Assembly (NCBI GenBank): GCA_903844735.1
Contig: CAIMUX010000064.1
Location: 1 to 64,000 of the forward strand
DNA length: 64,000 bases
Direction of reading: 5' to 3'
Origin: Candidatus Eiseniibacteriota bacterium
Lineage (GTDB): Bacteria > Eisenbacteria > RBG-16-71-46 > CAIMUX01
The stretch's first letter is position 1; every line of letters begins with the position of its first letter. Positions 1 to 64,000 of this stretch are shown here, piece by piece. Under the pieces are notes generated by a model. That model did not search any database. It was not told the origin of the DNA and worked only from the letters and a program-made list of their open reading frames with translations. Made by a program: the position numbers and the translations under genes.

Positions 1-1000
1 CCGTTGTAGCTGTCGCTGATCTTCGCCGGGATGTCGCCCTTGCTGATCCGGTCGACGTAGGTTGCCGCCACGTTCAACGGGCCGATGACGGCGTCGAGGC
101 ACTCGTTCACGCCTATGACGATGGCCCGGAAGTCGCCCTGGTGCTTGGACGCGTCCGCCCGGGTTGCGAGCTTTCCGTCCACCGCTGCCTTCGACAACGC
201 TCCGGCGTCAGCCACCAGCATGTTCACCGCATCGACACAGGTGTTCAGGTTGTTCTTGATCTCGTTGAAGTCGCCGTTGTAGCTGTCGCTGATCTTCGCC
301 GGGATGTCGCCCTTGCTGATCCGGTCGACGTAGGTCGCCGCTACGTTCAACGGGCCGATCACCGCGTCAAGGCATTCGTTCACACCCTGCACGATACGAC
401 GGAAGTCGCCCTGATGCTTCGCGGCGTCGGCACGCGTCGCCAGCTTCCCCTCCACCGCGGCCTTCGACAGCACGCCCGCGTCGGCCACCAGCATGTTCAC
501 CGCATCGACGCAGGTGTTCAGGTTATTCTTGATCTCGTTGAAGTCACCGTTATAGGCGTCGGTGATCTTCGCCGGGATGTCGCCCTTGCTGATCCGGTCG
601 ACGTAGGTCGCGGCCACGTTCAACGGGCCGATGACGGCGTCGAGGCACTCGTTGACGCCCTGGACGACCTTACGGAAGTCGCCTTGATGCTTGGTAGCAT
701 CGGCGCGCGTCGCCAGCTTACCATCCACGGCGGCCTTGTTCAGCACACCCGCGTCGGCCACCAGCATGTTCACCGCGTCGACACACGTGTTCAGGTTGTT
801 CTTGATCTCGTTGAAGTCGCCGTTGTAGTTGTCGGTGATTTTCGCCGGGATGTCGCCCTTGCTGATCCGGTCGACATAGGTGGCCGCCACGTTCAACGGG
901 CCGATCACCGCGTCAAGGCAGTCGTTCACACCTTGCACGATCTTGCGATAGTCGCCTTCGTACTTGGTCGCGTCCGCCCGCGTGGCCAGCTTGCCCGCGA
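1..1000 (-). repeat. 273-bp in-frame tandem repeats (HAMP array)
   Basis: The same sequence block starts at 1, 274, 547 and 820, an exact 273-bp (91-codon) period. The copies are very similar at the DNA level and all stay in frame in the chemoreceptor gene. The array continues past the left edge. Confidence 0.95.
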
Positions 1001-1943
1001 CCGCCGCCTGCACCAGATTCCCCGCCTCGGCGGTCATTCCGCGAAGAGACTCGATCATCCGCTTCAGGGCCGGCGAGATCTCGTCCTGCGCGTCCTTCGC
1101 CTTTACCTCACTGGTCAGGTCGCCCGCCGCGATCTTCTGCATGGTCGCGACGACGCTGTGCTGCAGGTCGTCGGCAAACGCGTCCATGGTCTGCGCGAGA
1201 ACACCCACCTCGTCTTTGCGCGTCATCTTCAGGCGCGTTCCGAGGTGACCCAGGCTGAGTTCCTTGACGAAGTCCACGCCCTTCTTCAGCGGCGCGGCGA
1301 TCGTGGTCGAGAGAAAGAGGCCGAGGACAATCGCAATCACCACGCCGAAGCCGAGGAGGACGAACATCGTGGTCATTGCCTTGTTCGCCAGCTTCGTGTT
1401 CTCTTCCGAAAGGTTCTTGCCGCCCTCAGCCTTCATTTCGCCCATTTTGGAAAGTGTGGCGAGGACTGCTGTGTTCAGATCCCCCCCCTTGGCGTACATC
1501 AAGTTCACGGCTTCCGAGTGCTTTCCGGCCAGGGCGAGGGATTGCACGTCCTTCCAATAGCTGACGTAGGACTCGGTCGCCTTCTTGTACTCTGCGAAGA
1601 CTTGACGCATCTCGTCACTGGCGATCTTCGCCTCGAATGTCGCCGCGGCTGACTGCGCCTCCTTGAGACGTTCCTCGCTCGTCGCGGCGTACTTCTGCAT
1701 CCCAGCCGGTGTGTCGGCGAAGACGCAGTCAGTCAGATTGGCACGCCCTCGTAGGTAGAATTCCGTCATGCCGGCCAGAGCCGGCATCGGCGAAACGAAG
1801 TTCTCGTACATCCGGGTGTCGGCCGCATCGATCTTCTTGATCTGCGTCACTCCGACTGCGCCGATCACACCCGCAATCAACGCCACGAACACAAAGCCGC
1901 TCAGGAGCTTCGCCTTGATACCCATGTCATGAAACCAGCTCAT
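1..1943 (-). CDS. Methyl-accepting chemotaxis protein with tandem HAMP-type array (3' end outside window)
   Basis: Membrane chemoreceptor that would signal to the CheA encoded just upstream. The frame is open from an ATG at 1943 to the window edge (647 codons seen), so the C-terminal signalling hairpin lies outside. The start is supported by GGGGAGG about 8 nt upstream. Visible order: TM1 at residues ~13-33, a periplasmic four-helix-type sensor region ~35-188, TM2 ~191-213, a HAMP domain after ~214, then repeats of exactly 91 residues. Each repeat carries the pieces GPLNVAATYVDRISKGDIP and NGDFNEIKNNLNTCVDAVN; four copies are visible. Poly-HAMP receptors and kinases with these motifs are known in deltaproteobacteria and related groups. 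The ligand is unknown. What follows the array (MCP hairpin or histidine kinase) cannot be seen; the MCP call rests on the N-terminus and on the cheA neighbour. Confidence 0.8.
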   Translation of the reverse strand, partial: MSWFHDMGIKAKLLSGFVFVALIAGVIGAVGVTQIKKIDAADTRMYENFVSPMPALAGMTEFYLRGRANLTDCVFADTPAGMQKYAATSEERLKEAQSAAATFEAKIASDEMRQVFAEYKKATESYVSYWKDVQSLALAGKHSEAVNLMYAKGGDLNTAVLATLSKMGEMKAEGGKNLSEENTKLANKAMTTMFVLLGFGVVIAIVLGLFLSTTIAAPLKKGVDFVKELSLGHLGTRLKMTRKDEVGVLAQTMDAFADDLQHSVVATMQKIAAGDLTSEVKAKDAQDEISPALKRMIESLRGMTAEAGNLVQAAVAGKLATRADATKYEGDYRKIVQGVNDCLDAVIGPLNVAATYVDRISKGDIPAKITDNYNGDFNEIKNNLNTCVDAVNMLVADAGVLNKAAVDGKLATRADATKHQGDFRKVVQGVNECLDAVIGPLNVAATYVDRISKGDIPAKITDAYNGDFNEIKNNLNTCVDAVNMLVADAGVLSKAAVEGKLATRADAAKHQGDFRRIVQGVNECLDAVIGPLNVAATYVDRISKGDIPAKISDSYNGDFNEIKNNLNTCVDAVNMLVADAGALSKAAVDGKLATRADASKHQGDFRAIVIGVNECLDAVIGPLNVAATYVDRISKGDIPAKISDSYN

Positions 1944-2128
1944 GGTCAGAACCTCCCCAGTGTATGTCCGACTCCGCGCAGATCTCGCAGTTCCGGCGCT
2001 CTTCCGGACCTGGCCTTGCGCCTGCCACCGAATCCGCCGATCCCATCATGGGCGGACCCTTTTCGCACTCTGTCGGTGACGGACGGCCGTCGCCGGTCGA
2101 ACGGCCCGCGCTCCACGGGCCGTCGCAC

Positions 2129-4741
2129 CTATGCCGCCAGCCGCAAGGCCAGCTCGCTCGTTCCCTCGAAACTCCGTCCCTCGCGCGCCATCGCCGCGAG
2201 CCCCCCCGGATCGATGATCAGACCGACCCGCCCATCCCCGAGAATGGCGCCACCGGACACACCGGCGACCTTGCCCACCCCCTCACCCAGCGACTTCGCC
2301 ACGACCTGCTGCTGTCCCAGCAACTCGTCCACCATCACCGCCGAATGCCGCGCCCCGTCATCGATGACGACGAGGAGGGCCCCGTACGGGTCCTGCGCCG
2401 CACCGTCGAGGCAGAAGAGCTGGTGCATGCGGATGATCGGGATCAGCTTGCCGCGCAGCATCACCATCTCGCCGCGACCCGCTACCTTGGAGACCGCTCC
2501 CGGCTCCGGCCGAAAGCTCATCTGGATCGATACCGTCGGGATGATGTAACGCTGCTCGCCGACTCGAACCAGCATGCCGTCGGTGATCGCGAGCGTGAGC
2601 GGAAGACGCACCGTGAAGGTGGTTCCATGGTTCAGCTTCGACTGGATGTCGATCCGCCCGCGCAGCGCCGTGATCGCCCGCTTCACCACGTCCATGCCGA
2701 CGCCACGGCCCGAGACCTCGGTGATCTTCTCGGCCGTTGAGAAACCAGGCTCGAAGATCAGGTTGTACGCCTCGGCGTCGGTCAGGTTCTTGTCGCTGTC
2801 CACCAACCCCTTGTCCACCGCCTTGCGCACGATCTTGTCACGGTCCAGCCCCTTGCCGTCGTCGTCCATCTGCACGACGACGTTGCCGCCGGAATGGAAG
2901 GCGGAAAGGCGGACCGTCCCGGTGGGCGATTTGCCCTGCTCGCGGCGCGCCTCCGGACGCTCGACGCCGTGGTCGAGGGCGTTGCGGATCATGTGCACCA
3001 GCGGATCCCCGATGACATCGACCATGTTCCGGTCGATCTCGGTCTCCTCACCGCTGGTGACGAACTCGACCAGCTTGCCGCCCTTCTGCGCTAAGTCGCG
3101 CACCAGGCGGGTCATCTTCTGGAAGGTCGCCTTCAGCGGCACCATTCGCATCGACATGGAAAGCCCCTGCAGTTCGCGCACGATCTTGCCCGCGTGGTTC
3201 ACCTTCCGTTGCAGGTCCTGCTGTTGTCCGGCGCGGACGGTCGGGTCCGACGCCACCTGCGACTGTGCGATGACCAGCTCGCCCACCATGTCGATGAGCC
3301 GGTCGAGCCGGTCGGTTCGGACGCGCACCGAAGTATCGCTCGTCTCGTTGCCGGCCATGCGGCGCTGGGTCCGCAGGGCTTTTCCCACATCGGCCGCCGA
3401 GGCCGCGCCGCTGCGCGCGATGGCGAGCCCGATCGGGCCATCCCCGGCCATCGCCGCGGCCTGCTCCACCTCGTCGCGATCGGCACCGGCCGCCACGAGG
3501 AGATCGCCGATGCGCGCCTCCAGGCCCGGTCCCTGCGTCGGGTCGGCGTTGACGCCCGCCGCCTCCGGGTCATCAAGGACATGGAGGAGGTCGGCATACC
3601 CTTCCGGCGCCGTCAAAGGGGCTCCACCCAAGGCGTCGTGCACGCTCTCGACAAGCGCCTTAAGGGCGTCGATGGAGCGCAGTGCCAAGTCGGCATAGCC
3701 GCCGGTGCACCGGATCTCCTTGTCGCGAACGCGGCTGAGGAGGCTCTCCGCCCGGTGGGCCAAGTCGGTGATCAGTTTGATCCCGAGGAAACCCGCGGTC
3801 CCTTTCATCGTGTGGAAGGCACGGAAGACCGTGTTCACCGATTCGATGTCTTCCTGGTCGGCTTCCAGGCTCAAGAGCGCCGCCTCGCCCCCCTCGATCA
3901 GATCACGGCACTCGGTGACGAAGTCGCTGAGGAGGGTCGGGTCGGTGTCCGCCGGCAGCGACTCCATCAACGTGGCGGAAATGGACGATGTGTCGACGGC
4001 CGGTGCGGCGAGAGGCGGCGGCACCGGCATTACCGTGGCTGCCGTTTGTGTCTTTGGCGCCGGTGCGTTTCTTGTGGTGTCGGATGTCCCCCCGGCCCCG
4101 CGTGCGGCCCCGCCTGCGATGTCGGTCGCGGCTACCCCAACGGAGGAGCCATAGGAGGCGTTCTCCTCATCCTCAAAGGCGCCCGGGTCGGCAAACGCCG
4201 GTAGGAGATCGGCCGCCTTCTCGAGGAGCCGCCCAGCCTCGCCGAAATCGACGCCGGGATCAGTCGAGGTCCCGCCGGCGATGGCGTGGACCTTCTCTCC
4301 CGCCACGCCACACAGGCGCCGCGACTCCTCCGGAAGAGAGACGTCCCCGGCCAGGCGCGTGAACTCGTCACCGATGGCGCGAATGGTGACGGCGTCGTCC
4401 AGGTCAGCTTGGACCAGCATTGCCGCGAGGCGGTGCAGAGCCTGGGGATCGCCTCCGTTTTCCGGAGCACCGTCCGGGTTGCCCGAAAGCGTGTCCGCCG
4501 GTGTCGGAGGCGCAGCGGCCTGTCGGCGGCGCTCCAGCTCTACGCGGATGTTCATGCCCTCGATCCAGACGTCAGGCACGATCTCCTCGGCTAGGAGCTG
4601 CCAGGCGGCATTCACGCCGCGGACGGCCGGCTCCCAGACCTCGGGCGGGGTTCCCTCCCCTCCCGCGCCGCGCCGGAACTCTTCGAGGCTGAGTGCCAAG
4701 AGCTCGGTGATGAGTGCTAAGTCCTGTTCATCCTTCAACAC
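2129..4741 (-). CDS. cheA: Chemotaxis histidine kinase CheA
   Basis: Two-component kinase that autophosphorylates and passes phosphate to CheY/CheB under receptor control. With the start used here it has 870 residues. Numbered on the longest open frame from 4957, the parts are: an uncharacterised helical N-terminal region ~74-320; an Hpt domain ~335-445 with the phosphoacceptor His382 in AFHTMKGTAGF; a dimerisation domain ~545-620; an HATPase ~640-790 with N box HMIRNALDHGVE, DDDGKGL and GRGVGMDVV; and a CheW-like domain ~790-930. I chose the GTG at 4741 because GGTGGAGGGG sits directly upstream. An ATG at 4828 and one at 4957 are in frame but have no Shine-Dalgarno. The chemoreceptor follows 185 bp downstream on the same strand, so the two probably form one chemosensory operon that continues beyond the window. 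Confidence 0.9.
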   Translation of the reverse strand: MLKDEQDLALITELLALSLEEFRRGAGGEGTPPEVWEPAVRGVNAAWQLLAEEIVPDVWIEGMNIRVELERRRQAAAPPTPADTLSGNPDGAPENGGDPQALHRLAAMLVQADLDDAVTIRAIGDEFTRLAGDVSLPEESRRLCGVAGEKVHAIAGGTSTDPGVDFGEAGRLLEKAADLLPAFADPGAFEDEENASYGSSVGVAATDIAGGAARGAGGTSDTTRNAPAPKTQTAATVMPVPPPLAAPAVDTSSISATLMESLPADTDPTLLSDFVTECRDLIEGGEAALLSLEADQEDIESVNTVFRAFHTMKGTAGFLGIKLITDLAHRAESLLSRVRDKEIRCTGGYADLALRSIDALKALVESVHDALGGAPLTAPEGYADLLHVLDDPEAAGVNADPTQGPGLEARIGDLLVAAGADRDEVEQAAAMAGDGPIGLAIARSGAASAADVGKALRTQRRMAGNETSDTSVRVRTDRLDRLIDMVGELVIAQSQVASDPTVRAGQQQDLQRKVNHAGKIVRELQGLSMSMRMVPLKATFQKMTRLVRDLAQKGGKLVEFVTSGEETEIDRNMVDVIGDPLVHMIRNALDHGVERPEARREQGKSPTGTVRLSAFHSGGNVVVQMDDDGKGLDRDKIVRKAVDKGLVDSDKNLTDAEAYNLIFEPGFSTAEKITEVSGRGVGMDVVKRAITALRGRIDIQSKLNHGTTFTVRLPLTLAITDGMLVRVGEQRYIIPTVSIQMSFRPEPGAVSKVAGRGEMVMLRGKLIPIIRMHQLFCLDGAAQDPYGALLVVIDDGARHSAVMVDELLGQQQVVAKSLGEGVGKVAGVSGGAILGDGRVGLIIDPGGLAAMAREGRSFEGTSELALRLAA

Positions 4742-4957
4742 GGCCCCTCCACCAGTCGCACGTCGCGGCGGAACACCCAGTGCTTCTCGGAATTTCCCGT
4801 CCCGACGAAGGCACTCCGACAAGGTCATGGATCGGAAGGGAGATGCCGCGGCTTGACAAATCAGTCGGAAGTAGTCGGGAGGGGTTCCCGGTCCGGGAAT
4901 TCCGGCGCTTCCCGGGGCGGACGATTCCCGGGGCCGCAAACATCGGAGGCGCCGCAT

Positions 4958-4995
4958 GACTACTCAAGCAGACAGGATTCAGGAGTCAGAATTCA
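4958..4995 (+). repeat. Interspersed palindromic repeat, copy 1 (half element)
   Basis: Matches, in reverse complement, the right half of the full element at 58497-58590. Shared pieces include ACTACTCA, AGACAGGATTCAGG and GTCAGAATTCA. Only one arm is present here. Confidence 0.8.
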
Positions 4996-5273
4996 TCGGA
5001 CGGCCGAGGTGGACAGGGTCGGCTGGTGTCGCCCGGGGTCTACCGGATCCACGTCCGGGTGGGCGACCGAACAGACGCCTGGACTGCCGTGGTTCTCCCG
5101 CGCTAGAAACTCGCCGCGGCACCATCCGCGCTCCACACTCTCCGGGCCGATGGCCGCTGTCGCCATGCCGACGGTGCCATCACGGCTGGATCGTCCGCAC
5201 GCAGTGACGCCCCCGGCTCAGCACCAGGAACCGATTCTAGGGGGACCTCGGATCACCGTGCGGCACGAGACCT

Positions 5274-5303
5274 TTGTTGTTGCGCTAAATTATCACTTAT
5301 GAT
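5274..5303 (+). promoter_or_regulatory. Candidate sigma-70 promoter of abiEi-abiEii
   Basis: TTGTTG (5274-5279), an 18-nt spacer, then TATGAT (5298-5303). Transcription would begin only a few bases before the ATG at 5315, giving a nearly leaderless message. The -10 box overlaps the inverted repeat at 5291-5304. Confidence 0.5.
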
Positions 5304-5304
5304 A
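5291..5304. promoter_or_regulatory. Inverted repeat overlapping the abiE -10 box (candidate AbiEi operator)
   Basis: TATCA (5291-5295), 4-nt spacer, TGATA (5300-5304): a perfect small dyad on the -10 box. AbiEi antitoxins are known to repress their own promoter by binding inverted repeats, so this is a plausible operator half-site. That role is inferred. Confidence 0.4.
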
Positions 5305-5314
5305 TCTAGGTGCT

Positions 5315-5950
5315 ATGAAATGGGAGGCGCTAGTGACCCTGATCGCCGACGAAGCGGTTTTTCCGTCGGGCCTCTTGCTGTCTGGAAGTGAGTCGGTCCA
5401 TCAGGTGCGTCTGCAGTTGTCGCGCTGGGTGAAGGCGGGACGGTTGCTTCAACTGCGCCGGGGGCTCTACGCCCTGGCACCGACGTGGCGCAGGGTGGAG
5501 CCGCACCCGTTCCTGGTTGCTAACCGGCTACAGCGAGGTTCCTACGTGAGCCTGCAGTCTGCCTTAGCTTGGCACGGCGTCATCCCCGAACATGTGCCGG
5601 TCGCCACGAGCGTCGGGCCGGGTCGCCCGGAAACGGTCCGCAACCAGTTGGGCACCTTCCAGTTCAACCACGTCGCCGACGGACTGCTCTTCGGCTATTC
5701 GCGGGTGGAGGTCGCGCCTGAGCAGCTCGCCTTTGTGGCTTCGCCGGAGAAGGCGTTGCTGGATCTCGTTCATCTGACGCCCGGGGCAGACTCAGATGAC
5801 TATCTCCGGGAACTCCGCTTGCAGAATCCGGCCGCGATTCACGTGCCTCTGCTCGAAGAACTGGCGCGACGCAGCGGCAAACCCAAACTGATCCGGGTTG
5901 CCCAACTTGTCGGCCCGGTTGTCGCCACAGAGAAGGGCGATACCTTGTGA
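5315..5950 (+). CDS. abiEi: AbiEi-family antitoxin / transcriptional regulator (type IV TA)
   Basis: Antitoxin of an AbiE-type system: a DNA-binding repressor of its own operon that also counteracts the AbiEii nucleotidyltransferase without forming a stable complex (known for the family). The 211-residue protein starts with a winged-helix region containing VRLQLSRWVKAGRLLQLRRG, followed by the C-terminal antitoxin domain (YVSLQSALAWHG and SPEKALLDLVHL). The ATG at 5315 has no Shine-Dalgarno, but its MKWE beginning resembles family members as I recall them. An in-frame GTG at 5333 has a good GGGAGG 5 nt upstream and is the alternative start. It shares a 4-nt overlap (GTGA) with abiEii, indicating translational coupling. 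Confidence 0.85.
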   Translation: MKWEALVTLIADEAVFPSGLLLSGSESVHQVRLQLSRWVKAGRLLQLRRGLYALAPTWRRVEPHPFLVANRLQRGSYVSLQSALAWHGVIPEHVPVATSVGPGRPETVRNQLGTFQFNHVADGLLFGYSRVEVAPEQLAFVASPEKALLDLVHLTPGADSDDYLRELRLQNPAAIHVPLLEELARRSGKPKLIRVAQLVGPVVATEKGDTL

Positions 5951-6789
5951 AGGAGTACCTGCGACAACTGACGGCACAGGCGGACAATGACCTCGCCCGG
6001 TCATGCCTGGTGCGAGAATACCTGCAAGCGCGGGTGCTCGAGTCGCTGCAGGACACCGGTACGTTCCTGCGGTGGGCCTTCGTAGGCGGCACGGCGTTGC
6101 GGTTCTTGTTCTCCATTCCCCGGTTCTCGGAGGATCTCGATTTTTCGCTCATCAAGGCGGGGGAAGACGCCGGTTTCAGAACGGCTCTGACCGAGGCCAA
6201 GCGGGCGCTCACGCTCGAAGGTTACCGGGTCGAGATCAACGTCAACGATCAGAAGACGCTGGCCTCGGCCTGGCTCAAGTTCCCCGGGCTCCCCCACGAG
6301 ATCGGGCTCTCGCCCCATCCCTCGCAGACGCTTTCCATTAAGGTGGAAACGGACACCCGCCCCCCGCCGGGCGCGGGCATCGCGACATCCATCGTCCGGC
6401 GTCATGTGACTCTGAACCTATGCCACTACGACCAGGCGTCCCTGCTGGCAGGAAAACTGCACGCCGTGCTGAGCCGCACATGGGTCAAGGGCCGCGACCT
6501 CTACGACCTCGGTTGGTATCTGGCCGACCGTACCTGGCCGGCGCCGAACCTCGCATGGCTCAATGCCGCCTTGGCGCAAACCGGGTGGAGAGGTCCCGTG
6601 ATGACGGCCGGGAACTGGCGGGACGAGACTCGTCAACGGATCAAGACGCTGGACTGGGAACGCGCCCGGGCGGACGTTCGGCCATTCCTGGAGCGGGAGC
6701 GCGATATCGCCATGGTGACCGCGGAAACCCTCGGCAGTTTGCTGGACGCCCACGCCGAGTGGCGGGGAAACACGGAGGGGCAACCATGA
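5947..6789 (+). CDS. abiEii: AbiEii nucleotidyltransferase toxin (type IV TA)
   Basis: Toxin of the AbiE pair, 280 residues. It has the polymerase-beta-like nucleotidyltransferase signature: GGTAL at residues 47-51 followed by the metal-binding EDLDF at 62-66. A conserved later block, KLHAVLSRTWVKGRDLYDLGWY, is also seen. Members of this family act as GTP-dependent nucleotidyltransferases that block growth and can abort phage infection. The start is a GTG whose last two bases form part of the abiEi stop, so the genes are coupled. Both catalytic acidic residues are present, so the toxin looks intact. Confidence 0.9.
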   Translation: MKEYLRQLTAQADNDLARSCLVREYLQARVLESLQDTGTFLRWAFVGGTALRFLFSIPRFSEDLDFSLIKAGEDAGFRTALTEAKRALTLEGYRVEINVNDQKTLASAWLKFPGLPHEIGLSPHPSQTLSIKVETDTRPPPGAGIATSIVRRHVTLNLCHYDQASLLAGKLHAVLSRTWVKGRDLYDLGWYLADRTWPAPNLAWLNAALAQTGWRGPVMTAGNWRDETRQRIKTLDWERARADVRPFLERERDIAMVTAETLGSLLDAHAEWRGNTEGQP

Positions 6790-7018
6790 ACGCCGAGCGT
6801 GCCATCGTGCGGATTGCATGGCCAGGCAGGCATATCCGGGCAATCCCCGCGTCGCCACGGTTACGACCGCCGTCGCCACGGTTGCGCCCGCCGCTACTCC
6901 CGGCCGACATCCACCGCCGATACCCGCGTTTCGCCCCCAGGAACGGGTCTTGCGACTGCCCCCCACGGCCCGCACCGCGCCGTGAAACGCGCGCTCGTGG
7001 CCGGGGAGGCTCAGGATC

Positions 7019-8194
7019 ATGTTTCACGTTGGCTGTCGCCGGTGCTGTGCCGATCGCGCGGCGATCGCGCCGCTGACCTCGGTCGCCGTAGCCGGCGTCT
7101 TCCTTTCCCTAACCTGGGGGCTGGTTTTCGATCGGGCGCACGCGGCGGACACCGCCCAGGGCCTCGATATTTCTACCAGCGCCACGGCGGTCCTGCAGGG
7201 TGTCGTGGGACCGAGCGCTGCGGTTGAGGCCGACGCACGGAGAGTGCACGCGCCCTTCTCGGTGGATGTCGGGTTCGCGTTGCCGTTGCGCTCCGGCGGC
7301 ACCGCCGGACTCGTCCTCGAATCGGGCGTGGGCGCCGGGCCGGACGGCAACCTGTCGTCGATCTCAGGGTTTAACGCCGATGCGGTAGATGAGCCGACCG
7401 TCCATATCTGCGAGTTCTGGTACGAGCAGACTGCCGGACCACTGTGCCTGCGGGCGGGCGTCATCGACCTCACCGGCGACCTTGACGGCAACGCCGTCGC
7501 CAATTCGGAGACCGAGCAATTCCTCTCGCCCGGCTTCGTCAACAACCTGGCCGTGGAGTTCCCGGCGGGCAGCGGCCCTGGCGTTGTCGCGACCGTACGG
7601 CCGGGCGCGGGATTGGAACTCGCGGCGGGGGCAGCCGAGGCCGACGCCGACTGGACGCGAGTGGTGGCCCGCCCGTTCCTGGCCGCCCAGCTCAGCCAGT
7701 CGTCGGCAATCGGCGGTCGCGACGGATCCCGCCGCATCTACGCGTGGAGAAACAGCCTCCCCCACGAGGATCTCCGCTGTGACAACCGTGGTGACGAACC
7801 GGGCTACGGTTTCGGCCTCTCCTTCGACCAGTCACTCGTCAAAACGGTCGCGGTTTTCGCCCGGGTGGCGCAGCAGCGGACAGCGGTCTACAGTCTCGGC
7901 TCCTCCTGGAGCGCGGGGATGCAGGCGACGCTACCCCGCCTGGGGCGCGTCGCGCAGACGGCCGGCGCCGCCCTGGGGCGCAACCACACCGCGGACCCAT
8001 GGGCCCGCGTGTATAAGACCGAGGCCGAGGGCACGGAGTGCTCGGACGAACTCCATTACGAGATCTACGACAGCTTCCGCGTTCACGAGCACCTCGCGAT
8101 CACAATCGATCTTCAGCGACTTGACAACCCCAACGGAGATGCGGCCGCGCATCGGGTCTGGGTGCCCGGTCTGCGACTGCAATATTCCCGATGA
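7019..8194 (+). CDS. Carbohydrate porin, OprB family
   Basis: Outer-membrane sugar-selective channel, 391 residues. A long signal peptide ends near residue 42 (AHA/ADT). Family landmarks are the WYEQ block followed by a GVIDLTGDLDGN-type segment and NSETEQFL, then alternating beta-strand sequence to a C-terminal GLRLQYSR. GGGGAGG lies 9 nt before the ATG. OprB proteins admit glucose and similar sugars; the substrate here is not evident and no transporter or catabolic gene lies beside it. It follows the abiE pair on the same strand after 229 bp, which hold only GC-rich near-duplicate text. Confidence 0.8.
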   Translation: MFHVGCRRCCADRAAIAPLTSVAVAGVFLSLTWGLVFDRAHAADTAQGLDISTSATAVLQGVVGPSAAVEADARRVHAPFSVDVGFALPLRSGGTAGLVLESGVGAGPDGNLSSISGFNADAVDEPTVHICEFWYEQTAGPLCLRAGVIDLTGDLDGNAVANSETEQFLSPGFVNNLAVEFPAGSGPGVVATVRPGAGLELAAGAAEADADWTRVVARPFLAAQLSQSSAIGGRDGSRRIYAWRNSLPHEDLRCDNRGDEPGYGFGLSFDQSLVKTVAVFARVAQQRTAVYSLGSSWSAGMQATLPRLGRVAQTAGAALGRNHTADPWARVYKTEAEGTECSDELHYEIYDSFRVHEHLAITIDLQRLDNPNGDAAAHRVWVPGLRLQYSR

Positions 8195-8302
8195 GGCGCC
8201 GTCGTCGTTGGCGCCCAGATAGATGAATCCGCCCCGGGCATTGGCGAAGGCGACCATGGTTGGATGCCGGGCCGAGCGATTCCCGAACTCAATGCGATTC
8301 CG
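8192..8302 (-). pseudogene. Remnant of an AlbA/Schlafen-type DNA-binding domain protein
   Basis: On the minus strand the short frame reads RNRIEFGN... then VAFANARGGFIYLGANDDG. This resembles the AlbA_2 pattern of an EF(K) segment followed by AFAN-x-GG-x-hydrophobic-hydrophobic-G-x-D-D-G. The similarity stops abruptly where it meets the porin stop codon and nothing else of the gene is present. I read it as a truncated relic. It could be chance, but the AFAN..GG..GxxDDG match is long. Confidence 0.45.
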
Positions 8303-8406
8303 TCACCTGCAAGGCCGGAGCGGCAGGGCGGACCGCTGACATATCCGGCGTGATGCTCAGTGCCTTACCGCCCGCCGCCGCCCGCCGACGTCGAGAATGA
8401 CGACAG

Positions 8407-11400
8407 CTACCGCTGCGCCACCCTGATGAGCTTGCGAATCGCCGAATGTGATCCGCTACTGACCCGGACGAAGTAGACGCCGCCGGCCACCTGAGCGCCG
8501 GAACCGTCACGGCCATCCCAGGGAATGCTGTGAAGGCCGGGAGCCAACGTCGCGTCATTTGCCAGCCGTGCCACCGAGCGTCCGGCTGCGTCAAACACCT
8601 CGGCCCGTACCGCGCCGGCCTCGGGAAGCGCGAGACCGAACTCCACGGTATCCTGGCTCGGGTTCGGACGCGCGGCGAGCAGCGCGAACTCCCTCGGTAC
8701 CGCGGCAGTACCGGTCTCGACCCCGGCCGGATCCGGCAGGACGGTGATCGTCACCGTGGCCAGGTCGGTGGCATCCGTTCCGTCAGAGATGATGTAGGTG
8801 AAGGTGTCTGAGCCCGTGTACCCGGACGGAGGCGTATAGATGAAATCACCGTTCACGCCGACACTCACGATGCCGCCCGCCGTCGTAACCGTGTCGGCCA
8901 GCACGACCGTGATCGGCTGCAGATCGGGGTCGCTGTCATTCGCCAGAACCCCGGGGCCAAGGACGCCCAGTCCGATGTCCTGCGCCGTGTTGTAGGCATC
9001 ATCCACGGCCACCGGCGCGAAGTTGAGAGGATCCCCGGAAAGGCTCGTGATGGTGATGTCGTTGCCCGACTTTCCGATGTAGCTGATCTTGAACGGATAG
9101 GGACCGAGATTGAACGTCCCGTCCTGCGGAAGCCCGCTGAACGTTCCGATCACCGGATCGATTCCGTCGTTGCTCACGACCACAAAGATCTGCCCCTTCG
9201 CCGGCGTGAACCCCAGGGTCGTGTACAGGTTAGCCGCCGGATCAATCGAAACGGCGCCGGTCACACTGAGCTGATCGTAACTGACGCCCGGGAGGGAACC
9301 ATTCAGCGTCGCAAACAGATACGAGCCGGCGCTCAAGGTCGCGCTGCCGCTGCTCAGTTTGCCGATGCTGCCGCCAAACCCCTGCCCGGGCTGGATGCTG
9401 GCGCCGCTGTTGAGGGTGATCGAGCCGGTCCGGCCGGTGCCGCTGACGGTTGAGTTGTAGTACGCGGCGGTGCTCAACGCGCTGCTCGGCTGCAGCCCGT
9501 CGATCTCGGCTCTCTGGTTGATCGTCGTCGGACCTGTGTAGGTGTTCGGTCCGGATAGAACGATGATGTCACCGATCGCGAGACCACCCGTGCCGTTGAT
9601 CTTGCCCGTGGCGTTGACATCATAGCTCAAAGTGAGCGTATTCGCGCCGAGGCTGATCTCGCCGCCGAGGTTCAGCGGACCGCAGCAGTAGGAGCCGCTC
9701 ATGGTCTGCGATCCCACCACCTGCAGGTCGTTGTGGATCGTGTTGGGAGCCTGATTGCTCGTGATCCCATCCGTCAGCCCGAACGAGTTGCCGCCGATGA
9801 CATAGTTGCCGCCGGTGAACAGGATGAACTTGAAGACCGTCCCGTCAGGCAGATCGTCGACGTTGGAGAGGTTGGAGGCGCCCGCGGGGAATACCAACGG
9901 ATCGCCCGGTCCCGGAACCCCTCCCAGCCAGTTGCCGGCGTTGGACCAGAGGTTGTTCACCGCGCCGGTCCACGTCTTGGCGACGGAAACCACGGTCAAT
10001 ACGATGTCGTTACCGCTGCCGCCCAGGTAGCTGATCTTCAACTGATTGGCGTTGAGGTTTATCGTGCCACCCTCGGGCAGGCCGCTGAACGCCCCGGTGA
10101 CGGGATCAGCGCCGTCGTTTTCCACGACCACGATCGTCTGTCCCAGCGTCGGCGTGAAGCCCAGGGTCGTGTACAGACTGGCGGCCGGATCGATGGTGAC
10201 GGTTCCGGCGACATTGAGCCGGTCATGGGTGAGGCCCGGGGTGATCCCGTTGAGCGTCGCGAACAGGTACGAGCCGGCATTCATGGTGACGCTGCCGGTG
10301 CTCAGCTTGCCGATGCTGCCGCCGAACCCCTGTCCGGGCTGGATGCTGGCGCTGCTGTTGAGGGTAACATCACCGGCCTGTCCGGTGCCGCTGAGGGTGG
10401 AGTTGTAGTACCCCGCGGTGCTCACTACGCTGTTCGGCTGCACGCCGTCGATCTCCGCCCTCTGGTTGATCGTCGTCGGACCGGTGTAGGTGTTCGGCCC
10501 CGAGAGCGTGATGATGTCACCGAGCGTCAAACCGCCCGTGCCGAAGATCGCGCCGGTGGCGTTGACGTCGTAGCTGAGCGTCAGTACGTTCGCGCCAAGA
10601 TCGATACTTCCTCCGAGGTTCAACGCACCGCAGCAGTAGGAGCCGGCCATGGTTTGCGGTCCCATCACCTCCAGGTCGGCGTTGATCGTGTTGGGCCCTT
10701 GGTTGCTCGTGATCCCATCCGTGAGCCCGAAAGCGTTTCCGCCGATGACGTAGTTGCCGCCGGTGAACAGGATCAGCTTGAAGGGTGCCATGTCCGGGAG
10801 GTCGTTCTTGTTGGCGAGGTTGGAGGCGCCCGAGGGGAAAACCAGCGGGTCGCCCGGTCCGGGAACTCCGCCCAGCCAGTTGCCGGCGTTGGACCAGAGG
10901 TTGCTCACCGCGCCGGTCCAGGTCTTGGCAGCGGCAGTCACGGTCAGCACAATGTCGTTGCCGGTGCCGCCCACGTAACTGATCTGCAGTTCGTTGGCAT
11001 TGAGGTTGATCGTGGCGCCCTCGGGCAGACCGCCGAAGGTTCCGGTGACGGGATCGGCGCCGTCGTTGTCCACGACCACGAGCGCCTGTCCTAGCGTCGG
11101 CGTGAAGCCCAGTGTCGTGTACAGGTTGGCGGCCGGGTCGATGGTGACGGCTCCCTCGACCTTGAGCTGGTCATGGGTGACGCCTGGGGTGATCCCGTTG
11201 AGCGTCGCGAACAGGTACGAGCCGGCGTTCATGGTGACGCTGCCGGTGCTCAGCTTGCCGATGCTGCCGCCGAACCCCTGTCCGGGCTGGATGCTGGCGC
11301 TGCTGTTGAGGGTGACATCACCGGCCTGTCCGGTGCCGCTGAGGGTGGAGTTATAGTACGCGGCGGTGCTCACCACGCTGCTCGGCTGCACGCCGTCGAT

Positions 11401-11961
11401 TTCGGCCCGCTGGTTGATCGTCGTCGGACCGGTGTAGGTGTTCGGTCCCGAGAGCGTGATGATGTCACCGAGCGTCAGGCCGCCCGTGCCGAAGATCGTG
11501 CCGGTGACGTTGACCTGGTAGCTGAGTGTGAGCACATTCGCGCCGAGGTCGATGTTGCCGGCGAGGTTCAACGGACCGCAGCAGTAGGAGCCGCCCATCG
11601 TCTGTGACCCCACCACCTGTAGGTTGACGTTGATCGTGGCGGGTGCCTGGCTGCTCGTGATGCCGTCGGTCAGCCCAAGGAGGTTGCCGTTAATGACGTA
11701 ATTGGAGCCCAGGAACGTGAGGTCGTAGAAGACGGTCCCCGCGGCGAGATCGTTCGTGGTGGTCCGATTGAGGCCGGTAGCGCTGAACGCGATACGATCG
11801 CCGGCCGCCGGTATGCCGCCGGTCCAGTTGCCCGGCGTCGACCAGAGATAGTCCACGGCGCCGGTCCATGTCTTGGTATCCGCGTGCGCGATTGCGGTGG
11901 AGACGGAGATCAGTATGGCAACGATCACGACCCGAAGGGCCGGTAGCATGGACCTTTTCAT
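8407..11961 (-). CDS. Large secreted repeat protein with FlgD-like C-terminal domain
   Basis: Exported surface or matrix protein, 1184 residues. The ATG at 11961 has AAGGAG 6 nt upstream and is followed by a signal peptide (MKRSMLPALRVVIVAILIS...). Three 316-residue units follow. Each starts KTWTGAV..LWS..GNW, contains LSGPNTYTGPTTINQRAEI (autotransporter-passenger-like beta-helix text) and a CC pair in SYCCG, and ends near GGTGNDIVLTV. Then come a cadherin/Big-type domain (NFAPVAVDDAYNT... GYTGSDTFTYIISDGTD) and a C-terminal FlgD-Ig/T9SS-like domain (RPNPSQDTVEFGLALP... GGVYFVRVSSG). Such C-terminal domains act as outer-surface targeting tails in FCB bacteria. No catalytic motif is seen; an adhesive or structural role is inferred. 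Confidence 0.85.
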   Translation of the reverse strand: MKRSMLPALRVVIVAILISVSTAIAHADTKTWTGAVDYLWSTPGNWTGGIPAAGDRIAFSATGLNRTTTNDLAAGTVFYDLTFLGSNYVINGNLLGLTDGITSSQAPATINVNLQVVGSQTMGGSYCCGPLNLAGNIDLGANVLTLSYQVNVTGTIFGTGGLTLGDIITLSGPNTYTGPTTINQRAEIDGVQPSSVVSTAAYYNSTLSGTGQAGDVTLNSSASIQPGQGFGGSIGKLSTGSVTMNAGSYLFATLNGITPGVTHDQLKVEGAVTIDPAANLYTTLGFTPTLGQALVVVDNDGADPVTGTFGGLPEGATINLNANELQISYVGGTGNDIVLTVTAAAKTWTGAVSNLWSNAGNWLGGVPGPGDPLVFPSGASNLANKNDLPDMAPFKLILFTGGNYVIGGNAFGLTDGITSNQGPNTINADLEVMGPQTMAGSYCCGALNLGGSIDLGANVLTLSYDVNATGAIFGTGGLTLGDIITLSGPNTYTGPTTINQRAEIDGVQPNSVVSTAGYYNSTLSGTGQAGDVTLNSSASIQPGQGFGGSIGKLSTGSVTMNAGSYLFATLNGITPGLTHDRLNVAGTVTIDPAASLYTTLGFTPTLGQTIVVVENDGADPVTGAFSGLPEGGTINLNANQLKISYLGGSGNDIVLTVVSVAKTWTGAVNNLWSNAGNWLGGVPGPGDPLVFPAGASNLSNVDDLPDGTVFKFILFTGGNYVIGGNSFGLTDGITSNQAPNTIHNDLQVVGSQTMSGSYCCGPLNLGGEISLGANTLTLSYDVNATGKINGTGGLAIGDIIVLSGPNTYTGPTTINQRAEIDGLQPSSALSTAAYYNSTVSGTGRTGSITLNSGASIQPGQGFGGSIGKLSSGSATLSAGSYLFATLNGSLPGVSYDQLSVTGAVSIDPAANLYTTLGFTPAKGQIFVVVSNDGIDPVIGTFSGLPQDGTFNLGPYPFKISYIGKSGNDITITSLSGDPLNFAPVAVDDAYNTAQDIGLGVLGPGVLANDSDPDLQPITVVLADTVTTAGGIVSVGVNGDFIYTPPSGYTGSDTFTYIISDGTDATDLATVTITVLPDPAGVETGTAAVPREFALLAARPNPSQDTVEFGLALPEAGAVRAEVFDAAGRSVARLANDATLAPGLHSIPWDGRDGSGAQVAGGVYFVRVSSGSHSAIRKLIRVAQR
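9037..11880 (-). repeat. Three 948-bp in-frame direct repeats
   Basis: The landmark GCGCCGGTCC recurs at 9962, 10910 and 11858, an exact 948-bp period (316 codons). Parts of the second and third units are almost identical (10240-10400 versus 11188-11348), indicating recent duplication or gene conversion. Confidence 0.95.
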
Positions 11962-12208
11962 TGAGCGCTCCTTAGTTGGGCTTCCGAGCCCAAGATGACC
12001 CACCACGAAGACGCTGAAGCACAGATGCCGAGCGTTCGGTGGATGCCCCCGCACTTAGATGCGCTGAGATGAGAAACGGTCACAACAATTTACTGTTCCA
12101 CGAGTCTGTCCATCCGAATGTGCGCACGATGGGCGTGTCGTGTCTCGGTCTGAAGATTGAAGGTCGGATGCGACAGCGCGTTGAATGCAATGCCGTTATA
12201 GGACTTAT

Positions 12209-12227
12209 GGTCGTTCCCGGAACGACC
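12209..12227. promoter_or_regulatory. Perfect 9+1+9 palindrome
   Basis: GGTCGTTCC, one C, then GGAACGACC. It could be an operator or an RNA hairpin; no T-tract follows on either strand, so it is not a classical terminator. It lies in the upstream region of the giant secreted protein, about 250 bp before its start. Confidence 0.4.
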
Positions 12228-12511
12228 CTTTAGGTCGGTTCTGTGGTCCTGGGGTTAGGCCCGATGAGGGCCGTTCTAGAGCGTGCGACCTGTTTGCAGC
12301 AAGCTGATGCCGAACCTGCGAAGGAGGCGCCTCACAGCAGACACGCCAACGAGGACAGAGTCTATGAGGAGGTTGGCTCACTTCTCCGCCACGAAGCCGG
12401 CGGGACGGGGCTGGATCCGCTCGGAGAGGCGGCACCCTACATGGTCCCGAGCCCTTCGTCGGCACGCGGAGTACGGGGGGCGCAGCGATCCTGCCCGTGA
12501 CCGGGGTAGCC

Positions 12512-12537
12512 GAGCGCCACCCCGTGTCACGGCGCTC
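12512..12537 (-). terminator. Hairpin just after hcp (possible terminator, no U-tract)
   Basis: GAGCGCC (12512-12518) pairs with GGCGCTC (12531-12537) across a 12-nt loop, directly downstream of the hcp stop. The lack of a T-run makes intrinsic termination uncertain. Confidence 0.3.
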
Positions 12538-12542
12538 CTTGA

Positions 12543-13835
12543 TTACTTGGCGGCGCAGACTGCAAGCACGTCGGCCTTGCCGTCCTTGCCGATGAGCTTC
12601 AGTCCGTACGCGTCCTGGAGGACCTTGAAGATGTTGGGGGTGATCCACGCGGGAGCGGCAGGACCCACGGCGATGTTCTTCACCCCCAGATGGAGCAGCG
12701 TGAGGAGCACGGCCACGGCCTTCTGTTCAAACCAACTCAGCACGATGGTAAGGGGCAGATCGTTCACGCCGCAGTTGAAGGCGCCGGCGAGACCCACGGC
12801 TACCTGGATCGCACCGTAGGCATTGTTGCACTGGCCCATGTCCAGGAGCCGCGGCAGGCCCAGCAGCGTGCCGTAGTCGTGGCCCATGATGCGAAACTTG
12901 CCACAGCCCAAGGTTAGAATGAAGGTGCTCGGGGGGGCGTTCGTAGCGAAGTCGGTGAAGTAGTTGCGGCCGGGCTCGGCGCCGTCGCAGCCTCCGATGA
13001 CGAAGAAGCGGGTGATGTCGCCCTTCTTCACGGCGTCGATGATGGCGGGGGCGGCGTCGAGGATCACGCTGTGGTGGAAGCCCACAGGGATACGCTCGCC
13101 CTTGCGCTCAGGCAGGGCGCCGATCTCCCGGGCGCGCTTGATGACCGCGGAGAAGTCATCGGTCTTCAGGCGGGTGGCGCCGGGGACGGCGGTCACGCGG
13201 GTGGTGAAGAACCTGTCGGCGTAGCTCGGCTTGGGGTGCAGCACGCAGTTGGTGGTGGCCAGGATGGCGCCGCCGAACGCCTCGAACTCTTTCTTCTGGA
13301 GCTGCCAGGCGCCGCCGAAGTGGCCCGTGAGGTTCGCGTGGCTCTTGAGCTTGGGATACATGAAGGCGGGAAGCATCTCGCCATGGGTGTAGACCATGAC
13401 GTCGGTGCCTTCCACCTGCTTCAGGAGGTTTTCCAGGTCCAACATGTCGTGGCCGGTGACCAGAATGCCGGGCTTGGCCTGAGTGCCGATCTGGACCTCG
13501 GCCACCTGCGGTTTGCCGTAGCGCTCCACATGGGCCTCATCCAGCATCTGCATAACGCGCAGGTTCTGCTTGCCGCACTCCAGAACCATCTCGAGCAGGG
13601 TCGGAATGTCGAAGTTGACGTTGGTGACGGTGGCGAAGAGGGCTTCCTCCGTGAACGCGTCCACGTCCTCGTCCACCTTGCCCAAGCGCCGGGCGTGGTG
13701 CGCGTAGGCCGCCATGCCCTTCAGGCCGTAGAGCAGGGTCTCCTGCAGGCTCTGGACATCGGCGTCCTTGCCACAGATGCCGATGACATCGCAGCCGGTG
13801 CCGCCCTTCGCCTGTTCACACTGATTGCAGAACAT
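12543..13835 (-). CDS. hcp: Hybrid-cluster protein (hydroxylamine / NO reductase), class III
   Basis: Fe-S enzyme of nitrosative-stress defence, reducing NO or hydroxylamine. The ATG at 13835 has GGAGGT 5 nt upstream, giving 430 residues. The N-terminal cluster motif is Cys3, Cys6, Cys15, Cys21 (CX2CX8CX5C, the class I/III spacing for a 4Fe-4S cluster). Candidate hybrid-cluster ligands are all present: His129 (GHDM), Glu153 (THGEM), Cys197 (NCVLH), Cys283 (GGCDG), Cys311 (GCGKF), Cys336 (GQCNNAYGA) and Glu370 (FEQK). The length is about 110 residues short of class I/II proteins, as in class III members that lack one helical bundle; it is not a broken gene. No partner reductase (hcr) or regulator is adjacent. 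Confidence 0.93.
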   Translation of the reverse strand: MFCNQCEQAKGGTGCDVIGICGKDADVQSLQETLLYGLKGMAAYAHHARRLGKVDEDVDAFTEEALFATVTNVNFDIPTLLEMVLECGKQNLRVMQMLDEAHVERYGKPQVAEVQIGTQAKPGILVTGHDMLDLENLLKQVEGTDVMVYTHGEMLPAFMYPKLKSHANLTGHFGGAWQLQKKEFEAFGGAILATTNCVLHPKPSYADRFFTTRVTAVPGATRLKTDDFSAVIKRAREIGALPERKGERIPVGFHHSVILDAAPAIIDAVKKGDITRFFVIGGCDGAEPGRNYFTDFATNAPPSTFILTLGCGKFRIMGHDYGTLLGLPRLLDMGQCNNAYGAIQVAVGLAGAFNCGVNDLPLTIVLSWFEQKAVAVLLTLLHLGVKNIAVGPAAPAWITPNIFKVLQDAYGLKLIGKDGKADVLAVCAAK

Positions 13836-13985
13836 GGAATACCTCCAACGTATTGCTTTGCCCCTGATACGACGGATCGCGGGCACTGCGCGGCCATCGC
13901 CGCACGTGACCTCGCGTGAGTCTCGCTGAGCTGTGGGGGCGAAGGCAATGTCCTTTGCGACTTGCGACAACTGCCGTCCCAGGCG

Positions 13986-14020
13986 CAGATAGACAAAACT
14001 CAGGAGTCAGAACTCTGAAG
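13986..14020 (+). repeat. Interspersed palindromic repeat, copy 2 (half element)
   Basis: Reads CAGATAGACA..., then CTCAGGAGTCAGAA and CTCTGAAG. It aligns over its whole length with the arm at 58554-58590 (reverse complement) and with copy 1 at 4958-4995. Confidence 0.75.
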
Positions 14021-14054
14021 CAGGTGCTCCGTGTCACGCCACCCGCCGTCGTCG

Positions 14055-14260
14055 CCGCGGCGTTCAGAGCGACACTGTCGGTCCTCAGCTTGCCCATGCC
14101 GTCGCCGAGACCCCGGCCGGGCTGGATGCCGGCGCTGCGGTTGACGGAGACATCACCGATCTTTCCAGTCCCGCTGATCGTGGCGGTTGATGGTGACGGA
14201 TCCGGCGGCGTTGAAATGGTCATGGGTGACGCCCGGGGTGATCCCGTTGAGCAACGCGTC
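14055..14260 (-). pseudogene. Decayed fragment of the secreted repeat-protein family
   Basis: Two minus-strand frames here encode pieces clearly related to the 316-residue repeats at 9037-11880. One is LLNGITPGVTHDHFNAAGSV (compare LNGITPGVTHD in the intact gene). The other is SGTGKIGDVSVN...SAGIQPGRG (compare SGTGQAGDVTLN...ASIQPGQG). The two pieces are in different frames, their order is that of adjacent units, and the sequence between them is deleted. It is therefore a frameshifted, deleted relic of a second copy. Confidence 0.75.
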
Positions 14261-14740
14261 ACAGATCTTCGAGACCGCCCCCGACATCATGCGTCGTGTC
14301 CGAGGCGTTGCCGCGGTACCGACCCGCCTGGTCAAGGTTGGTCGAAAACGGACCGTCACCGCCAGGACCTGCCCGGCACCGAGTGAACACACCCGCCCCC
14401 GAGACCGGCGTGAACTCGGAGCAGGATGCGCGATGCTTCCGGTCAGCGTATCCCGGCCACCGTCGCGCAGAGTGAAGGAGCGGTCGGCCGCCTCCCCGGC
14501 ACGACGGAGCCGAAATCCAGACTGATCTGATCCAGCTTCGGGCTTCAGGAGGACAGGGGCACGGCAAGCGTCCCGAAGGCTCCTTGCGCTCGCCCCGAGA
14601 TGTAGGTCATAGTCCCGTTCGGCTGCTCGGAGGGGGCGGTAGGCCCGCGGGGGCATAAGGGCGCGCGGAGGGGGCGACAGGGCTTCTTCTGGGCCGGGAG
14701 TGTGTCGTGGGTTGTCTACTTCGGGCGTGATGGAGCCGCG

Positions 14741-15910
14741 ATGGACTGTTCTCGACACGATGCTGAGATGACCAACCCCATCGGTCCGGAACGCGACCAA
14801 CTCCCCACGCCGCCCGCCACCGCCCGGGGCGTCGACCTGAACGCGGGCGACCGCTGCTCGGCGATCGCTTACAGCCATGCCCAGCGCACTTTCGCGGTGC
14901 GTGCCGGCCGGCCGGGAGAGGTGCTCGACCGGGCATCTTCCTTCTCATCGCTCCTGCGCCTGGCGGGGGGTCAGCGCCTCGCGATCACCTCGGACGGGAT
15001 CGGCACCAAAGTCGAGCTGGCCGAACGCACCGGCCGTTACGACACCCTGGGCTGGGATCTGACCGCGATGGTGGTCGATGACCTGGCGGCCTCCGGCACG
15101 GTGCCGCTGGCTCTCACCAACATCCTGGACGTCGACCGCCCGGACGCGACCGTGATCGAGCAGCTCATGACCGGGCTGGAGCGGGCAGCGATCGAGGCGG
15201 AGATCGCCGTGGCGGGCGGCGAGATCGCCGAGTTGGGTGACCGCGTGTGTGGCTGGGGCGCGGGCATGCACTTCAACTGGTGCGCCACCGCGATCGGCCA
15301 TCTGCCGGACGGCCAGGAAGCGCTTGACGGATCGGCCCTCGACCCCGGCGACGTACTGGTGGCTCTGGCCAGCCGGGCTTTCCGCTCGAACGGATTCTCG
15401 CTGGCGCGCCGTGTACTGTCGGCTCACCATGGGCCCAACTGGCACGCGGCGCCCTGTCCGGCCGGCGGGACCTGGGGTGAGGCGCTGTTGATGCCCGCCC
15501 GCATCTATTGTCCGCTGGTGACCAGGCTGCGCGCGGCCGGCATCATGCTGCACGGGATCGCGCACATCACCGGCGGCGGTATCCCCGCGAAGCTCGGCCG
15601 GATCCTGCGCCGAGGCCGCGGCGCAGCCGGTCTGGGCGCGCGTCTGACCGCGCTTCCACCCGAACATCGCTCGATGGTCGAGCTGCGTCGGCTCGGGAAT
15701 CTGGAGCTCGCCCAGGCCTATCGGCATTGGAACATGGGCACCGGCATGATCCTGGTCCTGCCGCCCAGAGCGGTGGAGGCGTGCCTGCGGCTCGTCGCCG
15801 AGGTCGGGTTTTCGGGGCAGGTGGCAGGCACGATCAGCTCCGAACCGACCATCGTGATCGAACATGGCGACACCCAACTGGCGTTCCCCGTCCACGGCGA
15901 GGAAAGGTAG
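14741..15910 (+). CDS. purM: Phosphoribosylformylglycinamidine cyclo-ligase (AIR synthetase)
   Basis: Fifth step of purine synthesis: ATP-dependent ring closure of FGAM to AIR. It has 389 residues from the ATG at 14741, which has a GGAG 5-6 nt upstream; an ATG at 14768 is an alternative. Recognisable PurM features are the SDGIGTKVELA loop, the DLTAMVVDDLAASG segment, the FRSNGFSLAR block and the HITGGGIPAKLGRIL segment. It opens the nine-gene purine operon, and purL starts 2 nt after its stop. PurM and PurL belong to the same ATP-binding superfamily. Confidence 0.93.
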   Translation: MDCSRHDAEMTNPIGPERDQLPTPPATARGVDLNAGDRCSAIAYSHAQRTFAVRAGRPGEVLDRASSFSSLLRLAGGQRLAITSDGIGTKVELAERTGRYDTLGWDLTAMVVDDLAASGTVPLALTNILDVDRPDATVIEQLMTGLERAAIEAEIAVAGGEIAELGDRVCGWGAGMHFNWCATAIGHLPDGQEALDGSALDPGDVLVALASRAFRSNGFSLARRVLSAHHGPNWHAAPCPAGGTWGEALLMPARIYCPLVTRLRAAGIMLHGIAHITGGGIPAKLGRILRRGRGAAGLGARLTALPPEHRSMVELRRLGNLELAQAYRHWNMGTGMILVLPPRAVEACLRLVAEVGFSGQVAGTISSEPTIVIEHGDTQLAFPVHGEER

Positions 15911-15912
15911 GC

Positions 15913-18900
15913 ATGGCCCCCGCGGTCGAGCAGGGTAGCCGGCGCTCGTATTCGTATGTCGAGCTCTTCGTGCGCCCCGACCTGGCCGACGTCCTGGGCC
16001 GCGACGTTGCGCGCCGCGCGATCAGCCACCTGGGCATTGCCACCGGCGAGGTGCGCGTGGGCAAGCAGGTGGTGATCAGCCCGGCCCTGGATGCGGCCGA
16101 TCTGCAGGCCCTGGCCGAGCAAGCCTTGCGCGACCCGGTCGTGCACGAGGTCGCGATCGACCGGCCGTGGCACAACGGATTCGCGCGCGCCATCCTAATC
16201 GGCAAGCTGCCGGGCGTCACCGACGACGAAGGAGCCGCGGTCCTGCGTACCCTCGAGGATCTCTTGGGTTTGCCGCCGGCGGCCGGCCGCCGGCAGGTTT
16301 CCACCAGCGACGTATACCTGATCGAGAAGCCGCTCGACGAGGCCGACCTGCGCATCCTGGCCGACGAGCTGCTCGGGAATCGGCTGGTGAACCATACCGC
16401 CGTCGGCCCGGCGGCAGGACGCCGGCCCTACCTGCCCACGCCACCCGTCGGCGCGGACCCGAAGGTGGAGACGTTTGACATCTTTGCCCCCGACGAGGAG
16501 CTCCTGCAGCGCTCGCGCGACCTGGTGCTCTCGCTCGATCTGGCCGAACTGCGCGCCATCCGGGCCTACTTCCGCCTGCCCGCCACTCTCGCGAACCGCC
16601 ACCGGGCAGGCCTGCCCGCGGTGCCCACGGACTGCGAGATCGAGATCCTGGCGCAGACATGGTCCGAGCACTGCAAGCACAAGGAATTCAACGCCCTGAT
16701 CCGCTACCAGGACCTCGACACCGGCCGCGAGCAGATGATCGACTCGCTCTTCGCGACCTACATCCGCGCGGCGACGATGGTGATCAAGGAACGGCTCGCC
16801 GGTTACGGCAACGACTGGCTCCTGAAGGTGTTTACGGACAACGCGGGCGTGGTGCGACTCGACGACGACCTGGTCTTCGTCTTCAAGGTCGAGACGCACA
16901 ACACGCCCTCAGCCCTGGACCCTTACGGGGGCGCCATCACCGGCATCCTGGGCAACAACCGCGACCCGCTGGGCACGGGAGTCGGGGGCGGGCGGCTCCT
17001 GTTCAACACCAACGTGTTGTGCTTCGGCCCGCCGGGCTACGACCGGCCGCTGCTCACCGGACAACTGCACCCGCGCCGGGTACTGGCCGGCGTACGCCAC
17101 GGCATCGAGGACGGCGGCAACAAAAGCGGCGTGCCCACGGTCAACGGCGCGATCGTGTTCGACGAGCGCTACGCCGGCAAACCGCTTGTGTACTGCGGCA
17201 CGGGCGGCCTGATGCCGGCGCTCATCGCCGGCCGGCCGAGCTGGGAAAAGGAGGTCCTCCCCGGTGACGCGATCGTCATGGCCGGCGGCCGAGTCGGCAA
17301 GGACGGCATCCACGGCGCTACCTTCTCCTCGGTCGAGATCGACCGGCACTCACCGCGCTCGGCGGTGCAGATCGGCAGCCCGATCACCCAAAAAATGCTC
17401 GCCGACTTCCTCGAGGTGGGACGCGAGTTGATCCGCTGCTGCACCGACAACGGCGCGGGCGGCCTGTCTTCCTCGATCGGCGAGCTGGCCGCGATCTGCG
17501 GCGGGGCCGAGGTACAGTTGGCCGCCGTGCCCTTGAAGTACGCCGGGCTGCGGCCCTGGGAGATATTCCTGTCCGAATCCCAGGAACGCATGACGCTCGT
17601 GGTCCCGCCCGAGCGTTTGGCGGAGCTGTTCGCCCTCGCGCGCGAATACGAGGTCGAGCTGAGCGACATCGGCCGCTTCACCGCCGACGGCCGGCTCGAT
17701 GTGCGCTTCGGTCAGAAGCTCGTAGCCAGGCTGGACCTCGACTTCCTGCACCACGGCGTGCCGCGCAAGGAGCTGCGAGCGCGGTGGCGTCGGCCGATCT
17801 GGCCCCGGCCACCCGTGCCCGCCGGCCTCGATCACGGTGCGATCTTGCGGCAACTGCTGGGCAGCCTGGACATCTGTTCGCGCGAGGCCGTGATCCGGCA
17901 GTACGACCACGAGGTCAAGGGTCGCTCGGTGATCAAGCCGCTCATGGGCCGCCGCGCGCCCCAGGATGCGGCCGTCATGCGCCTGGGCTTCGACGACTAC
18001 CGCGGCCTGGCGATCAGTTGCGGAATCACGCCGCGCTACGGCGATCTCGACGCCTATGCTATGTCGGCCGGCTGCTTTGACGAGGCGGTGCGCCAGATCA
18101 TCGCGATCGGCGGCCGGCTCCCGGACCCGGCTGACCCGCAGGGCCCGCGATGGTCGGCCTGCGACAACTTCTGCGTGCCGGACTCGGTGGAGCACCCGAC
18201 GGACAACCCGCAGGGCGCCTACAAGCTGGCCCAGTTGGTACGCATGTGCCAGGCGCTTTACGACCTGGCCACGGCCTACAATGTCCCGCTGACCTCCGGC
18301 AAGGACAGCATGAAGAACGACTTCCGTTCCGACGGCCAGGTGATCTCCGTGCCGCCGACCGTGCTGTACTCGATGGTGGCCAGCCTTCCGGACGTGCGGC
18401 GCTGTGTCACCACCGAGCTCAAGTCCCCGGGCGACGTGCTCTACCTCCTGGGTGAGACGTACAGCGAGCTGGGGGCCTCGGCCGTCTTCCGTCTATTGGG
18501 CCTGCCGGGCGGTGCGGTGCCGATCGTGCGCGTGGATGCAGCACTCGACCTGTACAGCCGCATGGCCGAGGCGCACCGGCTCCAGTTGCTCGAGTCCTGC
18601 CACGACCTTTCGGACGGCGGCCTCGCGGTGGCAGTGGCCGAGGCGGCCTTCGGCGGCGAACTCGGGTGCGCGATCGAGGCGCCGGCACCGCGCCGGGGTT
18701 CCTCGGATACTCCGAGCGAGAGAGCAGCAGACGAGCCCGAGGAAATCCTGACCGCACTTTTCGGCGAGTCCCATTCGCGCTTCGTTGTCTCGGTGCGGCC
18801 AGAGCACACCGCGGAGCTTGAGCGCGTACTCGCCGGCCGTTGCAAGCGCCTGGGCACGGTCACGGTCGAGCGCTGTCTGAGCGTCGCCTGGCGCGGACGA

Positions 18901-18963
18901 CCGCTGTTCACGGCCGACGTCGACGAGCTGGCCGAGGCCTGGTCAGCCGGCTTGGAGTTGTGA
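15913..18963 (+). CDS. purL: FGAM synthase, synthetase subunit with fused PurS-like N-terminus
   Basis: Fourth step: FGAR + ATP + ammonia (from PurQ glutaminase) to FGAM. The ATG at 15913 gives 1016 residues, well above the ~740 of small PurL. The extra N-terminal part contains two PurS-like halves (~13-85 and ~95-180; the second has GKLPGVTDDEGAAVLRTLE), equivalent to the PurS dimer that bridges PurL and PurQ. The PurL body follows, with the catalytic-histidine motif TWSEHCKHKEF at 249-259, ETHNTPSALDPYGGA and SCHDLSDGGLAVAV. The glutaminase domain of the giant enterobacterial enzyme is absent and supplied by the next gene. A start at 15508 would overlap purM entirely and is not credible. 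Confidence 0.93.
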   Translation: MAPAVEQGSRRSYSYVELFVRPDLADVLGRDVARRAISHLGIATGEVRVGKQVVISPALDAADLQALAEQALRDPVVHEVAIDRPWHNGFARAILIGKLPGVTDDEGAAVLRTLEDLLGLPPAAGRRQVSTSDVYLIEKPLDEADLRILADELLGNRLVNHTAVGPAAGRRPYLPTPPVGADPKVETFDIFAPDEELLQRSRDLVLSLDLAELRAIRAYFRLPATLANRHRAGLPAVPTDCEIEILAQTWSEHCKHKEFNALIRYQDLDTGREQMIDSLFATYIRAATMVIKERLAGYGNDWLLKVFTDNAGVVRLDDDLVFVFKVETHNTPSALDPYGGAITGILGNNRDPLGTGVGGGRLLFNTNVLCFGPPGYDRPLLTGQLHPRRVLAGVRHGIEDGGNKSGVPTVNGAIVFDERYAGKPLVYCGTGGLMPALIAGRPSWEKEVLPGDAIVMAGGRVGKDGIHGATFSSVEIDRHSPRSAVQIGSPITQKMLADFLEVGRELIRCCTDNGAGGLSSSIGELAAICGGAEVQLAAVPLKYAGLRPWEIFLSESQERMTLVVPPERLAELFALAREYEVELSDIGRFTADGRLDVRFGQKLVARLDLDFLHHGVPRKELRARWRRPIWPRPPVPAGLDHGAILRQLLGSLDICSREAVIRQYDHEVKGRSVIKPLMGRRAPQDAAVMRLGFDDYRGLAISCGITPRYGDLDAYAMSAGCFDEAVRQIIAIGGRLPDPADPQGPRWSACDNFCVPDSVEHPTDNPQGAYKLAQLVRMCQALYDLATAYNVPLTSGKDSMKNDFRSDGQVISVPPTVLYSMVASLPDVRRCVTTELKSPGDVLYLLGETYSELGASAVFRLLGLPGGAVPIVRVDAALDLYSRMAEAHRLQLLESCHDLSDGGLAVAVAEAAFGGELGCAIEAPAPRRGSSDTPSERAADEPEEILTALFGESHSRFVVSVRPEHTAELERVLAGRCKRLGTVTVERCLSVAWRGRPLFTADVDELAEAWSAGLEL

Positions 18964-18973
18964 GGTGGCTGCC

Positions 18974-19870
18974 ATGCCGGAACCAATCGCCGTTGAGGAG
19001 CGCCCTGTGCGTAGCCTGGTGCTGACCGGATTCGGCATCAATTGCGAGGAAGAAATGGCGGCCGCGTACCGTCTGGCCGGCGGTCGGGCCGAGGTGGTGC
19101 ACCTCAACGCCGTGCTGCACGGCCACGTCCGTCTCGATGACTGGGACGTGCTCAACTTCCCGGGTGGGTTCTCCTTCGGCGACGATCTGGGCGCCGGCCG
19201 GGTGCTGGCCAACAAGGTGCGTTTCCGCCGCCTGCCCACCGGCGTCACCCTGCTCGACGAGTTGCTGCGCTTCATCGCCCGGGGCGGCTACGTGGTCGGG
19301 GTGTGCAACGGCTTTCAGGCACTGGTCAAGCTGGGGCTCCTGCCCAACGTCGGCGGCGGCTACCTGCAGGAGGTCACGCTGACCACCAACGAGCCCGGGG
19401 GTCGATTTTTAGACCGCTGGTGCCATTGCCGGGTGCGACCGGGCAACCCCTCGCCCTTCTTTGCCGGTCTGACCCAGCTCGACCTGCCCGTGCGCCACAA
19501 GGAGGGCAGGCTGGTGATCGCCACCCAGGCACTGCGCGAGGCGATCGTCGAGCGCGGCCTGGTCTGTCTCACCTATTGCACGACCGGCGGACAGCCGGCC
19601 ACGACCTACCCCGAGTTGCCCAACGGCAGCGACCTAGCCTGCGCCGCACTGACCGATCCCAGCGGCCACGTGCTGGGTCTCATGCCACATCCGGAGGCCT
19701 TCCTGTCCCGATACAACCACCCTGACTGGCCACGCATCCGCCGCACTTCGGCCACGACCGATGCAAGCGATGATGGCGCCGGCCTCGCGCTGTTCCGCAA
19801 CATCGTCAGCCACATCAGGCGGGAGCGACGCACCTCCACGCGGTCCGACCGCGAGCGGAGTCGCTCATGA
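18974..19870 (+). CDS. purQ: FGAM synthase, glutaminase subunit
   Basis: Class I amidotransferase that feeds ammonia to PurL. It has 298 residues from the ATG at 18974 (GAGG 8 nt upstream; an in-frame GTG at 18965 is the other choice). The nucleophile Cys111 lies in VVGVCNGFQAL, an oxyanion segment in LNFPGGFSFGDDLGAG, and the His-Glu pair in LMPHPEAF. It is longer than the small PurQ (~230) and resembles the glutaminase domain of large FGAM synthases. Its ATGA overlap with purH (19867-19870) implies coupled translation. Confidence 0.93.
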   Translation: MPEPIAVEERPVRSLVLTGFGINCEEEMAAAYRLAGGRAEVVHLNAVLHGHVRLDDWDVLNFPGGFSFGDDLGAGRVLANKVRFRRLPTGVTLLDELLRFIARGGYVVGVCNGFQALVKLGLLPNVGGGYLQEVTLTTNEPGGRFLDRWCHCRVRPGNPSPFFAGLTQLDLPVRHKEGRLVIATQALREAIVERGLVCLTYCTTGGQPATTYPELPNGSDLACAALTDPSGHVLGLMPHPEAFLSRYNHPDWPRIRRTSATTDASDDGAGLALFRNIVSHIRRERRTSTRSDRERSRS

Positions 19871-21495
19871 CCGACAACGACGTCCCGGTGCGCCGGGCGC
19901 TCTTGAGCGTAACCGACAAGAGCGGCCTGGTGCCGCTCGCGCGGGGACTCGTCGGCTGCGGCTGCGAGCTGATTTCCACGGGCGGAACGGCCCGCGAGCT
20001 GCAGGCGGCCGGGTTCGCCGTGACCGACATCAGCGCCGTGTCCGGCAACCCCGAGGCATTCGGTGGCCGGATGAAGACCATCTCCTTCGCAATCGAGTCC
20101 GCGCTGCTCTTCGATCGCGAGCGCGACGCCGCCGAGGCGCGCCGGCTGGGTGTGGCGCCGATCGACCTGGTGGTCTGCAACCTCTATCCCTTCGGCCGGT
20201 TCGCCAGCGAGGGCGCGGACCTGGCCACGCTGATCGAGAACCTCGACATCGGCGGCCCGACCATGATTCGCGCCGCGGCCAAGAACCACCGCTGGGTGGC
20301 CGTGGTGACCGACCCGGCCGACTACCCGGCCGTGATCTCGGAACTCGACGAGGGCTCCGGGGCCCTGAGCGCGGCGACGCGCCGGCGCCTGATGCTCAAG
20401 GCTTTCGACGCCACCGCGGACTACGACGCACTCGTCTCCCAGACCCTGCACGACCGACTGGCGGCGCCCACCTTGCGGCCGGCCTACGAGGCCGGCCTGC
20501 CTCTGCGCTACGGCGAGAACTCCCACCAGAAGGCCTGGCTGCACCGTGAGCGTGGGGCCAAGCACTCGCTGTGCGATCTCGTCCAACTGCACGGCAAGGA
20601 GCTTTCGTACAACAACGTCGTGGATCTGCACGCAGCGATCGAGACGATCCGCGACCTGGCGGAGGGCGCCTGTGCGGTGATCAAACACGCCACCCCCTGC
20701 GGCCTGGCTGCGGGGGACGGCCAACGCCGAGTCCTCGCCGCGGCCTGGGCCGGCGATCCGCTCTCGGCTTTCGGCTCGGTGATCGCCTTCAACCGGCCAC
20801 TCACGCGGGCAGCGGTCGAGTTCTTCGAGCTCGACCACCCGCTTCCCGAACGCCGCAAGTTCGTCGAGGTGGTGACGGCGCCGGCGGTGGACGACGATGC
20901 GCTGGCCCTGCTGCGCACGCACAGGAACCTGCGCGTCGTGGCGATCGACCCGGCCGATCTCGGTCGCGGCCGGTCGATCAGGGTGCTGGCCGGCGCTCAC
21001 GCCTGTCTGGTGCAGGATGCGGATGATCGGCTCTTCGACGGACTCCGGGTGGTCACCACCACCCGGCCTGCGCTCGACGACCGGGCCTTGTTCGAGTTCG
21101 GCCTGACGGCCGTGCGGCAGGTCAAGAGCAACGCGATCGTGGTCGTTCGCCGGCTACCGGATGGCACCTGCCAACTCCTGGGCATGGGCGGCGGCCAACC
21201 CAACCGGGTTGACTCGGTGCGGCTGGCGATCGAGCGCAGCCGCGCGAACCTCGAAACCGAGTTGGCCGGGGATGGCCACGATGATCAAACGCGCATCAAG
21301 GCCGCGCTCGCCGCGGTCGTGCTGGTCTCGGACGCCTTCTTTCCCTTCCCGGACAGCATCGAGTTGATCGCGGCGGCCGGGATTCGCACCGTGCTCCAGC
21401 CCGGCGGCTCCCTGCGCGACCGGCAGGTCATCGAGGCCTGCGATCGGCACGCCATCGGCATGCTCTTCACTGGCCTGCGGCACTTCAAGCACTGA
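19867..21495 (+). CDS. purH: Bifunctional AICAR formyltransferase / IMP cyclohydrolase
   Basis: Last two steps to IMP: formylation of AICAR with 10-formyl-THF, then ring closure. It has 542 residues, a normal length. The N-terminal cyclohydrolase (MGS-like) domain shows [31 protein letters not shown] and CNLYPFGRF. The C-terminal transformylase has [14 protein letters not shown], the Lys-His pair in [21 protein letters not shown] and the terminal FTGLRHFKH. The ATG overlaps the purQ stop; purCE follows after 14 nt. Confidence 0.96.
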
Positions 21496-21509
21496 GTCGG
21501 AGGTAGAAC

Positions 21510-22898
21510 GTGGACACCATCGCAGCCTTCGTCACCCCGCAATTGGCGTTGCTCCACCGCGGCAAGGTACGCGACAGCTATCGCATCGACGGGCGCACGC
21601 GCCTGATCGTGGTCAGCGATCGGCTCTCCGCCTTCGACCGCGTGCTCGAGACGCCCATCCGCCACAAGGGCGCGGTGCTCAACTGCCTGTCGAACTGGTG
21701 GTTCGAGGCCACGGCCGCCATCTGCCCCAACCACCTGATGCGACAGATCGACCCCAACCTGACGCTTGTGGCCGAGGCCAAGCCGATCAGGGTCGAGGTG
21801 GTGGTGCGCGGCTACATCACCGGGTCGATGTGGCGCGCCTACGAGCAGGGCAAGCGCAGCTTCTCAGGCCTGAGCGTACCTGACGGCCTGCAACGCAACC
21901 AGCGCCTGCCCGTGCCGCTGGTCACTCCCACGACCAAGGAGGATGTCGACCGCGAGATCGCTCCGCCGGCGATCGTGGCCAACGGCCTGGCCAGTGCCGC
22001 GCTGTGGGAGCAGATGGAGGCAACCGCCCTGCGTCTGTTTGTCTTCGGCTCCGAGCGACTGGCGGCCGCCGGCCTGCTCCTGGCGGACACGAAGTACGAG
22101 TTCGGCACGGTCGGCGATCGGCTGACGCTGATCGACGAGATTCACACCCCCGACTCGTCGCGCCTGTGGCCGGCCGATCAGTATCAACGCGACTCCCTGG
22201 CGGTCGAGTCGCTCGACAAGGAGTACGTGCGCGCCTGGATCATGCAGACCGAACACGGCGGTGGGCCGCGAGTCATGGCGCTGCCCAAGGAAGTGGCGGC
22301 CGAGACCGGCCGGCGCTACCTGGAGCTCTACGAGCGGGTGACCGGCGCCGCGCTCCCGGTCAACGACGAGCCTCCGCAGGCCCGCATGGTGCGCAACCTG
22401 GTGGCCGCCGGCCTGATCAAGGACGGATACGTTGCCGTCTGCCTGGGCTCGCCGGCCGATCAGGAGCACGCCGCCGCCATCGCGGATGTGCTGACGCGCC
22501 ATGGCGTGGCCATCGACTGGCGGGTCGTCTCGGCCCACAAGAACGGCGAGCAGATCGTGCGCCTGGCCGCGGAGTACAACCACTCGGCCGAGCCCGGGGC
22601 CTGCATCGCCATCGCCGGCCTGTCCAATGGCCTCGGTGGCGCATTGGCCGCCAACCTGACCATCCCCGTGATCTCCTGCCCGCCCTTCAAGGACACGGTC
22701 GACATGCTCGCCAATATCAACTCCTCGCTCCTCCTGCCGTCGCGCACGCCGGCCGCCACGGTCGTCCGGCCGGAGAACGCGGCCTTGCTCGCCTTGCGCT
22801 GCCTGAACCTGCCGCGTCTGCGCGCCGCGTTTGTTCGGGAGATCGCAGTCATGAAGAACGACCTGACCGCCCACGATCAGCGGGTGCGGGGGCGCTGA
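21510..22898 (+). CDS. purCE: Fused SAICAR synthetase / class II AIR carboxylase (PAICS-like)
   Basis: Steps six and seven in one chain of 462 residues. Residues 1-~300 are SAICAR synthetase ([47 protein letters not shown]). Residues ~305-450 are AIR carboxylase: [45 protein letters not shown]. The SNGLG and ISCPP blocks match the class II enzymes of animals, which carboxylate AIR directly with CO2; class I PurE has AAHLPG there and depends on PurK. The domain order PurC-PurE is that of vertebrate PAICS, but the PurC half resembles the yeast/bacterial ~300-residue type. GTG start with GGAGGT 6 nt upstream. Confidence 0.9.
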
Positions 22899-24304
22899 TG
22901 ACCACCGGACGCACTCCGCCGGCTACCCCCGTCGACCAGGGCGGACTCTCGGCCTGGACCGCGATCTCGCCCATCGACGGCCGCTACACCGAGCGGCTCG
23001 CGCGGCTGGGCCGGTATTTCTCCGAGCCGGCCCTGATGGCCGGCCGTTGCCGGGTCGAGTTGCGCTACCTGCAGGCCCTGGACGCCACAGGCTGCTTCGA
23101 GCCCTTGAGCGTTCAAGAGCACGGCCGGATCGAAGCCGGTCTGGCGGCCTTCGATGACGCTGACTACGCGCGCATCAAGGAGCTCGAAGCCCGCACTCGG
23201 CACGATGTCAAGGCCTGCGAGTACTTCCTGGTCGAGCGTCTGCAACTGAGCCGGCCGTGGCTGGTGCATTTCGGATTGACCTCGGAGGACATCAACAACC
23301 TCGCTCACACACTGCTCCTGGCCGCCTATCGCCAGGCTGAGCAGTTGCCCTTGCTCGACAGCCTGATCGAGACTTTGCGCGGACTGGCGCTGGCCTGGGC
23401 CGCCTGCCCCTTTCCGGCCCATACACACGGCCAACCGGCCTCGCCGACCACGGCCGGCAAGGAGCTGGCGGTGTTCATGACGCGCCTGGCCCGCCAGCGC
23501 GATCGCCTGCGGCACCTGTGCTTCATGGGCAAGCTCAACGGCGCGACCGGGACCTTCGCCGCGCTCTTGGCCGCGCGGCCGGATCACGACTGGCTGAGTT
23601 TTTCCGAACGCTTCGTAACGGACCTCGGCCTCGTGCCCAACCCGCTCACCACCCAGATCGAGGATCACGACACCTGGGCCGAATACTTCGACATCACCCG
23701 TCGCATCGTCGGCATCGTGCTGGACCTGGACGTGGACTGCTGGGAGTACATCTCGCGCGGCTACTTCCGGCAGAGCGCGCGCGCGGGCGAGGTGGGTTCC
23801 TCCACCATGCCCCACAAGATCAACCCGATCCATTTCGAGAACTCCGAGGGGAACTGCGCGCTGGCGCAGAGCCTGCTCGCCACGCTCGCAGGGCGCCTGA
23901 CCCACTCGCGCATGCAGCGCGACCTGTCCGACAGCACGCTCGAGCGCAACATCGGGGTGGCCCTGGCGCACCAGCACCTGGCCCTGCTCGAGACCCTGGC
24001 CGGCCTCGACCGTATCGAGCTCGATCGGGAAGCCTGCCTGGCCGAGCTGGAGGCGCACCCCGAGCTTCTGGCCGAGCCCTTCCAGGTGATCCTCAAACAG
24101 GCCGGCGTGGCCGACGCTTACGAGCGGCTCAAGGCCGTGACGTGTGGCGCCAAAGTCACGCGCCACGACCTCCTGGCCGTGCTTGATGGTTTGACGTTGC
24201 CCGATGAGCTCCGCGGGCGCCTGGCCGGCCTGTGCGTCGCGAGCTACGTCGGCGACGCCGAGCGCCTGTGCCGGCGCGCCTGTCAGGCCGTGGAACAGGC
24301 ATGA
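22898..24304 (+). CDS. purB: Adenylosuccinate lyase
   Basis: Cleaves SAICAR to AICAR and adenylosuccinate to AMP, so it serves both the IMP pathway and the AMP branch. It has 468 residues from the ATG at 22898, which shares one base with the purCE stop. It resembles the E. coli-type enzyme: AISPIDGRYTERLARLGRYF near the start, GLTSEDINNLAHTL, the TTAGKE segment after HTHGQPASP, and the signature GSSTMPHKINPIHFEN. All expected active-site blocks are visible. It is co-transcribed with purCE and overlaps purD by ATGA. Confidence 0.95.
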   Translation: MTTGRTPPATPVDQGGLSAWTAISPIDGRYTERLARLGRYFSEPALMAGRCRVELRYLQALDATGCFEPLSVQEHGRIEAGLAAFDDADYARIKELEARTRHDVKACEYFLVERLQLSRPWLVHFGLTSEDINNLAHTLLLAAYRQAEQLPLLDSLIETLRGLALAWAACPFPAHTHGQPASPTTAGKELAVFMTRLARQRDRLRHLCFMGKLNGATGTFAALLAARPDHDWLSFSERFVTDLGLVPNPLTTQIEDHDTWAEYFDITRRIVGIVLDLDVDCWEYISRGYFRQSARAGEVGSSTMPHKINPIHFENSEGNCALAQSLLATLAGRLTHSRMQRDLSDSTLERNIGVALAHQHLALLETLAGLDRIELDREACLAELEAHPELLAEPFQVILKQAGVADAYERLKAVTCGAKVTRHDLLAVLDGLTLPDELRGRLAGLCVASYVGDAERLCRRACQAVEQA

Positions 24305-25617
24305 GAGTGGCGGTGATCGGCAACGGAGGCCGTGAGCACGCCCTGGCCTGGAAACTGGCCCGTCATGGCCATCAGGTAGTGGTGATGCCCGGCAATGGCG
24401 GCACGGCGTGCTTCGAGCAGGCAGCCGTGGCGCCGACCGATCTGCCTGGCGTCCGCGCAGCCTGCCGCGAGCTCCGCGTCGAACTGGTGATCGTCGGGCC
24501 CGAGGGGCCCCTGGCCGCAGGCCTGGTCGATTCGTTCACGAGCTTCGGCATCCCAATTCTGGGACCGACGTCCGCGGCGGCACGCCTGGAGAGCTCCAAG
24601 GCATGGGCCAAGGACTTCATGGCGCGCCACGGCGTGGCCACCGCGACCTTCGTGACTTGCACCCGGCCGGAGGAAGCCCGCCCGCTGATCGAACGTCTCG
24701 ACGGCACGGTGGTGGTCAAGCATGACGGTCTCGCGGCCGGCAAAGGCGTGATCGTCTGCGCCAACCGGGCTCAGGCCTGGCAGGCTATCGCCACCATCCA
24801 GGAGCACTTCGGGAGCACCGCGCCCTTCGTAGTCGAAGAGCGGCTCACCGGCCCGGAGTTGTCGCTGATCGTCTTGACCGACGGTGAGACCCTCGTACCC
24901 CTGACCCCCGCCCAGGACCACAAGCGCCTGCTCGACGGCGACCTGGGCCCCAACACCGGCGGCATGGGTGCGTATTGCCCGGTACCCTGGTGCACGCCGG
25001 AGCTCATGGCGGAGATCGAGCGGCAGGTCACCGGGCCGACCCTGGCCGGTCTGGCGACCGAGGGACTGCCATACCGTGGGTTCCTGTATTTCGGCCTGAT
25101 GCTCACCCCGGCGGGTCCGAGGCTGCTCGAGTACAACGTGCGCCTGGGGGATCCTGAGGCCGAGGTGGTGCTGCCGGCATTGAGCGAGGATCTGGCCGAG
25201 TTGGCCCTGGCCTGCTGCGCGGGACGGCTACGAGAGAGGCCACTGCCGGCGAAGACGGAGCCCGTTGCCTGCTTCGTGGATGTCGTGCTGACCGCGGCCG
25301 GGTACCCCGGCTCCTACCAGACCGGCCTGCCGATCAGCGGGTTGTCCGACCTGCCGCCGGACGTGCTCGTGTTTCACGCCGGCACAGCACCGGCCGACGA
25401 TGGCCGCGGGGCCGACGATCATGGCGGGACGGACGACCGCGACGGGGCGGACGATCCACGGGTCGTGACCGCCGGCGGGCGCGTCCTCAACGTGGTCGGC
25501 CAGGGGATAAGCCTGCCGAGTGCCGCCGCTGCGGCCTATGCCGCCTGCCGGCGAATCCACTTCGAGGGCTGTCACTATCGCCGCGACATCGCGGCGCGGA
25601 CGGAACGCACCGCATGA
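24301..25617 (+). CDS. purD: Phosphoribosylamine-glycine ligase (GAR synthetase)
   Basis: Second step: ATP-dependent joining of phosphoribosylamine and glycine. The ATG at 24301 overlaps the purB stop by four bases and gives MRVAVIGNGGREHALAW, the classical PurD N-terminus (438 residues). ATP-grasp features are VVVKHDGLAAGKGVIVC, PAQDHKRLLDGDLGPNTGGM and EYNVRLGDPEAEVVLP. A short Asp/Gly-rich insert near residues 365-385 (GADDHGGTDD...) interrupts the C-terminal domain and is unusual. The next gene, purN, overlaps by ATGA. Confidence 0.95.
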   Translation: MRVAVIGNGGREHALAWKLARHGHQVVVMPGNGGTACFEQAAVAPTDLPGVRAACRELRVELVIVGPEGPLAAGLVDSFTSFGIPILGPTSAAARLESSKAWAKDFMARHGVATATFVTCTRPEEARPLIERLDGTVVVKHDGLAAGKGVIVCANRAQAWQAIATIQEHFGSTAPFVVEERLTGPELSLIVLTDGETLVPLTPAQDHKRLLDGDLGPNTGGMGAYCPVPWCTPELMAEIERQVTGPTLAGLATEGLPYRGFLYFGLMLTPAGPRLLEYNVRLGDPEAEVVLPALSEDLAELALACCAGRLRERPLPAKTEPVACFVDVVLTAAGYPGSYQTGLPISGLSDLPPDVLVFHAGTAPADDGRGADDHGGTDDRDGADDPRVVTAGGRVLNVVGQGISLPSAAAAAYAACRRIHFEGCHYRRDIAARTERTA

Positions 25618-26237
25618 AGCGCCTGGCGATCTTCATCTCGGGTCGTGGCAGCAACCTGGAGGCGATTCTGGATCAGGTGGCCGGCGGCGTGCTCGCCGGC
25701 CGTTGCGTGGTGACGCTCGTGTTCACGGACAACCCCGCCGCACCGGGCCTGGCGATCGCCCGTCGCCGGCAGGTCACCACCGTGGCGATCGACGCCCGGA
25801 GCATGCGCCGCTTCGACTTTGACGCGGTCTTGGCCGAACTGCTCGAGCGTGTCCGGCCCGACCTGATCGCGTTAGCCGGGTATATGCGCATCGTGCCGCC
25901 CGAGCTGGTGCGGCGCTATCGAATCGTCAACATCCACCCGGCGGACACCGCCCGGCACCGTGGCCTGCACGGCTACCGCTGGGCCTTCGAACAGCGCCTG
26001 CCGACCACCACCATCACCGTGCACTGGGTGGACGAGGGGCTGGACACCGGCCCCGTGATCGCCCGGAGAGTGGTGAACTTGGCCGGCGCCGACAGCGAGG
26101 CCGAGGTGGAGCGGCGCGGCCTCGCGGTCGAGCATCACCTGTACCCCATTATCCTGGCACAACTCCTGACGGACGCCGATTCGGTCGACGCCCGTGGTGC
26201 TGACGCCCGGGCTCATGATAGACGAGGAGGGAACTGA
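25614..26237 (+). CDS. purN: Phosphoribosylglycinamide formyltransferase (GAR transformylase)
   Basis: Third step: transfer of formyl from 10-formyl-THF to GAR; 207 residues. The N-terminus LAIFISGRGSNLEAI binds the GAR phosphate. The catalytic Asn-x-His is in VNIHPADTARHRGLHGYRW and the Asp in GLDTGPVIARR. The usual HPSLLP segment is replaced by HPADTA, a departure in the folate-side loop, though all three catalytic residues remain. The C-terminus ends in a charged tail. ATGA overlap with purD and a one-base overlap with purF. Confidence 0.9.
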   Translation: MKRLAIFISGRGSNLEAILDQVAGGVLAGRCVVTLVFTDNPAAPGLAIARRRQVTTVAIDARSMRRFDFDAVLAELLERVRPDLIALAGYMRIVPPELVRRYRIVNIHPADTARHRGLHGYRWAFEQRLPTTTITVHWVDEGLDTGPVIARRVVNLAGADSEAEVERRGLAVEHHLYPIILAQLLTDADSVDARGADARAHDRRGGN

Positions 26238-27670
26238 TGTGTGGAATCCTCGGCCTCTATGGTTATGACCCAGTGGCCGCCGAGCTCCTGCAAGGCCTGA
26301 CCGCCATCCAACACCGCGGCCAGGACGCGGCCGGCGTGGTGACCTTCGATCGCTCCTTTCACGTGCACAAGGGGATCGGTCTGATCGCGTCCGTCTTCGA
26401 GCGTGCCGACGACACGGTATTGCGCGGCACCTGCGGCCTTGCACACGTGCGTTACGCGACGGTCGGCTCGAACGATCTGCTCGATGCCCAGCCGCTGGCG
26501 GTGAACTATCCGCTCGGATTGGCCATGGTGCACAATGGCAACGTGATCAATTTCACCGAGCTGCGCCGCTACTTGTACGAGGAACGCCACCGCCTGCTTG
26601 ACACCTCCAACGACGTGGCCTTGATCCTCTACACGCTGGCCGCCGAGCTCGAGTCTAAGGATCTCAAGGAGCTGAGCGTCGACGCGATCTTCGATTCGGT
26701 GGCGGCCACCCAGGCCAGGGTGCAGGGCGCCTACTCCGCCATCACGATCATCGCCAACCACGGCTTCCTGGCGTTCTGCGACCCGTACGGGATCCGGCCG
26801 ATCGTGATGGGCCGTAAGCAGACCGAGCGCGGTACCTGCTACGCCTTCGCCTCCGAGACCACCTGCTTCGACTACCTGGGTTACGAGCTGGTGCGCGACC
26901 TGGAGCCCGGCGAGGCGGTCTTTATCGACAGCCGGCACCGGCTGCACAGCCGCATCTGCCGCCTCGCGCACCAGGCCTTCTGCGTCTTCGAGTATCTCTA
27001 CTTCGCGCGCGAAGACGCCTTGATCCACGGGCGCCGCGTGGCCTCCGAGCGGGTACGCATCGGGAAGCGCCTGGCCACCCGCTTTCGTCAGGCCGGGCTG
27101 AGCCCGGACATCGTGATCGACGTGCCGGCCTCGTCGTACTTCTTCGCCTCCGGCCTGGCCGAGGAGTTGGGCGTGCCCTACCGCCGCGGCCTGACCAAGA
27201 ACAACCACATCGGCCGCAGCTTCATCACGCCGGGGCAGGCCCAGCGCGAGTTGCTGGTGCGCCAGAAGCTCAACCCGATCAAGGAGATCGTGGCCGGCAA
27301 GAAGGTGGCGGTGGTCGATGACTCCATCGTGCGCGGCACCACCTCGACTCACCTGGTGCGTCTGCTGCGGCAGGCCGGCGCCACCGCGGTGTACTTCGTC
27401 TCCGCCTCGCCGCCCATCAAGCACACCTGCATCTACGGCATCGACATGTCGATCCGGCGCGAGATCATCGCCGCCCGGCACTCGGCCGAGGAGATCACTC
27501 AGATCCTGGCAGCCGATGCGGTCGTCTACCAACAACTCGAGGATTTGCAGGACATGTACTGCGACCTGCCGTGCTGTTACGCCTGCTTCTCGGGCCAGTA
27601 CCCGACCGGAGCGAGCGCGGAGATTCTACGGCAGATCGAGCAGGAGAAGGAATGCAGCAATCGGGTGTGA
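26237..27670 (+). CDS. purF: Amidophosphoribosyltransferase (PRPP amidotransferase)
   Basis: First committed step: PRPP + glutamine to phosphoribosylamine; 477 residues. It starts MCGILGLYGYD, with Cys2 as the Ntn nucleophile and no propeptide. The glutaminase domain has AIQHRGQDAAGV, HVRYATVG and VHNGNVINF. The phosphoribosyltransferase domain has the PRPP loop VAVVDDSIVRGTTS. The C-terminus has a Cys-rich LPCCYACFSG segment. Normally the entry enzyme, it is last in this operon. Like other PurF enzymes it is probably inhibited by purine nucleotides; no PurR or riboswitch is seen upstream of the operon. Confidence 0.96.
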   Translation: MCGILGLYGYDPVAAELLQGLTAIQHRGQDAAGVVTFDRSFHVHKGIGLIASVFERADDTVLRGTCGLAHVRYATVGSNDLLDAQPLAVNYPLGLAMVHNGNVINFTELRRYLYEERHRLLDTSNDVALILYTLAAELESKDLKELSVDAIFDSVAATQARVQGAYSAITIIANHGFLAFCDPYGIRPIVMGRKQTERGTCYAFASETTCFDYLGYELVRDLEPGEAVFIDSRHRLHSRICRLAHQAFCVFEYLYFAREDALIHGRRVASERVRIGKRLATRFRQAGLSPDIVIDVPASSYFFASGLAEELGVPYRRGLTKNNHIGRSFITPGQAQRELLVRQKLNPIKEIVAGKKVAVVDDSIVRGTTSTHLVRLLRQAGATAVYFVSASPPIKHTCIYGIDMSIRREIIAARHSAEEITQILAADAVVYQQLEDLQDMYCDLPCCYACFSGQYPTGASAEILRQIEQEKECSNRV

Positions 27671-27974
27671 GCACGGTGGGGGCCTGAGACTCGGAGTATG
27701 GAACGAATACGACTGGCTTCGGGCTTCAGGCTATCTGAGTCGTTACCCTGGCGTGCGTTTGTCCACGAACGTCCTGATCAACTGAATCCCTTGATTCTGA
27801 CTCAAGTGTAGACCGTCACGTGACGCTTGTAACTTCGTGCCGGGGATTCGCGTTTCGCGGCCGGTGCAAACAAAACCGCGGGGACGGGACCGGGACCGCC
27901 GGTAATGACGGTCCTAGCCTTTGCCCCCGCGGAGAAATCCTTGAGCGCGTGCCGATGGCGCCGGTTAACGCCCG
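27671..27974. other. Convergent intergenic region purF / pilQ
   Basis: About 300 bp. It contains a degenerate interspersed-repeat copy and a GGACCG/CGGTCC dyad (27893-27914) that might help terminate one of the converging transcripts. Confidence 0.5.
27703..27812. repeat. Interspersed palindromic repeat, copy 3 (degenerate, both arms)
   Basis: The left arm, read on the minus strand, contains CAGATAGCCTGAAGCC, comparable to CAGGTAGCCAGAAGCC at 58497. The right arm contains TTGATTCTGACTC, comparable to GAATTCTGACACC at 58552. As at 58.5 kb, it lies between two convergent genes. Confidence 0.5.
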
Positions 27975-29957
27975 CTAACGCTTTTCCGCCATCCCCTCCA
28001 CCACCTTGGGTGAGACGAAGATGAGGAGCTCGCGATTCTCTTTCCGAGTGTCGGACGAACGGAACAGCGCGCCGATGAGCGGCAGAGAGCGGAGAATGGG
28101 GACCCCCTGGCTGAACTCCGTCTCGCTGGTGCGGATGAGCCCTCCGATGACCGCGGTCTCGCCGTCGTTCACCATCACCCGCGTATCGGCCAGGGCTGTG
28201 GTGAACACGATCCCGCCCTGCACCGTCGCCTGCGACGAGAGGTCGGAGACTTCCGGCTTCAGGTCCATGGTGATCCGGTTCTCGCTGTTGATGTAGGGCG
28301 TGACTTCGAGGCTGATCCCCACCTTCTTCAGCTCTGTGGTGGAGTTCCCCGCAATGTCGAGAACGATGAGCGGGATCTCCTTGCCCACTAGGATCTTCGC
28401 CTTGCGGTTGTTCACGGTGGTGATCCTCGGACTGGAGATGAGAGTGGCCCGGTTTTCCCGCTCCAACGCCTCGATGGTGGCATCGAGGTTGCCGAATCCT
28501 CGCACCACACCCAGACGGACCGTGCCGCTGGCGGTGGCGGGCAGTTCCTTCACGCCGAGCGAGCCCGAGACCCGCTCGGAGTTGGAGTGGAGATTCTCCA
28601 TCGACCACTGGATGCCGAGCTGGCGGGCGGCGGTGCGGTCGACATCGACCAGCCGGGCGGTGATCTCCACCTGGCGCGTCTCGGTGTCGAGGGTACCGAC
28701 CAGTTTCTCCACCTCGGTGACCCGGGGCGCGATATCCGAGACGAGGAGCGTGTTGGTGCGCTCGTCGACGTTCGCACTCCCCCGCTTGGAAAGGACGAAG
28801 GTGACGGCATCCTTCAGCTCCTTCGCGGAAGCGTAGCGGATGTTAAAGACGCGGGTCTCCAGCGGCTGCAACTCTTCGCGTTTCCGCGCGGACGATTCCT
28901 TCTCCAGCCCCTCGTCACGCAGATTCTTCAGCGTGGCGATGCGGATGACATCGCCCGTCTCCAGGGTCACGAGGCCACCCGATTGGCAAACGATGTCGAG
29001 CGCCTGCCGCCATGGCACCTGTGTGAGACGGATCGTCACCGGGCCGTCGACCTCGCGGTCAGCCACGATGTTGGCGCCACCGTACTCGGCGATCGAACGG
29101 ATGACGGTGCGGATATCCGCGCCCTGAACGTCGAGGTTCATCGGGCGTGTATTGCCGGCGGCGGCAGCAGCGGCATCGGCAGCGTCGACGGACCCGAGCG
29201 TGGGGGCAGCGTCCTGGTGCTCAGGTGCTTCGATCTGGGACGCAGCCCTGTGGTCAGACGCTTCGACCAGGATTGCAGTCCTGTGATCAGGTGCTTCAAT
29301 CGGGGACGGCACGGGGCTCGGCCCGATCGCGGTCAGCGGAGTGGGAGCCGGATGCAGCTTTGAACCGGCCGTCTCCACAGACCGCGACTCCGACGCAGAC
29401 GCCGAGGCGCGCAACGAGGTTTCGGCCGCGAGTTCCTGCTGTGTGCATTCCTCGTCCCGAGCCTCGGTCCCGCCGGAAGACCCCTGGATCGTTTCCGCAC
29501 CGGCCGGACCCAGCTCCTCCGTCTCCTTTACCGGATCGACGAACACGGCCAAGGCCCCGTCAGACGGCTCGAGGCGGAACCGCACCGGACCTCCGCAGTC
29601 GATCACGTAGCGGACCGTCTCCCCCGCGGCGCCACTCTGCCAGAGCGACCAACGGACGCCTTGCACCACGCCGGCAACGGCCGACGCACCCTTCTCGCCG
29701 GCCGGCAGCGGCGCATCGGCACCGAAAAGATCCACCACCACCCGCCACGGATCCGAAAGGGTGAACACTTCGTGTGGCAGCGGGCCGTTTGTGCCCTGCC
29801 CCGCCAAGCGCAGAATCGCTGTCTCGCCGGTTCTCTCGAACTGCGCCGCGCTCACGGTCCAGGCAGAGACCGGGGTCACGGCGGCGAGGAGCGCACCCAG
29901 TGCCAGCGTCAGGACCGCCCCCGTGCGGAGCCCGCCCCTATCGATTGTCGCGTGCAT
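27975..29957 (-). CDS. pilQ: Type IV pilus secretin PilQ
   Basis: Outer-membrane pore through which the pilus passes; 660 residues. Signal peptide ~1-32, then an AMIN domain (~35-145: FERTGETAILRLAG, DPWRVVVDLFGADAP) that binds peptidoglycan. A low-complexity linker with ATS/EAPDHR-type repeats is followed by STN/N0 (~275-350: LDVQGADIRTVIRSIAEYG) and N1 domains, and the secretin barrel with VTPYINSENRITMDLKPEVS and GETAVIGGLIRTSETE. It is last in the pilMNOPQ operon, and its start lies inside the pilP 3' end (20-nt overlap). Confidence 0.95.
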   Translation of the reverse strand: MHATIDRGGLRTGAVLTLALGALLAAVTPVSAWTVSAAQFERTGETAILRLAGQGTNGPLPHEVFTLSDPWRVVVDLFGADAPLPAGEKGASAVAGVVQGVRWSLWQSGAAGETVRYVIDCGGPVRFRLEPSDGALAVFVDPVKETEELGPAGAETIQGSSGGTEARDEECTQQELAAETSLRASASASESRSVETAGSKLHPAPTPLTAIGPSPVPSPIEAPDHRTAILVEASDHRAASQIEAPEHQDAAPTLGSVDAADAAAAAAGNTRPMNLDVQGADIRTVIRSIAEYGGANIVADREVDGPVTIRLTQVPWRQALDIVCQSGGLVTLETGDVIRIATLKNLRDEGLEKESSARKREELQPLETRVFNIRYASAKELKDAVTFVLSKRGSANVDERTNTLLVSDIAPRVTEVEKLVGTLDTETRQVEITARLVDVDRTAARQLGIQWSMENLHSNSERVSGSLGVKELPATASGTVRLGVVRGFGNLDATIEALERENRATLISSPRITTVNNRKAKILVGKEIPLIVLDIAGNSTTELKKVGISLEVTPYINSENRITMDLKPEVSDLSSQATVQGGIVFTTALADTRVMVNDGETAVIGGLIRTSETEFSQGVPILRSLPLIGALFRSSDTRKENRELLIFVSPKVVEGMAEKR

Positions 29958-30621
29958 TCCCGTTTCCTTTCAGCTCCTTGAGGAGCAGCCGCTCGGTCCG
30001 GCCAACGCCATACTCGGTGCTGTAGACTAAGACCGCGTCGGGCTCGATCCTCGTCACCGAGAAACGGCCGAGCCGATCCCCCTCATGCAGGATGAAACTC
30101 GCACCCTGGGCGTCCTCCACAAGAGCGAAGCGGTCGTTCTCGCCCCAGAGGATTCCGCGCACCGCAAAATCGGATAACAGCGTCTTGTCGTCCGGGTGCT
30201 CCTCGAGATAGTCGTCTCCGACGAGACTCACGAACGGGTCGCGCCGAACCGGATCGCTGTAGGCGTAGGGCTCGGGCGAAAGAAGGATCTCGTCGAGGGC
30301 CTCGAGCACCGAGGAATCCGCCTCGGCGGCGGCCGGGGCGCCGGGCTCGACCGACTCCGCGCCCGCTCGGGCCGGAATCGTCTGCCGGGAGCCCGGCTTC
30401 CGCGTCGCGTCCGGCGGTCCGGCCTTCTTCCCCAGGAGCTTCCCGATCATCCGTCCCGGCGCGCTCAGATCGAGGGCGCGCGCCCCCTCGGCCGCACCGC
30501 CCAGAAGGGCAAGCACGAGGAACGGGATGAGCCACCCGGCAGACCGCATGTCCCTCTTCTCCGGCATGTCCCTTTCTTGAGACATGTCGCCCTTCTGAGG
30601 CATGTCACCCCCCTGAGGCAT
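29938..30621 (-). CDS. pilP: Pilus alignment protein PilP
   Basis: Periplasmic link between PilN/PilO and PilQ. The C-terminal half (~110-220) has the PilP beta-domain text SDPVRRDPFVSL, FAVRGILWGENDRFALVED, HEGDRLG. I chose the ATG at 30621, one base after the pilO stop, because GGGAGGGGA precedes it; four further in-frame ATGs follow every six codons, the last (30549) at the start of the hydrophobic signal MRSAGWLIPFLVLALLGG. No lipobox Cys is seen, unlike typical PilP lipoproteins, so the mature protein may be soluble or membrane-tethered. Confidence 0.8.
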   Translation of the reverse strand: MPQGGDMPQKGDMSQERDMPEKRDMRSAGWLIPFLVLALLGGAAEGARALDLSAPGRMIGKLLGKKAGPPDATRKPGSRQTIPARAGAESVEPGAPAAAEADSSVLEALDEILLSPEPYAYSDPVRRDPFVSLVGDDYLEEHPDDKTLLSDFAVRGILWGENDRFALVEDAQGASFILHEGDRLGRFSVTRIEPDAVLVYSTEYGVGRTERLLLKELKGNGNARDNR

Positions 30622-30624
30622 GTC
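30547..30624 (-). repeat. 18-bp repeats with stacked start codons at the pilP 5' end
   Basis: The unit GACATGCC(T/G)(C/G)AG... occurs at 6-codon intervals, giving MPQGGD-MPQKGD-MSQERD-MPEKRD-MR. Each ATG is preceded by a purine-rich run that could serve as a ribosome binding site. Confidence 0.8.
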
Positions 30625-31333
30625 ACTCCCCTCCCGCGGCCGGACGTCCACCAGACCCGCCTTTGACAGCGTTCGCCGCCTTCTTCGCCGATGTCGCCGG
30701 ACCGCCCTTCCCCCCGGGCTCACCCTTCCCCTTCGCCGCGCTCACATCCTCCGGAGGCTTGCCGGTGCCGCCAAGGACGTAGGTCCGAGCCACGAACGAG
30801 GCGGCCGCGGGACGATCGGGGTTTCTGTCCTTCGCAGCGGTGATCGCCAGATCATCGACGTTGATGATCCGGTCGAGATTGGCCACCTCTCCGAGGAACG
30901 CCCCTACCTGGTGATAGCCGCCGGTGACACCGACTTCGATCGGGTACTCCGTGTAGTACTGCTGGGTCACCGACGCGCCCGGCTTGAAGAGCGTGAACTC
31001 GACGCCTGTTTGGGCTCCCAGGAGACTGATCGTGCGCAGACACCACGCCTGATCCTGGGCCTCGGGAAGAAGCGCCTGGCTCTGCTCCCACTTGCGGTGA
31101 AGAAGCAGATATTCCTTCTCCAAGTACGGAAGGCGGTGGGTCGCCTGGCGCGCCTTGTTCAGGTTCTTGCTGATGTCCCGGTACTTCTCCTCGAGACCGT
31201 TCAACTCCGACGCGTTCGCCTTGTAGGTGATCGGCAACCACTCGGTGAAAACGAAGACGTACACGAGCGCGGCCAGGAAAAGCCCGCCCAACACTGCTTT
31301 CTGGAATCCCGGATCCTTCGGGTTGATGGCCAT
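30623..31333 (-). CDS. pilO: Pilus alignment protein PilO
   Basis: Inner-membrane partner of PilN. Start ATG 31333 (MAINPKDPGFQK), with GGGAG 6 nt upstream; an adjacent ATG at 31336 is equally possible. Short cytoplasmic N-terminus, one TM helix (~12-32), a coiled-coil (~38-85) and a ferredoxin-like periplasmic domain with YYTEYPIEVGVTGGYHQVGAFLGEVANL, the typical PilO core (quoted over two parts: YPIEVGVTGGYHQVG and AFLGEVANL). The C-terminus is a Gly/Lys/Ala-rich tail that may be disordered. It lies in the pilMNOPQ operon, 44 nt after pilN. Confidence 0.88.
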   Translation of the reverse strand: MAINPKDPGFQKAVLGGLFLAALVYVFVFTEWLPITYKANASELNGLEEKYRDISKNLNKARQATHRLPYLEKEYLLLHRKWEQSQALLPEAQDQAWCLRTISLLGAQTGVEFTLFKPGASVTQQYYTEYPIEVGVTGGYHQVGAFLGEVANLDRIINVDDLAITAAKDRNPDRPAAASFVARTYVLGGTGKPPEDVSAAKGKGEPGGKGGPATSAKKAANAVKGGSGGRPAAGGE

Positions 31334-31377
31334 CATCGTCTCCCTGCGGGGCACGGCCCCGGCCGAAGTGCCCGCCG

Positions 31378-31944
31378 CTAGGAACGCACCCTCGCCGTGA
31401 GAGTGAAACTAAGCAGAGTCCGGTCGCCGGTGGAGCCGGATTTCGCCCGCTCCGCGACCACCAGGGCGATCCCCTCGAAGAAGTCGCTCTCCTCCATCCG
31501 ACTCATCAGCTCCGCGATCATCAGGTTGGAGAACGCCATCCCATCCACCGTGATCTGATCGGACCCGGTCTCGGCCACCCGCGTCAGCCACAGGTAGTCC
31601 GGGATCTCGTCGGCCAGGCGGTCCATCGTCTTCACCGCCAGGTAGCGGTCTCGCGTCAGCCCCTGGATGACGGAGAGGCGCGTGTTAAGCTGCTCGCGCT
31701 CGATGGTCAACTGGTTGATCCGGTCGATCTGCGGTTGCAGCCGCCGCATCTCCAACTCTGTCTGCCCGATGTCGGTGCGCAGGGAAGCGATCCGGGTCCG
31801 CTGCATGGCATAGATCCCAAAGAGCGGCAGGATGACGGCCGCGCCCAGCACCAGCGGGATCCACACCCGCGCCCGCGGGGCTCCCATCGTGAGGTGCGGT
31901 TCCGGCGGCTGCTCTTCTTTCGGGAGCAGGTTGATCTGAATCAC
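31378..31944 (-). CDS. pilN: Pilus alignment protein PilN
   Basis: 188 residues. The N-terminal MIQINLLPKEE is the conserved INLLP peptide that docks into PilM. A TM helix (~28-46) is followed by a coiled-coil (~50-100) and a ferredoxin-like periplasmic domain (YLWLTRVAETGSDQITVDGMA). With PilO it forms the inner-membrane alignment ring. The start overlaps the pilM stop by ATGA (31941-31944), so the PilM:PilN ratio is probably fixed by coupling. Confidence 0.93.
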   Translation of the reverse strand: MIQINLLPKEEQPPEPHLTMGAPRARVWIPLVLGAAVILPLFGIYAMQRTRIASLRTDIGQTELEMRRLQPQIDRINQLTIEREQLNTRLSVIQGLTRDRYLAVKTMDRLADEIPDYLWLTRVAETGSDQITVDGMAFSNLMIAELMSRMEESDFFEGIALVVAERAKSGSTGDRTLLSFTLTARVRS

Positions 31945-32987
31945 TTGGCCCGCACCTTTCTGAGCGCCAGCCCAAGGCCCACGGCCAACTGGGGCGCAAC
32001 CTCATGCGGATCACTTCCGCTGAACAACTCCGGGGTGAACTGCAGGCGGCGCAGCATGTCCGCCGCTTCCACCGGGACCTTCAGGCGCTCCGCCAGGATC
32101 GGGACCAGGCCGTGAATGCGTGCCCCGCCGCCGGAGAGAAGCACTCGATCGAGCTTATCGGCATCGCCGCTGGATTTCAAATAGACGAGGCTCCGCTCGA
32201 TGGCCGTGCTGAGATCGGCGCAAAAGCTCCGCAACCCGGGATCGAGGTCGATACCAGGCACCGCATCTCCCGGGCGGAGAGAAGCAAAGGCATCGGCGCG
32301 GCTCACGCCATGCTTCTTCTGCAGCCCATCGAGAAAGGCGTTCCCTCCCAGCGGGAGATCCTGGGTGTAAAGCGGGATGCCGCCCAGCACGAGGTTGATG
32401 TTCGTCAATTCGGCCCCGATGTTGATGAGAGCCACCACCTCGGTGGGAAGAAACTCGTAGTTCAGCTCGACCGCGTTTTGCACCGCGAAGGAGTGGACAT
32501 CGATCACAGCGGGCACGAGGCCCGCTTCCCGCACGAGATCGGCGTGGGCGCTGATGAGGTCGCGCTTCGCCGCCACCAGCAGCACCTGCATCTGCGTGGG
32601 GCCGACATCGGTGCGCAGGATCTCGAAATCGAGGGCCACGTCGTTGATGTCGTAGGGAACGTGCTGCTCCGCCTCCCAGTGGATCGCCTCGCGCGCCTCC
32701 TGAGGAGGAAGCCGGTCCATGGTGATCTTCTTCACGATGACGCCGCGTCCCGAAACGCCGGTTGCGACCCGGTGATTGCGCACCTGGGTCCGCTCGAAAA
32801 GGTTCTGGATCGTTTCGATGACGAGCTGCCGATCCATGACCTCGCCGTCGACGATCGTCTCGGGTGCTAACTCCGCCATCCCGAAGTGGACCAGACGCGG
32901 ATCGCTTCCTTTCCCCGTGAGCTCCACCACCTTGATCGAGCTCGATCCGATGTCGAGGCCGACCGTGGTCTGCGTTCTACCAAGCAC
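31941..32987 (-). CDS. pilM: Pilus assembly ATPase-like protein PilM
   Basis: Cytoplasmic actin-like (FtsA/MreB fold) protein that binds the PilN N-terminus; 348 residues. The phosphate-1 motif VGLDIGSSSIKVVEL is near the N-terminus, followed by EAIHWEAEQHVPYDINDVALD, a PilM hallmark (given here as HWEAEQHVPYDI), ALINIGAELTNI as phosphate-2 and VLLSGGGARIHGL as the adenosine motif. GTG start with GGGAGG 5 nt upstream. First gene of pilMNOPQ. Confidence 0.93.
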   Translation of the reverse strand: MLGRTQTTVGLDIGSSSIKVVELTGKGSDPRLVHFGMAELAPETIVDGEVMDRQLVIETIQNLFERTQVRNHRVATGVSGRGVIVKKITMDRLPPQEAREAIHWEAEQHVPYDINDVALDFEILRTDVGPTQMQVLLVAAKRDLISAHADLVREAGLVPAVIDVHSFAVQNAVELNYEFLPTEVVALINIGAELTNINLVLGGIPLYTQDLPLGGNAFLDGLQKKHGVSRADAFASLRPGDAVPGIDLDPGLRSFCADLSTAIERSLVYLKSSGDADKLDRVLLSGGGARIHGLVPILAERLKVPVEAADMLRRLQFTPELFSGSDPHEVAPQLAVGLGLALRKVRAK

Positions 32988-33125
32988 TGGAACCTCCCGG
33001 CGATTTCGTACCGTGCCCCCGCCCGTGCGGACCGGCGGCGAGCGACTGGGCCCCGAGGGAAATATCGGGCGATGGACGCCGAAGGTTTACCGCAACATGT
33101 TTCGCGGCAGAGATTGATTGGCGTC

Positions 33126-33929
33126 TCAGTGATGGGGGTGAGGGAAGAAACCGGCGTACCAAGCCCATATCCGCGGCCCCCAAAGAAGGGCAAACGCGGC
33201 CGCCGGGGCAAGGAAACTACCGAACGGCAGGGCGGTGGTGCCGCTTCCCCGGCGGGCCATCACCAAGCTCACGCCGAGGATCGAGCCCAAAAGGGAGGCG
33301 AGGAGCACGGTCAGGACGACGCCGGGCAGCCCGAGGAAGGCCCCCAGCATGGCGGCGAGTTTCACGTCCCCCATGCCCATGCCATCGCGATGCCGCAGCA
33401 CACGGTAGGCCAGGCTCACGAGAAAAAGGCCCCCCGCCCCGGCCAGCGCGCCTTTCACCGCGGGCACCAGCCCGATCGTCCAGTGCGCCAAGAGCAGGCC
33501 GAGCACGGTGCCGCCGAGGCTGATCTCGTCGGGGATGATCCGGTGCTCGAGGTCGATGAAGAGGACCGCCGTGAGTGACAGAAGAAACCAGGCCGCGGCG
33601 AGGGAATGCAACGGCGTCGGAAATGCCGTGGCCGCCACCAGCAGGAGCCCACCCCCAGCCAGCTCTACCAGCGGGTAACGCGGCGAGATGGAAAGGCCGC
33701 AGTCGGCGCAATGGCCTCGCAGTAGGAGCCAGCCCAATACTGGAATGTTGTGCCACGGCCTGATCCCGTGCTTGCAGCGCGGGCAGCGGGAGCGCGGGCG
33801 GGCCAGTGATTCGCCCAGAGGGAGACGGTGGATTACCACGTTGAGGAAGCTTCCCAGGCAGAGGCCGAGGGCGAAGACGGTGCTCAGCGCGATCGGCTCG
33901 CGCGGGAACCAGGGCAACGGCGGGTTCAT
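33126..33929 (-). CDS. pilD: Prepilin peptidase / N-methyltransferase
   Basis: Inner-membrane aspartyl protease that cleaves the prepilin leader at Gly-Phe and methylates the new N-terminus; 267 residues. It has GLCLGSFLNVVIHRLP, the two CxxC zinc-type pairs (CPRC and CADC) of full-length enzymes, and the catalytic aspartates in FIDLEHRIIPDE and GMGMGDVKLAA. Multiple TM helices follow. Its ATG shares one base with the stop of the upstream TPR gene. The obvious substrate here is PilA (39015-39404). Confidence 0.95.
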   Translation of the reverse strand: MNPPLPWFPREPIALSTVFALGLCLGSFLNVVIHRLPLGESLARPRSRCPRCKHGIRPWHNIPVLGWLLLRGHCADCGLSISPRYPLVELAGGGLLLVAATAFPTPLHSLAAAWFLLSLTAVLFIDLEHRIIPDEISLGGTVLGLLLAHWTIGLVPAVKGALAGAGGLFLVSLAYRVLRHRDGMGMGDVKLAAMLGAFLGLPGVVLTVLLASLLGSILGVSLVMARRGSGTTALPFGSFLAPAAAFALLWGPRIWAWYAGFFPHPHH

Positions 33930-34633
33930 CAGCGATCCTCCGGCGGAAACGAGGCGGCCTCCGGCGCACCCAGCTCACGCAGTTTCTCCCTCGCAATCCG
34001 GCGCACCTCGTCATTCTCGCTGTTCTCGAGAACCCGCCGCCACATCTCCAGCGACAGATCCCGGTCGCCGGCCTTGGTGGCGGCGAACGCCGCGAGACGG
34101 CCGACCCATGGCGGCGCGCCCGGCAGACGGGCCGCCTGCGACAGGTAGCGCACCGCCTCCGGTGACTCCTTTGCCGTCAAGTAGGCGAAGAATCCGCGTT
34201 GAAAGGCGAGTCGCCAGCTCGACGGGTTCTGGACCATTCCTCGGTCGAGAAGAGCGAACGCGGCGGCGGGCGCCTTGGCATCGCCGTGCAAAACCAGGGC
34301 GCCGAAGACGTAGGCGTTCTCGAAAGTCGGGTCGAGATCGGTCAGCGTGCGGAAGAGCGTCTCGGCGTAGTCGTATCGTTGGTCGGCCCGCCGATGCTTG
34401 CCGTAGTACTGAATCGCCTCCAGCCAGCAGACGTCGGCGGCGAGCCGGGCCCGCCCCAGCGTGGCAACACGCACCCACGGCCCGGTCGGGAAGTAGGTCA
34501 GCTCCGCGGAGTCGGCCGACGACGAACGAGCACGCTCCAGCACAAACCCCAGACGGTGCGCGCCGGCGAGCAGAAGCGCCACGACGACGAGCCCGGCGAA
34601 CAATCCGAGGCCAGCCTGGATGCGTCGTCGCAT
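33929..34633 (-). CDS. Membrane-anchored TPR-like protein of unknown role
   Basis: 234 residues from the ATG at 34633 (GGGGAG about 10 nt upstream). A GTG at 34720 would add a Gly/Ala-rich lead without a Shine-Dalgarno. One TM helix near the N-terminus (GLGLFAGLVVVALLLAGA), then helical repeats of TPR type: YDYAETLFRTLTDLDPTFEN, AFALLDRGMVQNPSSWRLA, LSLEMWRRVLENSENDEV. No enzyme motif. It is translationally coupled to pilD and downstream of an ABC exporter, which suggests an envelope-assembly role; the function is unknown. Confidence 0.7.
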   Translation of the reverse strand: MRRRIQAGLGLFAGLVVVALLLAGAHRLGFVLERARSSSADSAELTYFPTGPWVRVATLGRARLAADVCWLEAIQYYGKHRRADQRYDYAETLFRTLTDLDPTFENAYVFGALVLHGDAKAPAAAFALLDRGMVQNPSSWRLAFQRGFFAYLTAKESPEAVRYLSQAARLPGAPPWVGRLAAFAATKAGDRDLSLEMWRRVLENSENDEVRRIAREKLRELGAPEAASFPPEDR

Positions 34634-34784
34634 GTGACCCGCGCTCCCCGCTGGGCCCTCGCCCCCCGCACTACCCACGCCCTCCGCGCGCGCCGCTCCC
34701 TTCGGTCCTTTCGTGCTCACGAGGCCCGCCGACAGGTGCCGAGCGGCTCTCTCTCACCCGCCAGTCCTGCCGGCGCCGGGGCAC

Positions 34785-35783
34785 TCACGGCGCCAGCTCT
34801 CGGCGGCGCAGCACCAGCGAGGCTCCCACCAGCACGGCGGTGGCATAGGCGATGGCGTAGGCCGCGCCGAGCAGAAGCTGACTCGCTGGATAGGCGTGTC
34901 CACCCAGCACCGGGAGGATGTCATGGTAGAGATCCAGCCTCGGTACGACCCAGCCGACGGCGCGTATCGCGGCCACCGCCCCCGGCGAGGCGGTAGAGAC
35001 CAGAAGTGCCTGCAGGTCACCGCTGCCGTGGCCGATCACCCATGCCGCCAAGGTCAGAAGCCCCGCGAGCACCGGCGAAGTCACGGTGGCAAAGAGTACC
35101 GCGACCGCGGCCAGCACGGTGAGTTCGCCGAAGGCGAGGAAAAGCGCAGCGAGGAACGGCCAACCGAAGGCATACCCGGAAACCACGAGCACGGCCGCCA
35201 GCATCCCGCCCATGAGCGCCACCGCCGCGGCGAGCACCGCAAGGAGGCCGAGATACTTCCCCCAGACGAATTCGGAGCGCCGCAGCGGCCGTGCGAAGAG
35301 GAAGAAAAGCGTTCGCCGCTCGACCTCACGGAAGATCAGTTGGTGTCCCACGAAGATCACGGCGAGGCAGCCGAAGGCCGAAATGGCGGTGAAGCCGAGG
35401 TCAAGCGTAATGCGCCGCCCCTCGCCCAGCGCCAGTGGTGCCAAGAGTCTGGAAGCGCCGAAGACGAAAAGGCCGAAGAAGAGGAGCAGGTAGAGAACTC
35501 GATCGCGTACCGCCTCCAGAAACGTGGCATGCGCGAGGGCTCCGACCGCTGCGAGCGAGGCTGAGAATCCGCTGCGGCGCCGGGGTGTACTCCCTTTCCG
35601 GGTCCCCGCGGGCGAACTGCCACGGATCACTCCCGGTCCCGTTGCCAAGTCCCCACGCGCTATTTCGGGCCCTGTCGGCGGATCCCCGTGTGGTGTTTCG
35701 GGCCCTGCCGCCGAGTTCCCACGTGCTTCCTCGGGCCCCGTGGCTGGTGGGCCGACGGAAGCCCGCATCATCCGTTCGCGCAT
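34785..35783 (-). CDS. ABC-2 type exporter permease
   Basis: Membrane subunit for the ATPase encoded just upstream. The ATG at 35783 has GGGGGAG 5 nt upstream and overlaps the ATPase stop by 16 nt; the ATG at 35771 would give an ATGA overlap instead. The first ~60 residues are an 11-residue Pro/Gly repeat with no counterpart in ordinary permeases. Then come about six TM helices with ABC-2 features (LVFREVERRTLFFLFARPL-like text, here LIFREVERRTLFFLFARPLR). The substrate is unknown; such two-gene ABC-2 exporters often move lipids, drugs or affect gliding/pilus functions. Confidence 0.8.
   Translation of the reverse strand: MRERMMRASVGPPATGPEEARGNSAAGPETPHGDPPTGPEIARGDLATGPGVIRGSSPAGTRKGSTPRRRSGFSASLAAVGALAHATFLEAVRDRVLYLLLFFGLFVFGASRLLAPLALGEGRRITLDLGFTAISAFGCLAVIFVGHQLIFREVERRTLFFLFARPLRRSEFVWGKYLGLLAVLAAAVALMGGMLAAVLVVSGYAFGWPFLAALFLAFGELTVLAAVAVLFATVTSPVLAGLLTLAAWVIGHGSGDLQALLVSTASPGAVAAIRAVGWVVPRLDLYHDILPVLGGHAYPASQLLLGAAYAIAYATAVLVGASLVLRRRELAP
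35610..35741 (-). repeat. 33-bp (11-residue) repeats in the permease N-terminus
   Basis: Four imperfect in-frame units: TGPEEARGNSA, AGPETPHGDPP, TGPEIARGDLA, TGPGVIRGSSP. Confidence 0.8.
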
Positions 35784-36718
35784 GCGGACTCCCCCTCCTG
35801 CGCCAGGCGGCGCACGAAGAAGCTCTCCAGGTCTTCCCGCGCCGTCTCCACGCGCGCGATCCTTCCTCCCCCACGCATCACGCGGCGTAAGCAGGCGTCG
35901 ACCTGGAACGGCTCCGGCCGCGGTAGCACGAGGACCCACCCCTCAGCCCTCGCCTCGCAGCGCGAGCCTTCGGGCATCCCCTGCATCGCATCCTGTGGCA
36001 ACGGCCCGGTCCCCTCGATCGTGACCTCGCCGGCTGCTGCGGCGAGCAGCTCTGAGGGTCGTCCTTCCTCGATCCGCCTGCCCCCGGCCACGAGGCTCAC
36101 AGTGTCGGCGAGCGCCTCCACGTCGGCCAGGACATGGCTGCTGAGAAGCACGGTGCAGCCGCGGTCCCGTTCCGCCCGCAGGCGATCTTTCACGAGAGCC
36201 CGGCCTATCGGATCGAGCCCGCTCATCGGCTCGTCGAGAACAAGCAGCTCCGGTTCGTGTATCAGCGCCTGGGCGAGCCCAACTCGCTGCAACTGTCCCT
36301 TGGAGAGCCGCCGCACTGGACGGGCTGCCAGCGCGCCGAGGCCGAGTTCATCGAGGAGTTGCGTATCTGCCTTCGCATCGGGATACGCGCCCGACAGGGC
36401 GCGAGCCAGGCTCAGCAGCTCTGCTACCGTGAGATGCGGGTAATACGAGGGTAGCTCGGGAAGAAAGCCCAGACGGCGGCGGGCCTCGCGGTCACCCAGG
36501 GGCCGACCAAACAGGTGGCCGCTTCCCCCGGTGGGGCGCAGGAGGCCGAGCAAGATCTTGAAGGCAGTCGATTTCCCCGCACCGTTGGGACCCACCAGGC
36601 CATGGATCTCCCCGCGGCGCACAGCGAGATCGAGGCCGCACAGGGCGTGCACGGGCTTGCGGAACATCCCCGGGCGGTAGATCTTCTCCAGCTTCTCGAA
36701 TTTCAGCATGGTGTCCAT
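35768..36718 (-). CDS. ABC transporter ATP-binding protein
   Basis: Nucleotide-binding subunit of a two-gene ABC-2 exporter; 316 residues from the ATG at 36718 (another ATG at 36709; neither has a good Shine-Dalgarno). Walker A GLVGPNGAGKST, Q-loop region LGFLPELPSYYPHLTV, signature RLSKGQLQRVGLAQAL, Walker B LLVLDEPMSGLDP, switch SSHVLADVEAL. The ~90-residue C-terminal extension is typical of ABC-2 (gliding/Nod/CcmA-like) ATPases. It overlaps the permease gene. Confidence 0.92.
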   Translation of the reverse strand: MDTMLKFEKLEKIYRPGMFRKPVHALCGLDLAVRRGEIHGLVGPNGAGKSTAFKILLGLLRPTGGSGHLFGRPLGDREARRRLGFLPELPSYYPHLTVAELLSLARALSGAYPDAKADTQLLDELGLGALAARPVRRLSKGQLQRVGLAQALIHEPELLVLDEPMSGLDPIGRALVKDRLRAERDRGCTVLLSSHVLADVEALADTVSLVAGGRRIEEGRPSELLAAAAGEVTIEGTGPLPQDAMQGMPEGSRCEARAEGWVLVLPRPEPFQVDACLRRVMRGGGRIARVETAREDLESFFVRRLAQEGESACANG

Positions 36719-37076
36719 GGTCGGAAAGATCGGCAGCCAAGGGGAGACGGTTGAGGAGGGACCGCTTCCGTTCTCCCGGCCGCCTGTCCTTCCCGCCCTG
36801 TCCCTCTGCGGGGGAATACGCGAACGGCGCACTTCCCAGCGAGTGGCGGTTCCCGGAGTGACCATTTCGGTCGGTTGCAGACGCGGGTGCTGGGGCGGGG
36901 CGGCTTGGAAGGGGGTCAGGTTTGGCTGACGGGGCACCGCCTTGCGCGTCGGACAGACCGACGTCCGGCCGCCCACAACTCGCTGCTCGGAATGTTCCTT
37001 GAATTCTCGGGACCCTCACCCAGCCGCTCTGGCCATTTTGAATCAAACGTAAAATTGGTCTTGACCGTTTTGGGCT
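36719..37076. other. Divergent intergenic region
   Basis: About 360 bp between the ABC ATPase (minus) and the AAA ATPase (plus). The last ~60 bp are markedly AT-richer and contain TAAAAT (37051-37056) and TTGACC near 37061, possible promoter pieces, but without a clean pair. Nothing else is seen. Confidence 0.5.
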
Positions 37077-38258
37077 ATGCGTAACAATGGCCACATGCGC
37101 TACCTCTCCAGCCCCATCCTGAGCGATCTGAACAGCAAGATGGTCCTCCTCAGCGGCCCCCGTCAGGTTGGGAAGACCTATCTCGCGAATGCGCTTCTGG
37201 GTCCCGGTGATCTCTATTTGAACTGGGACGACCCGGATCACCGCCGGCGCATCCGCCGACGGGAATGGTCAGACGATGCCGGGACGATCGCGCTCGACGA
37301 GATCCACAAGTTCGCCAAGTGGCGCAATTGGCTCAAAGGAACGTACGACACCCAAAAGGCCCAACACCGATTTCTCGTGACCGGATCCGCCCGATTGGAC
37401 CTGTATCGCAGGGGGGGGGATTCGATCCTGGGACGATATCACGCGTGGCGTTTGCACCCCATTTGTCTGGCCGAGCATGCGCACGGTCTCCAGTCCCCCC
37501 CCGCCATTGGAATCCGGGAAGCCTTCGATCGCCTTCTCCGCTTCGGCGGGTTTCCGGAACCGTATCTGTCGGGTGACGAGACCACCGCGCGACGCTGGCG
37601 AAAGGAACGCAGGGAACTCATCCTCCGAGAGGATCTCCGGGACCTGGAACGGGTACGCGAGGTCAGCCAGGTTGGCCTGCTCCTCGATCTACTGACCGAG
37701 CGAGTGGGAGGGATGATCGTTGCCTCGAATCTGGCGGAGGATCTGGACGTCGCCCCGCGAACGGTGCAGAACTGGATGGACATCCTCGAGCGACTGTACC
37801 TCGGGTTTCGGGTCAAGCCCTTCACGGGGAAGATGGCCCGGGCGATCAGGAAGCCGCCCAAGTTCTACTTCTTCGACAATGCCGATGTGCCCGCGCAAGA
37901 GAACGGCTCGCTCGGACCACGATTCGAGAACCTGGTGGCCACCCATCTCCTCAAACGCTTGAACTTCCTGGAGGACTCTCAGGGGGAGCAGCTCGAGCTT
38001 CGTTATGTTCGCGACAAGGAGGGCCACGAGTGCGACTTCGTCGTGCTCCGGCGGCGCAAACCCGTCCTCTTGGTCGAAGCGAAATGGTCCGACGCCACCC
38101 CATCGCGGGATCTTAGCTTCTTCGGTGACCGGCTTGGAGTGACGCAGCGGGTTCAGGTCGTGGCCGAACTCCACAAGAGTATCACGGCTCAAGGGACGCG
38201 CGTCGTCCCGGCGTCGGATTGGCTGTCACTCCCGCTGGACGAGCCGCTGTGGAGCTGA
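37077..38258 (+). CDS. AAA ATPase with C-terminal DUF4143-type domain
   Basis: 393 residues; the ATG seven codons in (37095, MRYLSSPIL) is an equally likely start. N-terminal AAA_14 ATPase: Walker A SGPRQVGKTYLA, Walker B TIALDEIHKFAKW, sensor FLVTGSARLDL. Middle winged-helix (NLAEDLDVAPRTVQNWMDIL), then a DUF4143 domain with a nuclease-like core: HECDFVVLRRRKPVLLVEAKW (D...E-x-K, quoted as CDFVVLRR and VLLVEAKW). The PD-(D/E)xK-like pattern suggests nucleic-acid processing. The family is very common, often variable between strains, and of unknown biological role. It stands alone between the two pilus clusters. Confidence 0.88.
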   Translation: MRNNGHMRYLSSPILSDLNSKMVLLSGPRQVGKTYLANALLGPGDLYLNWDDPDHRRRIRRREWSDDAGTIALDEIHKFAKWRNWLKGTYDTQKAQHRFLVTGSARLDLYRRGGDSILGRYHAWRLHPICLAEHAHGLQSPPAIGIREAFDRLLRFGGFPEPYLSGDETTARRWRKERRELILREDLRDLERVREVSQVGLLLDLLTERVGGMIVASNLAEDLDVAPRTVQNWMDILERLYLGFRVKPFTGKMARAIRKPPKFYFFDNADVPAQENGSLGPRFENLVATHLLKRLNFLEDSQGEQLELRYVRDKEGHECDFVVLRRRKPVLLVEAKWSDATPSRDLSFFGDRLGVTQRVQVVAELHKSITAQGTRVVPASDWLSLPLDEPLWS

Positions 38259-39014
38259 AGGCTTCTGGCGGCTCGATGCAAAAACGTGAAGATCAGTCGT
38301 GTTCTCCCTCGGGCCGGTTCCGTTCCGGACGAAATCAGTCGTGCACCCCGGCGGTCAGGGTCTGTCCCGGGCGAGAGCAGCCGTGCAGCGGCCCGGTCAG
38401 CATCGGTCCGTGCCGCGGGAAACGGTGCCTGAGACCCGGACAGCATCAGGACGTGGGGCCCGCAACCGTGTGTCCGGGGCGGCGCGATCGCGAACTCCCG
38501 AAAGATGTCCATCGGAGGCCTGGGAAGGCTCCGTACCGACCGTGTGCAGCGTTGCTCCCGGCCGGGCCGGATGCTTCCCGCGGTCCGGCATGACTGCATC
38601 CGGTCGGGACGGACTGCGACCGGACCCTGGGCACGAGTGACTTTCACATTTCTGGAGCGTGCCCGGGCAGGTGCACGAGAAGATCCGGGTTTCTGTCGCC
38701 CTCCTGGCCGCACCCTCGGGAGCCGCCGGTGGTCCGGCCTCCTGCACGATGGCATCCAAAGCACCGTGTGCGATCCGCCCTTCCTGACGACCGTGTCCGA
38801 GAGCGCCCAGAAAAGGCGGAAGCAAGGTCACCGCCCGGAGTTCTGGTGACTGGACGGAGTCCTGGCCCTTGCCCATATCGAGCGTACTGCGAACGAGGCG
38901 GCCCGGCACTGCCGATCCGCCTCGTCTCGCTGCTACTCCCGAACACCTTGGACTCTATCCGCGGAACCTGTCCACCAAAGACCTCGGATCCGGGAGCTGT
39001 CCCGATCGACAGTC
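38259..39014. other. Intergenic region without a supportable gene
   Basis: About 750 bp between the AAA ATPase and pilA, both ending here. It begins with degenerate 42-bp tandem repeats (38292-38417). Open frames on both strands are Arg/Pro/Gly-rich and look like chance frames of GC-rich DNA. Confidence 0.6.
38292..38417. repeat. Degenerate 42-bp tandem repeats
   Basis: ATCAGTCGTG at 38292, ATCAGTCGTG at 38334 and AGCAGCCGTG at 38376 mark three units of exactly 42 bp. The remainder of each unit is (C/G)GG-rich and diverged. Confidence 0.7.
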
Positions 39015-39404
39015 CTACATGCCGTTGGTCAGGGTCAGCATGGTCGTCGCGCCATCCTGACCGTAGGCCTCGATCGTGTAGACTCCGGCGGCCAGGACGT
39101 AGGTGCAGGTGCCAACCGCGGCGGCCGCGGCGAAGGCGTCGCCGGCAGCGTCAAACGGATTCACGATGCGGCCTGGCAGCAGCGCGACCAGAGCGGCGAC
39201 GTCGGCCGGATAAGTCCCGTTGTGGATGACGGCATCATCTTCGGCCGACAGTTGCCCCGCATGCGCGTTGGCCTTCACGCTCGACTCCCGCGCCCTATCC
39301 TGCATGGCCACATAGTTGGGGATGGCGATGGCGGCAAGAATGCCGATGATGACCACCACGATCATGAGCTCGATGAGTGTGAAGCCCTGCTTGTTCTTCA
39401 ACAT
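39015..39404 (-). CDS. pilA: Type IV major pilin
   Basis: Prepilin of 129 residues. Short leader MLKNKQG, cleavage before Phe, then FTLIELMIVVVIIGILAAIA with the conserved Glu5 and the hydrophobic assembly helix. The remaining ~95 residues are a small, Ala-rich globular domain with a single Cys (GTCTYVL), so no C-terminal disulfide loop. The ATG at 39404 has GGAGG 9 nt upstream; a longer frame to 39572 is excluded because the leader must be at the N-terminus. Located downstream of pilSR, which in other bacteria control pilA through sigma-54. Confidence 0.93.
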   Translation of the reverse strand: MLKNKQGFTLIELMIVVVIIGILAAIAIPNYVAMQDRARESSVKANAHAGQLSAEDDAVIHNGTYPADVAALVALLPGRIVNPFDAAGDAFAAAAAVGTCTYVLAAGVYTIEAYGQDGATTMLTLTNGM

Positions 39405-39812
39405 GATCCTAAACCTCCCGGGTCGGAACCCTTTGACCTGGCCTGTCCCGCCCCCACCGGGCCGCCCAGTCTGGCGGGGGTGGTGAACGACTCTCGTGGG
39501 GGTAGGTCGTAAGTGGCGTGCCGAGCCGGGCCTGAGATCTTGAAGAAATCGCAACTGACTATTTGACTGCACCTTGCGTTGGAGGCGGAAAGCGCATGGA
39601 AGGGGCCGGAGGCCGTGCGCAACGCCGATGCGGCTTGCACGCTGCGAACGCGCCCTGCGTCCCGCACGATTCGGGACGAAATGACCTGCCCCTGCTCAAC
39701 GGACAGGGCACGACGCCCCGGGCCAGCAGACAGGACCCGGCGCCACTGCCCGGCGGCCCGGGCCACGCGAATCCCGGTGAGACCACGGCGACACCCGCAC
39801 GATCTGCCCGTT
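39405..39812. other. Intergenic region pilR to pilA
   Basis: About 400 bp. It holds the likely pilA promoter region, including a weak sigma-54-like element (39508-39522) and a GTCCCG/CGGGAC hairpin (39659-39677) that might end the pilR transcript. No gene. Confidence 0.5.
39508..39522 (-). promoter_or_regulatory. Weak sigma-54-like element upstream of pilA
   Basis: On the minus strand GGCACGCCACTTACG resembles the -24/-12 consensus TGGCACG-N4-TTGC, but the -12 GC is AC. It sits about 105 bp before the pilA start. PilR (sigma-54 activator) upstream makes such a promoter expected. Confidence 0.3.
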
Positions 39813-41237
39813 TCACGCCGCATCCCGATCCTCGTCGAGGAAACCTTCTTCCAGTCGTGTGGGAGCAACCCCGTCTTCCTTCTCCGCGATGCCGTAACCG
39901 ATGAGCTTGCGATAGAGAGTCGAAGGGTTGATGCCGAGGACTTCGCTGGCCCGCTTCTTCTGCCAGGCGGTGTAGTGGAGCACCTTGAGGATGTACTCCC
40001 GCTCCAGCTCCTCCAGGGTCATGGTCGGCGTATCGATGATGAGGCTCCCCCGGCGCGCCGGTCCGGCCACCACCTTCTCCGGCAGGTCGCTGAGGTGAAG
40101 TTCATTTCCCTCGCAGAGGATGACGGCCCGCTCGATGACGTTCTCCAGCTCGCGCACATTTCCCGGCCAGTCGTAGCGAATCAGCGCCTTCAGCGTCTCC
40201 GCGTCCATGGAGAGGCGCCCGTCGGGCACCAGCCGGCGCAGGAAGTGGTCGACGAGCAACGGGATGTCGTCACGCCTCGCGCGCAGCGGCGGCAGAAAGA
40301 CCGGGATCACGTTGAGCCGGTAGAAAAGGTCGGTCCGGAAGCGTCCCTCGGCAACCTCGCGCTCGAGGTCGGCGTTGGTGGCGGCGATGAGCCGGACGTT
40401 GATCTTGATCGGCTTGGTGCCCCCCACGGGAATGATCTCGCGCTCCTGCAGCGCGCGAAGCAGCTTCACCTGGGTGGCGGCGGCCATCTCCCCGACCTCG
40501 TCTAAGAAGAAGGTTCCGTTCTCGGAAACGGTAAACAGCCCCTGCTGATCCTTGATCGCCCCCGTGAACGAGCCCCGCATATGCCCGAAAAGGTTCGATT
40601 CGAGAAGATCCTTCGGGAGCGCCCCGCAGTTGATGGAGACAAACGGCCCGTGGCAGCGGTGCGACCGGTAGTGGATCTCCCGGGCGATGAGTTCCTTGCC
40701 CGTTCCGCTCTCGCCATACACCAGGATGGTCGCCTCGGTGTCCGCCACCTTGTCGAGCATCTTGAAGACCTTGGTCATCTCCTCGGACTTGCCGACGATT
40801 TCCCGCTCGTGGTGGGTCTTGCGGAGCTGCAACTTCAGGACCTGGTTCTCCGACTGCAAACGCCGCATCGAGAGGGCATTGCGAACAACGAGAAGGATCT
40901 CGTCGTTCTTGGCCTTCTTCTCAAGGAACTGGAAGGCGCCCTTGTCGAGTGCCTCGGCCGCGGAGGCCTCGGAGGCGAAAGCGGTCAGGACGATGACCGG
41001 CATGGAGGCCTCGCGCACGAGCGCCTTCTGCAGCAACTCGACGCCGCTCATCCCCGGCATCTTCAGGTCCGTGATGAGCAGGTCAAAGCTCTCCTGCTCC
41101 AGGCGCGTCAGCGCCTCGGCCCCGCCGATCTCGCAGGTAACGGCGTATCCCTCGCGCTCCAGCAGCACGCTGAGAAACCGGCGCATGCTCTCTTCGTCAT
41201 CGACGACGAGGATCCGGACGTTCTCCGATTCGCTCAT
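39813..41237 (-). CDS. pilR: Sigma-54-dependent response regulator PilR
   Basis: NtrC-type activator, 474 residues, expected to drive pilA. Receiver ~8-120 with the acidic pocket DDE at 13-15 and phospho-site Asp57 (LITDLKMPG). AAA+ domain ~150-385: Walker A GESGTGKE, the sigma-54-contact loop as GSFTGA rather than GAFTGA, Walker B GTFFLDEVGE. C-terminal Fis-type HTH ~420-460 (KKRASEVLGINPSTLYRKL). The pair pilS-pilR is 13 nt apart on the same strand. Confidence 0.93.
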   Translation of the reverse strand: MSESENVRILVVDDEESMRRFLSVLLEREGYAVTCEIGGAEALTRLEQESFDLLITDLKMPGMSGVELLQKALVREASMPVIVLTAFASEASAAEALDKGAFQFLEKKAKNDEILLVVRNALSMRRLQSENQVLKLQLRKTHHEREIVGKSEEMTKVFKMLDKVADTEATILVYGESGTGKELIAREIHYRSHRCHGPFVSINCGALPKDLLESNLFGHMRGSFTGAIKDQQGLFTVSENGTFFLDEVGEMAAATQVKLLRALQEREIIPVGGTKPIKINVRLIAATNADLEREVAEGRFRTDLFYRLNVIPVFLPPLRARRDDIPLLVDHFLRRLVPDGRLSMDAETLKALIRYDWPGNVRELENVIERAVILCEGNELHLSDLPEKVVAGPARRGSLIIDTPTMTLEELEREYILKVLHYTAWQKKRASEVLGINPSTLYRKLIGYGIAEKEDGVAPTRLEEGFLDEDRDAA

Positions 41238-41250
41238 AACACTCCTCAGT

Positions 41251-42888
41251 TCAGGCGGCCCGATCGATCGGGATCCGCGGCTCGGCCCGCTCCGCCAACG
41301 GTGGGATCAGCGGCAACCGCAGGATCGCCCGCGTACCGCCTCCCTCCGCCGGGTCCAGGGCCAGACGCCCCCCCAGCCTCTCGGCCAGGTCGCGCGCGAT
41401 GGCCAAGCCAAGCCCGGTCCCGCGCGGCTTCGTCGTGAAAAATGGTTCGAAGGCCCGCGCCCGGATCTCCTCCGCCAGCCCCGAGCCGTGGTCGCGAAGG
41501 TAGACTTCCGCCTCCCCACCGACGCGCCGCCACCCGACCTCCACCGGCACACCCCCGGCCTCGATGGCATTGAGCCCGAGGTTGCGCAGGATCTGCCGCA
41601 GGCAGGCGCGGTCGGCCCGCACCCGGAGCAGGGGCTCACCCGGTTCGGACCGCGCCAGGTGGAAGACTCCTCCGGGCAGCGAGGCCAGACTCTCGAGTTC
41701 CTCCCCAACTACGCCTTCGACAAGAAGCTCCTCCATCGACATTGTTTTGTCCCGTGCGAGGTGCAGGAACTCCTCGAGGAAGGCTTCGAGCGCCTCGGAC
41801 TCGCGCAGGATGATCTCCATCAACGTGTCGCGGGCGCCTCCGCTCTCCGGCAGTTCGCGCCGCAGGAGCTCGACCGAGCCGGAGATCGGCTTCAGGGAGT
41901 TGCGGATCTCGTGGGCCAGCCCTGCCGAGAGCTGTCCGATGAGCGCCAACCGGTCGTGGCGACGGCGCTCATCCTCGCGGGCGCGCCGCTCGGTGAGATC
42001 GGCTAAGAGCGCGACCAGGCCATGCGGCCTTCCCTCGTGATCGAGGATCGGTGTCGTCGTCACCTCTACCGGCACCGCAGCTCGTCCGGGGAAGGAACCG
42101 AGCAGCACCTCGCAGATCTCCTCGCCGGCCGAGGTCAGACGCGAAGCCAAGTGAACCGCCAGATCGAAGAGCGGCTCGACCTTAAGCAAGTCGGCCAACC
42201 GGACCCCCGGACGGAGATCTCCCACGCTGCCCAGCAATTCGCGCGCCTCGGCGTTCAGCCGCGAGATCCGCCCCTGGTCATCGAGACAGAGCAGTCCGTG
42301 CGACAGATGGGCGACGATCGACTCCGCATCGAGACGTGCCTGCTCCAGCTCGCGCGCCGTGGCGTGCTGCATCGCTTCGGCCCGCCCCAGACGACGCCCA
42401 AGGAGCCCTGCGAGGAGCCCGAGGAGAGCCAGAGAAACGACCTGCGCGGCCACGGAGGCCGGGGCCGTCCGCCACGACGCATCGAGGCCGACCCGAGGGA
42501 TCAGGCCACAGAGTGCCAAGTGAGCTGCAATTGCCCCTCCGGCCGCCCACGACCCGCCGGCGATGCCGCGAACGAGTCCCCAGATGAGCACCGGCAACGC
42601 CAGCAGCAGAAGCACCGGGCTCCCGGTCGGGCCGAGACGCAAGGCGACGAAGGCGCTGGCTGCCACGTCGAGGAGCGAGGCTGCGATCCAGAGCCACTGT
42701 GCCCGGCCCAGCCGCTCGCTCGTCATCTGGCAGAGGAGCCCCGCCGCCTCGAGGGCAAGGTAGCCCAGAGCGGTGGCGGCGCGGATCCCCGCGGGGCCGG
42801 TGCCCGCGGCCAGCACGGCCACGGCCAGAACGGCCAGGAGTCGGTGGACACGGAACCGGGCCTGTTCCGCCGAATCGAAAGCCGGCAT
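41251..42888 (-). CDS. pilS: Sensor histidine kinase PilS
   Basis: Partner of PilR, 545 residues from the ATG at 42888, 13 nt after the pilC stop. Six or so N-terminal TM helices (~10-170), which in PilS sense pilin levels in the membrane. Then a PAS domain (~200-310: HGLLCLDDQGRISRLNAEAR) and the kinase core: H box GLAHEIRNSLKPISGS, N box NLGLNAIEAGG, G boxes DHGSGLAEE and PRGTGLGLAIA. The identification as PilS rests on the TM-PAS-kinase layout and the pilC/pilR neighbours. Confidence 0.9.
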   Translation of the reverse strand: MPAFDSAEQARFRVHRLLAVLAVAVLAAGTGPAGIRAATALGYLALEAAGLLCQMTSERLGRAQWLWIAASLLDVAASAFVALRLGPTGSPVLLLLALPVLIWGLVRGIAGGSWAAGGAIAAHLALCGLIPRVGLDASWRTAPASVAAQVVSLALLGLLAGLLGRRLGRAEAMQHATARELEQARLDAESIVAHLSHGLLCLDDQGRISRLNAEARELLGSVGDLRPGVRLADLLKVEPLFDLAVHLASRLTSAGEEICEVLLGSFPGRAAVPVEVTTTPILDHEGRPHGLVALLADLTERRAREDERRRHDRLALIGQLSAGLAHEIRNSLKPISGSVELLRRELPESGGARDTLMEIILRESEALEAFLEEFLHLARDKTMSMEELLVEGVVGEELESLASLPGGVFHLARSEPGEPLLRVRADRACLRQILRNLGLNAIEAGGVPVEVGWRRVGGEAEVYLRDHGSGLAEEIRARAFEPFFTTKPRGTGLGLAIARDLAERLGGRLALDPAEGGGTRAILRLPLIPPLAERAEPRIPIDRAA

Positions 42889-42901
42889 CGTCCGGCCGCC
42901 C

Positions 42902-44122
42902 CTACTTGCCGCCACCCACGACCTGGATGAGCTTGAACATCGGCATGTACATGGCGACGACCATGCCGCCGACAATGCCGCCCATGAGGACGATCATGAT
43001 CGGCTCGATGACCGAGGTGAGGGTATCCACCGCCGTGTCGACCTCCTCGTCATAGAAGATGGCGATCTTTTCCAACATCTTGTCGAGGGCGCCGGTTTCT
43101 TCGCCCACCGAGATCATCTGCACCACCATGGCCGGGAAGACCTTGGCCTGCCGCAGCGGCGCTGCGATCGTCTCTCCCTCGCCGATCGACTCCTTGACCG
43201 CGAGGATGGCGTTTTCGATCACCTTGTTGCCGGCGGTGCGGGCGGTGATGTCGAGGGCGGTCAAGATCGGCACGCCTGAGGTCATCATCGTCCCGAGCGT
43301 ACGGGTGAAACGCGCGATGGCCGAGCGCCGCACGATGCTGCCCAGGACGGGTACGCGCAGAAGGATGCCGTCGATCTTCAGGTTGCCCGCCGGCGTCCGG
43401 TAGTACCGCTTGATCGCGACGACCATCGCGACGATGCCACCCGCCATCGCCCACCAGTACCCTCGCAGGAAGTCCGACATCCCCATGACGACGCGTGTGG
43501 GCAGCGGCAGCTCGCCGCCGAATTGGGCGAAGACTTTCGCGAAGGTCGGGATGATGACTAAGAGCATGAAGACCGTCGCCCCGCCCGCCACCGTCAGGAC
43601 CACCGCGGGGTACGTCATGGCACTCTTCACCTTCCGCTTCAACCCCTCCGCTTTTTCCAGGTAGGTGGCGAGTCGGATCAGGATGTCGTCGAGGATACCG
43701 CCCGCCTCGCCGGCATCGACCATGTTGACGAAAAGAGTGTCGAAGGCGCGCGGATGCTTAGCCAAAGCCTCGCTCAGAGTCGAGCCCGCCTCCACCTCGT
43801 GCTGGACCTCCGCCACGAGCTTCCCGAAGGCAGCCGACTCCGATTGCTTGGAGAGAATGTCGAGGCACTGCACCAGCGGCAGCCCGGCGTTGACCATGGT
43901 GGCAAACTGCCGGGTGAAGATGACGAGGTCGCGCACGCGGATGCGGCCCGCCCCAAGGCCGGGAACGCGGAGTTTCACCGCGCCGCGCTGCTCCTTCAGA
44001 TTCGTGGCGATGAGGCGCCGTCGCCGCAGTTCTCGGACCGCATCGTCCCGGGTAGGAACCTCCAGCGTCCCCGCCTCGACCTGGCCGTTGACCGTCCGTC
44101 CCTTGTACGCAAAGACCGGCAT
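42902..44122 (-). CDS. pilC: Type IV pilus platform protein PilC
   Basis: Inner-membrane platform that couples PilB/PilT to the pilus; 406 residues. N-terminal MPVFAYKGRTVNGQVEAGTL is typical. Two repeated GspF domains (~65-190 and ~270-395) each have FTRQFATMVNAGLPL-like starts and three TM helices in total. The sequence GVPILTALDI marks the second domain. It lies 11 nt downstream of pilT. Confidence 0.95.
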   Translation of the reverse strand: MPVFAYKGRTVNGQVEAGTLEVPTRDDAVRELRRRRLIATNLKEQRGAVKLRVPGLGAGRIRVRDLVIFTRQFATMVNAGLPLVQCLDILSKQSESAAFGKLVAEVQHEVEAGSTLSEALAKHPRAFDTLFVNMVDAGEAGGILDDILIRLATYLEKAEGLKRKVKSAMTYPAVVLTVAGGATVFMLLVIIPTFAKVFAQFGGELPLPTRVVMGMSDFLRGYWWAMAGGIVAMVVAIKRYYRTPAGNLKIDGILLRVPVLGSIVRRSAIARFTRTLGTMMTSGVPILTALDITARTAGNKVIENAILAVKESIGEGETIAAPLRQAKVFPAMVVQMISVGEETGALDKMLEKIAIFYDEEVDTAVDTLTSVIEPIMIVLMGGIVGGMVVAMYMPMFKLIQVVGGGK

Positions 44123-44133
44123 AGATGCCTCCG

Positions 44134-45243
44134 CTAGCTGTTCGAGAAGGAAGACAACCCGGCGCTTGTCGGCTGAAAGGTCGGGTCGGCCTTCTGAATC
44201 ATCTGCTCCAATTCGACGCGGTTCGGGCTCCGACCGAGGGTGTTCTCCAGGGTGATCTTCCGCGCAAGATAGGCCGCGAGGAGCCCCTGATTCATCGTCT
44301 GCATCCCGAATTTCTGACCCGCCTGCATGAGCGAATAGATCTGGTGGGTCTTGGCCTCACGAATCACAGCGGAAACCGCCGGGGTGCAGACTAAGACTTC
44401 CGAAACGTTGACCCGCCCGCCTCCCTTCTTCGGGACCAGTTGCTGCGTCAGAACCCCTTTGAGCACGAAGGCAAGCTGCGAGAGAACCTGTTTCTGCTGG
44501 TTGCTCGGAAACATGTCCACCATGCGGTTGATCGCCTCGAAGGTGGAGTTGGTGTGCAAAGTCGCGAAGACGAGGTGGCCGGTTTCCGCAATGGTGAGAG
44601 CCGACTGAATCGTCTCTAGGTCGCGCATCTCGCCGATGAGAATGACGTCGGGGTCCTGGCGCAGGATGTACTTGAGCGCCTCAACAAAAGTCCGGGTGTC
44701 GGCATTGACCTCACGCTGGTTGACGATGCTGCGCTTGTGCTGGTGGATGTATTCAATCGGGTCTTCGACGGTGATGATGTGCTTTGCCTTCGTGGTGTTG
44801 ATCCGGTCGATCAGCGCGGCCAGGGTGGTCGACTTCCCGCTGCCGGTCGGACCGGTGACGAGAACCAGGCCGCTCGGCAACTCGGCGAACGTTTTGACCA
44901 TCGGGGGAAGCCCGAGGTTCTCGTAAGCCGGGATCTCGTACGGGATCATCCGGATGGCGGCAGCCACCACGCCCCGCTGCAGGAAGACGTTCATGCGGAA
45001 GCGCGAGAGCCCCTTGACCCCGAAGGATAGATCGAGCTCGTGGGTCTGCTCGAACCGCTTCCGTTGGTCCTCGCGCAGGACGGAGTAGATGAGTTGCTCG
45101 GTCTGCTCGGGAGCCAGTGAGTCGTGGGCGGACTGCCGGATCTCCCCATCCACGCGGAAGGTCGGCGGCACGCCCGCCGTGATATGCAGATCCGAGGCCT
45201 TCTGCTCCACGATCTCCTCGAGGAGCTGATGCATGCTCACCAT
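44134..45243 (-). CDS. pilT: Pilus retraction ATPase PilT
   Basis: Hexameric motor that depolymerises the pilus for twitching and DNA uptake; 369 residues. Walker A VTGPTGSGKSTTLAAL, Asp box ITVEDPIEYIH, Walker B ILIGEMRDLETI, His box LVFATLHTNS, and the PilT-specific C-terminal AIREAKTHQI (here VIREAKTHQIYSLMQ). It begins MVSMHQLLEEIVEQKASDLH; an ATG three codons in (45234) is also possible. 146 bp separate it from pilB. Confidence 0.96.
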   Translation of the reverse strand: MVSMHQLLEEIVEQKASDLHITAGVPPTFRVDGEIRQSAHDSLAPEQTEQLIYSVLREDQRKRFEQTHELDLSFGVKGLSRFRMNVFLQRGVVAAAIRMIPYEIPAYENLGLPPMVKTFAELPSGLVLVTGPTGSGKSTTLAALIDRINTTKAKHIITVEDPIEYIHQHKRSIVNQREVNADTRTFVEALKYILRQDPDVILIGEMRDLETIQSALTIAETGHLVFATLHTNSTFEAINRMVDMFPSNQQKQVLSQLAFVLKGVLTQQLVPKKGGGRVNVSEVLVCTPAVSAVIREAKTHQIYSLMQAGQKFGMQTMNQGLLAAYLARKITLENTLGRSPNRVELEQMIQKADPTFQPTSAGLSSFSNS

Positions 45244-45389
45244 TCGGTATCTGCCCTCCGCCTGCCATGCCCTTGGGCCCGCTGCGCCCCCTTCTGGTTT
45301 TCGGCCGGGAGAGCGGAAGTCTTGAGCTGTCTGAGATTCGGAGGGGGGGGGCGGACGAGCGCAGGAGGCAAACGCCCGTCCGCCGGGGG

Positions 45390-47105
45390 CTAACCGTTCC
45401 GTGGATCGCCGTCCTCAAACTCGTCGGGAGCCGACTCCTTCAGCACCTCCTCCGCAGAGGTAATCCCTTGCTTCAGTTTCTGCAAGGCATCCATGCGCAG
45501 GGTGAGCATCCCCTCCCGGATCGCCTGCATCTTGATTTCGCTGGTGGCGCGCCGCGCGAGGATCATGTCGCGAATCGCCGCGGAAATCGGCATCACCTCG
45601 TAGATCCCGGCGCGCCCCCGATAGCCGGTCTTGTTGCAGTCATAGCAGCCGGCCCCCTTCATGAACGTGGCGGTAGCCGCCTGCTCGGGGCTCATCTGCA
45701 GCTCGCGGAGCACCTCCGGCGGCAAAACGTGCGGCTCCCGGCACTTGGCGCACACCCGACGCACGAGCCGCTGGGCCAGGATCAGGTTCGTCGCGGAGGC
45801 GACGAGGAACGGCTCGACCCCCATGTCGATGAGCCGGTTCAGGGTCGCCGGCGCATCGTTGGTGTGCACCGTGGAGAGAACGAGGTGGCCCGTTAGGGCG
45901 GCTTTGACCGCGATGGAAGCGGTCTCTTTGTCGCGGATCTCCCCCACCATGACGATATTCGGGTCCTGCCGCAGAAATGCCTTGAGGGCCGCGGCGAAGG
46001 TGAGCCCCACGGAATCGTGCACGTTGACCTGGTTGATCCCTTCGAGGTTGTACTCAACCGGATCCTCCGCCGTCATGATATTCGTCGCGGTCGTGTTGAT
46101 CTTGGAGAGGGCGGAGTAAAGGGTGGTGGTCTTCCCCGAGCCGGTTGGGCCGGTCACCAGCACCATCCCGAAGGGACTGTGGATCGCCTTCATGAAGTGT
46201 TCGAGGGCCGCGGGATCGAACCCCAGCTTGGTGAGATCGAGGGCCAGGTTCGTCTTGTCCAGGATGCGCAGCACGATCTTCTCGCCGAAGATCGTCGGGA
46301 GCGTGCTGACACGCAAGTCGATGGTCCGCTTCATGACGCGGATCTTGATGCGCCCGTCCTGCGGCAAGCGCCGCTCCGCGATGTCCAGATCGGCCATGAT
46401 CTTCAGGCGGGAAAGGATGGCCGCCCTCATTCGCATCGGGGGTGCGGTCATCTCTTGGAGTACGCCATCGACCCGGAAGCGCACCCGCAGCCTCTTCTCG
46501 TACGGCTCGATGTGAATGTCGCTGGCCCCGCGCCGCACCGCCTCAGTGATCAGCGAGTTGACGAACTTGACCACCGGGGCCAGGTCGCTGCCCGCGCCGT
46601 TGTCGGTATCGTTGTCGGTGGTGTCGACCACCTCCAGCTCGTCGCCTTCCATCGACTTCATCACGTCGGCCATCGACTCGGCGTTGTCGTAGAGCCGGTC
46701 GATGGCGCGCTTTACCGCGGCCTCGGTGGCGACCGACACCTCGACCTCGTGGCCGGTCGCGAACTTGATGTCATCGATCGCGAAGAAATTGGCGGGATTG
46801 GCCATGGCGATGCGGAGGGTGCGCCCGCTGCGGCTGATCGGGACGACCTGGGACTTGGTCGCCACTTCGGCCGAGATAATCCGCGCAACGGCGGGGTCAA
46901 TCTCGGCGTGGTCCAAGTCGATGGACGGAGTCTCGTAGAGCTCGGAGAGGAAGGAAAGTAGCCGGTCCTCGGTCAGCAGCCCCAGCTTGACCAGTGTCGA
47001 GCTGAGGACGCCGCCCTCCCGTTGCTCTACCTGCTTCGCCCTGCGAAGGTCATCCTCAGTGACGAGCTTCGCCTGGACCAGCTTCTGTCCGACGTCAACC
47101 TTCAT
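45390..47105 (-). CDS. pilB: Pilus extension ATPase PilB
   Basis: Assembly motor, 571 residues from the ATG at 47105 (MKVDVGQKLVQAKLVTED, the usual start of the N-terminal T2SSE_N domain; a longer frame to 47351 is spurious). Catalytic half: ASDIHIEPYEKRLRVRFRVDG, Walker A GPTGSGKTTTLYSAL, Asp box TAEDPVEYNLEGINQV, Walker B MVGEIRDKETA, His box STVHTNDAP. A four-Cys zinc site follows (CAKC and CYDC). It heads the pilB-T-C-S-R cluster. Confidence 0.95.
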   Translation of the reverse strand: MKVDVGQKLVQAKLVTEDDLRRAKQVEQREGGVLSSTLVKLGLLTEDRLLSFLSELYETPSIDLDHAEIDPAVARIISAEVATKSQVVPISRSGRTLRIAMANPANFFAIDDIKFATGHEVEVSVATEAAVKRAIDRLYDNAESMADVMKSMEGDELEVVDTTDNDTDNGAGSDLAPVVKFVNSLITEAVRRGASDIHIEPYEKRLRVRFRVDGVLQEMTAPPMRMRAAILSRLKIMADLDIAERRLPQDGRIKIRVMKRTIDLRVSTLPTIFGEKIVLRILDKTNLALDLTKLGFDPAALEHFMKAIHSPFGMVLVTGPTGSGKTTTLYSALSKINTTATNIMTAEDPVEYNLEGINQVNVHDSVGLTFAAALKAFLRQDPNIVMVGEIRDKETASIAVKAALTGHLVLSTVHTNDAPATLNRLIDMGVEPFLVASATNLILAQRLVRRVCAKCREPHVLPPEVLRELQMSPEQAATATFMKGAGCYDCNKTGYRGRAGIYEVMPISAAIRDMILARRATSEIKMQAIREGMLTLRMDALQKLKQGITSAEEVLKESAPDEFEDGDPRNG

Positions 47106-47392
47106 CCGGCTGTCGTTCCCCCGTGTCCCCCGGAGCGGGAGCAGGCCGGACCCGGGATGGGTGTGACAAGCACCTCGTCCCGGACGGTTGCCGCCCCTGC
47201 CTCGACCGCGGGAGTCCGCGGGCCGAGGCCGCTCCGTATGGAATCCGAGCAAGGGGAATGCCACCACGATCCCGCATGGCAATAGATTGCCATCATGGAA
47301 GATGCGCGACGCGCTCGGGACCGGACGGGAACAGATGCGTGCAGCGTGCACGAAGCGGCCGGGGAATGCGCAAGGTGCGAAGACGGAGGCAG

Positions 47393-49441
47393 CTACCCGC
47401 CGAACGCCTCCCGGACGGCCGCGTCGACGAGCGGCTCCGGAGCGTCGGCTGGCAGCGTCACCCGCATCTCCGGCCTCGCCTCCATGGCGCGAAAGATGGC
47501 GAAGCGCGCCCCCTCATTCCCAGCCCAGGCGCGACGGGCAAGACCGTTGCTCACGTCCCAGTCGAGCATCTCGCGAGCGCGCCGGGCCGCATCCTTGCTG
47601 CCGTCCAGGAGGAGCCCGAAACCTCCGTTGATCACTTCGCCCCAACCGACCCCACCGCCGTTGTGGAGGGAGACCCAGGTCGCGCCGCGGAACGAGTCGC
47701 CGACAAAGTTTTGCACCGCCATATCGGCGCAGAAAAACGATCCGTCGCGAATGTTGGCGGTCTCGCGGTAGGGCGAGTCGGTGCCGCCGACATCGTGGTG
47801 ATCCCGACCGAGAACCACTCCGGCGGAGATCCGGCCCTCGGCGATGGCGGCATTGAAAGCCAGGGCGAGATCACACCGCCCCTGCCGGTCGGCGTACAGG
47901 ATCCGAGCCTGCGAGCCGACCACCATCCGGTTCTCCTCGGCGTGGCGGATCCAACGCAGGTTGTCGAGGAGTTGCTGCCGGGTTTCTGGTCCCGCGGTCG
48001 CCGCCCCGGTCTCGAGGATTGCGGCCGCAATCCGGTCCGTGGCCCTCAAGTCGGCGGCATCACCACTCGTGCAGACCCAGCGAAACGGCCCGAAGCCCAG
48101 GTCGAAGCAGACCGGCCCCATGATGTCCTCGACATACGAAGGGTAGGTGAACGAACCGTCAGGCCGCGTGATCCCCTCCGCTCCCGCGCGCGACGCCTCG
48201 AGCAGGAAGGCGTTGCCGTAGTCCCAGAAATGCATCCCACTGCGGCGCGCCAGATGGATCGCCGCCACCTGCCGCCGCAGCGACACCCGCACCTGCTCAG
48301 CGAACCCGGCCGGGTCGGCCACCATCATCCGGTTGGACTCCTCCAACGAAAGGCCCACTGGGTAGTAACCGCCGGTGAACGGGTTGTGCAGGGATGTCTG
48401 GTCCGAACCGAGGTCGACCGCGAACCCGACGCGTGCCATCTCTTCCCAGAGGTCGACGACATTGCCCAGGTAACCGATGGAGACACCCCGCCTCTCTCGC
48501 CGTGCGCGCTCGATGCGGGCGAGAAGCTTGCCGAGATCCTGTTCGTACTCGTCGAGCCATCCCTGCTCGTGGCGCTTTCTCAGGGCGTCCGGATTGACCT
48601 CGGCAATGACACCGACCGCGCCGGCAATCACCGCCGCCTTGGCCTGCGCGCCGCTCATCCCGCCGAGCCCCGAGGTCACATAGATCTTGCCGGCCAGCCC
48701 ATCGTCGCCGTCGACGCCAAGATACTTTCTCCCCGCATTCAGCAGCGTGATCGTGGTGCCGTGGACAATCCCCTGCGGCCCGATGTACATGAAGCTGCCC
48801 GCCGTCATCTGCCCATAGGAAGTGACGCCGAGGGCGGCAAGCCGATTGTAGTCGTCCGCTGAGCTGTGATTCGGAACGACCATGCCGTTGGTCACGACCG
48901 CGCGGGGGGCATCGGGAGACGAGGGAAAGATCCCCAGCGGATGCCCCGAGTACAGCACCAGGGTCTGCTCCGCGGTCATCTCCGAGAGATACCGCATGGT
49001 GAGCAGGTACTGCGCCCAGTTCTGGAAGACCGTCCCGTTCCCGCCGTAGGTGATGAGTTCATGCGGATGCTGCGCCACCCGAGGGTCGAGGTTGTTCTGG
49101 ATCATCAGCATGATGGCGGCGGCCTGCGGGGTCCGGGCCGGATACTCGTCGATCGGCCGCGCCCGCATCTCGTAGTGCGGGCGGAAGCGGCGCATGTAGA
49201 TCCGGCCATCCTCGGCCAACTCGCGCGCGAACTCGGGGGCCAGGGCGGTGTGGAGGGATGGTGCGAAATACCGCAGGGCGTTGTGGACCGCCAAGCGACG
49301 CTCCGCCTCGTTCAGCACTCCCGGACGCGTGGGCGCGTGGCTCACGCCCGGCTCCTCGGAGGGTGGATCGGGCAGGTGGTCGGGAATGCCCCGGGTGATC
49401 GCTTCACGGAAGTCCGTCATGGTCGTCCGGGATCGCTTCAT
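47393..49441 (-). CDS. hutU: Urocanate hydratase (long type)
   Basis: Second step of histidine degradation: urocanate to imidazolone propionate with NAD+ as tightly bound electrophile. The ATG at 49441 has GGGAGG 6 nt upstream and gives 682 residues, closer to the ~676 of vertebrate urocanase than to the ~560 of Pseudomonas HutU. Key blocks: ITYGGNGTVFQNWAQY, LYSGHPLGIFP, the Rossmann motif VTSGLGGMSGAQAKAA, and near the C-terminus LGRDHHDVGGTDSPYRET and GATWVSLHNGGGVGWGE. No hutH, hutI or hutG is in the window, so this gene stands alone between pilB and the sugar genes. Confidence 0.95.
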   Translation of the reverse strand: MKRSRTTMTDFREAITRGIPDHLPDPPSEEPGVSHAPTRPGVLNEAERRLAVHNALRYFAPSLHTALAPEFARELAEDGRIYMRRFRPHYEMRARPIDEYPARTPQAAAIMLMIQNNLDPRVAQHPHELITYGGNGTVFQNWAQYLLTMRYLSEMTAEQTLVLYSGHPLGIFPSSPDAPRAVVTNGMVVPNHSSADDYNRLAALGVTSYGQMTAGSFMYIGPQGIVHGTTITLLNAGRKYLGVDGDDGLAGKIYVTSGLGGMSGAQAKAAVIAGAVGVIAEVNPDALRKRHEQGWLDEYEQDLGKLLARIERARRERRGVSIGYLGNVVDLWEEMARVGFAVDLGSDQTSLHNPFTGGYYPVGLSLEESNRMMVADPAGFAEQVRVSLRRQVAAIHLARRSGMHFWDYGNAFLLEASRAGAEGITRPDGSFTYPSYVEDIMGPVCFDLGFGPFRWVCTSGDAADLRATDRIAAAILETGAATAGPETRQQLLDNLRWIRHAEENRMVVGSQARILYADRQGRCDLALAFNAAIAEGRISAGVVLGRDHHDVGGTDSPYRETANIRDGSFFCADMAVQNFVGDSFRGATWVSLHNGGGVGWGEVINGGFGLLLDGSKDAARRAREMLDWDVSNGLARRAWAGNEGARFAIFRAMEARPEMRVTLPADAPEPLVDAAVREAFGG

Positions 49442-49546
49442 GATGTTCCTCCCGTGTGCCATCGCGTGCCGCCTCGGACTGCTCCGAAGGAGGATATCAG
49501 GTGAGCGTGTCAGTTCGCAATGAACCGTCGTGATCACCGGGTGAAT

Positions 49547-49654
49547 GTCGTTCCCCTGGACGACGGAGGCACCGGGTTCCCGGTGCCCGCGCGCAGCGCC
49601 ACGGCCCTGGCTGAGGCGATAGATACGTTGCTCGCGCATGACGGGCGACACGAG
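49547..49654 (+). pseudogene. Fragment of a GT4 glycosyltransferase C-terminus
   Basis: Thirty-six codons read LDDGGTGFPVPARSATALAE then AIDTLLAHDGRHE. They match the intact GT4 gene at 57481-57585 (VDDGRTGFLVPPRDPAALAE then AIGVLLAHDERRR), with high DNA identity such as TTGCTCGCGCATGACG. The rest of the gene is missing and the next gene runs antisense close by. A relic of a duplicated or rearranged glycosyltransferase. Confidence 0.75.
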
Positions 49655-49688
49655 TGCCCGCCTATCAGACCGGCCCTGATCTCCTCTC

Positions 49689-51812
49689 CTACCGTCGTCC
49701 CGCAGATCCGGCCAATCCGAGTCCTCGATCCGGACCGGTTGACGTCGAGCCGCATCGCTCTTCCAGCTTCTTCAGGATCTGCGCGTGCAGATCCGGGTTC
49801 GGGTCCGACGCAACGGAGTCGACCCAGGCCCGCGCGGCGGCGCAGCCACGCAGGCGGAGAAGAGCTTCCAGAAGCGTGTCCGCGCTGTCCCGGTCGGGAC
49901 GAGCGCGAAACGCCCGACGCGCTAGGGCGACCGCCTCGTCCGGGTTCCTGCTGCTTCCGGCGAGAAACCACGCGAGGTCGTTCAGGCCGGAAGGATCGTC
50001 CGGGATCTCGTCCAGAACCCCGCGATAGACAGCTTCCGCGCTGTCCACCGCTCCCGTCTGCCAGAGAGCGTAGGCCCAGTTCCTCCGTGTGAAGGAATCC
50101 TCCGGCGTGAGCGCGACCGCGGCCTTCCAGGCCTGTTCCGCCTCTATCCATTTCGACTGCAAGGCCAGGGCGGAGGCGTGCCCGGTGATCGGCCGGGGGT
50201 CTCCGGGAGGAAGCACATGAGAGGCCTGCCGGAAGACAGCGTCGGCGTCCGCTCCCCGGTTCAGGGCCAGGTACGTGTAGGCCAGCTCGCACAGGAGCAG
50301 AGGGTCGCCGGTGCCGGCCCGGACAATCGGTTCCGCTAGGTCGCAGCCTTCTTGCGGGCGCCCCAACGCTCGCAGGCAGAACGTGGTGACCTCCACGGCC
50401 GGGGAGAAATCCGGAACCTGCGCGAGTGCCTTCTCTCCCTCCCCGACGGCCGCCTCCAAGTCCCCGGCCGCTGCGTACACGCGGGCGCGAGCAACAAGCA
50501 CGCGCACGGAGCGGGGGGATGTCTTTGCCGCGGCCCGAAAGAGCGTTCCATTGTCGCGCCAATCGAGAGTGCGGATCCACGCGCGCACCCCGAGCCCCAC
50601 GCCCCACGACAGAGCCACGACAAGGAATAACCACCCGGCCCCGGGCAGGCGATTCCGCAGCCACAGACGCAACCGGTCGGCCGAGTCGACCAGCAACCAG
50701 AACGCCCCGACCGAAGGCAGATAGGCCAGACGCTCGGCCAGCACGGTCCCGATGGGAAAGAGCACATTGGAAGTCAGCAGCCCGGTGAAGGTCACGAAGC
50801 AGATTCCCCAGAGCCGCGCCCAATCCCGCGCGCGCGCGGCGTGAACGACGACTGTGGCGCCGAGTACGAGCAGTGCGGCTCCCGCGATCTGCCAAGCGGG
50901 GGTCGGGACGAGCTGAGAAAAGCTGTAGTCCGGCGTGAGGCGCACTGGAAGCAGCACCTGCCCGATGAGACTCCATTGAAAACCGAGCGCCCCCAACATG
51001 CGATTCCAGACCGGCATGTGGGCCAGGATATTGTCGACCCGGTTGATCTGCCCGATCGCCAGCGCGCTACCGAAGATCAGAACGCGGAGGAAAAGCATGA
51101 GCGCAACCGGCGGGAGCCAGACCAGGAAGACGCTCCGCCAGGCCTTCCTCCGACCCCACAGAAAGTAGTGCAGGACCGGCAACAGGCAAAGGCCGGCGGC
51201 GCTCTCCTTCGACAGCATCGCGAGACCGAAGGTCACGCCGGAGGCAGGGAGAATCCAGGCCGGAGGTTTCGTGGCCGTCAGGTGGTCATCCTGTTTTTCG
51301 CAGTAGATCACTGCCTGCAGATAGGCCAGCAACCCCCAAAACGCCGCCAGCAGCTCCGAGCGGCCCACCGCCCAGACGACGGCTTCGCTCCGCAATGGGT
51401 GAACGGCCGCAAGAGCAGCCGCACAGAGGCTCCGCCCCGGCCATGCGGGGAAGAGACGCCGCAAGAGTCGCCAGACAACCAACGTCGTCGCCATGTGCAA
51501 CAGCAAGTTGAAGGCGTGAAAGGCCCCCGCGCCCATCCCGAACACGCGGGCGTTTAGCCAGAAGCTGAAGGTGGTCACCGGGCGGTACAACCCGCACGCC
51601 GGCCTGTCCGGCCAGAAGGGGCGTGTCCAGGCATCCGCCGGCGACGACGACAGCACCGACGAGTTGTCTTGGATCAGACTCTGATCGTCGAAGGCAAAAC
51701 CGTTGCGGAGAGACGGCAGGTACGGCAACAGCGAGAGAACGGACAGCAGTGCCCATGCCTGCCATCCTCGAATCCAGGATGAACTCCCGTACAGCTTCTC
51801 CGTCCTCGGCAC
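49689..51812 (-). CDS. TMTC-like membrane glycosyltransferase with TPR repeats
   Basis: 707 residues. About eleven TM helices occupy the first ~440 residues, starting with the GT-C type motif FAFDDQSLI after LPSLRNG. A TPR domain follows (~450-640: ARARVYAAAGDLEAAVGEGEKAL, quoted as AAAGDLEAAVGEGEKAL; LAYTYLALNRGADADAVFRQ; NWAYALWQTGAVDSAEAVYR). This architecture is that of TMTC O-mannosyltransferases and their bacterial relatives, which use dolichol- or polyprenyl-phosphate sugars. GTG start with GGGAGG 6 nt upstream. The acceptor is unknown; neighbours encode exported proteins that could be substrates. Confidence 0.82.
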   Translation of the reverse strand: MPRTEKLYGSSSWIRGWQAWALLSVLSLLPYLPSLRNGFAFDDQSLIQDNSSVLSSSPADAWTRPFWPDRPACGLYRPVTTFSFWLNARVFGMGAGAFHAFNLLLHMATTLVVWRLLRRLFPAWPGRSLCAAALAAVHPLRSEAVVWAVGRSELLAAFWGLLAYLQAVIYCEKQDDHLTATKPPAWILPASGVTFGLAMLSKESAAGLCLLPVLHYFLWGRRKAWRSVFLVWLPPVALMLFLRVLIFGSALAIGQINRVDNILAHMPVWNRMLGALGFQWSLIGQVLLPVRLTPDYSFSQLVPTPAWQIAGAALLVLGATVVVHAARARDWARLWGICFVTFTGLLTSNVLFPIGTVLAERLAYLPSVGAFWLLVDSADRLRLWLRNRLPGAGWLFLVVALSWGVGLGVRAWIRTLDWRDNGTLFRAAAKTSPRSVRVLVARARVYAAAGDLEAAVGEGEKALAQVPDFSPAVEVTTFCLRALGRPQEGCDLAEPIVRAGTGDPLLLCELAYTYLALNRGADADAVFRQASHVLPPGDPRPITGHASALALQSKWIEAEQAWKAAVALTPEDSFTRRNWAYALWQTGAVDSAEAVYRGVLDEIPDDPSGLNDLAWFLAGSSRNPDEAVALARRAFRARPDRDSADTLLEALLRLRGCAAARAWVDSVASDPNPDLHAQILKKLEERCGSTSTGPDRGLGLAGSAGRR

Positions 51813-52199
51813 TTGCCTCCTCCCGGGATCCGTGTGGGTTCACGCCCCCTCGGCCCGGCGATGCCGCACCACAAGCCGGACGACAACGTGTGCGCCGATG
51901 ACCGAGGTGACCACCCCGACGCGCAATATAGCCCTTCTCGGGACACCCCGCTACAGGGGACGGAAGGGGCGGGAGAGACGATGGACGGAGGGATTCCAAA
52001 GCGTCGGGGTCTCTGATCCGGCTTCACATCGAAGGTGGCCGTGCCCCTTGCGGGAAACCGCCGAGTGGCCCTGAAGAACCTTGCATTCGCGCCCACCGCT
52101 CGGCGAAACTCGGCCACAGTCACTCGGAGTGCGGCGAAGGGCGCCCGGAAGAGGAGCCGCCCGGAGTAGAAGCCGCCCGGAAGAGGAGCCGCCCGGCGC
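51813..52199. other. Divergent intergenic region with 16-bp repeats
   Basis: About 390 bp between two oppositely directed membrane glycosyltransferase genes. Apart from the GCCCGG repeats at its right end no structure or gene is seen. Confidence 0.5.
52143..52198 (+). repeat. 16-bp tandem repeats upstream of the GT39-like gene
   Basis: GCCCGGAAGAGGAGCC, GCCCGGAGTAGAAGCC, GCCCGGAAGAGGAGCC and a partial GCCCGGCGC run straight into the ATG. The last full unit supplies the GAGGAG that is the only Shine-Dalgarno-like sequence. Confidence 0.85.
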
Positions 52200-53882
52200 A
52201 TGAACAAGGCTATATGGAGAACCTGGCACACAGAGCTCTTCTCCACCGACGACGAGCGGTCTTCGCATCCCCGACACACCCAGTGGCTGGTTCGTCTGCT
52301 CCTGATCCTGTTCTTCTTCCGCTGCTTCACCAGCATGGTCCGAGAGTCCTCGACTTGGGATGAAACCCACTATCTGGGGATCGGCAAATACCTCCTGCAG
52401 CATTTCTCCTGGGATGTCCCCGGATCGATCCTTCACCCGCCGCTTTCCTTCATGATCCATGACTTGCCCCTGCTCTTCGTCCCCACCGACGAGTCGGTCT
52501 GGCGATATTCCGCGGGAGCGCATAACGATCCCAACTTCCTCCTGAGTGCTGACCCGGCGCGCGGGCGTCAACTTCTTTCCTCGCCCCTGAACGCGCGGGA
52601 CCAGATCCTGACCCTCACCCGCTTGACCAATGTGTTCCTGGCCGTTCTCCTGATGATCTACATCTATCGATGGGCCGGGGATCTCTATGGCCGGCGGGGG
52701 GGAGTCTTGGCCCTGGGCCTGGCTACATTCTGTCCGAACCTCCTGGCCCACGCGCGCTACATCACGCCCGACCTTCCCCTGACCGCCTTCAGCTTCATCT
52801 TCTTCTTCTACCTCCGGCGTCTGATGCGGACTCGGTCGAGGGGGGATTCGGCCAAGGCGGGCCTATTTCTGGGATGCGCCATCCTTTCCAAGTACACCGC
52901 GATTCTCTTGCTGCCCCTCAGCCTCCTGCCTCTCCTGAGTGTCATGTCTTGTCTCCGGTCCCGTTTCTCTGGGACGGTCGCTCTTTCGGCACGAAAACCT
53001 TTGGTTTCCGCTCTCCTTGTGATGTGGGGAACCGCGATCTTACTCTTCTTTCTTTTCTACAGATTCAATCCGACCCCCTATTTCAAGGGGATCCAGTTTC
53101 AGGTGGCGCACGCCAGCGGAGGGCACTCGGCCTTCTTGGTTGGCAAGTACTCCATTCAAGGCTGGTGGTACTACTATCTTGTCACCTTCCTGGTGAAGAC
53201 GCCGGTGGCGGTGCTCGTCCTCCTGGGCATTGTTTGCGCCGCGACCCGGCGCCGCCCCTCCGCGGGAGGTTCGGGGCGGACTAGGGAGTGGATGCTGGCG
53301 CCGTTTCCGGTCATGGTCTTCGCTCTCTTCAGCGTTCAACACCAAGCTCTGGGCTATCGATACATCCTGCCGATCTTGCCTTTCCTGTACGTCTATCTCG
53401 GCCGCTTGACTTTCTTGCGCTCTTGTCGAGCGCGGGCACTGGCGGTAGCGGCCCTTCTCTATTATGCCGGCACCAGCCTGGCCATCCATCCGCACTATCT
53501 GGCCTACTTCAATGAACTCGCCGGTGGACCCAAGAACGGATACAAGGTCCTGGTCGATTCGAATCTGGACTGGGGACAGGATCTCAAGGGCCTCGGGGCC
53601 TACGCCGATCGTATGGGCATTCGGGATCTCACCCTGGTCTATTTCGGCACCGATACCCCCGCGCGATACGGCATTCCCGTGGGGAGGTTCTACAATCTCT
53701 ACTCCGGCCTGGAGCCACCCCTGGAGTTCCCGCCGGAAACTACGGGCGTCTTCGCGATCAGCGCAACCGAACTTCAAGGGGTATACAACGAGAATCACCA
53801 TGTCTTCGACTGGCTGAAGGGGAAGACGCCGGTGGCCAGGATCGGGTACTCGATCTTTGTCTATCGATTGGGAGGGACGTGA
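52200..53882 (+). CDS. GT39-like membrane glycosyltransferase
   Basis: 560 residues with about ten to twelve TM helices. The catalytic acidic motif follows the first TM helix: STWDETHYLGIGKYLL, as in PMT/ArnT-family GT-C enzymes. Other family landmarks are HPPLSF, ARYITPDLPLTAFSFI, FLGCAILSKYTAI and HQALGYRYILPILPF. The soluble C-terminal part (~430-555) has LVDSNLDWGQDLKGL, often seen in such proteins. It uses polyprenyl-phosphate sugars to modify proteins or lipids in the periplasm; the acceptor is unknown. Divergent from the TMTC-like gene. Confidence 0.85.
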   Translation: MNKAIWRTWHTELFSTDDERSSHPRHTQWLVRLLLILFFFRCFTSMVRESSTWDETHYLGIGKYLLQHFSWDVPGSILHPPLSFMIHDLPLLFVPTDESVWRYSAGAHNDPNFLLSADPARGRQLLSSPLNARDQILTLTRLTNVFLAVLLMIYIYRWAGDLYGRRGGVLALGLATFCPNLLAHARYITPDLPLTAFSFIFFFYLRRLMRTRSRGDSAKAGLFLGCAILSKYTAILLLPLSLLPLLSVMSCLRSRFSGTVALSARKPLVSALLVMWGTAILLFFLFYRFNPTPYFKGIQFQVAHASGGHSAFLVGKYSIQGWWYYYLVTFLVKTPVAVLVLLGIVCAATRRRPSAGGSGRTREWMLAPFPVMVFALFSVQHQALGYRYILPILPFLYVYLGRLTFLRSCRARALAVAALLYYAGTSLAIHPHYLAYFNELAGGPKNGYKVLVDSNLDWGQDLKGLGAYADRMGIRDLTLVYFGTDTPARYGIPVGRFYNLYSGLEPPLEFPPETTGVFAISATELQGVYNENHHVFDWLKGKTPVARIGYSIFVYRLGGT

Positions 53883-54138
53883 CGAGAGCGGCGGACTCGC
53901 GACTTCGGCGGTCGGCACGGGCCGAACTTCGACCATTCGAGTGTGACGAAATCGACGACGTTGAACTGGGCCTCGCGGCGGACAGCCTCGCGCGCCGTGT
54001 CGAGATCGAAGCAAAGTACTCGGGATCCGGATCGTTCGAGCTCTTGGGAACTGCACCCCGGATCGCGACCCTGACTCGAAAAAGCCTGCCTGCAAGTGGA
54101 AGCAGGCCCCGTCCGTTCCGCTGGGTACTGACCTTGGC

Positions 54139-55494
54139 CTACCGGTAGTTCGCCTTGATCCTGCCCCAGCTTGTCCGTTCGGTCGGAACCGACGTCTGGC
54201 ATGTAGCCGGGGTGCACAGCACACTGTCACCCTGATACTGGCCCGGACCGGCTGCACATGCGGCCGCCGTAACCGCCCGGCAGATCCCATCGGTGAAACA
54301 ACAGGCGCCCGTCGCGGGCTGGGGCTGCGGACAGAGGTTCGGATCGCAGCTCGTGTTCAGCCCGGACCAAGCGCCGTCCAGCGCGGTGCACCCCACCTCG
54401 GTCAGGAGCTGACAGGAGCCGTCCGGTAAGCAGCAGGCTCCCTGCGGCTGCACGCAGACGTTCGGCGTGCAGTCTGTGCCGATTCCGAGCCACTGCGCAC
54501 CCGCCTGAGCGCATTGCGCCGCGGTCACAACCTGACACACGCCATCCGGAAAGCAGCAGCCCGCCGGCGGTTGTGCGCACAGATTCGGTGTGCAGTTGCT
54601 GCCATAGCCGAGCCACACCGTACCGGCAGCCTGGGCACAATCAGCCGCCGTCAACAGTCGGCAGGAGCCATCCGGAAAGCAGCAGGCTCCCGACGGCTGC
54701 ACGCAGGGGTTCGGATCACAGTCGGAACCATAGCCCAACCAGTCTCCACCTGAAACGTCACACTCTGTCTGCAGGACATACACGCACGCTCCATCGGGAA
54801 AACAGCAGGCACCCTGGGGCTGCGGGCAGGGGCTCGGTGTGCAGGAACTGCCATACCCTAGCCGAATGTCAAAGCATTCGGCCTCGGGGACGATCGTGCA
54901 GGAACCATCGGGATGACAGCAGACCGCATTCACCGGGCAGTCGATCACGAGGGCCGGGGCGGTCGCGGGGTATCCAATCGTGGCCGCAAACGAAGCCGCG
55001 GCGACTTCCCAGACTCCCTGGAACATATAGATCAGGTAGCTCCCGGGCTGGATCGTGAACGATGCCTCCAGCCCCAGAACGTGGTTGGCAACTCCGTCAT
55101 AGCCCAGGCCAACCCACGCGATATCAGGCGGGGCTCCATTGTTCCCCGACCTGCTGGTCACGACCTTGTTGGCCGTCGTGTTGATGGCCACCCACGACCC
55201 GACGAGGATCCCGCTGGAATTGTAGTAGAGAGTGACATTCGATTCGCCGAGCACCAGGACGTACATGGTGCTCGTCGCGCAGTCATAACGTAGGTAGGCA
55301 TTGCAAGAGAGCGGCATTGTCGAATCACCGCTCCGGTGCATCTCGGCAAAGAAATCGTTCGTGAGATCCCACTCTGCCGTATTTCCATCGACCACCGCGG
55401 TGCCGTAGCCGGGGGCCGGAGGAGTGGCGAACGAAGACGGCGGCAAGAGGCCCATCGCGATGATCGGTAGAACCCACCATGGCAGGCTCCTCAC
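54139..55494 (-). CDS. Secreted Cys-rich repeat protein
   Basis: 451 residues; GTG start with GGGAGGT 6 nt upstream. Signal peptide ~1-23, a beta-rich N-terminal domain (~25-185: TAVVDGNTAEWDLTNDFF suggests a carbohydrate-binding-like 'CBM9/DOMON-like' fold, not certain). Then six 39-43-residue Cys repeats (~192-438), each with CC-x-P-D-G-x-C...C...G..C.P..C. Such ACCFPDGSC repeats are widespread in Planctomycetes and FCB candidate phyla, function unknown. The protein ends in TSWGRIKANYR, a short aromatic/basic tail that looks like a terminal signal. Glycosyltransferases lie on both sides. Confidence 0.8.
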   Translation of the reverse strand: MRSLPWWVLPIIAMGLLPPSSFATPPAPGYGTAVVDGNTAEWDLTNDFFAEMHRSGDSTMPLSCNAYLRYDCATSTMYVLVLGESNVTLYYNSSGILVGSWVAINTTANKVVTSRSGNNGAPPDIAWVGLGYDGVANHVLGLEASFTIQPGSYLIYMFQGVWEVAAASFAATIGYPATAPALVIDCPVNAVCCHPDGSCTIVPEAECFDIRLGYGSSCTPSPCPQPQGACCFPDGACVYVLQTECDVSGGDWLGYGSDCDPNPCVQPSGACCFPDGSCRLLTAADCAQAAGTVWLGYGSNCTPNLCAQPPAGCCFPDGVCQVVTAAQCAQAGAQWLGIGTDCTPNVCVQPQGACCLPDGSCQLLTEVGCTALDGAWSGLNTSCDPNLCPQPQPATGACCFTDGICRAVTAAACAAGPGQYQGDSVLCTPATCQTSVPTERTSWGRIKANYR

Positions 55495-55674
55495 TTCGCA
55501 CCTCCCGGCGACACGGTCACTCTTTGCGGAGACGCCTTGTTGAGTCCGACCCCTTCTTCCATGGTATCGTATTCGGCTGGCCCTTCGGAATCGTTGAGCG
55601 CATTATTCTTTCGTGATTTCTCTATACTGGCGCGCGGTACAGTCCGGAGCCGCACGTCCCCTCACAGCGGGTCG

Positions 55675-56319
55675 TCAGGTACGGCGTCGCCCCCTGACAA
55701 GACCAAGAACAGCAATCCCCAGACCCAGAAGAGCCACAGATGCCGGCTCGGGAACCGGGTTGACCCCGGTCGCGTCCCCACGCAAGTCGTCGACGAGCCA
55801 CATGTTTCCGGAGTTGACCTCCCCGCGCAGGACTACGTAATCGATAAACGTCCCGGCCGCGGCGCTCACGGTCAAGGTCCGCATCGGAGCGCTGAGATCG
55901 CACCCGCCAACGACAGAGAGGACACTCGCATCCGTCAGGTGCGCCTCCAGATAGAAATCCGAGCAGGAGCTGTATCCGGCCGAGAAGAACGTCCCGTCTT
56001 TATGGACGAAGTCGGCCTTCACGCCCTCGGCGGTTGCATTAGGGCCGGCCCACAGCCAGAAGTCACCGTTGTGGTGATACTGGGGAGCCCAGTCGTTCCA
56101 ACCCATATCGAGATCGTCCGAATACGTGTTGTAGAGAGAGGTCCGGCTGTCTCCGTAGATCGAGTCGAAACCATCGAGGCTTCGGATCGAGACACCTTGA
56201 ATGTCGTCTGCGGGATGTCCATCCACCCCGTTCTCGAAATTAATGCACCATGCAGACGCGCCGCTGGGGACAAGAATCGCCAACCCCATGATTAGCATCA
56301 CCATAAGTAATCTTTTCAT
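55675..56319 (-). CDS. PEP-CTERM anchored exported protein
   Basis: 214 residues. Signal peptide ~1-23 (MKRLLMVMLIMGLAILVPSG), a ~150-residue beta-rich ectodomain with two likely disulfide-forming Cys pairs, and a textbook PEP-CTERM tail: VPEPASVALLGLGIAVLG, then the basic RGRRR. The tail is recognised by exosortase, which is not in this window. Such proteins are exported with exopolysaccharide synthesis and are often glycosylated, consistent with the flanking transferases. The ectodomain itself is not recognised. Confidence 0.88.
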   Translation of the reverse strand: MKRLLMVMLIMGLAILVPSGASAWCINFENGVDGHPADDIQGVSIRSLDGFDSIYGDSRTSLYNTYSDDLDMGWNDWAPQYHHNGDFWLWAGPNATAEGVKADFVHKDGTFFSAGYSSCSDFYLEAHLTDASVLSVVGGCDLSAPMRTLTVSAAAGTFIDYVVLRGEVNSGNMWLVDDLRGDATGVNPVPEPASVALLGLGIAVLGLVRGRRRT

Positions 56320-56641
56320 AGGTATGACTTCATCCTTTCAGAGTTCCTGAAAACTACCGGCAGTCCCAGCTCAAGCCAAGGCCACCCGCTGATTCTACCA
56401 AGGTTGGGTCATTAAGTATAGAGAAATTCCCGCCCGCGGGCGTGGCGACCGCCTCCCGCGGCCCCGGGACACAGACATGGCAGCCCAGTCTCGGGATCAC
56501 GTCCCCGGGGACACGGACCGGGAGGGACACCGCGGAATGCGGTTGGGGTTGGGGCCGGCGCCCGGCGAGGCTATCCTGCCTCCGGCCCCGTCTCCTGCCC
56601 GCATGTCGCGGCGCTGTGGACCGGCCGCGGAGCGAAACGCC
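56320..56641. other. Divergent intergenic region PEP-CTERM / GT4
   Basis: About 320 bp. On the minus strand TATACT occurs near 56413-56424 within TTTCTCTATACT; the same 12-mer occurs at 55614-55627. No clear -35 is seen. An in-frame extension of the GT4 gene back to 56477 is possible but less likely. Confidence 0.4.
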
Positions 56642-57691
56642 ATGCGCATTCTTCATCTGCTCGACATCCCGTGGCACAGCGGGCTCGCGCACTACGCCCT
56701 CAGCCTGGCCGCCGCCCTACGCGGCGTCGGGCACGAGACATGGATCGGCGCGAGGCAGAGTTCAGGCCCGTGGACGGCGGCCGGGGCGCTCGGACTCCCG
56801 TGCGTGCCCTACGCCCGGCTTTCTTCGCTCCCGGCGCTGCAGGCTTTTCTTCGCCGCGAACGGATCGGTGTGGTCGACGCCCATACCGGAGGCACCCACA
56901 CCCTCGCCGTGGCAGCCACCGCCGGGCTGGCAGCCGTCGTGGTGCGCACCCGCGGCGACGCGCGCCCCGTACGCAAGCGTCCGGGAGCCGGGCTCCTTTT
57001 CCGCCGCACCGGCCGCATCATCGCGGCTGCCGAGTACATCCGGCAGCAGTATCTAGATGCGGTGGGGCTCCCCCCCGAACAGGTCGTCACGATCCTGCAG
57101 GGAGTCGAGTTGCCGCCGGCCGTGTCGGCACCGGCCGGTTCGCCCCGCGTCGCCATCGTGGGCCGGCTCGACCCGGTGAAGGGTCACGCCGACTTCCTCG
57201 CGGCCGCGGCTCTGATCCTTCCCCGGCATCCGGGAACCCGCTTCATCGTCGCCGGCCGTCCCGAAACAATCGCACGGTCCGATCTCGAGCGGCAGGCCCG
57301 CGACCTCGGGCTGGGAGAGGCCGTCGAAATCACGGGGCATCTTGATGACCTCGCCGCGCTGCACCGCGAGGCCGGCATAGGGGTGGTGGCGTCCACGGGA
57401 AGCGAGGCGGTCTCGCGCGTCACTCTGGAGTGGCTGGCGGCGGGCCGGCCGGTGGTGGCGACCCGCGTGGGCGGGATCCCGGAACTCGTGGATGACGGGC
57501 GCACCGGGTTCCTCGTGCCGCCGCGCGACCCCGCAGCCCTGGCGGAGGCGATCGGAGTGTTGCTCGCGCATGACGAGAGGCGGCGGGTCATGGGCGAGGC
57601 GGCGCGCGCGGACGCGGTGGCCCGTTTCTCGCTTTCCCGCTTCGCGGCGGAGACGGTGCGCGTCTACGAGGAGGCCGGATGCCCCGCCTGA
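56642..57691 (+). CDS. GT4-family glycosyltransferase
   Basis: Cytoplasmic GT-B retaining transferase, 349 residues from the ATG at 56642 (GGAG 9 nt upstream). The N-terminal MRILHLLDIPWHSGLAHYAL has the acceptor-side glycine loop. The C-terminal domain has VAIVGRLDPVKGHADFL, GTRFIVAGR, and the donor-binding E-x7-E in SEAVSRVTLEWLAAGRPVVA. A partial copy of its 3' end lies at 49547-49654. It overlaps the following GT2 gene by 13 nt. Sugar and acceptor are unknown; lipopolysaccharide or exopolysaccharide assembly is likely. Confidence 0.9.
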   Translation: MRILHLLDIPWHSGLAHYALSLAAALRGVGHETWIGARQSSGPWTAAGALGLPCVPYARLSSLPALQAFLRRERIGVVDAHTGGTHTLAVAATAGLAAVVVRTRGDARPVRKRPGAGLLFRRTGRIIAAAEYIRQQYLDAVGLPPEQVVTILQGVELPPAVSAPAGSPRVAIVGRLDPVKGHADFLAAAALILPRHPGTRFIVAGRPETIARSDLERQARDLGLGEAVEITGHLDDLAALHREAGIGVVASTGSEAVSRVTLEWLAAGRPVVATRVGGIPELVDDGRTGFLVPPRDPAALAEAIGVLLAHDERRRVMGEAARADAVARFSLSRFAAETVRVYEEAGCPA

Positions 57692-58491
57692 GCGCGATCC
57701 TCGTGGTGCGTAACGAGGCGGGGCAACTCGATGACTGCCTCGCGGGTGTGGTCGGTCTCGCCGACGAGATCATCCTAGTCGATGACGAATCGAACGACGA
57801 CACGCGGGACGTGGCCCGTCGGTTCACCGACCGCGTGCTCACCCGAAAGCTCGATCGGTTCGGCGCGCAGCGGCAATTTGCCCTCGATCACGCCACCGGC
57901 GACTGGGTCCTCTCTATCGACGCCGATGAGCGGATCACCCCTGCGCTGCGTGCCGAGATCGTGCGTGTCCTCGACGACCCCAGCGCGTCGGATGGCTACG
58001 AGATCCGCCGCGTTGTCTTCTTCCTCGGGCGACGGCTGCGCCATGGCGGCCTGGGCGACGAGCACGTGCTGAGGCTCTTCCGCCGGGCACGAGCCCGTTT
58101 CAGCGACAACGCCGTCCACGAGCACGTCATGGTGGACGGCCGCACCGCCAAGCTGCAAGGGGCCTTGGAGCATCACACGCACCGATCGCTTCGTCGCTAT
58201 GTGAAGAAGGTCAACCTTTACACCGACCTCGCCGCCGGGGAGCGGTTCGACCGCGGCGGTCGCTTCCACTGGTGGATGCACTTGCGCCCGGTGTGGAAGT
58301 TCTTCTCGCGGTTTGTGCTGCGCGGTGGATTTCTCGACGGGCACGCCGGGTTCATCTATGCAGGACTGACGGCGTACGCGACGTGGCTGCGGGCGCTCAA
58401 GATGTGGGAGATGGGGCGCACCGGTACGTCTCTCGCCGGGATCAAATCTGGGGCTTCACGGGCTCCCGACAACATGACAAACGTATCGTAA
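57679..58491 (+). CDS. GT2-family glycosyltransferase (LPS-core WaaE-like)
   Basis: GT-A inverting transferase, 270 residues. N-terminal SAILVVRNEAGQLDDCL, the nucleotide-binding EIILVDDESNDDT, and the metal-binding DxD as LSIDADERITP. The second half, HGGLGDEHVLRLFRR, ALEHHTHRSLRRYVKKVNLY and WKFFSRFVLRGGFLDGHAGF, is characteristic of the LPS-core beta-glucosyltransferase (WaaE/KdtX) family. Overlaps the GT4 gene, so the two probably build the same glycan. Confidence 0.9.
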   Translation: MPRLSAILVVRNEAGQLDDCLAGVVGLADEIILVDDESNDDTRDVARRFTDRVLTRKLDRFGAQRQFALDHATGDWVLSIDADERITPALRAEIVRVLDDPSASDGYEIRRVVFFLGRRLRHGGLGDEHVLRLFRRARARFSDNAVHEHVMVDGRTAKLQGALEHHTHRSLRRYVKKVNLYTDLAAGERFDRGGRFHWWMHLRPVWKFFSRFVLRGGFLDGHAGFIYAGLTAYATWLRALKMWEMGRTGTSLAGIKSGASRAPDNMTNVS

Positions 58492-58496
58492 CTGCG

Positions 58497-58590
58497 CAGG
58501 TAGCCAGAAGCCGGGAGTCAGAATGAGGACGCTCCCCGACCTGAAACTTCTGAATTCTGACACCTGAATCCTGTCTACCTGAGTAGTAAC
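58497..58590. repeat. Interspersed palindromic repeat, copy 4 (complete element)
   Basis: Nested inverted repeats: CAGGTAG (58497-58503) with CTACCTG (58575-58581), and GTCAGAAT (58517-58524) with ATTCTGAC (58554-58561). The spacers between the pairs are 13 nt on both sides and partly complementary. This gives an ~85-bp imperfect palindrome between two convergent genes, which could also act as a bidirectional terminator. Confidence 0.85.
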
Positions 58591-58597
58591 GTGCTCC

Positions 58598-59281
58598 TTA
58601 CATCGCCCAGTCGATGCGATCCTGGATCGCCGCCTGCTTCTTCGGCCCGATCCCCTTCACCCGCAGAAGATCGCGAGGGGACCGAAACGGTCCGGCCTTC
58701 TCCCGCTCCTCCACGATCCGCTTCGCGAGCGCCGGGCCGACACCGGGCAACGCCTCGAGGTCGAGCGCCGAAGCCCGGTTGATCGCGATGCGCCCCGTCG
58801 CGGCAACGCCTGCCGGGATGCTCGACGCCGACTCGATCGGGACTGCCTCCAAGGCCCCGGCCCCGGGTAGGGAAGCCGTCGATTCTGCCACGGCCCCATC
58901 GAAAACAGTTTCACCTGTCTCATCACTTCTGTGTGCTGCGATGAATTTTCCGTCGGCAGGATTCTTGGACGTGGCGCTAGGCGTGATTCCGGACATGGTC
59001 CAAGGCATGGTCCCAGACATGGTCGCGGGCATGGTCCCAGACATCGCGCGTGCGACGGCGGCAGGCATGGCTCCGGGCACGGCTCCTCGCCGGCCACCCG
59101 CGAGGTCAGCCCCTGCTCCCAACGACTCCGCCCGCGCCGCCTGTGCCCGCGTCAGCCAGGCCGAAAGCTCGCGATCCGGCCGCGCCTTCCGCTCATCCCG
59201 TAGAAGAGCAGCTCCCTGGCCGAGGACAAGCAGACTGAGCAATCCCAGGAGGGCCCTACGTTCTTCGGGGGTCAGAATCAT
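58598..59281 (-). CDS. ComEA-like helix-hairpin-helix protein
   Basis: 227 residues; ATG with GGAGG 5 nt upstream. A short N-terminal membrane segment (~12-28) anchors the protein. A low-complexity Met/Thr/Pro linker follows (~67-105), then tandem HhH motifs at ~168-226: INRASALDLEALPGVGPALA and LLRVKGIGPKKQAAI. This is the ComEA arrangement (membrane anchor plus HhH that binds incoming DNA non-specifically). A role in DNA uptake with the type IV pilus is plausible but not proven; comEC/comF are not in the window. Confidence 0.85.
   Translation of the reverse strand: MILTPEERRALLGLLSLLVLGQGAALLRDERKARPDRELSAWLTRAQAARAESLGAGADLAGGRRGAVPGAMPAAVARAMSGTMPATMSGTMPWTMSGITPSATSKNPADGKFIAAHRSDETGETVFDGAVAESTASLPGAGALEAVPIESASSIPAGVAATGRIAINRASALDLEALPGVGPALAKRIVEEREKAGPFRSPRDLLRVKGIGPKKQAAIQDRIDWAM
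58992..59087 (-). repeat. 24-bp tandem repeats in the ComEA-like gene
   Basis: Four units of 24 bp, each of two 12-bp halves (GACATGGTCCAA / GGCATGGTCCCA on the plus strand). They encode the Met-rich linker MSGTMPATMSGTMPWTMSG. Confidence 0.85.
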
Positions 59282-59317
59282 CGGCCCTCCGCGGCGGCCC
59301 GCGGAGGCGGCCGGCCG

Positions 59318-61759
59318 CTAGTTGAGAAAACACCAAGTGAGCCCCATGCGGTACGTGCGCAGGGGCAGGGTCCACCAGGTCGATCCGGACGGATCCAGAG
59401 AAATCCCGCTCTCGTAGTCTGCCGCCGGCGCAAGGTCGCTCTCCAGATTGAGAAGCACCACGAAGATCGAGAGCTCGTCGACCTGCACGGTGATCCCGGC
59501 GTCGTAGCGATCCCCCGCGACTAGCGTGCCGTACGGGGTCGATCGCGGGCCGGAGATCGCGCCACGCACGAACCCGTCGACTCGCAGATCAGAAGAGAAG
59601 AACGCGCGACGCAGGGACAGGCGCGCCCGCCCGTCCCATGGCGCCATCCACAACTGATCCTCCACCGCGGGCCTCGCCGTCCTTCCGGTTCCCTCTACCT
59701 CGAACGCCAGGCCGCGGCCCAAGTCGACCGTCGCGGCACCGCGCAGCGAGACCGCCTGCACCGTGCGATCGAGCGACGCTGCCGAGAGCGATGCGTATCC
59801 CTCCGGCGTGAAGAGCGAGAGTTCCCCGGGACCCGGCGCCACCGCATGGTCGATCCGCACGCCGCGCGCGTGTAGTGTCCAGTGCGTACGCGGCGCCACG
59901 CCCTCCAGAGCCGCCTCCACCCGGGCCGGTGCCTCCAGCCGGCGATCGGGGTCCACCACCAGCCGTTCCTTGCCTGGGGTGCTCCCGCTGACCCAAGCCC
60001 CTTGGCCGACGGCGCCGGCCAGGTCGCCGGCGAGCCGAGGCACCAGCGCACCGCGAACGCAGCGGTCGGCGTGCAGCCGCATCACCCAACCGCGGGGCAG
60101 AGGACGCTCGGCCGTGGCCGCGGCCACCCAGCCGGATTTGCCCGGCGCGGGGGTCGCCCATCCGACTGAGGACCGGAACTGCCAGAATCCCGACACCCCA
60201 TCCATCCCCCCAGCCAGTCCCGGGCCATTGTCGCTACGATCTTCCGAGATCTGCGGCCAGGCCGGCTGGTTGAATCTGCGGCGCTGCCGGTCGAGTTGCA
60301 GCGTCAGCATCGGCCGCAGCCCAGCGCGACGTCCTTCGATACGCAGCAGGCCGCGCGCCAAGGCCTCCTTCCGGCTCGCCGGCACGTTTCCCTCCCACGC
60401 CAGGCGTTCCCAGCTCATCGCCATCGACAGATCGGCCGCCCACGCACGGCGGCACAGTGCCAGGCCGGCGTCCCAAGCGGAGCGGTCGTGCAAGTAGCGC
60501 TCAGACCGGCTGGGGCGTACGCGCGTCTTTGCCTGCCTCCAGCCCAAGCGCCACCCTCCCCACGCGGTACCGCGGTCGGTTCTCAGGAGCAGGTTTTCAC
60601 CGAACTGGCGGAAGTAGTCGATCCCAAAGCGGCCATCGGTCTTGGAGTCGGCATAACCGAATCGGGTCAACCGCGACCCCGAGGGGCGAGAGACGAAGAA
60701 CTCCTCGGTGTGGACACCACTGGAGCCGCTGGTAAGCCGGAAGCCGCTCATCGCACGCGAAGAATCGGGCCGCAAGAGATCCATCGCCACCATGGGTCCA
60801 CCCGAAGGGTTCGACGGAAGCAGCAGCGGATCGGCCGGAAGGAGCGAGACTTGCTCCAGCCAGAGCGGCCCCACCGGGTCGGGCGTCATCTCGGGATAGC
60901 CGGACGGTGCCAGCGGCATCCCCTCGAGCAAGTAGGCGGCAGGCTCGCGACCGGGCAGGTCACCGGCGTCGATCGGGTCCGGCGCGTTGTAAGCGGCACT
61001 AGGGATCCGGCGCAAGCCCCCCGACCACTCCAGCACCTCGCGCAGCACAGCCTCAGTGGAGCGATCCGCGATTTTACGCGGGAGTACGAAGCCGCCCGGT
61101 CCGCGCGCAACAGCGACGGCCGGGAGCGACGCCCGGGTCCACGAGTGAGAACGCCGGCCCCTACCCGCCGCCCGAACCGCCGCCGAATCAGCCTTGGCGC
61201 TCGATGTGTCGGGAGCGGATCCGGCGCTGTCCACGGGCGCAGCGCGCACACCGTCCGGGATGGGCACGACGCGGTCGACCGGCGCAGCGCGCACGCTGTC
61301 CGGGAGAGGCACAGCGCGGTCGACCGCCCCGCCCTGGCCCTCCGGCACCTTGGGAATTCCGGTAGAGGCCTGAGCAAGAAGAGCCGACGGTACCGCCTTC
61401 GACGAAGCCGCGGCCGAGTTCGCGACGGTGGCCGGGCCAGAGGCCGCAAGACACACAAGGAGACAGGCCGGGAGGAAAGGGGACGAAACAAGCCGGAAAA
61501 GAAGAGACCAGACGAAGCGCTGTTGCCGTCGATGAAGATGAACACCCGGAAGCGCGGCGAAGCAGGGAAAAATCAGACGGCTCAGGCAGCGCGAGCCCCG
61601 GGATCGATCCCAATCGCACGCATCTCGCAGGCGCTCTGTCGCGCCTGTGCGTCGAGGAACCCGGGCAGCTCGTCTCGCACCCGTTCGAAGATCTCCGCAG
61701 CTTCCCGCCATTCCTCCGCCGACTCCAGCGCCACCCCCAGGTGATAGAGGATACTGCAC
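59318..61759 (-). CDS. Putative outer-membrane beta-barrel protein (start unresolved)
   Basis: Up to 813 residues from the ATG at 61759. A signal-like hydrophobic stretch (LPACLLVCLAASGPATVAN) occurs only at ~97-115, with no ATG, GTG or TTG close before it, and the upstream part overlaps the TPR gene. The real start is therefore unclear (a rare start codon such as CTG/ATT near 61570, or a frameshift). After it come a Pro/Val 15-residue repeat, a plug-like segment (~230-330: AAYLLEGMPLAPSG, VGPLWLEQVSLLP) and ~450 residues of alternating aromatic beta-strand text ending TYRMGLTWCFLN. It resembles TonB-receptor/porin-like proteins; the ligand is unknown. Confidence 0.6.
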   Translation of the reverse strand: MQYPLSPGGGAGVGGGMAGSCGDLRTGARRAARVPRRTGATERLRDACDWDRSRGSRCLSRLIFPCFAALPGVHLHRRQQRFVWSLLFRLVSSPFLPACLLVCLAASGPATVANSAAASSKAVPSALLAQASTGIPKVPEGQGGAVDRAVPLPDSVRAAPVDRVVPIPDGVRAAPVDSAGSAPDTSSAKADSAAVRAAGRGRRSHSWTRASLPAVAVARGPGGFVLPRKIADRSTEAVLREVLEWSGGLRRIPSAAYNAPDPIDAGDLPGREPAAYLLEGMPLAPSGYPEMTPDPVGPLWLEQVSLLPADPLLLPSNPSGGPMVAMDLLRPDSSRAMSGFRLTSGSSGVHTEEFFVSRPSGSRLTRFGYADSKTDGRFGIDYFRQFGENLLLRTDRGTAWGGWRLGWRQAKTRVRPSRSERYLHDRSAWDAGLALCRRAWAADLSMAMSWERLAWEGNVPASRKEALARGLLRIEGRRAGLRPMLTLQLDRQRRRFNQPAWPQISEDRSDNGPGLAGGMDGVSGFWQFRSSVGWATPAPGKSGWVAAATAERPLPRGWVMRLHADRCVRGALVPRLAGDLAGAVGQGAWVSGSTPGKERLVVDPDRRLEAPARVEAALEGVAPRTHWTLHARGVRIDHAVAPGPGELSLFTPEGYASLSAASLDRTVQAVSLRGAATVDLGRGLAFEVEGTGRTARPAVEDQLWMAPWDGRARLSLRRAFFSSDLRVDGFVRGAISGPRSTPYGTLVAGDRYDAGITVQVDELSIFVVLLNLESDLAPAADYESGISLDPSGSTWWTLPLRTYRMGLTWCFLN
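61236..61325 (-). repeat. 45-bp repeats in the outer-membrane protein gene
   Basis: GGCGCAGCGCGCAC at 61236 and 61281 marks two 45-bp units, encoding VDRVVPIPDGVRAAP and VDRAVPLPDSVRAAP. Confidence 0.85.
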
Positions 61760-62523
61760 CGGCTTTCCGTGTCCGGTACCGGCCGCTCGAGGGCGGTCCG
61801 GAACTCATGCACCGCCTCCCGGTGGCGCCGCAGCGCCAAGAGGCAAACCCCCCGCAACTCCCGCGCGTGCAACTCCATCTCGACAGCGAGCCCCGGGCAG
61901 CTCAGAACGGTATCCAGCTCCTCCACCGCCTCCTCGAACAGCTCCATCCCGTGGTGCGAGACGGCCAGATCATAGTGTCCCGCAGCGTCGTCCCCGGCAA
62001 TTTGATTCTTGATCCCGTGGCGGAACTCCTCGATGAGCGCGCCGAGGTCGATCCACTCGTCACTTTGAATCACGGAAAGATCATCGCGAACGGACGTCCG
62101 GGCGCCCGAGGACTCCAACACGCCCAGCACCGAATCGCGGGTGGCCTCCGGGATCCGCTCCGCGCCCGGCACGCCCATTTCCTGCAAGCGGGAGATTCGG
62201 CGGCGCGCGGTGCTGCTTCCGGAATCAATTCGGAGCGCCTCGAGGAAGGCCTCCAATGCCTCTTCCATCACGCCCGCCTCGATCCAGGCATCGCCGAGTT
62301 GCTCGAGGTAGTGGACCTCCGCGACGGAGTCCTCCAGCTTGCGCGCGATCTCCACCAGGCGTCCGAGCACCATCGGCTCCAGCGACGTTTCGTGCGCGGC
62401 CCGGTCGTAGAGCCCACGGGCCTCGGCCCACTGTCCCGACTCGTACGCCGCCTCCGCACGATCGACGAGTGAGCGAAGCGTGACACCCGACGGCCAGGAG
62501 ATCTCCTCAGGGTCGAGCCCCAC
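61582..62523 (-). CDS. TPR protein, probably the 3' part of a frameshifted gene
   Basis: 313 residues from a GTG at 62523, without a good Shine-Dalgarno. All-helical TPR text: AEAAYESGQWAEARGLYDRA, EDSVAEVHYLEQLGDAW, EEALEAFLEALRID, AVSHHGMELFEEAVEELD, LGVALESAEEWREAAEIFER. Its 5' end overlaps the next TPR gene by 17 nt. The frame continues upstream, without a stop, as far as a C12 homopolymer at 62566-62577; one C fewer there would fuse both frames into one ~795-residue protein. Most likely this is the C-terminal half of that protein. Confidence 0.7.
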   Translation of the reverse strand: MGLDPEEISWPSGVTLRSLVDRAEAAYESGQWAEARGLYDRAAHETSLEPMVLGRLVEIARKLEDSVAEVHYLEQLGDAWIEAGVMEEALEAFLEALRIDSGSSTARRRISRLQEMGVPGAERIPEATRDSVLGVLESSGARTSVRDDLSVIQSDEWIDLGALIEEFRHGIKNQIAGDDAAGHYDLAVSHHGMELFEEAVEELDTVLSCPGLAVEMELHARELRGVCLLALRRHREAVHEFRTALERPVPDTESRCSILYHLGVALESAEEWREAAEIFERVRDELPGFLDAQARQSACEMRAIGIDPGARAA

Positions 62524-63892
62524 GCTCCGTTCTCCCGAGTCCGGCCCGTCGTTCCATCCAGAGTCGGGGGGGGGGGGTCACACGCGGCACCGACGCGTCC
62601 AGCATCGGCTCGGGGAATTCCGCAGGGATCAGCCTGGACGATCCTTGGCCCGTCTCGACGGATCCAGCCGAACCACCGGCGCTCTCCACCGCTCCCGGAT
62701 CGATCTGGAGCGCCTCCTCTTCCGCATCCAGGTCCCAGATTCTCTCGTCGACATCCCCGGAGGCCTCGTCGGCAGTCGCGTCGATCTCTACTCGATCGTC
62801 GCCCGGCGCTCGGTCACGGGCCGGACCATCAGCGTCACCCGGGCCTGTGCGACCCATGACCGGCGGCTCCGCGACGCTCCCCCCGACCGGGAAGTGTTCG
62901 ACCAGAAACGGCGGCGGCTCCGACGAGGATTCCGTCCGAGGCTCGGCCTGAAACGTCGTATCGAGGCCGGCCGAAGAGGCCACCGAGGGTTCGGTCCAAT
63001 CGACGACGGCGCCGGCCGTCGCTGGTTCGTGGAGTTGATCCATCGGCATCTCGGCCAGCCCATCATCCGGGGGTTCAACCGCTACCAGATCGGGGAACGG
63101 ATCCACCGGGGCACGCTCCGCGTCCTCGTCTCCACGCGAGGTCGGGAGCTCCGCCGCAGACGCGTCCGGCGGCGTGAGCCCTCCGCTGAACAGCCCATCC
63201 TCCGCGTCCGCTTCCGGCGACGGACTGTCCGGGGCCATCGCGACGCCGACCGTGAGGGCAGTGGCTCCTTCGACCTTCTGCTCCTCGTGCGTCCGCTCCG
63301 CCGCTCGGGCCCGCTCCCGCAGTTCGAATGCCATTTCGGGCGAGCCGGCCGTCTGCACCTTATCGGCAAGGCCGTGGAACATCCGAGCTGCCTGATCAGA
63401 TTGCCCGGCACGGAGATAGTGGTCGCCGATGCGCAGGGCCGCCTCGACCTGCAGACCGACGGCGGATCCCGCGTGCTCGAGTGTGGTGAGAAACTCTTCG
63501 GAAAAGCGGGCGTCTCCGTTGATGGCATCAAGCCAGTGAAGAAAATGGGGCATCGCCTCGCCGAGAAGCCCCTCGCGATAATAGAGTTCGCCCAGGGTTC
63601 GGTGCACGGCGACCCGCCCGTGGTCGAGGCGGAGAACCTTCTTGCCGACCGCGATGGCGTTGCGATTCAACCCGGCTCGATCGTAGGAGTGTACCGCTTC
63701 CATCCACGCGTCGACCGCCTCTTGCGGACGACCTTCCCGCATCAGGAGGTCACCAAGGTAGACGTGGTCATAGGGGTCGGCCTCGGCCTCCACCACAAGC
63801 AGTCGCATCTCCTCGATCGCGTGCGCGATCTCCCCGTCCCGGGCGAGTCTCTGAGCCTTCCGCCTTGCGAAGGTGCCTTTTTCCAATGCCAT
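62507..63892 (-). CDS. TPR-repeat protein, probably the 5' part of a frameshifted gene
   Basis: 461 residues. N-terminal TPR array (~10-200: RKAQRLARDGEIAHAIEEMR, LYLGDLLMREGRPQEAVDAW-like text, LGELYYREGLLGEAMPHFLH, ALRIGDHYLRAGQSDQAARM). This is followed by ~240 residues of acidic, Pro/Ser-rich low-complexity sequence and a frameshifted tail after the Pro run at the C12 tract. The start ATG at 63892 is adjacent to GGAG (spacing too short to be ideal). Unknown function; scaffold proteins with this layout often organise envelope or gliding machinery. Upstream, 63893-64000 may contain the end of another minus-strand gene. Confidence 0.7.
   Translation of the reverse strand: MALEKGTFARRKAQRLARDGEIAHAIEEMRLLVVEAEADPYDHVYLGDLLMREGRPQEAVDAWMEAVHSYDRAGLNRNAIAVGKKVLRLDHGRVAVHRTLGELYYREGLLGEAMPHFLHWLDAINGDARFSEEFLTTLEHAGSAVGLQVEAALRIGDHYLRAGQSDQAARMFHGLADKVQTAGSPEMAFELRERARAAERTHEEQKVEGATALTVGVAMAPDSPSPEADAEDGLFSGGLTPPDASAAELPTSRGDEDAERAPVDPFPDLVAVEPPDDGLAEMPMDQLHEPATAGAVVDWTEPSVASSAGLDTTFQAEPRTESSSEPPPFLVEHFPVGGSVAEPPVMGRTGPGDADGPARDRAPGDDRVEIDATADEASGDVDERIWDLDAEEEALQIDPGAVESAGGSAGSVETGQGSSRLIPAEFPEPMLDASVPRVTPPPRLWMERRAGLGRTERGARP
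62566..62577 (-). other. C12 homopolymer at the split of the TPR gene
   Basis: Twelve consecutive G on the plus strand (C on the coding strand). With 11 C, the upstream frame joins the downstream frame at residues PPPDSGWNDGPDSGER... and runs on without a stop. Confidence 0.85.
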
Positions 63893-64000
63893 CTCCGGGC
63901 TGTCCCCATCCCTCTGGTTGTCGGCGTCCTCAGTTGTCTATCGTCATCGGCCGGATCGATCTGCAAGGAAAAGGGACAGCATGGCGAGGAGCCGGTCCAA

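What the first reader, a model, noticed from the sequence alone, without database searches (positions are those of the whole stretch)
58497..58590. Interspersed palindromic element family, at least four copies between genes
A complete copy at 58497-58581 is an imperfect ~85-bp palindrome with two pairs of perfect arms (7 and 8 bp) and symmetric 13-nt spacers. Half or degenerate copies occur at 4958-4995, 13986-14020 and 27703-27812; a 15-bp piece of the latter (GCTTCGGGCTTCAGG) recurs at 14534. All are outside genes. The symmetric structure and the mixture of complete and half copies suggest a small mobile or REP/MITE-like element; two copies sit between convergent genes, so some may serve as bidirectional terminators.
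Basis: seen in the sequence. Interest (0 to 1): 0.75.

Follow-up and report, generated by a model that had tools for sequence, protein, structure and literature searches.

The report
Dead mini-transposon carrying rRNA-insert gene
The palindrome is a dead 103-bp stub of a small jumping element: relatives in many bacterial phyla carry an orphan gene best known from inserts in 23S ribosomal RNA, and their ends and 8-bp target duplications match those of IS66 transposons, which points to how this gene could move between genomes.

Summary
The copy at 58488-58590 (103 bp; slightly larger than reported) belongs to a family with about 50 decayed copies in this genome. It is not REP-like, shows no arm covariation and no terminator features. 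It is an internally deleted non-autonomous transposon. Outer ends are GTWACTNCTCAGGTAG inverted repeats; inside lie inverted arrays of 7-bp units (TCAGAAT type), then remnants of a 23S-rRNA-intervening-sequence protein gene (IVP/S23p, PF05635). The other 46 genomes held from its phylum lack the element. The same ends recur in 112 stretches of GTDB genomes from many phyla, some around an intact IVP gene. In 65 paired-end elements the flanks carry an 8-bp target duplication (18 perfect, 35 at 7/8 or better, z=18.6). Single-ORF IS66 transposons of Nostoc, Acaryochloris and Geobacillus (ISGka4), and a DruA+IS66 transposon in Elusimicrobia, share these ends; the first three also have perfect 8-bp duplications. 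So the element most likely moved in trans by IS66 transposase, though none with matching ends was found in this genome. A wider, apparently unreported point: IVP genes are commonly bracketed by inverted arrays of roughly 7-nt repeats whose unit differs by lineage (30 of 41 loci).

The parts
58488..58590 (+). whole deletion-derivative element, 103 bp (orientation of the IVP remnant)
   Evidence: left half aligns to the family left end with one exact 7-nt unit missing; right half 55/57 identical to the family right end
58488..58503 (+). left terminal inverted repeat GTAACTGCGCAGGTAG
   Evidence: family consensus GTWACTNCTCAGGTAG
58504..58524 (+). left array of 7-nt units (CCAGAAG CCGGGAG TCAGAAT)
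   Evidence: array length varies by whole units between copies
58523..58540 (+). remnant of the start of the IVP gene (ATGAGGACGCTCCCCGAC), ending in the deletion junction; 7-bp microhomology CCCCGAC at 58534-58540
   Evidence: overlap of left and right alignments; longer copies continue into FEDLVVWQ..AYRLSRTFP
58541..58574 (+). right array (inverted): CTGAAACTTCTGAATTCTGACACCTGAATCCTGT
58575..58590 (+). right terminal inverted repeat CTACCTGAGTAGTAAC
4959..4995 (-). solo right-end fragment
   Evidence: 92% identity, E 2.3e-8; score 33 vs chance 12-13
13986..14020 (-). solo right-end fragment, degenerate
   Evidence: score 23
27713..27746 (-). solo left-end fragment (GGTAACGACTCAGATAGCC on the minus strand)
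   Evidence: score 22
27764..27803 (+). possible remnant of a right-end array, borderline
   Evidence: score 13, at the 99% level of random windows

Best explanation
The palindrome is a dead, internally deleted copy of a small non-autonomous DNA transposon. [quoted passage not shown] An IS66-family transposase acting in trans cuts at the terminal repeats and inserts the element with an 8-bp target duplication. Internal deletions between short homologies left only the two ends in the window copy, which looks like a palindrome because it is two inverted transposon ends joined together. Shown here: the ends, the 8-bp duplications in relatives, an intact IVP gene between the same ends in another phylum, matching ends on IS66 transposons, internal deletions, and decay of the copies in this genome. 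Inferred: IS66 transposase mobilised this family, the element entered this genome by horizontal transfer, and IVP aids the element or its host.
For: About 50 dispersed copies in the own genome and none at E<=1e-6 in the 46 other genomes held from its phylum. Longer own copies read into an IVP N-terminus (FEDLVVWQ..AYRLSRTFP) and then jump to the 3' end. The same ends appear in 112 stretches of GTDB genomes of at least eight named lineages, with an intact 137-aa IVP frame in L078/L220. TSD test on 65 elements: 8-bp identity 0.685 vs 0.294 expected, z 18.6, 18 perfect, 35 at >=7/8; all other lengths from 4 to 12 have z from 0.1 to 3.7. IS66 partners with matching ends: Nostoc GTAACTGCCCAGGTAG with TSD attttacg, Acaryochloris GTTACTGCCCAGG with aaatcaac, ISGka4 GTAACTATTCAG with aactcgtc; Elusimicrobia DruA+IS66 element GTAACTACTCAG. 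That Elusimicrobia genome also holds small elements with these ends and unrelated contents, some with perfect 8-bp TSDs. IS66 is reported to make 8-bp duplications and to have ends starting GTAA (PMC11946415). Window copy: 7-bp microhomology at the deletion junction.
Against: No IS66 transposase with matching ends was found in the own genome, nor in the Auribacterota genome whose copies have near-perfect target duplications (one weak PF03050 match, no end pairs 1-3 kb apart); a Nostoc IS66 query found nothing in seven host genomes (no positive control). The window copy has no recognisable 8-bp duplication (1/8). The Elusimicrobia full-length transposon L244 also lacks a clear TSD. The end-matching IS66 elements were picked out by a search that asked for GT..AC ends and a duplication, so their duplications are partly selected for; the match of their ends to the family is not. 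Some IVP genes with TCAGAAT-type arrays lack the GTAACT ends (Trichormus L186, Nostoc L362, Aulosira L363), so arrays plus IVP can exist outside the IS66-type frame.
Confidence: 0.8

Rival explanations
1. REP/REPIN-type repeat moved as single-stranded DNA by a Y1 (RAYT) transposase.
For: Short palindromes in intergenic DNA, many copies; one Y1_Tnp match in the genome.
Against: The Y1 gene is split over two frames and its locus shows no copy of the element. Relatives have 8-bp target duplications, which Y1 enzymes do not make (general knowledge). Ends match IS66 ends.
Confidence: 0.03
2. Functional RNA: a conserved hairpin acting as bidirectional terminator or mRNA stabiliser.
For: Strong fold (z -5.6); the main copy lies between convergent genes.
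Against: No T-run terminator; no Rfam match; arms vary independently; strong fold follows from two inverted transposon ends; many copies are solo ends that cannot fold this way.
Confidence: 0.05
3. The element is mobilised by a transposase of another family that shares the ends and makes 8-bp duplications, or IVP itself is a required partner of the transposase.
For: No matching IS66 found in hosts with fresh copies. IVP is under strong purifying selection across phyla (pN 0.06-0.22 vs pS 0.54-0.92) and keeps being found with the arrays.
Against: IS66 elements with the same ends and duplication length exist; elements with these ends and no IVP remnant also have perfect duplications (L282, L293), so IVP in cis is not needed.
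Confidence: 0.12

Closest known systems
IS66 family insertion sequences (single-ORF type such as ISGka4) and their MITEs / mobile insertion cassettes
   Same: terminal repeats of the form GTWACTNYYCAG; 8-bp target duplication; small non-autonomous copies moved in trans
   Different: interior is not derived from an IS66 element but from an IVP gene with 7-bp arrays; no partner found in this genome
23S rRNA intervening sequences encoding IVP/S23p (Coxiella, Leptospira)
   Same: same protein family (PF05635), about 430 bp, inverted ends enclosing one ORF, called selfish; transposition-remnant hypothesis (PMC4990558)
   Different: located between genes, not in 23S rRNA helices; has TIRs and 8-bp duplications; no evidence for RNase III processing
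REP / REPIN sequences with RAYT
   Same: short intergenic palindromes in many copies
   Different: 8-bp duplications, IS66-like ends, no linked RAYT
Heptameric repeats of unknown role (GGGAATC in Xanthomonas and Nostoc, PMC4692102; TAACTGA in Beggiatoaceae, PMC4679880)
   Same: 7-nt tandem units in intergenic DNA; an IVP gene in L230 is flanked by TAACTGA-type units
   Different: the passages read do not link the repeats to IVP genes; the link in those organisms was not tested here

Membership tests
IS66-type MITE / mobile insertion cassette | terminal inverted repeats matching an IS66 element | tested here: met
   GTAACTGCCCAGGTAG (Nostoc), GTTACTGCCCAGG (Acaryochloris), GTAACTACTCAG (Elusimicrobia) vs GTWACTNCTCAGGTAG
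IS66-type MITE / mobile insertion cassette | 8-bp target duplication | tested here: met
   65 family elements, z 18.6 at 8 bp; not recognisable at the decayed window copy
IS66-type MITE / mobile insertion cassette | autonomous partner with the same ends in the same genome | tested here: not met
   own IS66 loci lack these ends, e.g. GTGTCCTTTCGGCAA on C88; met only in the Elusimicrobia genome G054
IS66-type MITE / mobile insertion cassette | transposition in trans by IS66 transposase | not testable with these tools
   needs an experiment
23S rRNA intervening sequence (IVS) | IVP/S23p ORF | tested here: met
   intact in relatives (solved relative 2gsc, E 6.7e-19); only remnants in this genome
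23S rRNA intervening sequence (IVS) | insertion in a 23S rRNA helix | tested here: not met
   copies examined in the window lie between protein genes; no Rfam match in the window
REP/REPIN | linked RAYT (Y1) transposase | tested here: not met
   one Y1 gene split over two frames, no copy at its locus
REP/REPIN | no target duplication | tested here: not met
   8-bp duplications in relatives
Intrinsic terminator | GC-rich hairpin followed by T-run | tested here: not met

The most novel reading that the evidence does not exclude
IVP (S23p) genes form a large class of selfish cassettes in which the gene sits between inverted arrays of about 7-nt repeats whose unit differs by lineage. The arrays are IVP binding sites and the cassettes travel inside the end frames of IS66 (and perhaps other) transposons. 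This class would account for part of the unexplained heptamer repeats in bacteria and would be the source of 23S rRNA intervening sequences.
Probability: 0.3. Interest if true: 0.8.

Novelty: new variant of a known kind. Interest (0 to 1): 0.62.

Why it matters
IVP/S23p genes are known chiefly from fragmented 23S rRNAs, and how they spread has been an open question; a transposition origin was only a hypothesis (PMC4990558). Here an intact IVP gene and many IVP remnants occur inside IS66-type ends, with 8-bp target duplications, in several phyla, which gives a concrete, testable route. The heptamer arrays around IVP genes could also explain a class of simple repeats that is over-represented in bacterial genomes without explanation.

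Tried and rejected
Rfam scan of the window: nothing. RAYT link: one Y1 gene split over two frames, no copies beside it. RNA covariation: none in terminal positions 1-6 and 8-13 over 65 elements, and fewer matches than expected at position 7. Terminator or promoter: none found. IMG/VR viral contigs: no match to the end pattern. Intact IVP in the own genome: none, one sub-threshold match. Other genomes of the phylum: element absent. IS66 partner in the own genome: the complete DruA+IS66 element on C88 has other ends; C77, C117 and C3 show none. Own copies are too decayed for a duplication test. The 14534 15-mer was dropped as chance. The FLSHclust paper (PMC10910872) names IVP only in a figure legend on CRISPR-adaptation associations, not with these arrays.

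Full report
What is in the window. The element at 58488-58590 is 103 bp long: GTAACTGCGCAGGTAG - heptamer units - ATGAGGACGCTCC/CCGAC - inverted heptamer units - CTACCTGAGTAGTAAC. It folds far better than shuffles (z -5.6). Its left half matches the family left end with exactly one 7-nt unit missing; its right half is 55/57 identical to the family right end; the halves overlap in 7 bp (CCCCGAC), as expected of a deletion between short homologies. The upstream glycosyltransferase ORF (57679-58491) ends on a TAA inside the element's GTAAC; the downstream gene (helix-hairpin-helix protein, 58598-59281, minus) is convergent. Solo ends lie at 4959-4995, 13986-14020 and 27713-27746; 27764-27803 is borderline and 14534 is not above chance.

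In the genome. A nucleotide search gives 64 matches; rows at E<=1e-3 merge into about 40 places, and further ones appear. Longer copies show what the interior was: after the heptamers comes ATGAGGACGCTCCTCGACGAGATTTGAGGACTTGGTGGTGTGGCA..., whose third frame reads RFEDLVVWQ.AH..VLEAYRLSRTFP, then a jump to a 3' end that begins GATCTGAAACTTCTGAATTCTGAC. This is the start of an IVP protein (PF05635), as the intact relatives show. The own-genome consensus carries a frameshift relative to intact relatives (compare MRTSATRFEDLVVWQ in the Armatimonadetes copies), and no intact IVP exists in this genome. The other 46 genomes held from the phylum lack the element at E<=1e-6, which suggests horizontal arrival followed by decay.

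In other genomes. The pattern ACTNCTCAGGTAGNCAGRANNCRG hits 112 stretches in GTDB genomes: Armatimonadetes, Auribacterota, Lentisphaerae/Victivallales, Verrucomicrobia, Acidobacteria, Elusimicrobia, Kiritimatiellia, Thermodesulfovibrionales, Aminicenantes; none in viral contigs. L078/L220 (Victivallales) holds an intact IVP frame between both ends. Many others are independent internal deletions, for example an N-terminus fused to a C-terminus in Auribacterota. Nostocales plasmids carry annotated 'four helix bundle' or 'S23' genes with the same heptamers but without the outer GTAACT end. IVP proteins from five loci are 68-89% identical with pN far below pS, so the protein is under purifying selection. 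The nearest solved structure is XCC0516, 2gsc, reported as a pentamer of four-helix bundles (PMC4990558).

Insertion signature. I paired inverted ends (12-bp core with at most one substitution over both ends) and compared the 8 bp outside left and right. In a first set of 26, z was 7.6 at 8 bp. In the enlarged set of 65, identity at 8 bp is 0.685 against 0.294 for shuffled pairing, z 18.6, with 18 perfect and 35 at >=7/8; other lengths from 4 to 12 have z from 0.1 to 3.7. The arms show no coupled changes at positions 1-6 and 8-13, and at position 7 the two ends agree less often than expected, which speaks against an RNA-level pairing constraint.

Which transposase. IS66 loci in the host genomes were checked for ends. 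In an Elusimicrobia genome (G054) a 2436-bp transposon with a DruA-like ORF and an IS66 DDE ORF has ends GTAACTACTCAG and GTAACTGCCCAGGT; an internally deleted relative has GTAACTACTCAGGT at both ends. The same genome holds 75-240 bp elements with these ends and unrelated interiors, several with 8-bp duplications. In annotated plasmids, single-ORF IS66 elements have the same end type with perfect 8-bp duplications: Nostoc UHCC 0870 GTAACTGCCCAGGTAG/attttacg, Acaryochloris GTTACTGCCCAGG/aaatcaac, ISGka4 GTAACTATTCAG/aactcgtc, Chlorohelix GTAACAATTCAG/ttcaattt. Published IS66 features (8-bp repeats, ends starting GTAAGCG; PMC11946415) fit. Weak point: no matching IS66 element was found in the own genome or in the Auribacterota genome with fresh copies; a Nostoc IS66 query found nothing in seven hosts, without a positive control. 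Multi-copy IS elements are often lost from binned metagenome assemblies (general knowledge), but this remains the main gap.

A wider pattern. IVP genes found by family search in the other host genomes were examined regardless of ends. In 30 of 41 loci the upstream flank matches the reverse complement of the downstream flank above the 99% level of mismatched pairings; direct orientation gives 5. Periodicity at lag 7 (identity >=0.75) occurs in 22 of 41 loci against 2 of the control flanks, with a smaller signal at lag 8 (9 vs 0). Units differ by locus: GTTCTTG, CGGTGAG, GGTCAGA, GTGTCAG, GGATTAA, TAACTGA and others. In G055, GTAACTNCTCAGGT ends also enclose GTTCACG-type arrays. I found no paper that links heptamer arrays to IVP, but the library holds open-licence papers only; heptamer repeats themselves are known and unexplained (PMC4692102, PMC4679880).

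Verdict. The finding is a real, ordinary-looking fossil of an interesting element: a non-autonomous transposon with IS66-type ends and an IVP gene with heptamer arrays as cargo. The window copy itself is dead.

Noticed in passing
L214-L243, L299-L318 (PF05635 loci in genomes G048-G060): IVP genes are bracketed by inverted arrays of about 7-nt tandem repeats, with a different unit at nearly every locus (30 of 41 above the 99% null).
   Followed up: partly
L244:1706-4141 (Elusimicrobia G054); G000:C88: IS66 transposons that also encode a homologue of DruA, known as a Druantia defence protein (PF14236); in the own genome contig C88 is a whole such element (3541 bp) with different ends, GTGTCCTTTCGGCAA.
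   Followed up: partly
L282, L293, L297 (Elusimicrobia G054): Small elements with the same GTAACTGCTCAGGT ends and perfect 8-bp duplications but no IVP content.
   Followed up: partly
L230 (Lentisphaerae genome G050): The IVP gene is flanked by TAACTGA-type units, the repeat described as an unexplained regulatory repeat in Beggiatoaceae (PMC4679880).
   Followed up: no
G000:C118:57345-57610: A Y1 (RAYT-like) transposase gene split over two frames, the only one found in the genome.
   Followed up: partly
L246:2921-3514 (Elusimicrobia G054): A 197-aa ORF without Pfam match sits as extra cargo inside an internally deleted IS66 element.
   Followed up: no

Follow-up and report, generated by a model that had tools for sequence, protein, structure and literature searches.

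Near the end of the window, the 64,000-nucleotide stretch of Candidatus Eiseniibacteriota DNA analysed here, two TPR reading frames on the minus strand flank a run of 12 cytosines. The run (C12 in the sense of the gene, G12 on the plus strand, 62566–62577) is the site of the frame offset, and the two frames differ by one nucleotide. The upstream frame, ORF1 (62507–63892, minus strand, 461 aa), comprises an N-terminal TPR domain (residues 1–215), an acidic, proline-rich disordered linker (224–439) and, 3' of the tract, 19 final codons that give an out-of-register tail. The downstream frame, ORF2 (61582–62523, minus strand, 313 aa), contains the C-terminal TPR blocks (residues 15–137 and 159–302), overlaps ORF1 by 17 nt and is open back to a stop codon that abuts the tract (stop-to-tract distance 0 bp). 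Codon usage, scored with the window as training set, gave +24 for the frame upstream of the run and +27 for a different frame downstream; the best single frame scored 3. The initial annotation had described a C12 tract separating two TPR frames, which the coordinates, the codon score and the openness of ORF2 up to the tract bear out. Homologues, codon signal and synteny all speak for its proposal of one split TPR gene, but the length given, ~795 residues, needs correcting: the in-register product has 769 aa by coordinates, read from the ATG at 63892, and 784 aa at most if the frame is extended by 15 codons to the preceding stop (an open frame of 476 versus 461 codons).

Pfam recognises TPRs in the halves of the gene, and AlphaFold predicts confident helical repeats over residues 1–215 of ORF1 and over 15–137 and 159–302 of ORF2, with low confidence over almost all of ORF1 224–439. 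With confident repeats on either side, a low-confidence stretch between them and the run at codons 440–443 of ORF1, the run thus ends the predicted linker between two functional parts of the protein. No other internal G/C run of the 5.4-Mb genome reaches the length of C12, which is unremarkable in itself, since Markov models of orders 2–5 predict 0.3–0.8 runs of at least 12 genome-wide and an order-1 model predicts 3.6. The run probably arose in the linker as a side effect of the high-GC codons for proline.

Type IV pilus genes in the window

The TPR gene lies in a locus for type IV pili, in which the genes given below with window coordinates are all encoded on the minus strand. Matches above the family cut-offs were obtained for pilB (45390–47105; TIGR02538, 745.7 bits, cut-off 675.65), pilT (44134–45243; TIGR01420, 485 bits, cut-off 319.1), pilM (31941–32987; TIGR01175, 237.6 bits, cut-off 133) and pilQ (27975–29957; TIGR02515, 327.6 bits, cut-off 284.35). 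A pilC-like gene (42902–44122; NF052606, 499 bits) and a gene for a pilin-like protein (39015–39404; NF041775, 57.4 bits) are below their cut-offs of 700 and 400, respectively. A helix-hairpin-helix protein (58598–59281), which we take from a sequence motif rather than a family scan to be ComEA-like, is kept between the TPR gene and pilB in relatives. The order hutI-TPR gene-comEA-pilB-pilT recurs in the regions of ten relatives, with hutI in all ten, the ComEA-like gene in nine and pilB in eight, where two of the ten stretches (G010 and G013) stop at contig ends; in the window's own genome hutI is found just past the window end (TIGR01224).

The downstream neighbour of the TPR gene (59318–61549, minus strand, about 743 aa with a start codon chosen by hand) has no match in Pfam or NCBIfam. 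In three of the ten regions a similar protein (28–35% identity) adjoins the TPR gene, and it may be an envelope component of the pilus or of a DNA-uptake system. About 10 kb (47393–58491) separates the ComEA-like gene from pilB in the window, whereas in the relatives examined these two genes adjoin each other, which points to inserted or rearranged DNA in the pilus block here.

The genome also encodes MglA (E 4.9e-44 to the MglA gliding protein, PDB 3t12), and next to mglA is an mglB-like gene whose score of 43.9 bits falls short of the cut-off. Both were reached via the roadblock family PF03259, and the pair resides on another contig (C50, L232:606–1935), away from the pilus cluster. The Arf family (PF00025) was rejected as a probe for MglA, its matches being weak (34.2 bits at most) and many of them in frames that exceed the size of an MglA.

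The gene in relatives and its likeness to SgmX

Both halves of the gene were searched in 59 genomes, the window's own included, and the C-half was found in 44 and the N-half in 42 of them. Stop-to-stop reading of the loci from 39 relatives, which tested whether both halves share one open frame, placed them in order in a single frame in 28. Five more relatives have them in one frame as judged by contig, frame length and phase: G004, G008 and G036, in which one half is too weak or short for the stop-to-stop count, and G017 and G035, which lie outside the 39. The halves are on separate contigs in G006, G009, G042, G045 and G046; G034 has the C-half only, at a contig start, and G011 the N-half only. 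Thus, 33 of the 34 relatives with both halves on the same contig are intact. The sole exception, G040 (L090, G040:C103:5400–10000), has a frameshift near the end of the N-terminal TPR domain at a site without a homopolymer; no run of at least 7 occurs there, and the ORF that was read contains none longer than 5.

The initial annotation had called for a comparison with homologues, in which naturally separate gene pairs would speak against a split; the comparison yielded one-frame orthologues instead, and no naturally two-gene homologues. The open frames of the relatives show that the two halves come from one ancestral gene, and by the same homologue evidence the frame offset falls within a conserved gene and is no chance pairing of ORFs. 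Two genes by nature are disfavoured by these one-frame homologues. An old pseudogene is disfavoured because the C-half shows no decay: ORF2 retains a strong codon signal and 51% identity to its counterpart in G002. Programmed recoding was likewise set aside, as the frameshift site is unconserved and a single frame runs through all 28 orthologues. The tract itself is not kept in these 28 intact orthologues, whose longest run is 8 (G026 and G027, in the linker); its loss is not decisive, since the nearest relatives searched share only the family with the window's genome, none being of the same genus. A flank-to-flank scan of the genome contigs, allowing any tract length between the flanks, found no second strain, and a related-locus search with ORF2 as query returned no relative.

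The split gene is probably a single gene that helps to switch on type IV pili. Its halves give the only two matches in the genome to the SgmX model (NF052243), and these are colinear, at model positions 13–168 for the N-half and 878–998 for the C-half. The scores, 25.1 and 20.3 bits, do not reach the cut-off of 1800 bits. Across 39 genomes the model found some match in 38 and none above the cut-off, and it matched one of 14 control genomes; TPR likeness alone therefore explains part of the SgmX matches. In an alignment of 16 proteins hand-picked from those available, SgmX matched all 16 and was the best curated family (4.2e-38), followed by MamA (1.5e-21), whereas for the C-half of the window protein alone MamA ranked above SgmX (36.9 versus 26.4 bits).

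The architecture is similar to that of SgmX from Myxococcus xanthus, with TPRs at both ends of a non-matching middle and colinear model matches of both halves, in agreement with the predicted folds. The context is shared as well: the window gene lies in a conserved block of a type IV pilus locus, and the genome has mglA together with the sub-threshold mglB-like gene. The window protein is, however, shorter (769 aa in register versus about 1,060), the middle FrzS-binding TPRs are not seen in it, and MglA binding is putative here. From this combination we infer that the protein is SgmX-like in function. The N-terminal TPRs of Myxococcus SgmX are pilus-activating and its C-terminal TPRs bind MglA (PMC7519303). 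By analogy, the N-terminal TPR domain of the window protein would act on the pilus machine, the C-terminal TPR blocks would receive the MglA signal, and the flexible acidic, proline-rich linker would join the two.

Long G/C runs in this and related genomes

A survey of the genome, with the contig-start runs of C94, C140 and C141 excluded, identified 69 distinct internal G/C runs of at least 9 bases, namely 48 of 9, 13 of 10, seven of 11 and one of 12. Most of them lack a coding score on both sides. Among the coding-scored runs, breaks of frame were seen at 0/10 runs of 9, 0/3 of 10, 1/3 of 11 and 1/1 of 12, after four cases flagged by the codon score (L086, L129, L166 and L176) had been removed on reading as gene-gene junctions. 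Pooled, this amounts to 2/4 breaks at lengths of at least 11 versus 0/13 at shorter ones (p about 0.04, Fisher, with the grouping chosen post hoc); inclusion of two sub-threshold intact genes (L087, with a run of 11, and L107, with a run of 9) gives 2/5 versus 0/14 and p about 0.06. Coding runs of 11 are intact in three loci (L071, L082 and L087).

The other break is in a gene for an FHA-GAF-SpoIIE phosphatase (Pfam), at a C11 run (C129:18541–18551; L085:1544–3461), also in a linker with proline codons. In homologues of this gene both parts stand in one open frame at 25 of 26 loci, and both broken genes, the TPR gene and the phosphatase gene, look one base too long. Runs of at least 11 were followed in relatives as well (29 loci, L136–L164, of which L146, L153, L158 and L162 are from the window's own genome); they are mostly non-coding by score or at contig ends, and the sole other flagged coding shift, at a C30 run (L152), looks like a gene boundary.

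Contigs C94, C140 and C141 start with 10, 21 and 33 C, respectively, and in several relatives contig ends carry G/C runs as long as 69. Two-colour sequencing can give rise to terminal G/C runs, and the contig-end runs are probably artefacts of assembly or of such sequencing. Given the C21 and C33 contig starts and the contig-end runs in relatives, G/C runs are evidently troublesome in these assemblies.

Origin of the frame offset

The reading we favour, at a shade under an even chance, is that the apparent split is a miscount of tract length in the assembly. The miscount would stem from slippage while the DNA was amplified or sequenced, or from the collapse of reads of mixed length, and most cells would carry the intact frame. 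Unselective slippage, be it in the tube or in the cell, fits the data because breaks are length-dependent in unrelated genes, the run is absent from intact relatives and similar runs occur at contig ends. Singleton frameshifts with full-length homologues are treated as expected sequencing errors in PMC3711429, and the window gene resembles these cases in that one genome is broken and the homologues are full length; it differs in that its break falls at a run whose length can change in living cells too. Length errors increase with run length and matter by 8-mers, according to PMC11140927; PMC4240813 deals mainly with A/T runs, and no support is drawn from it for the G/C case. The three intact coding runs of 11 speak against a miscount. 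Slippage in amplification or sequencing more often loses than gains bases, and the miscount is weakened further because both breaks look one base too long. These same observations, the intact runs of 11 and the extra base at both breaks, keep phase variation alive as a minority reading.

True phase variation is unlikely in our estimate. Slipped-strand mispairing at the C run would alternate between a full-length ON product and one truncated after the N-terminal TPRs and linker, which a C-terminal piece with its own start might or might not accompany. Some of the cells would then activate pili independently of control by MglA. The gene does contain a coding repeat tract whose length sets the frame, this tract is the longest internal run of the genome, and it stands within a pilus-locus gene between two functional domains; the C-half is undecayed, with its strong codon signal and 51% identity to the G002 protein. 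Reversible frameshift indels are also reported for high-GC M. tuberculosis (PMC8339072), in low-complexity sequence and, as here, not confined to surface antigens, although that study covers 5977 isolates against the one assembly here. Slipped-strand phase-variable genes in Neisseria and Campylobacter offer a further likeness in the long coding G/C run, the frame broken at the run and the link to pili. They differ in that the window gene encodes a cytoplasmic regulator (from its N-terminus, read by eye) and not a surface part, and in that the tract here is unconserved and its length, known from a single assembly, shows no variation. Moreover, the run is missing in all 28 intact orthologues, there is only one other break among the 69 runs, in an unrelated regulator, and genes are in general depleted of poly-G/C tracts (PMC2831843). 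An evolved switch is weakened by the lack of conservation in relatives and by the genome-wide dependence of breaks on run length.

A real but purposeless indel is an unlikely explanation, in which a slippage mutation would have reached the majority of the sampled population through relaxed selection, leaving a young pseudogene and no switch. The same length-dependent pattern of slippage is compatible with it, and the unrelated break in the same gene of G040 may mean that loss is tolerated, unless G040 is itself an error; the intact frames of 33 of 34 same-contig relatives and the undecayed C-half point the other way. Leaky rescue, by which +1 ribosomal slippage on CCC-C or transcriptional slippage would allow a genuine C12 allele to make some full-length protein, is very unlikely. 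CCC-C is a +1-prone motif, and the direction of the offset agrees with +1 slippage at CCC codons for proline, but the site is present in no orthologue and hence is not a programmed element. Also very unlikely is the production of two separate proteins from two cistrons by coupled restart, for which a putative start read by eye (62521–62536, minus strand: GGGAG 8 nt before a GTG that precedes the first predicted C-terminal TPR helix) and the 17-nt overlap could be cited, whereas no relative has two adjacent intact genes of this kind and the ORF2 frame is open to the tract.

If the switch is real, it would place slippage where a type IV pilus regulator passes from its activation domain to its polarity domain. 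With such a linker switch in an SgmX-like protein, a reading that we regard as unlikely, members of one clone would alternate between pilus activation steered by MglA and an N-terminal activator blind to MglA (or no activator), with heritable differences in pilus use set at a regulator rather than at a pilin or adhesin. Within the literature searched, SgmX together with 'phase variation' brought up a review alone. If the offset is technical, as the favoured miscount would have it, assemblies of this sort lose the frame of conserved genes at G/C runs of at least 11, and gene callers are led astray. On both readings, the data assign a conserved SgmX-like gene to the pilB-pilT block in this class.
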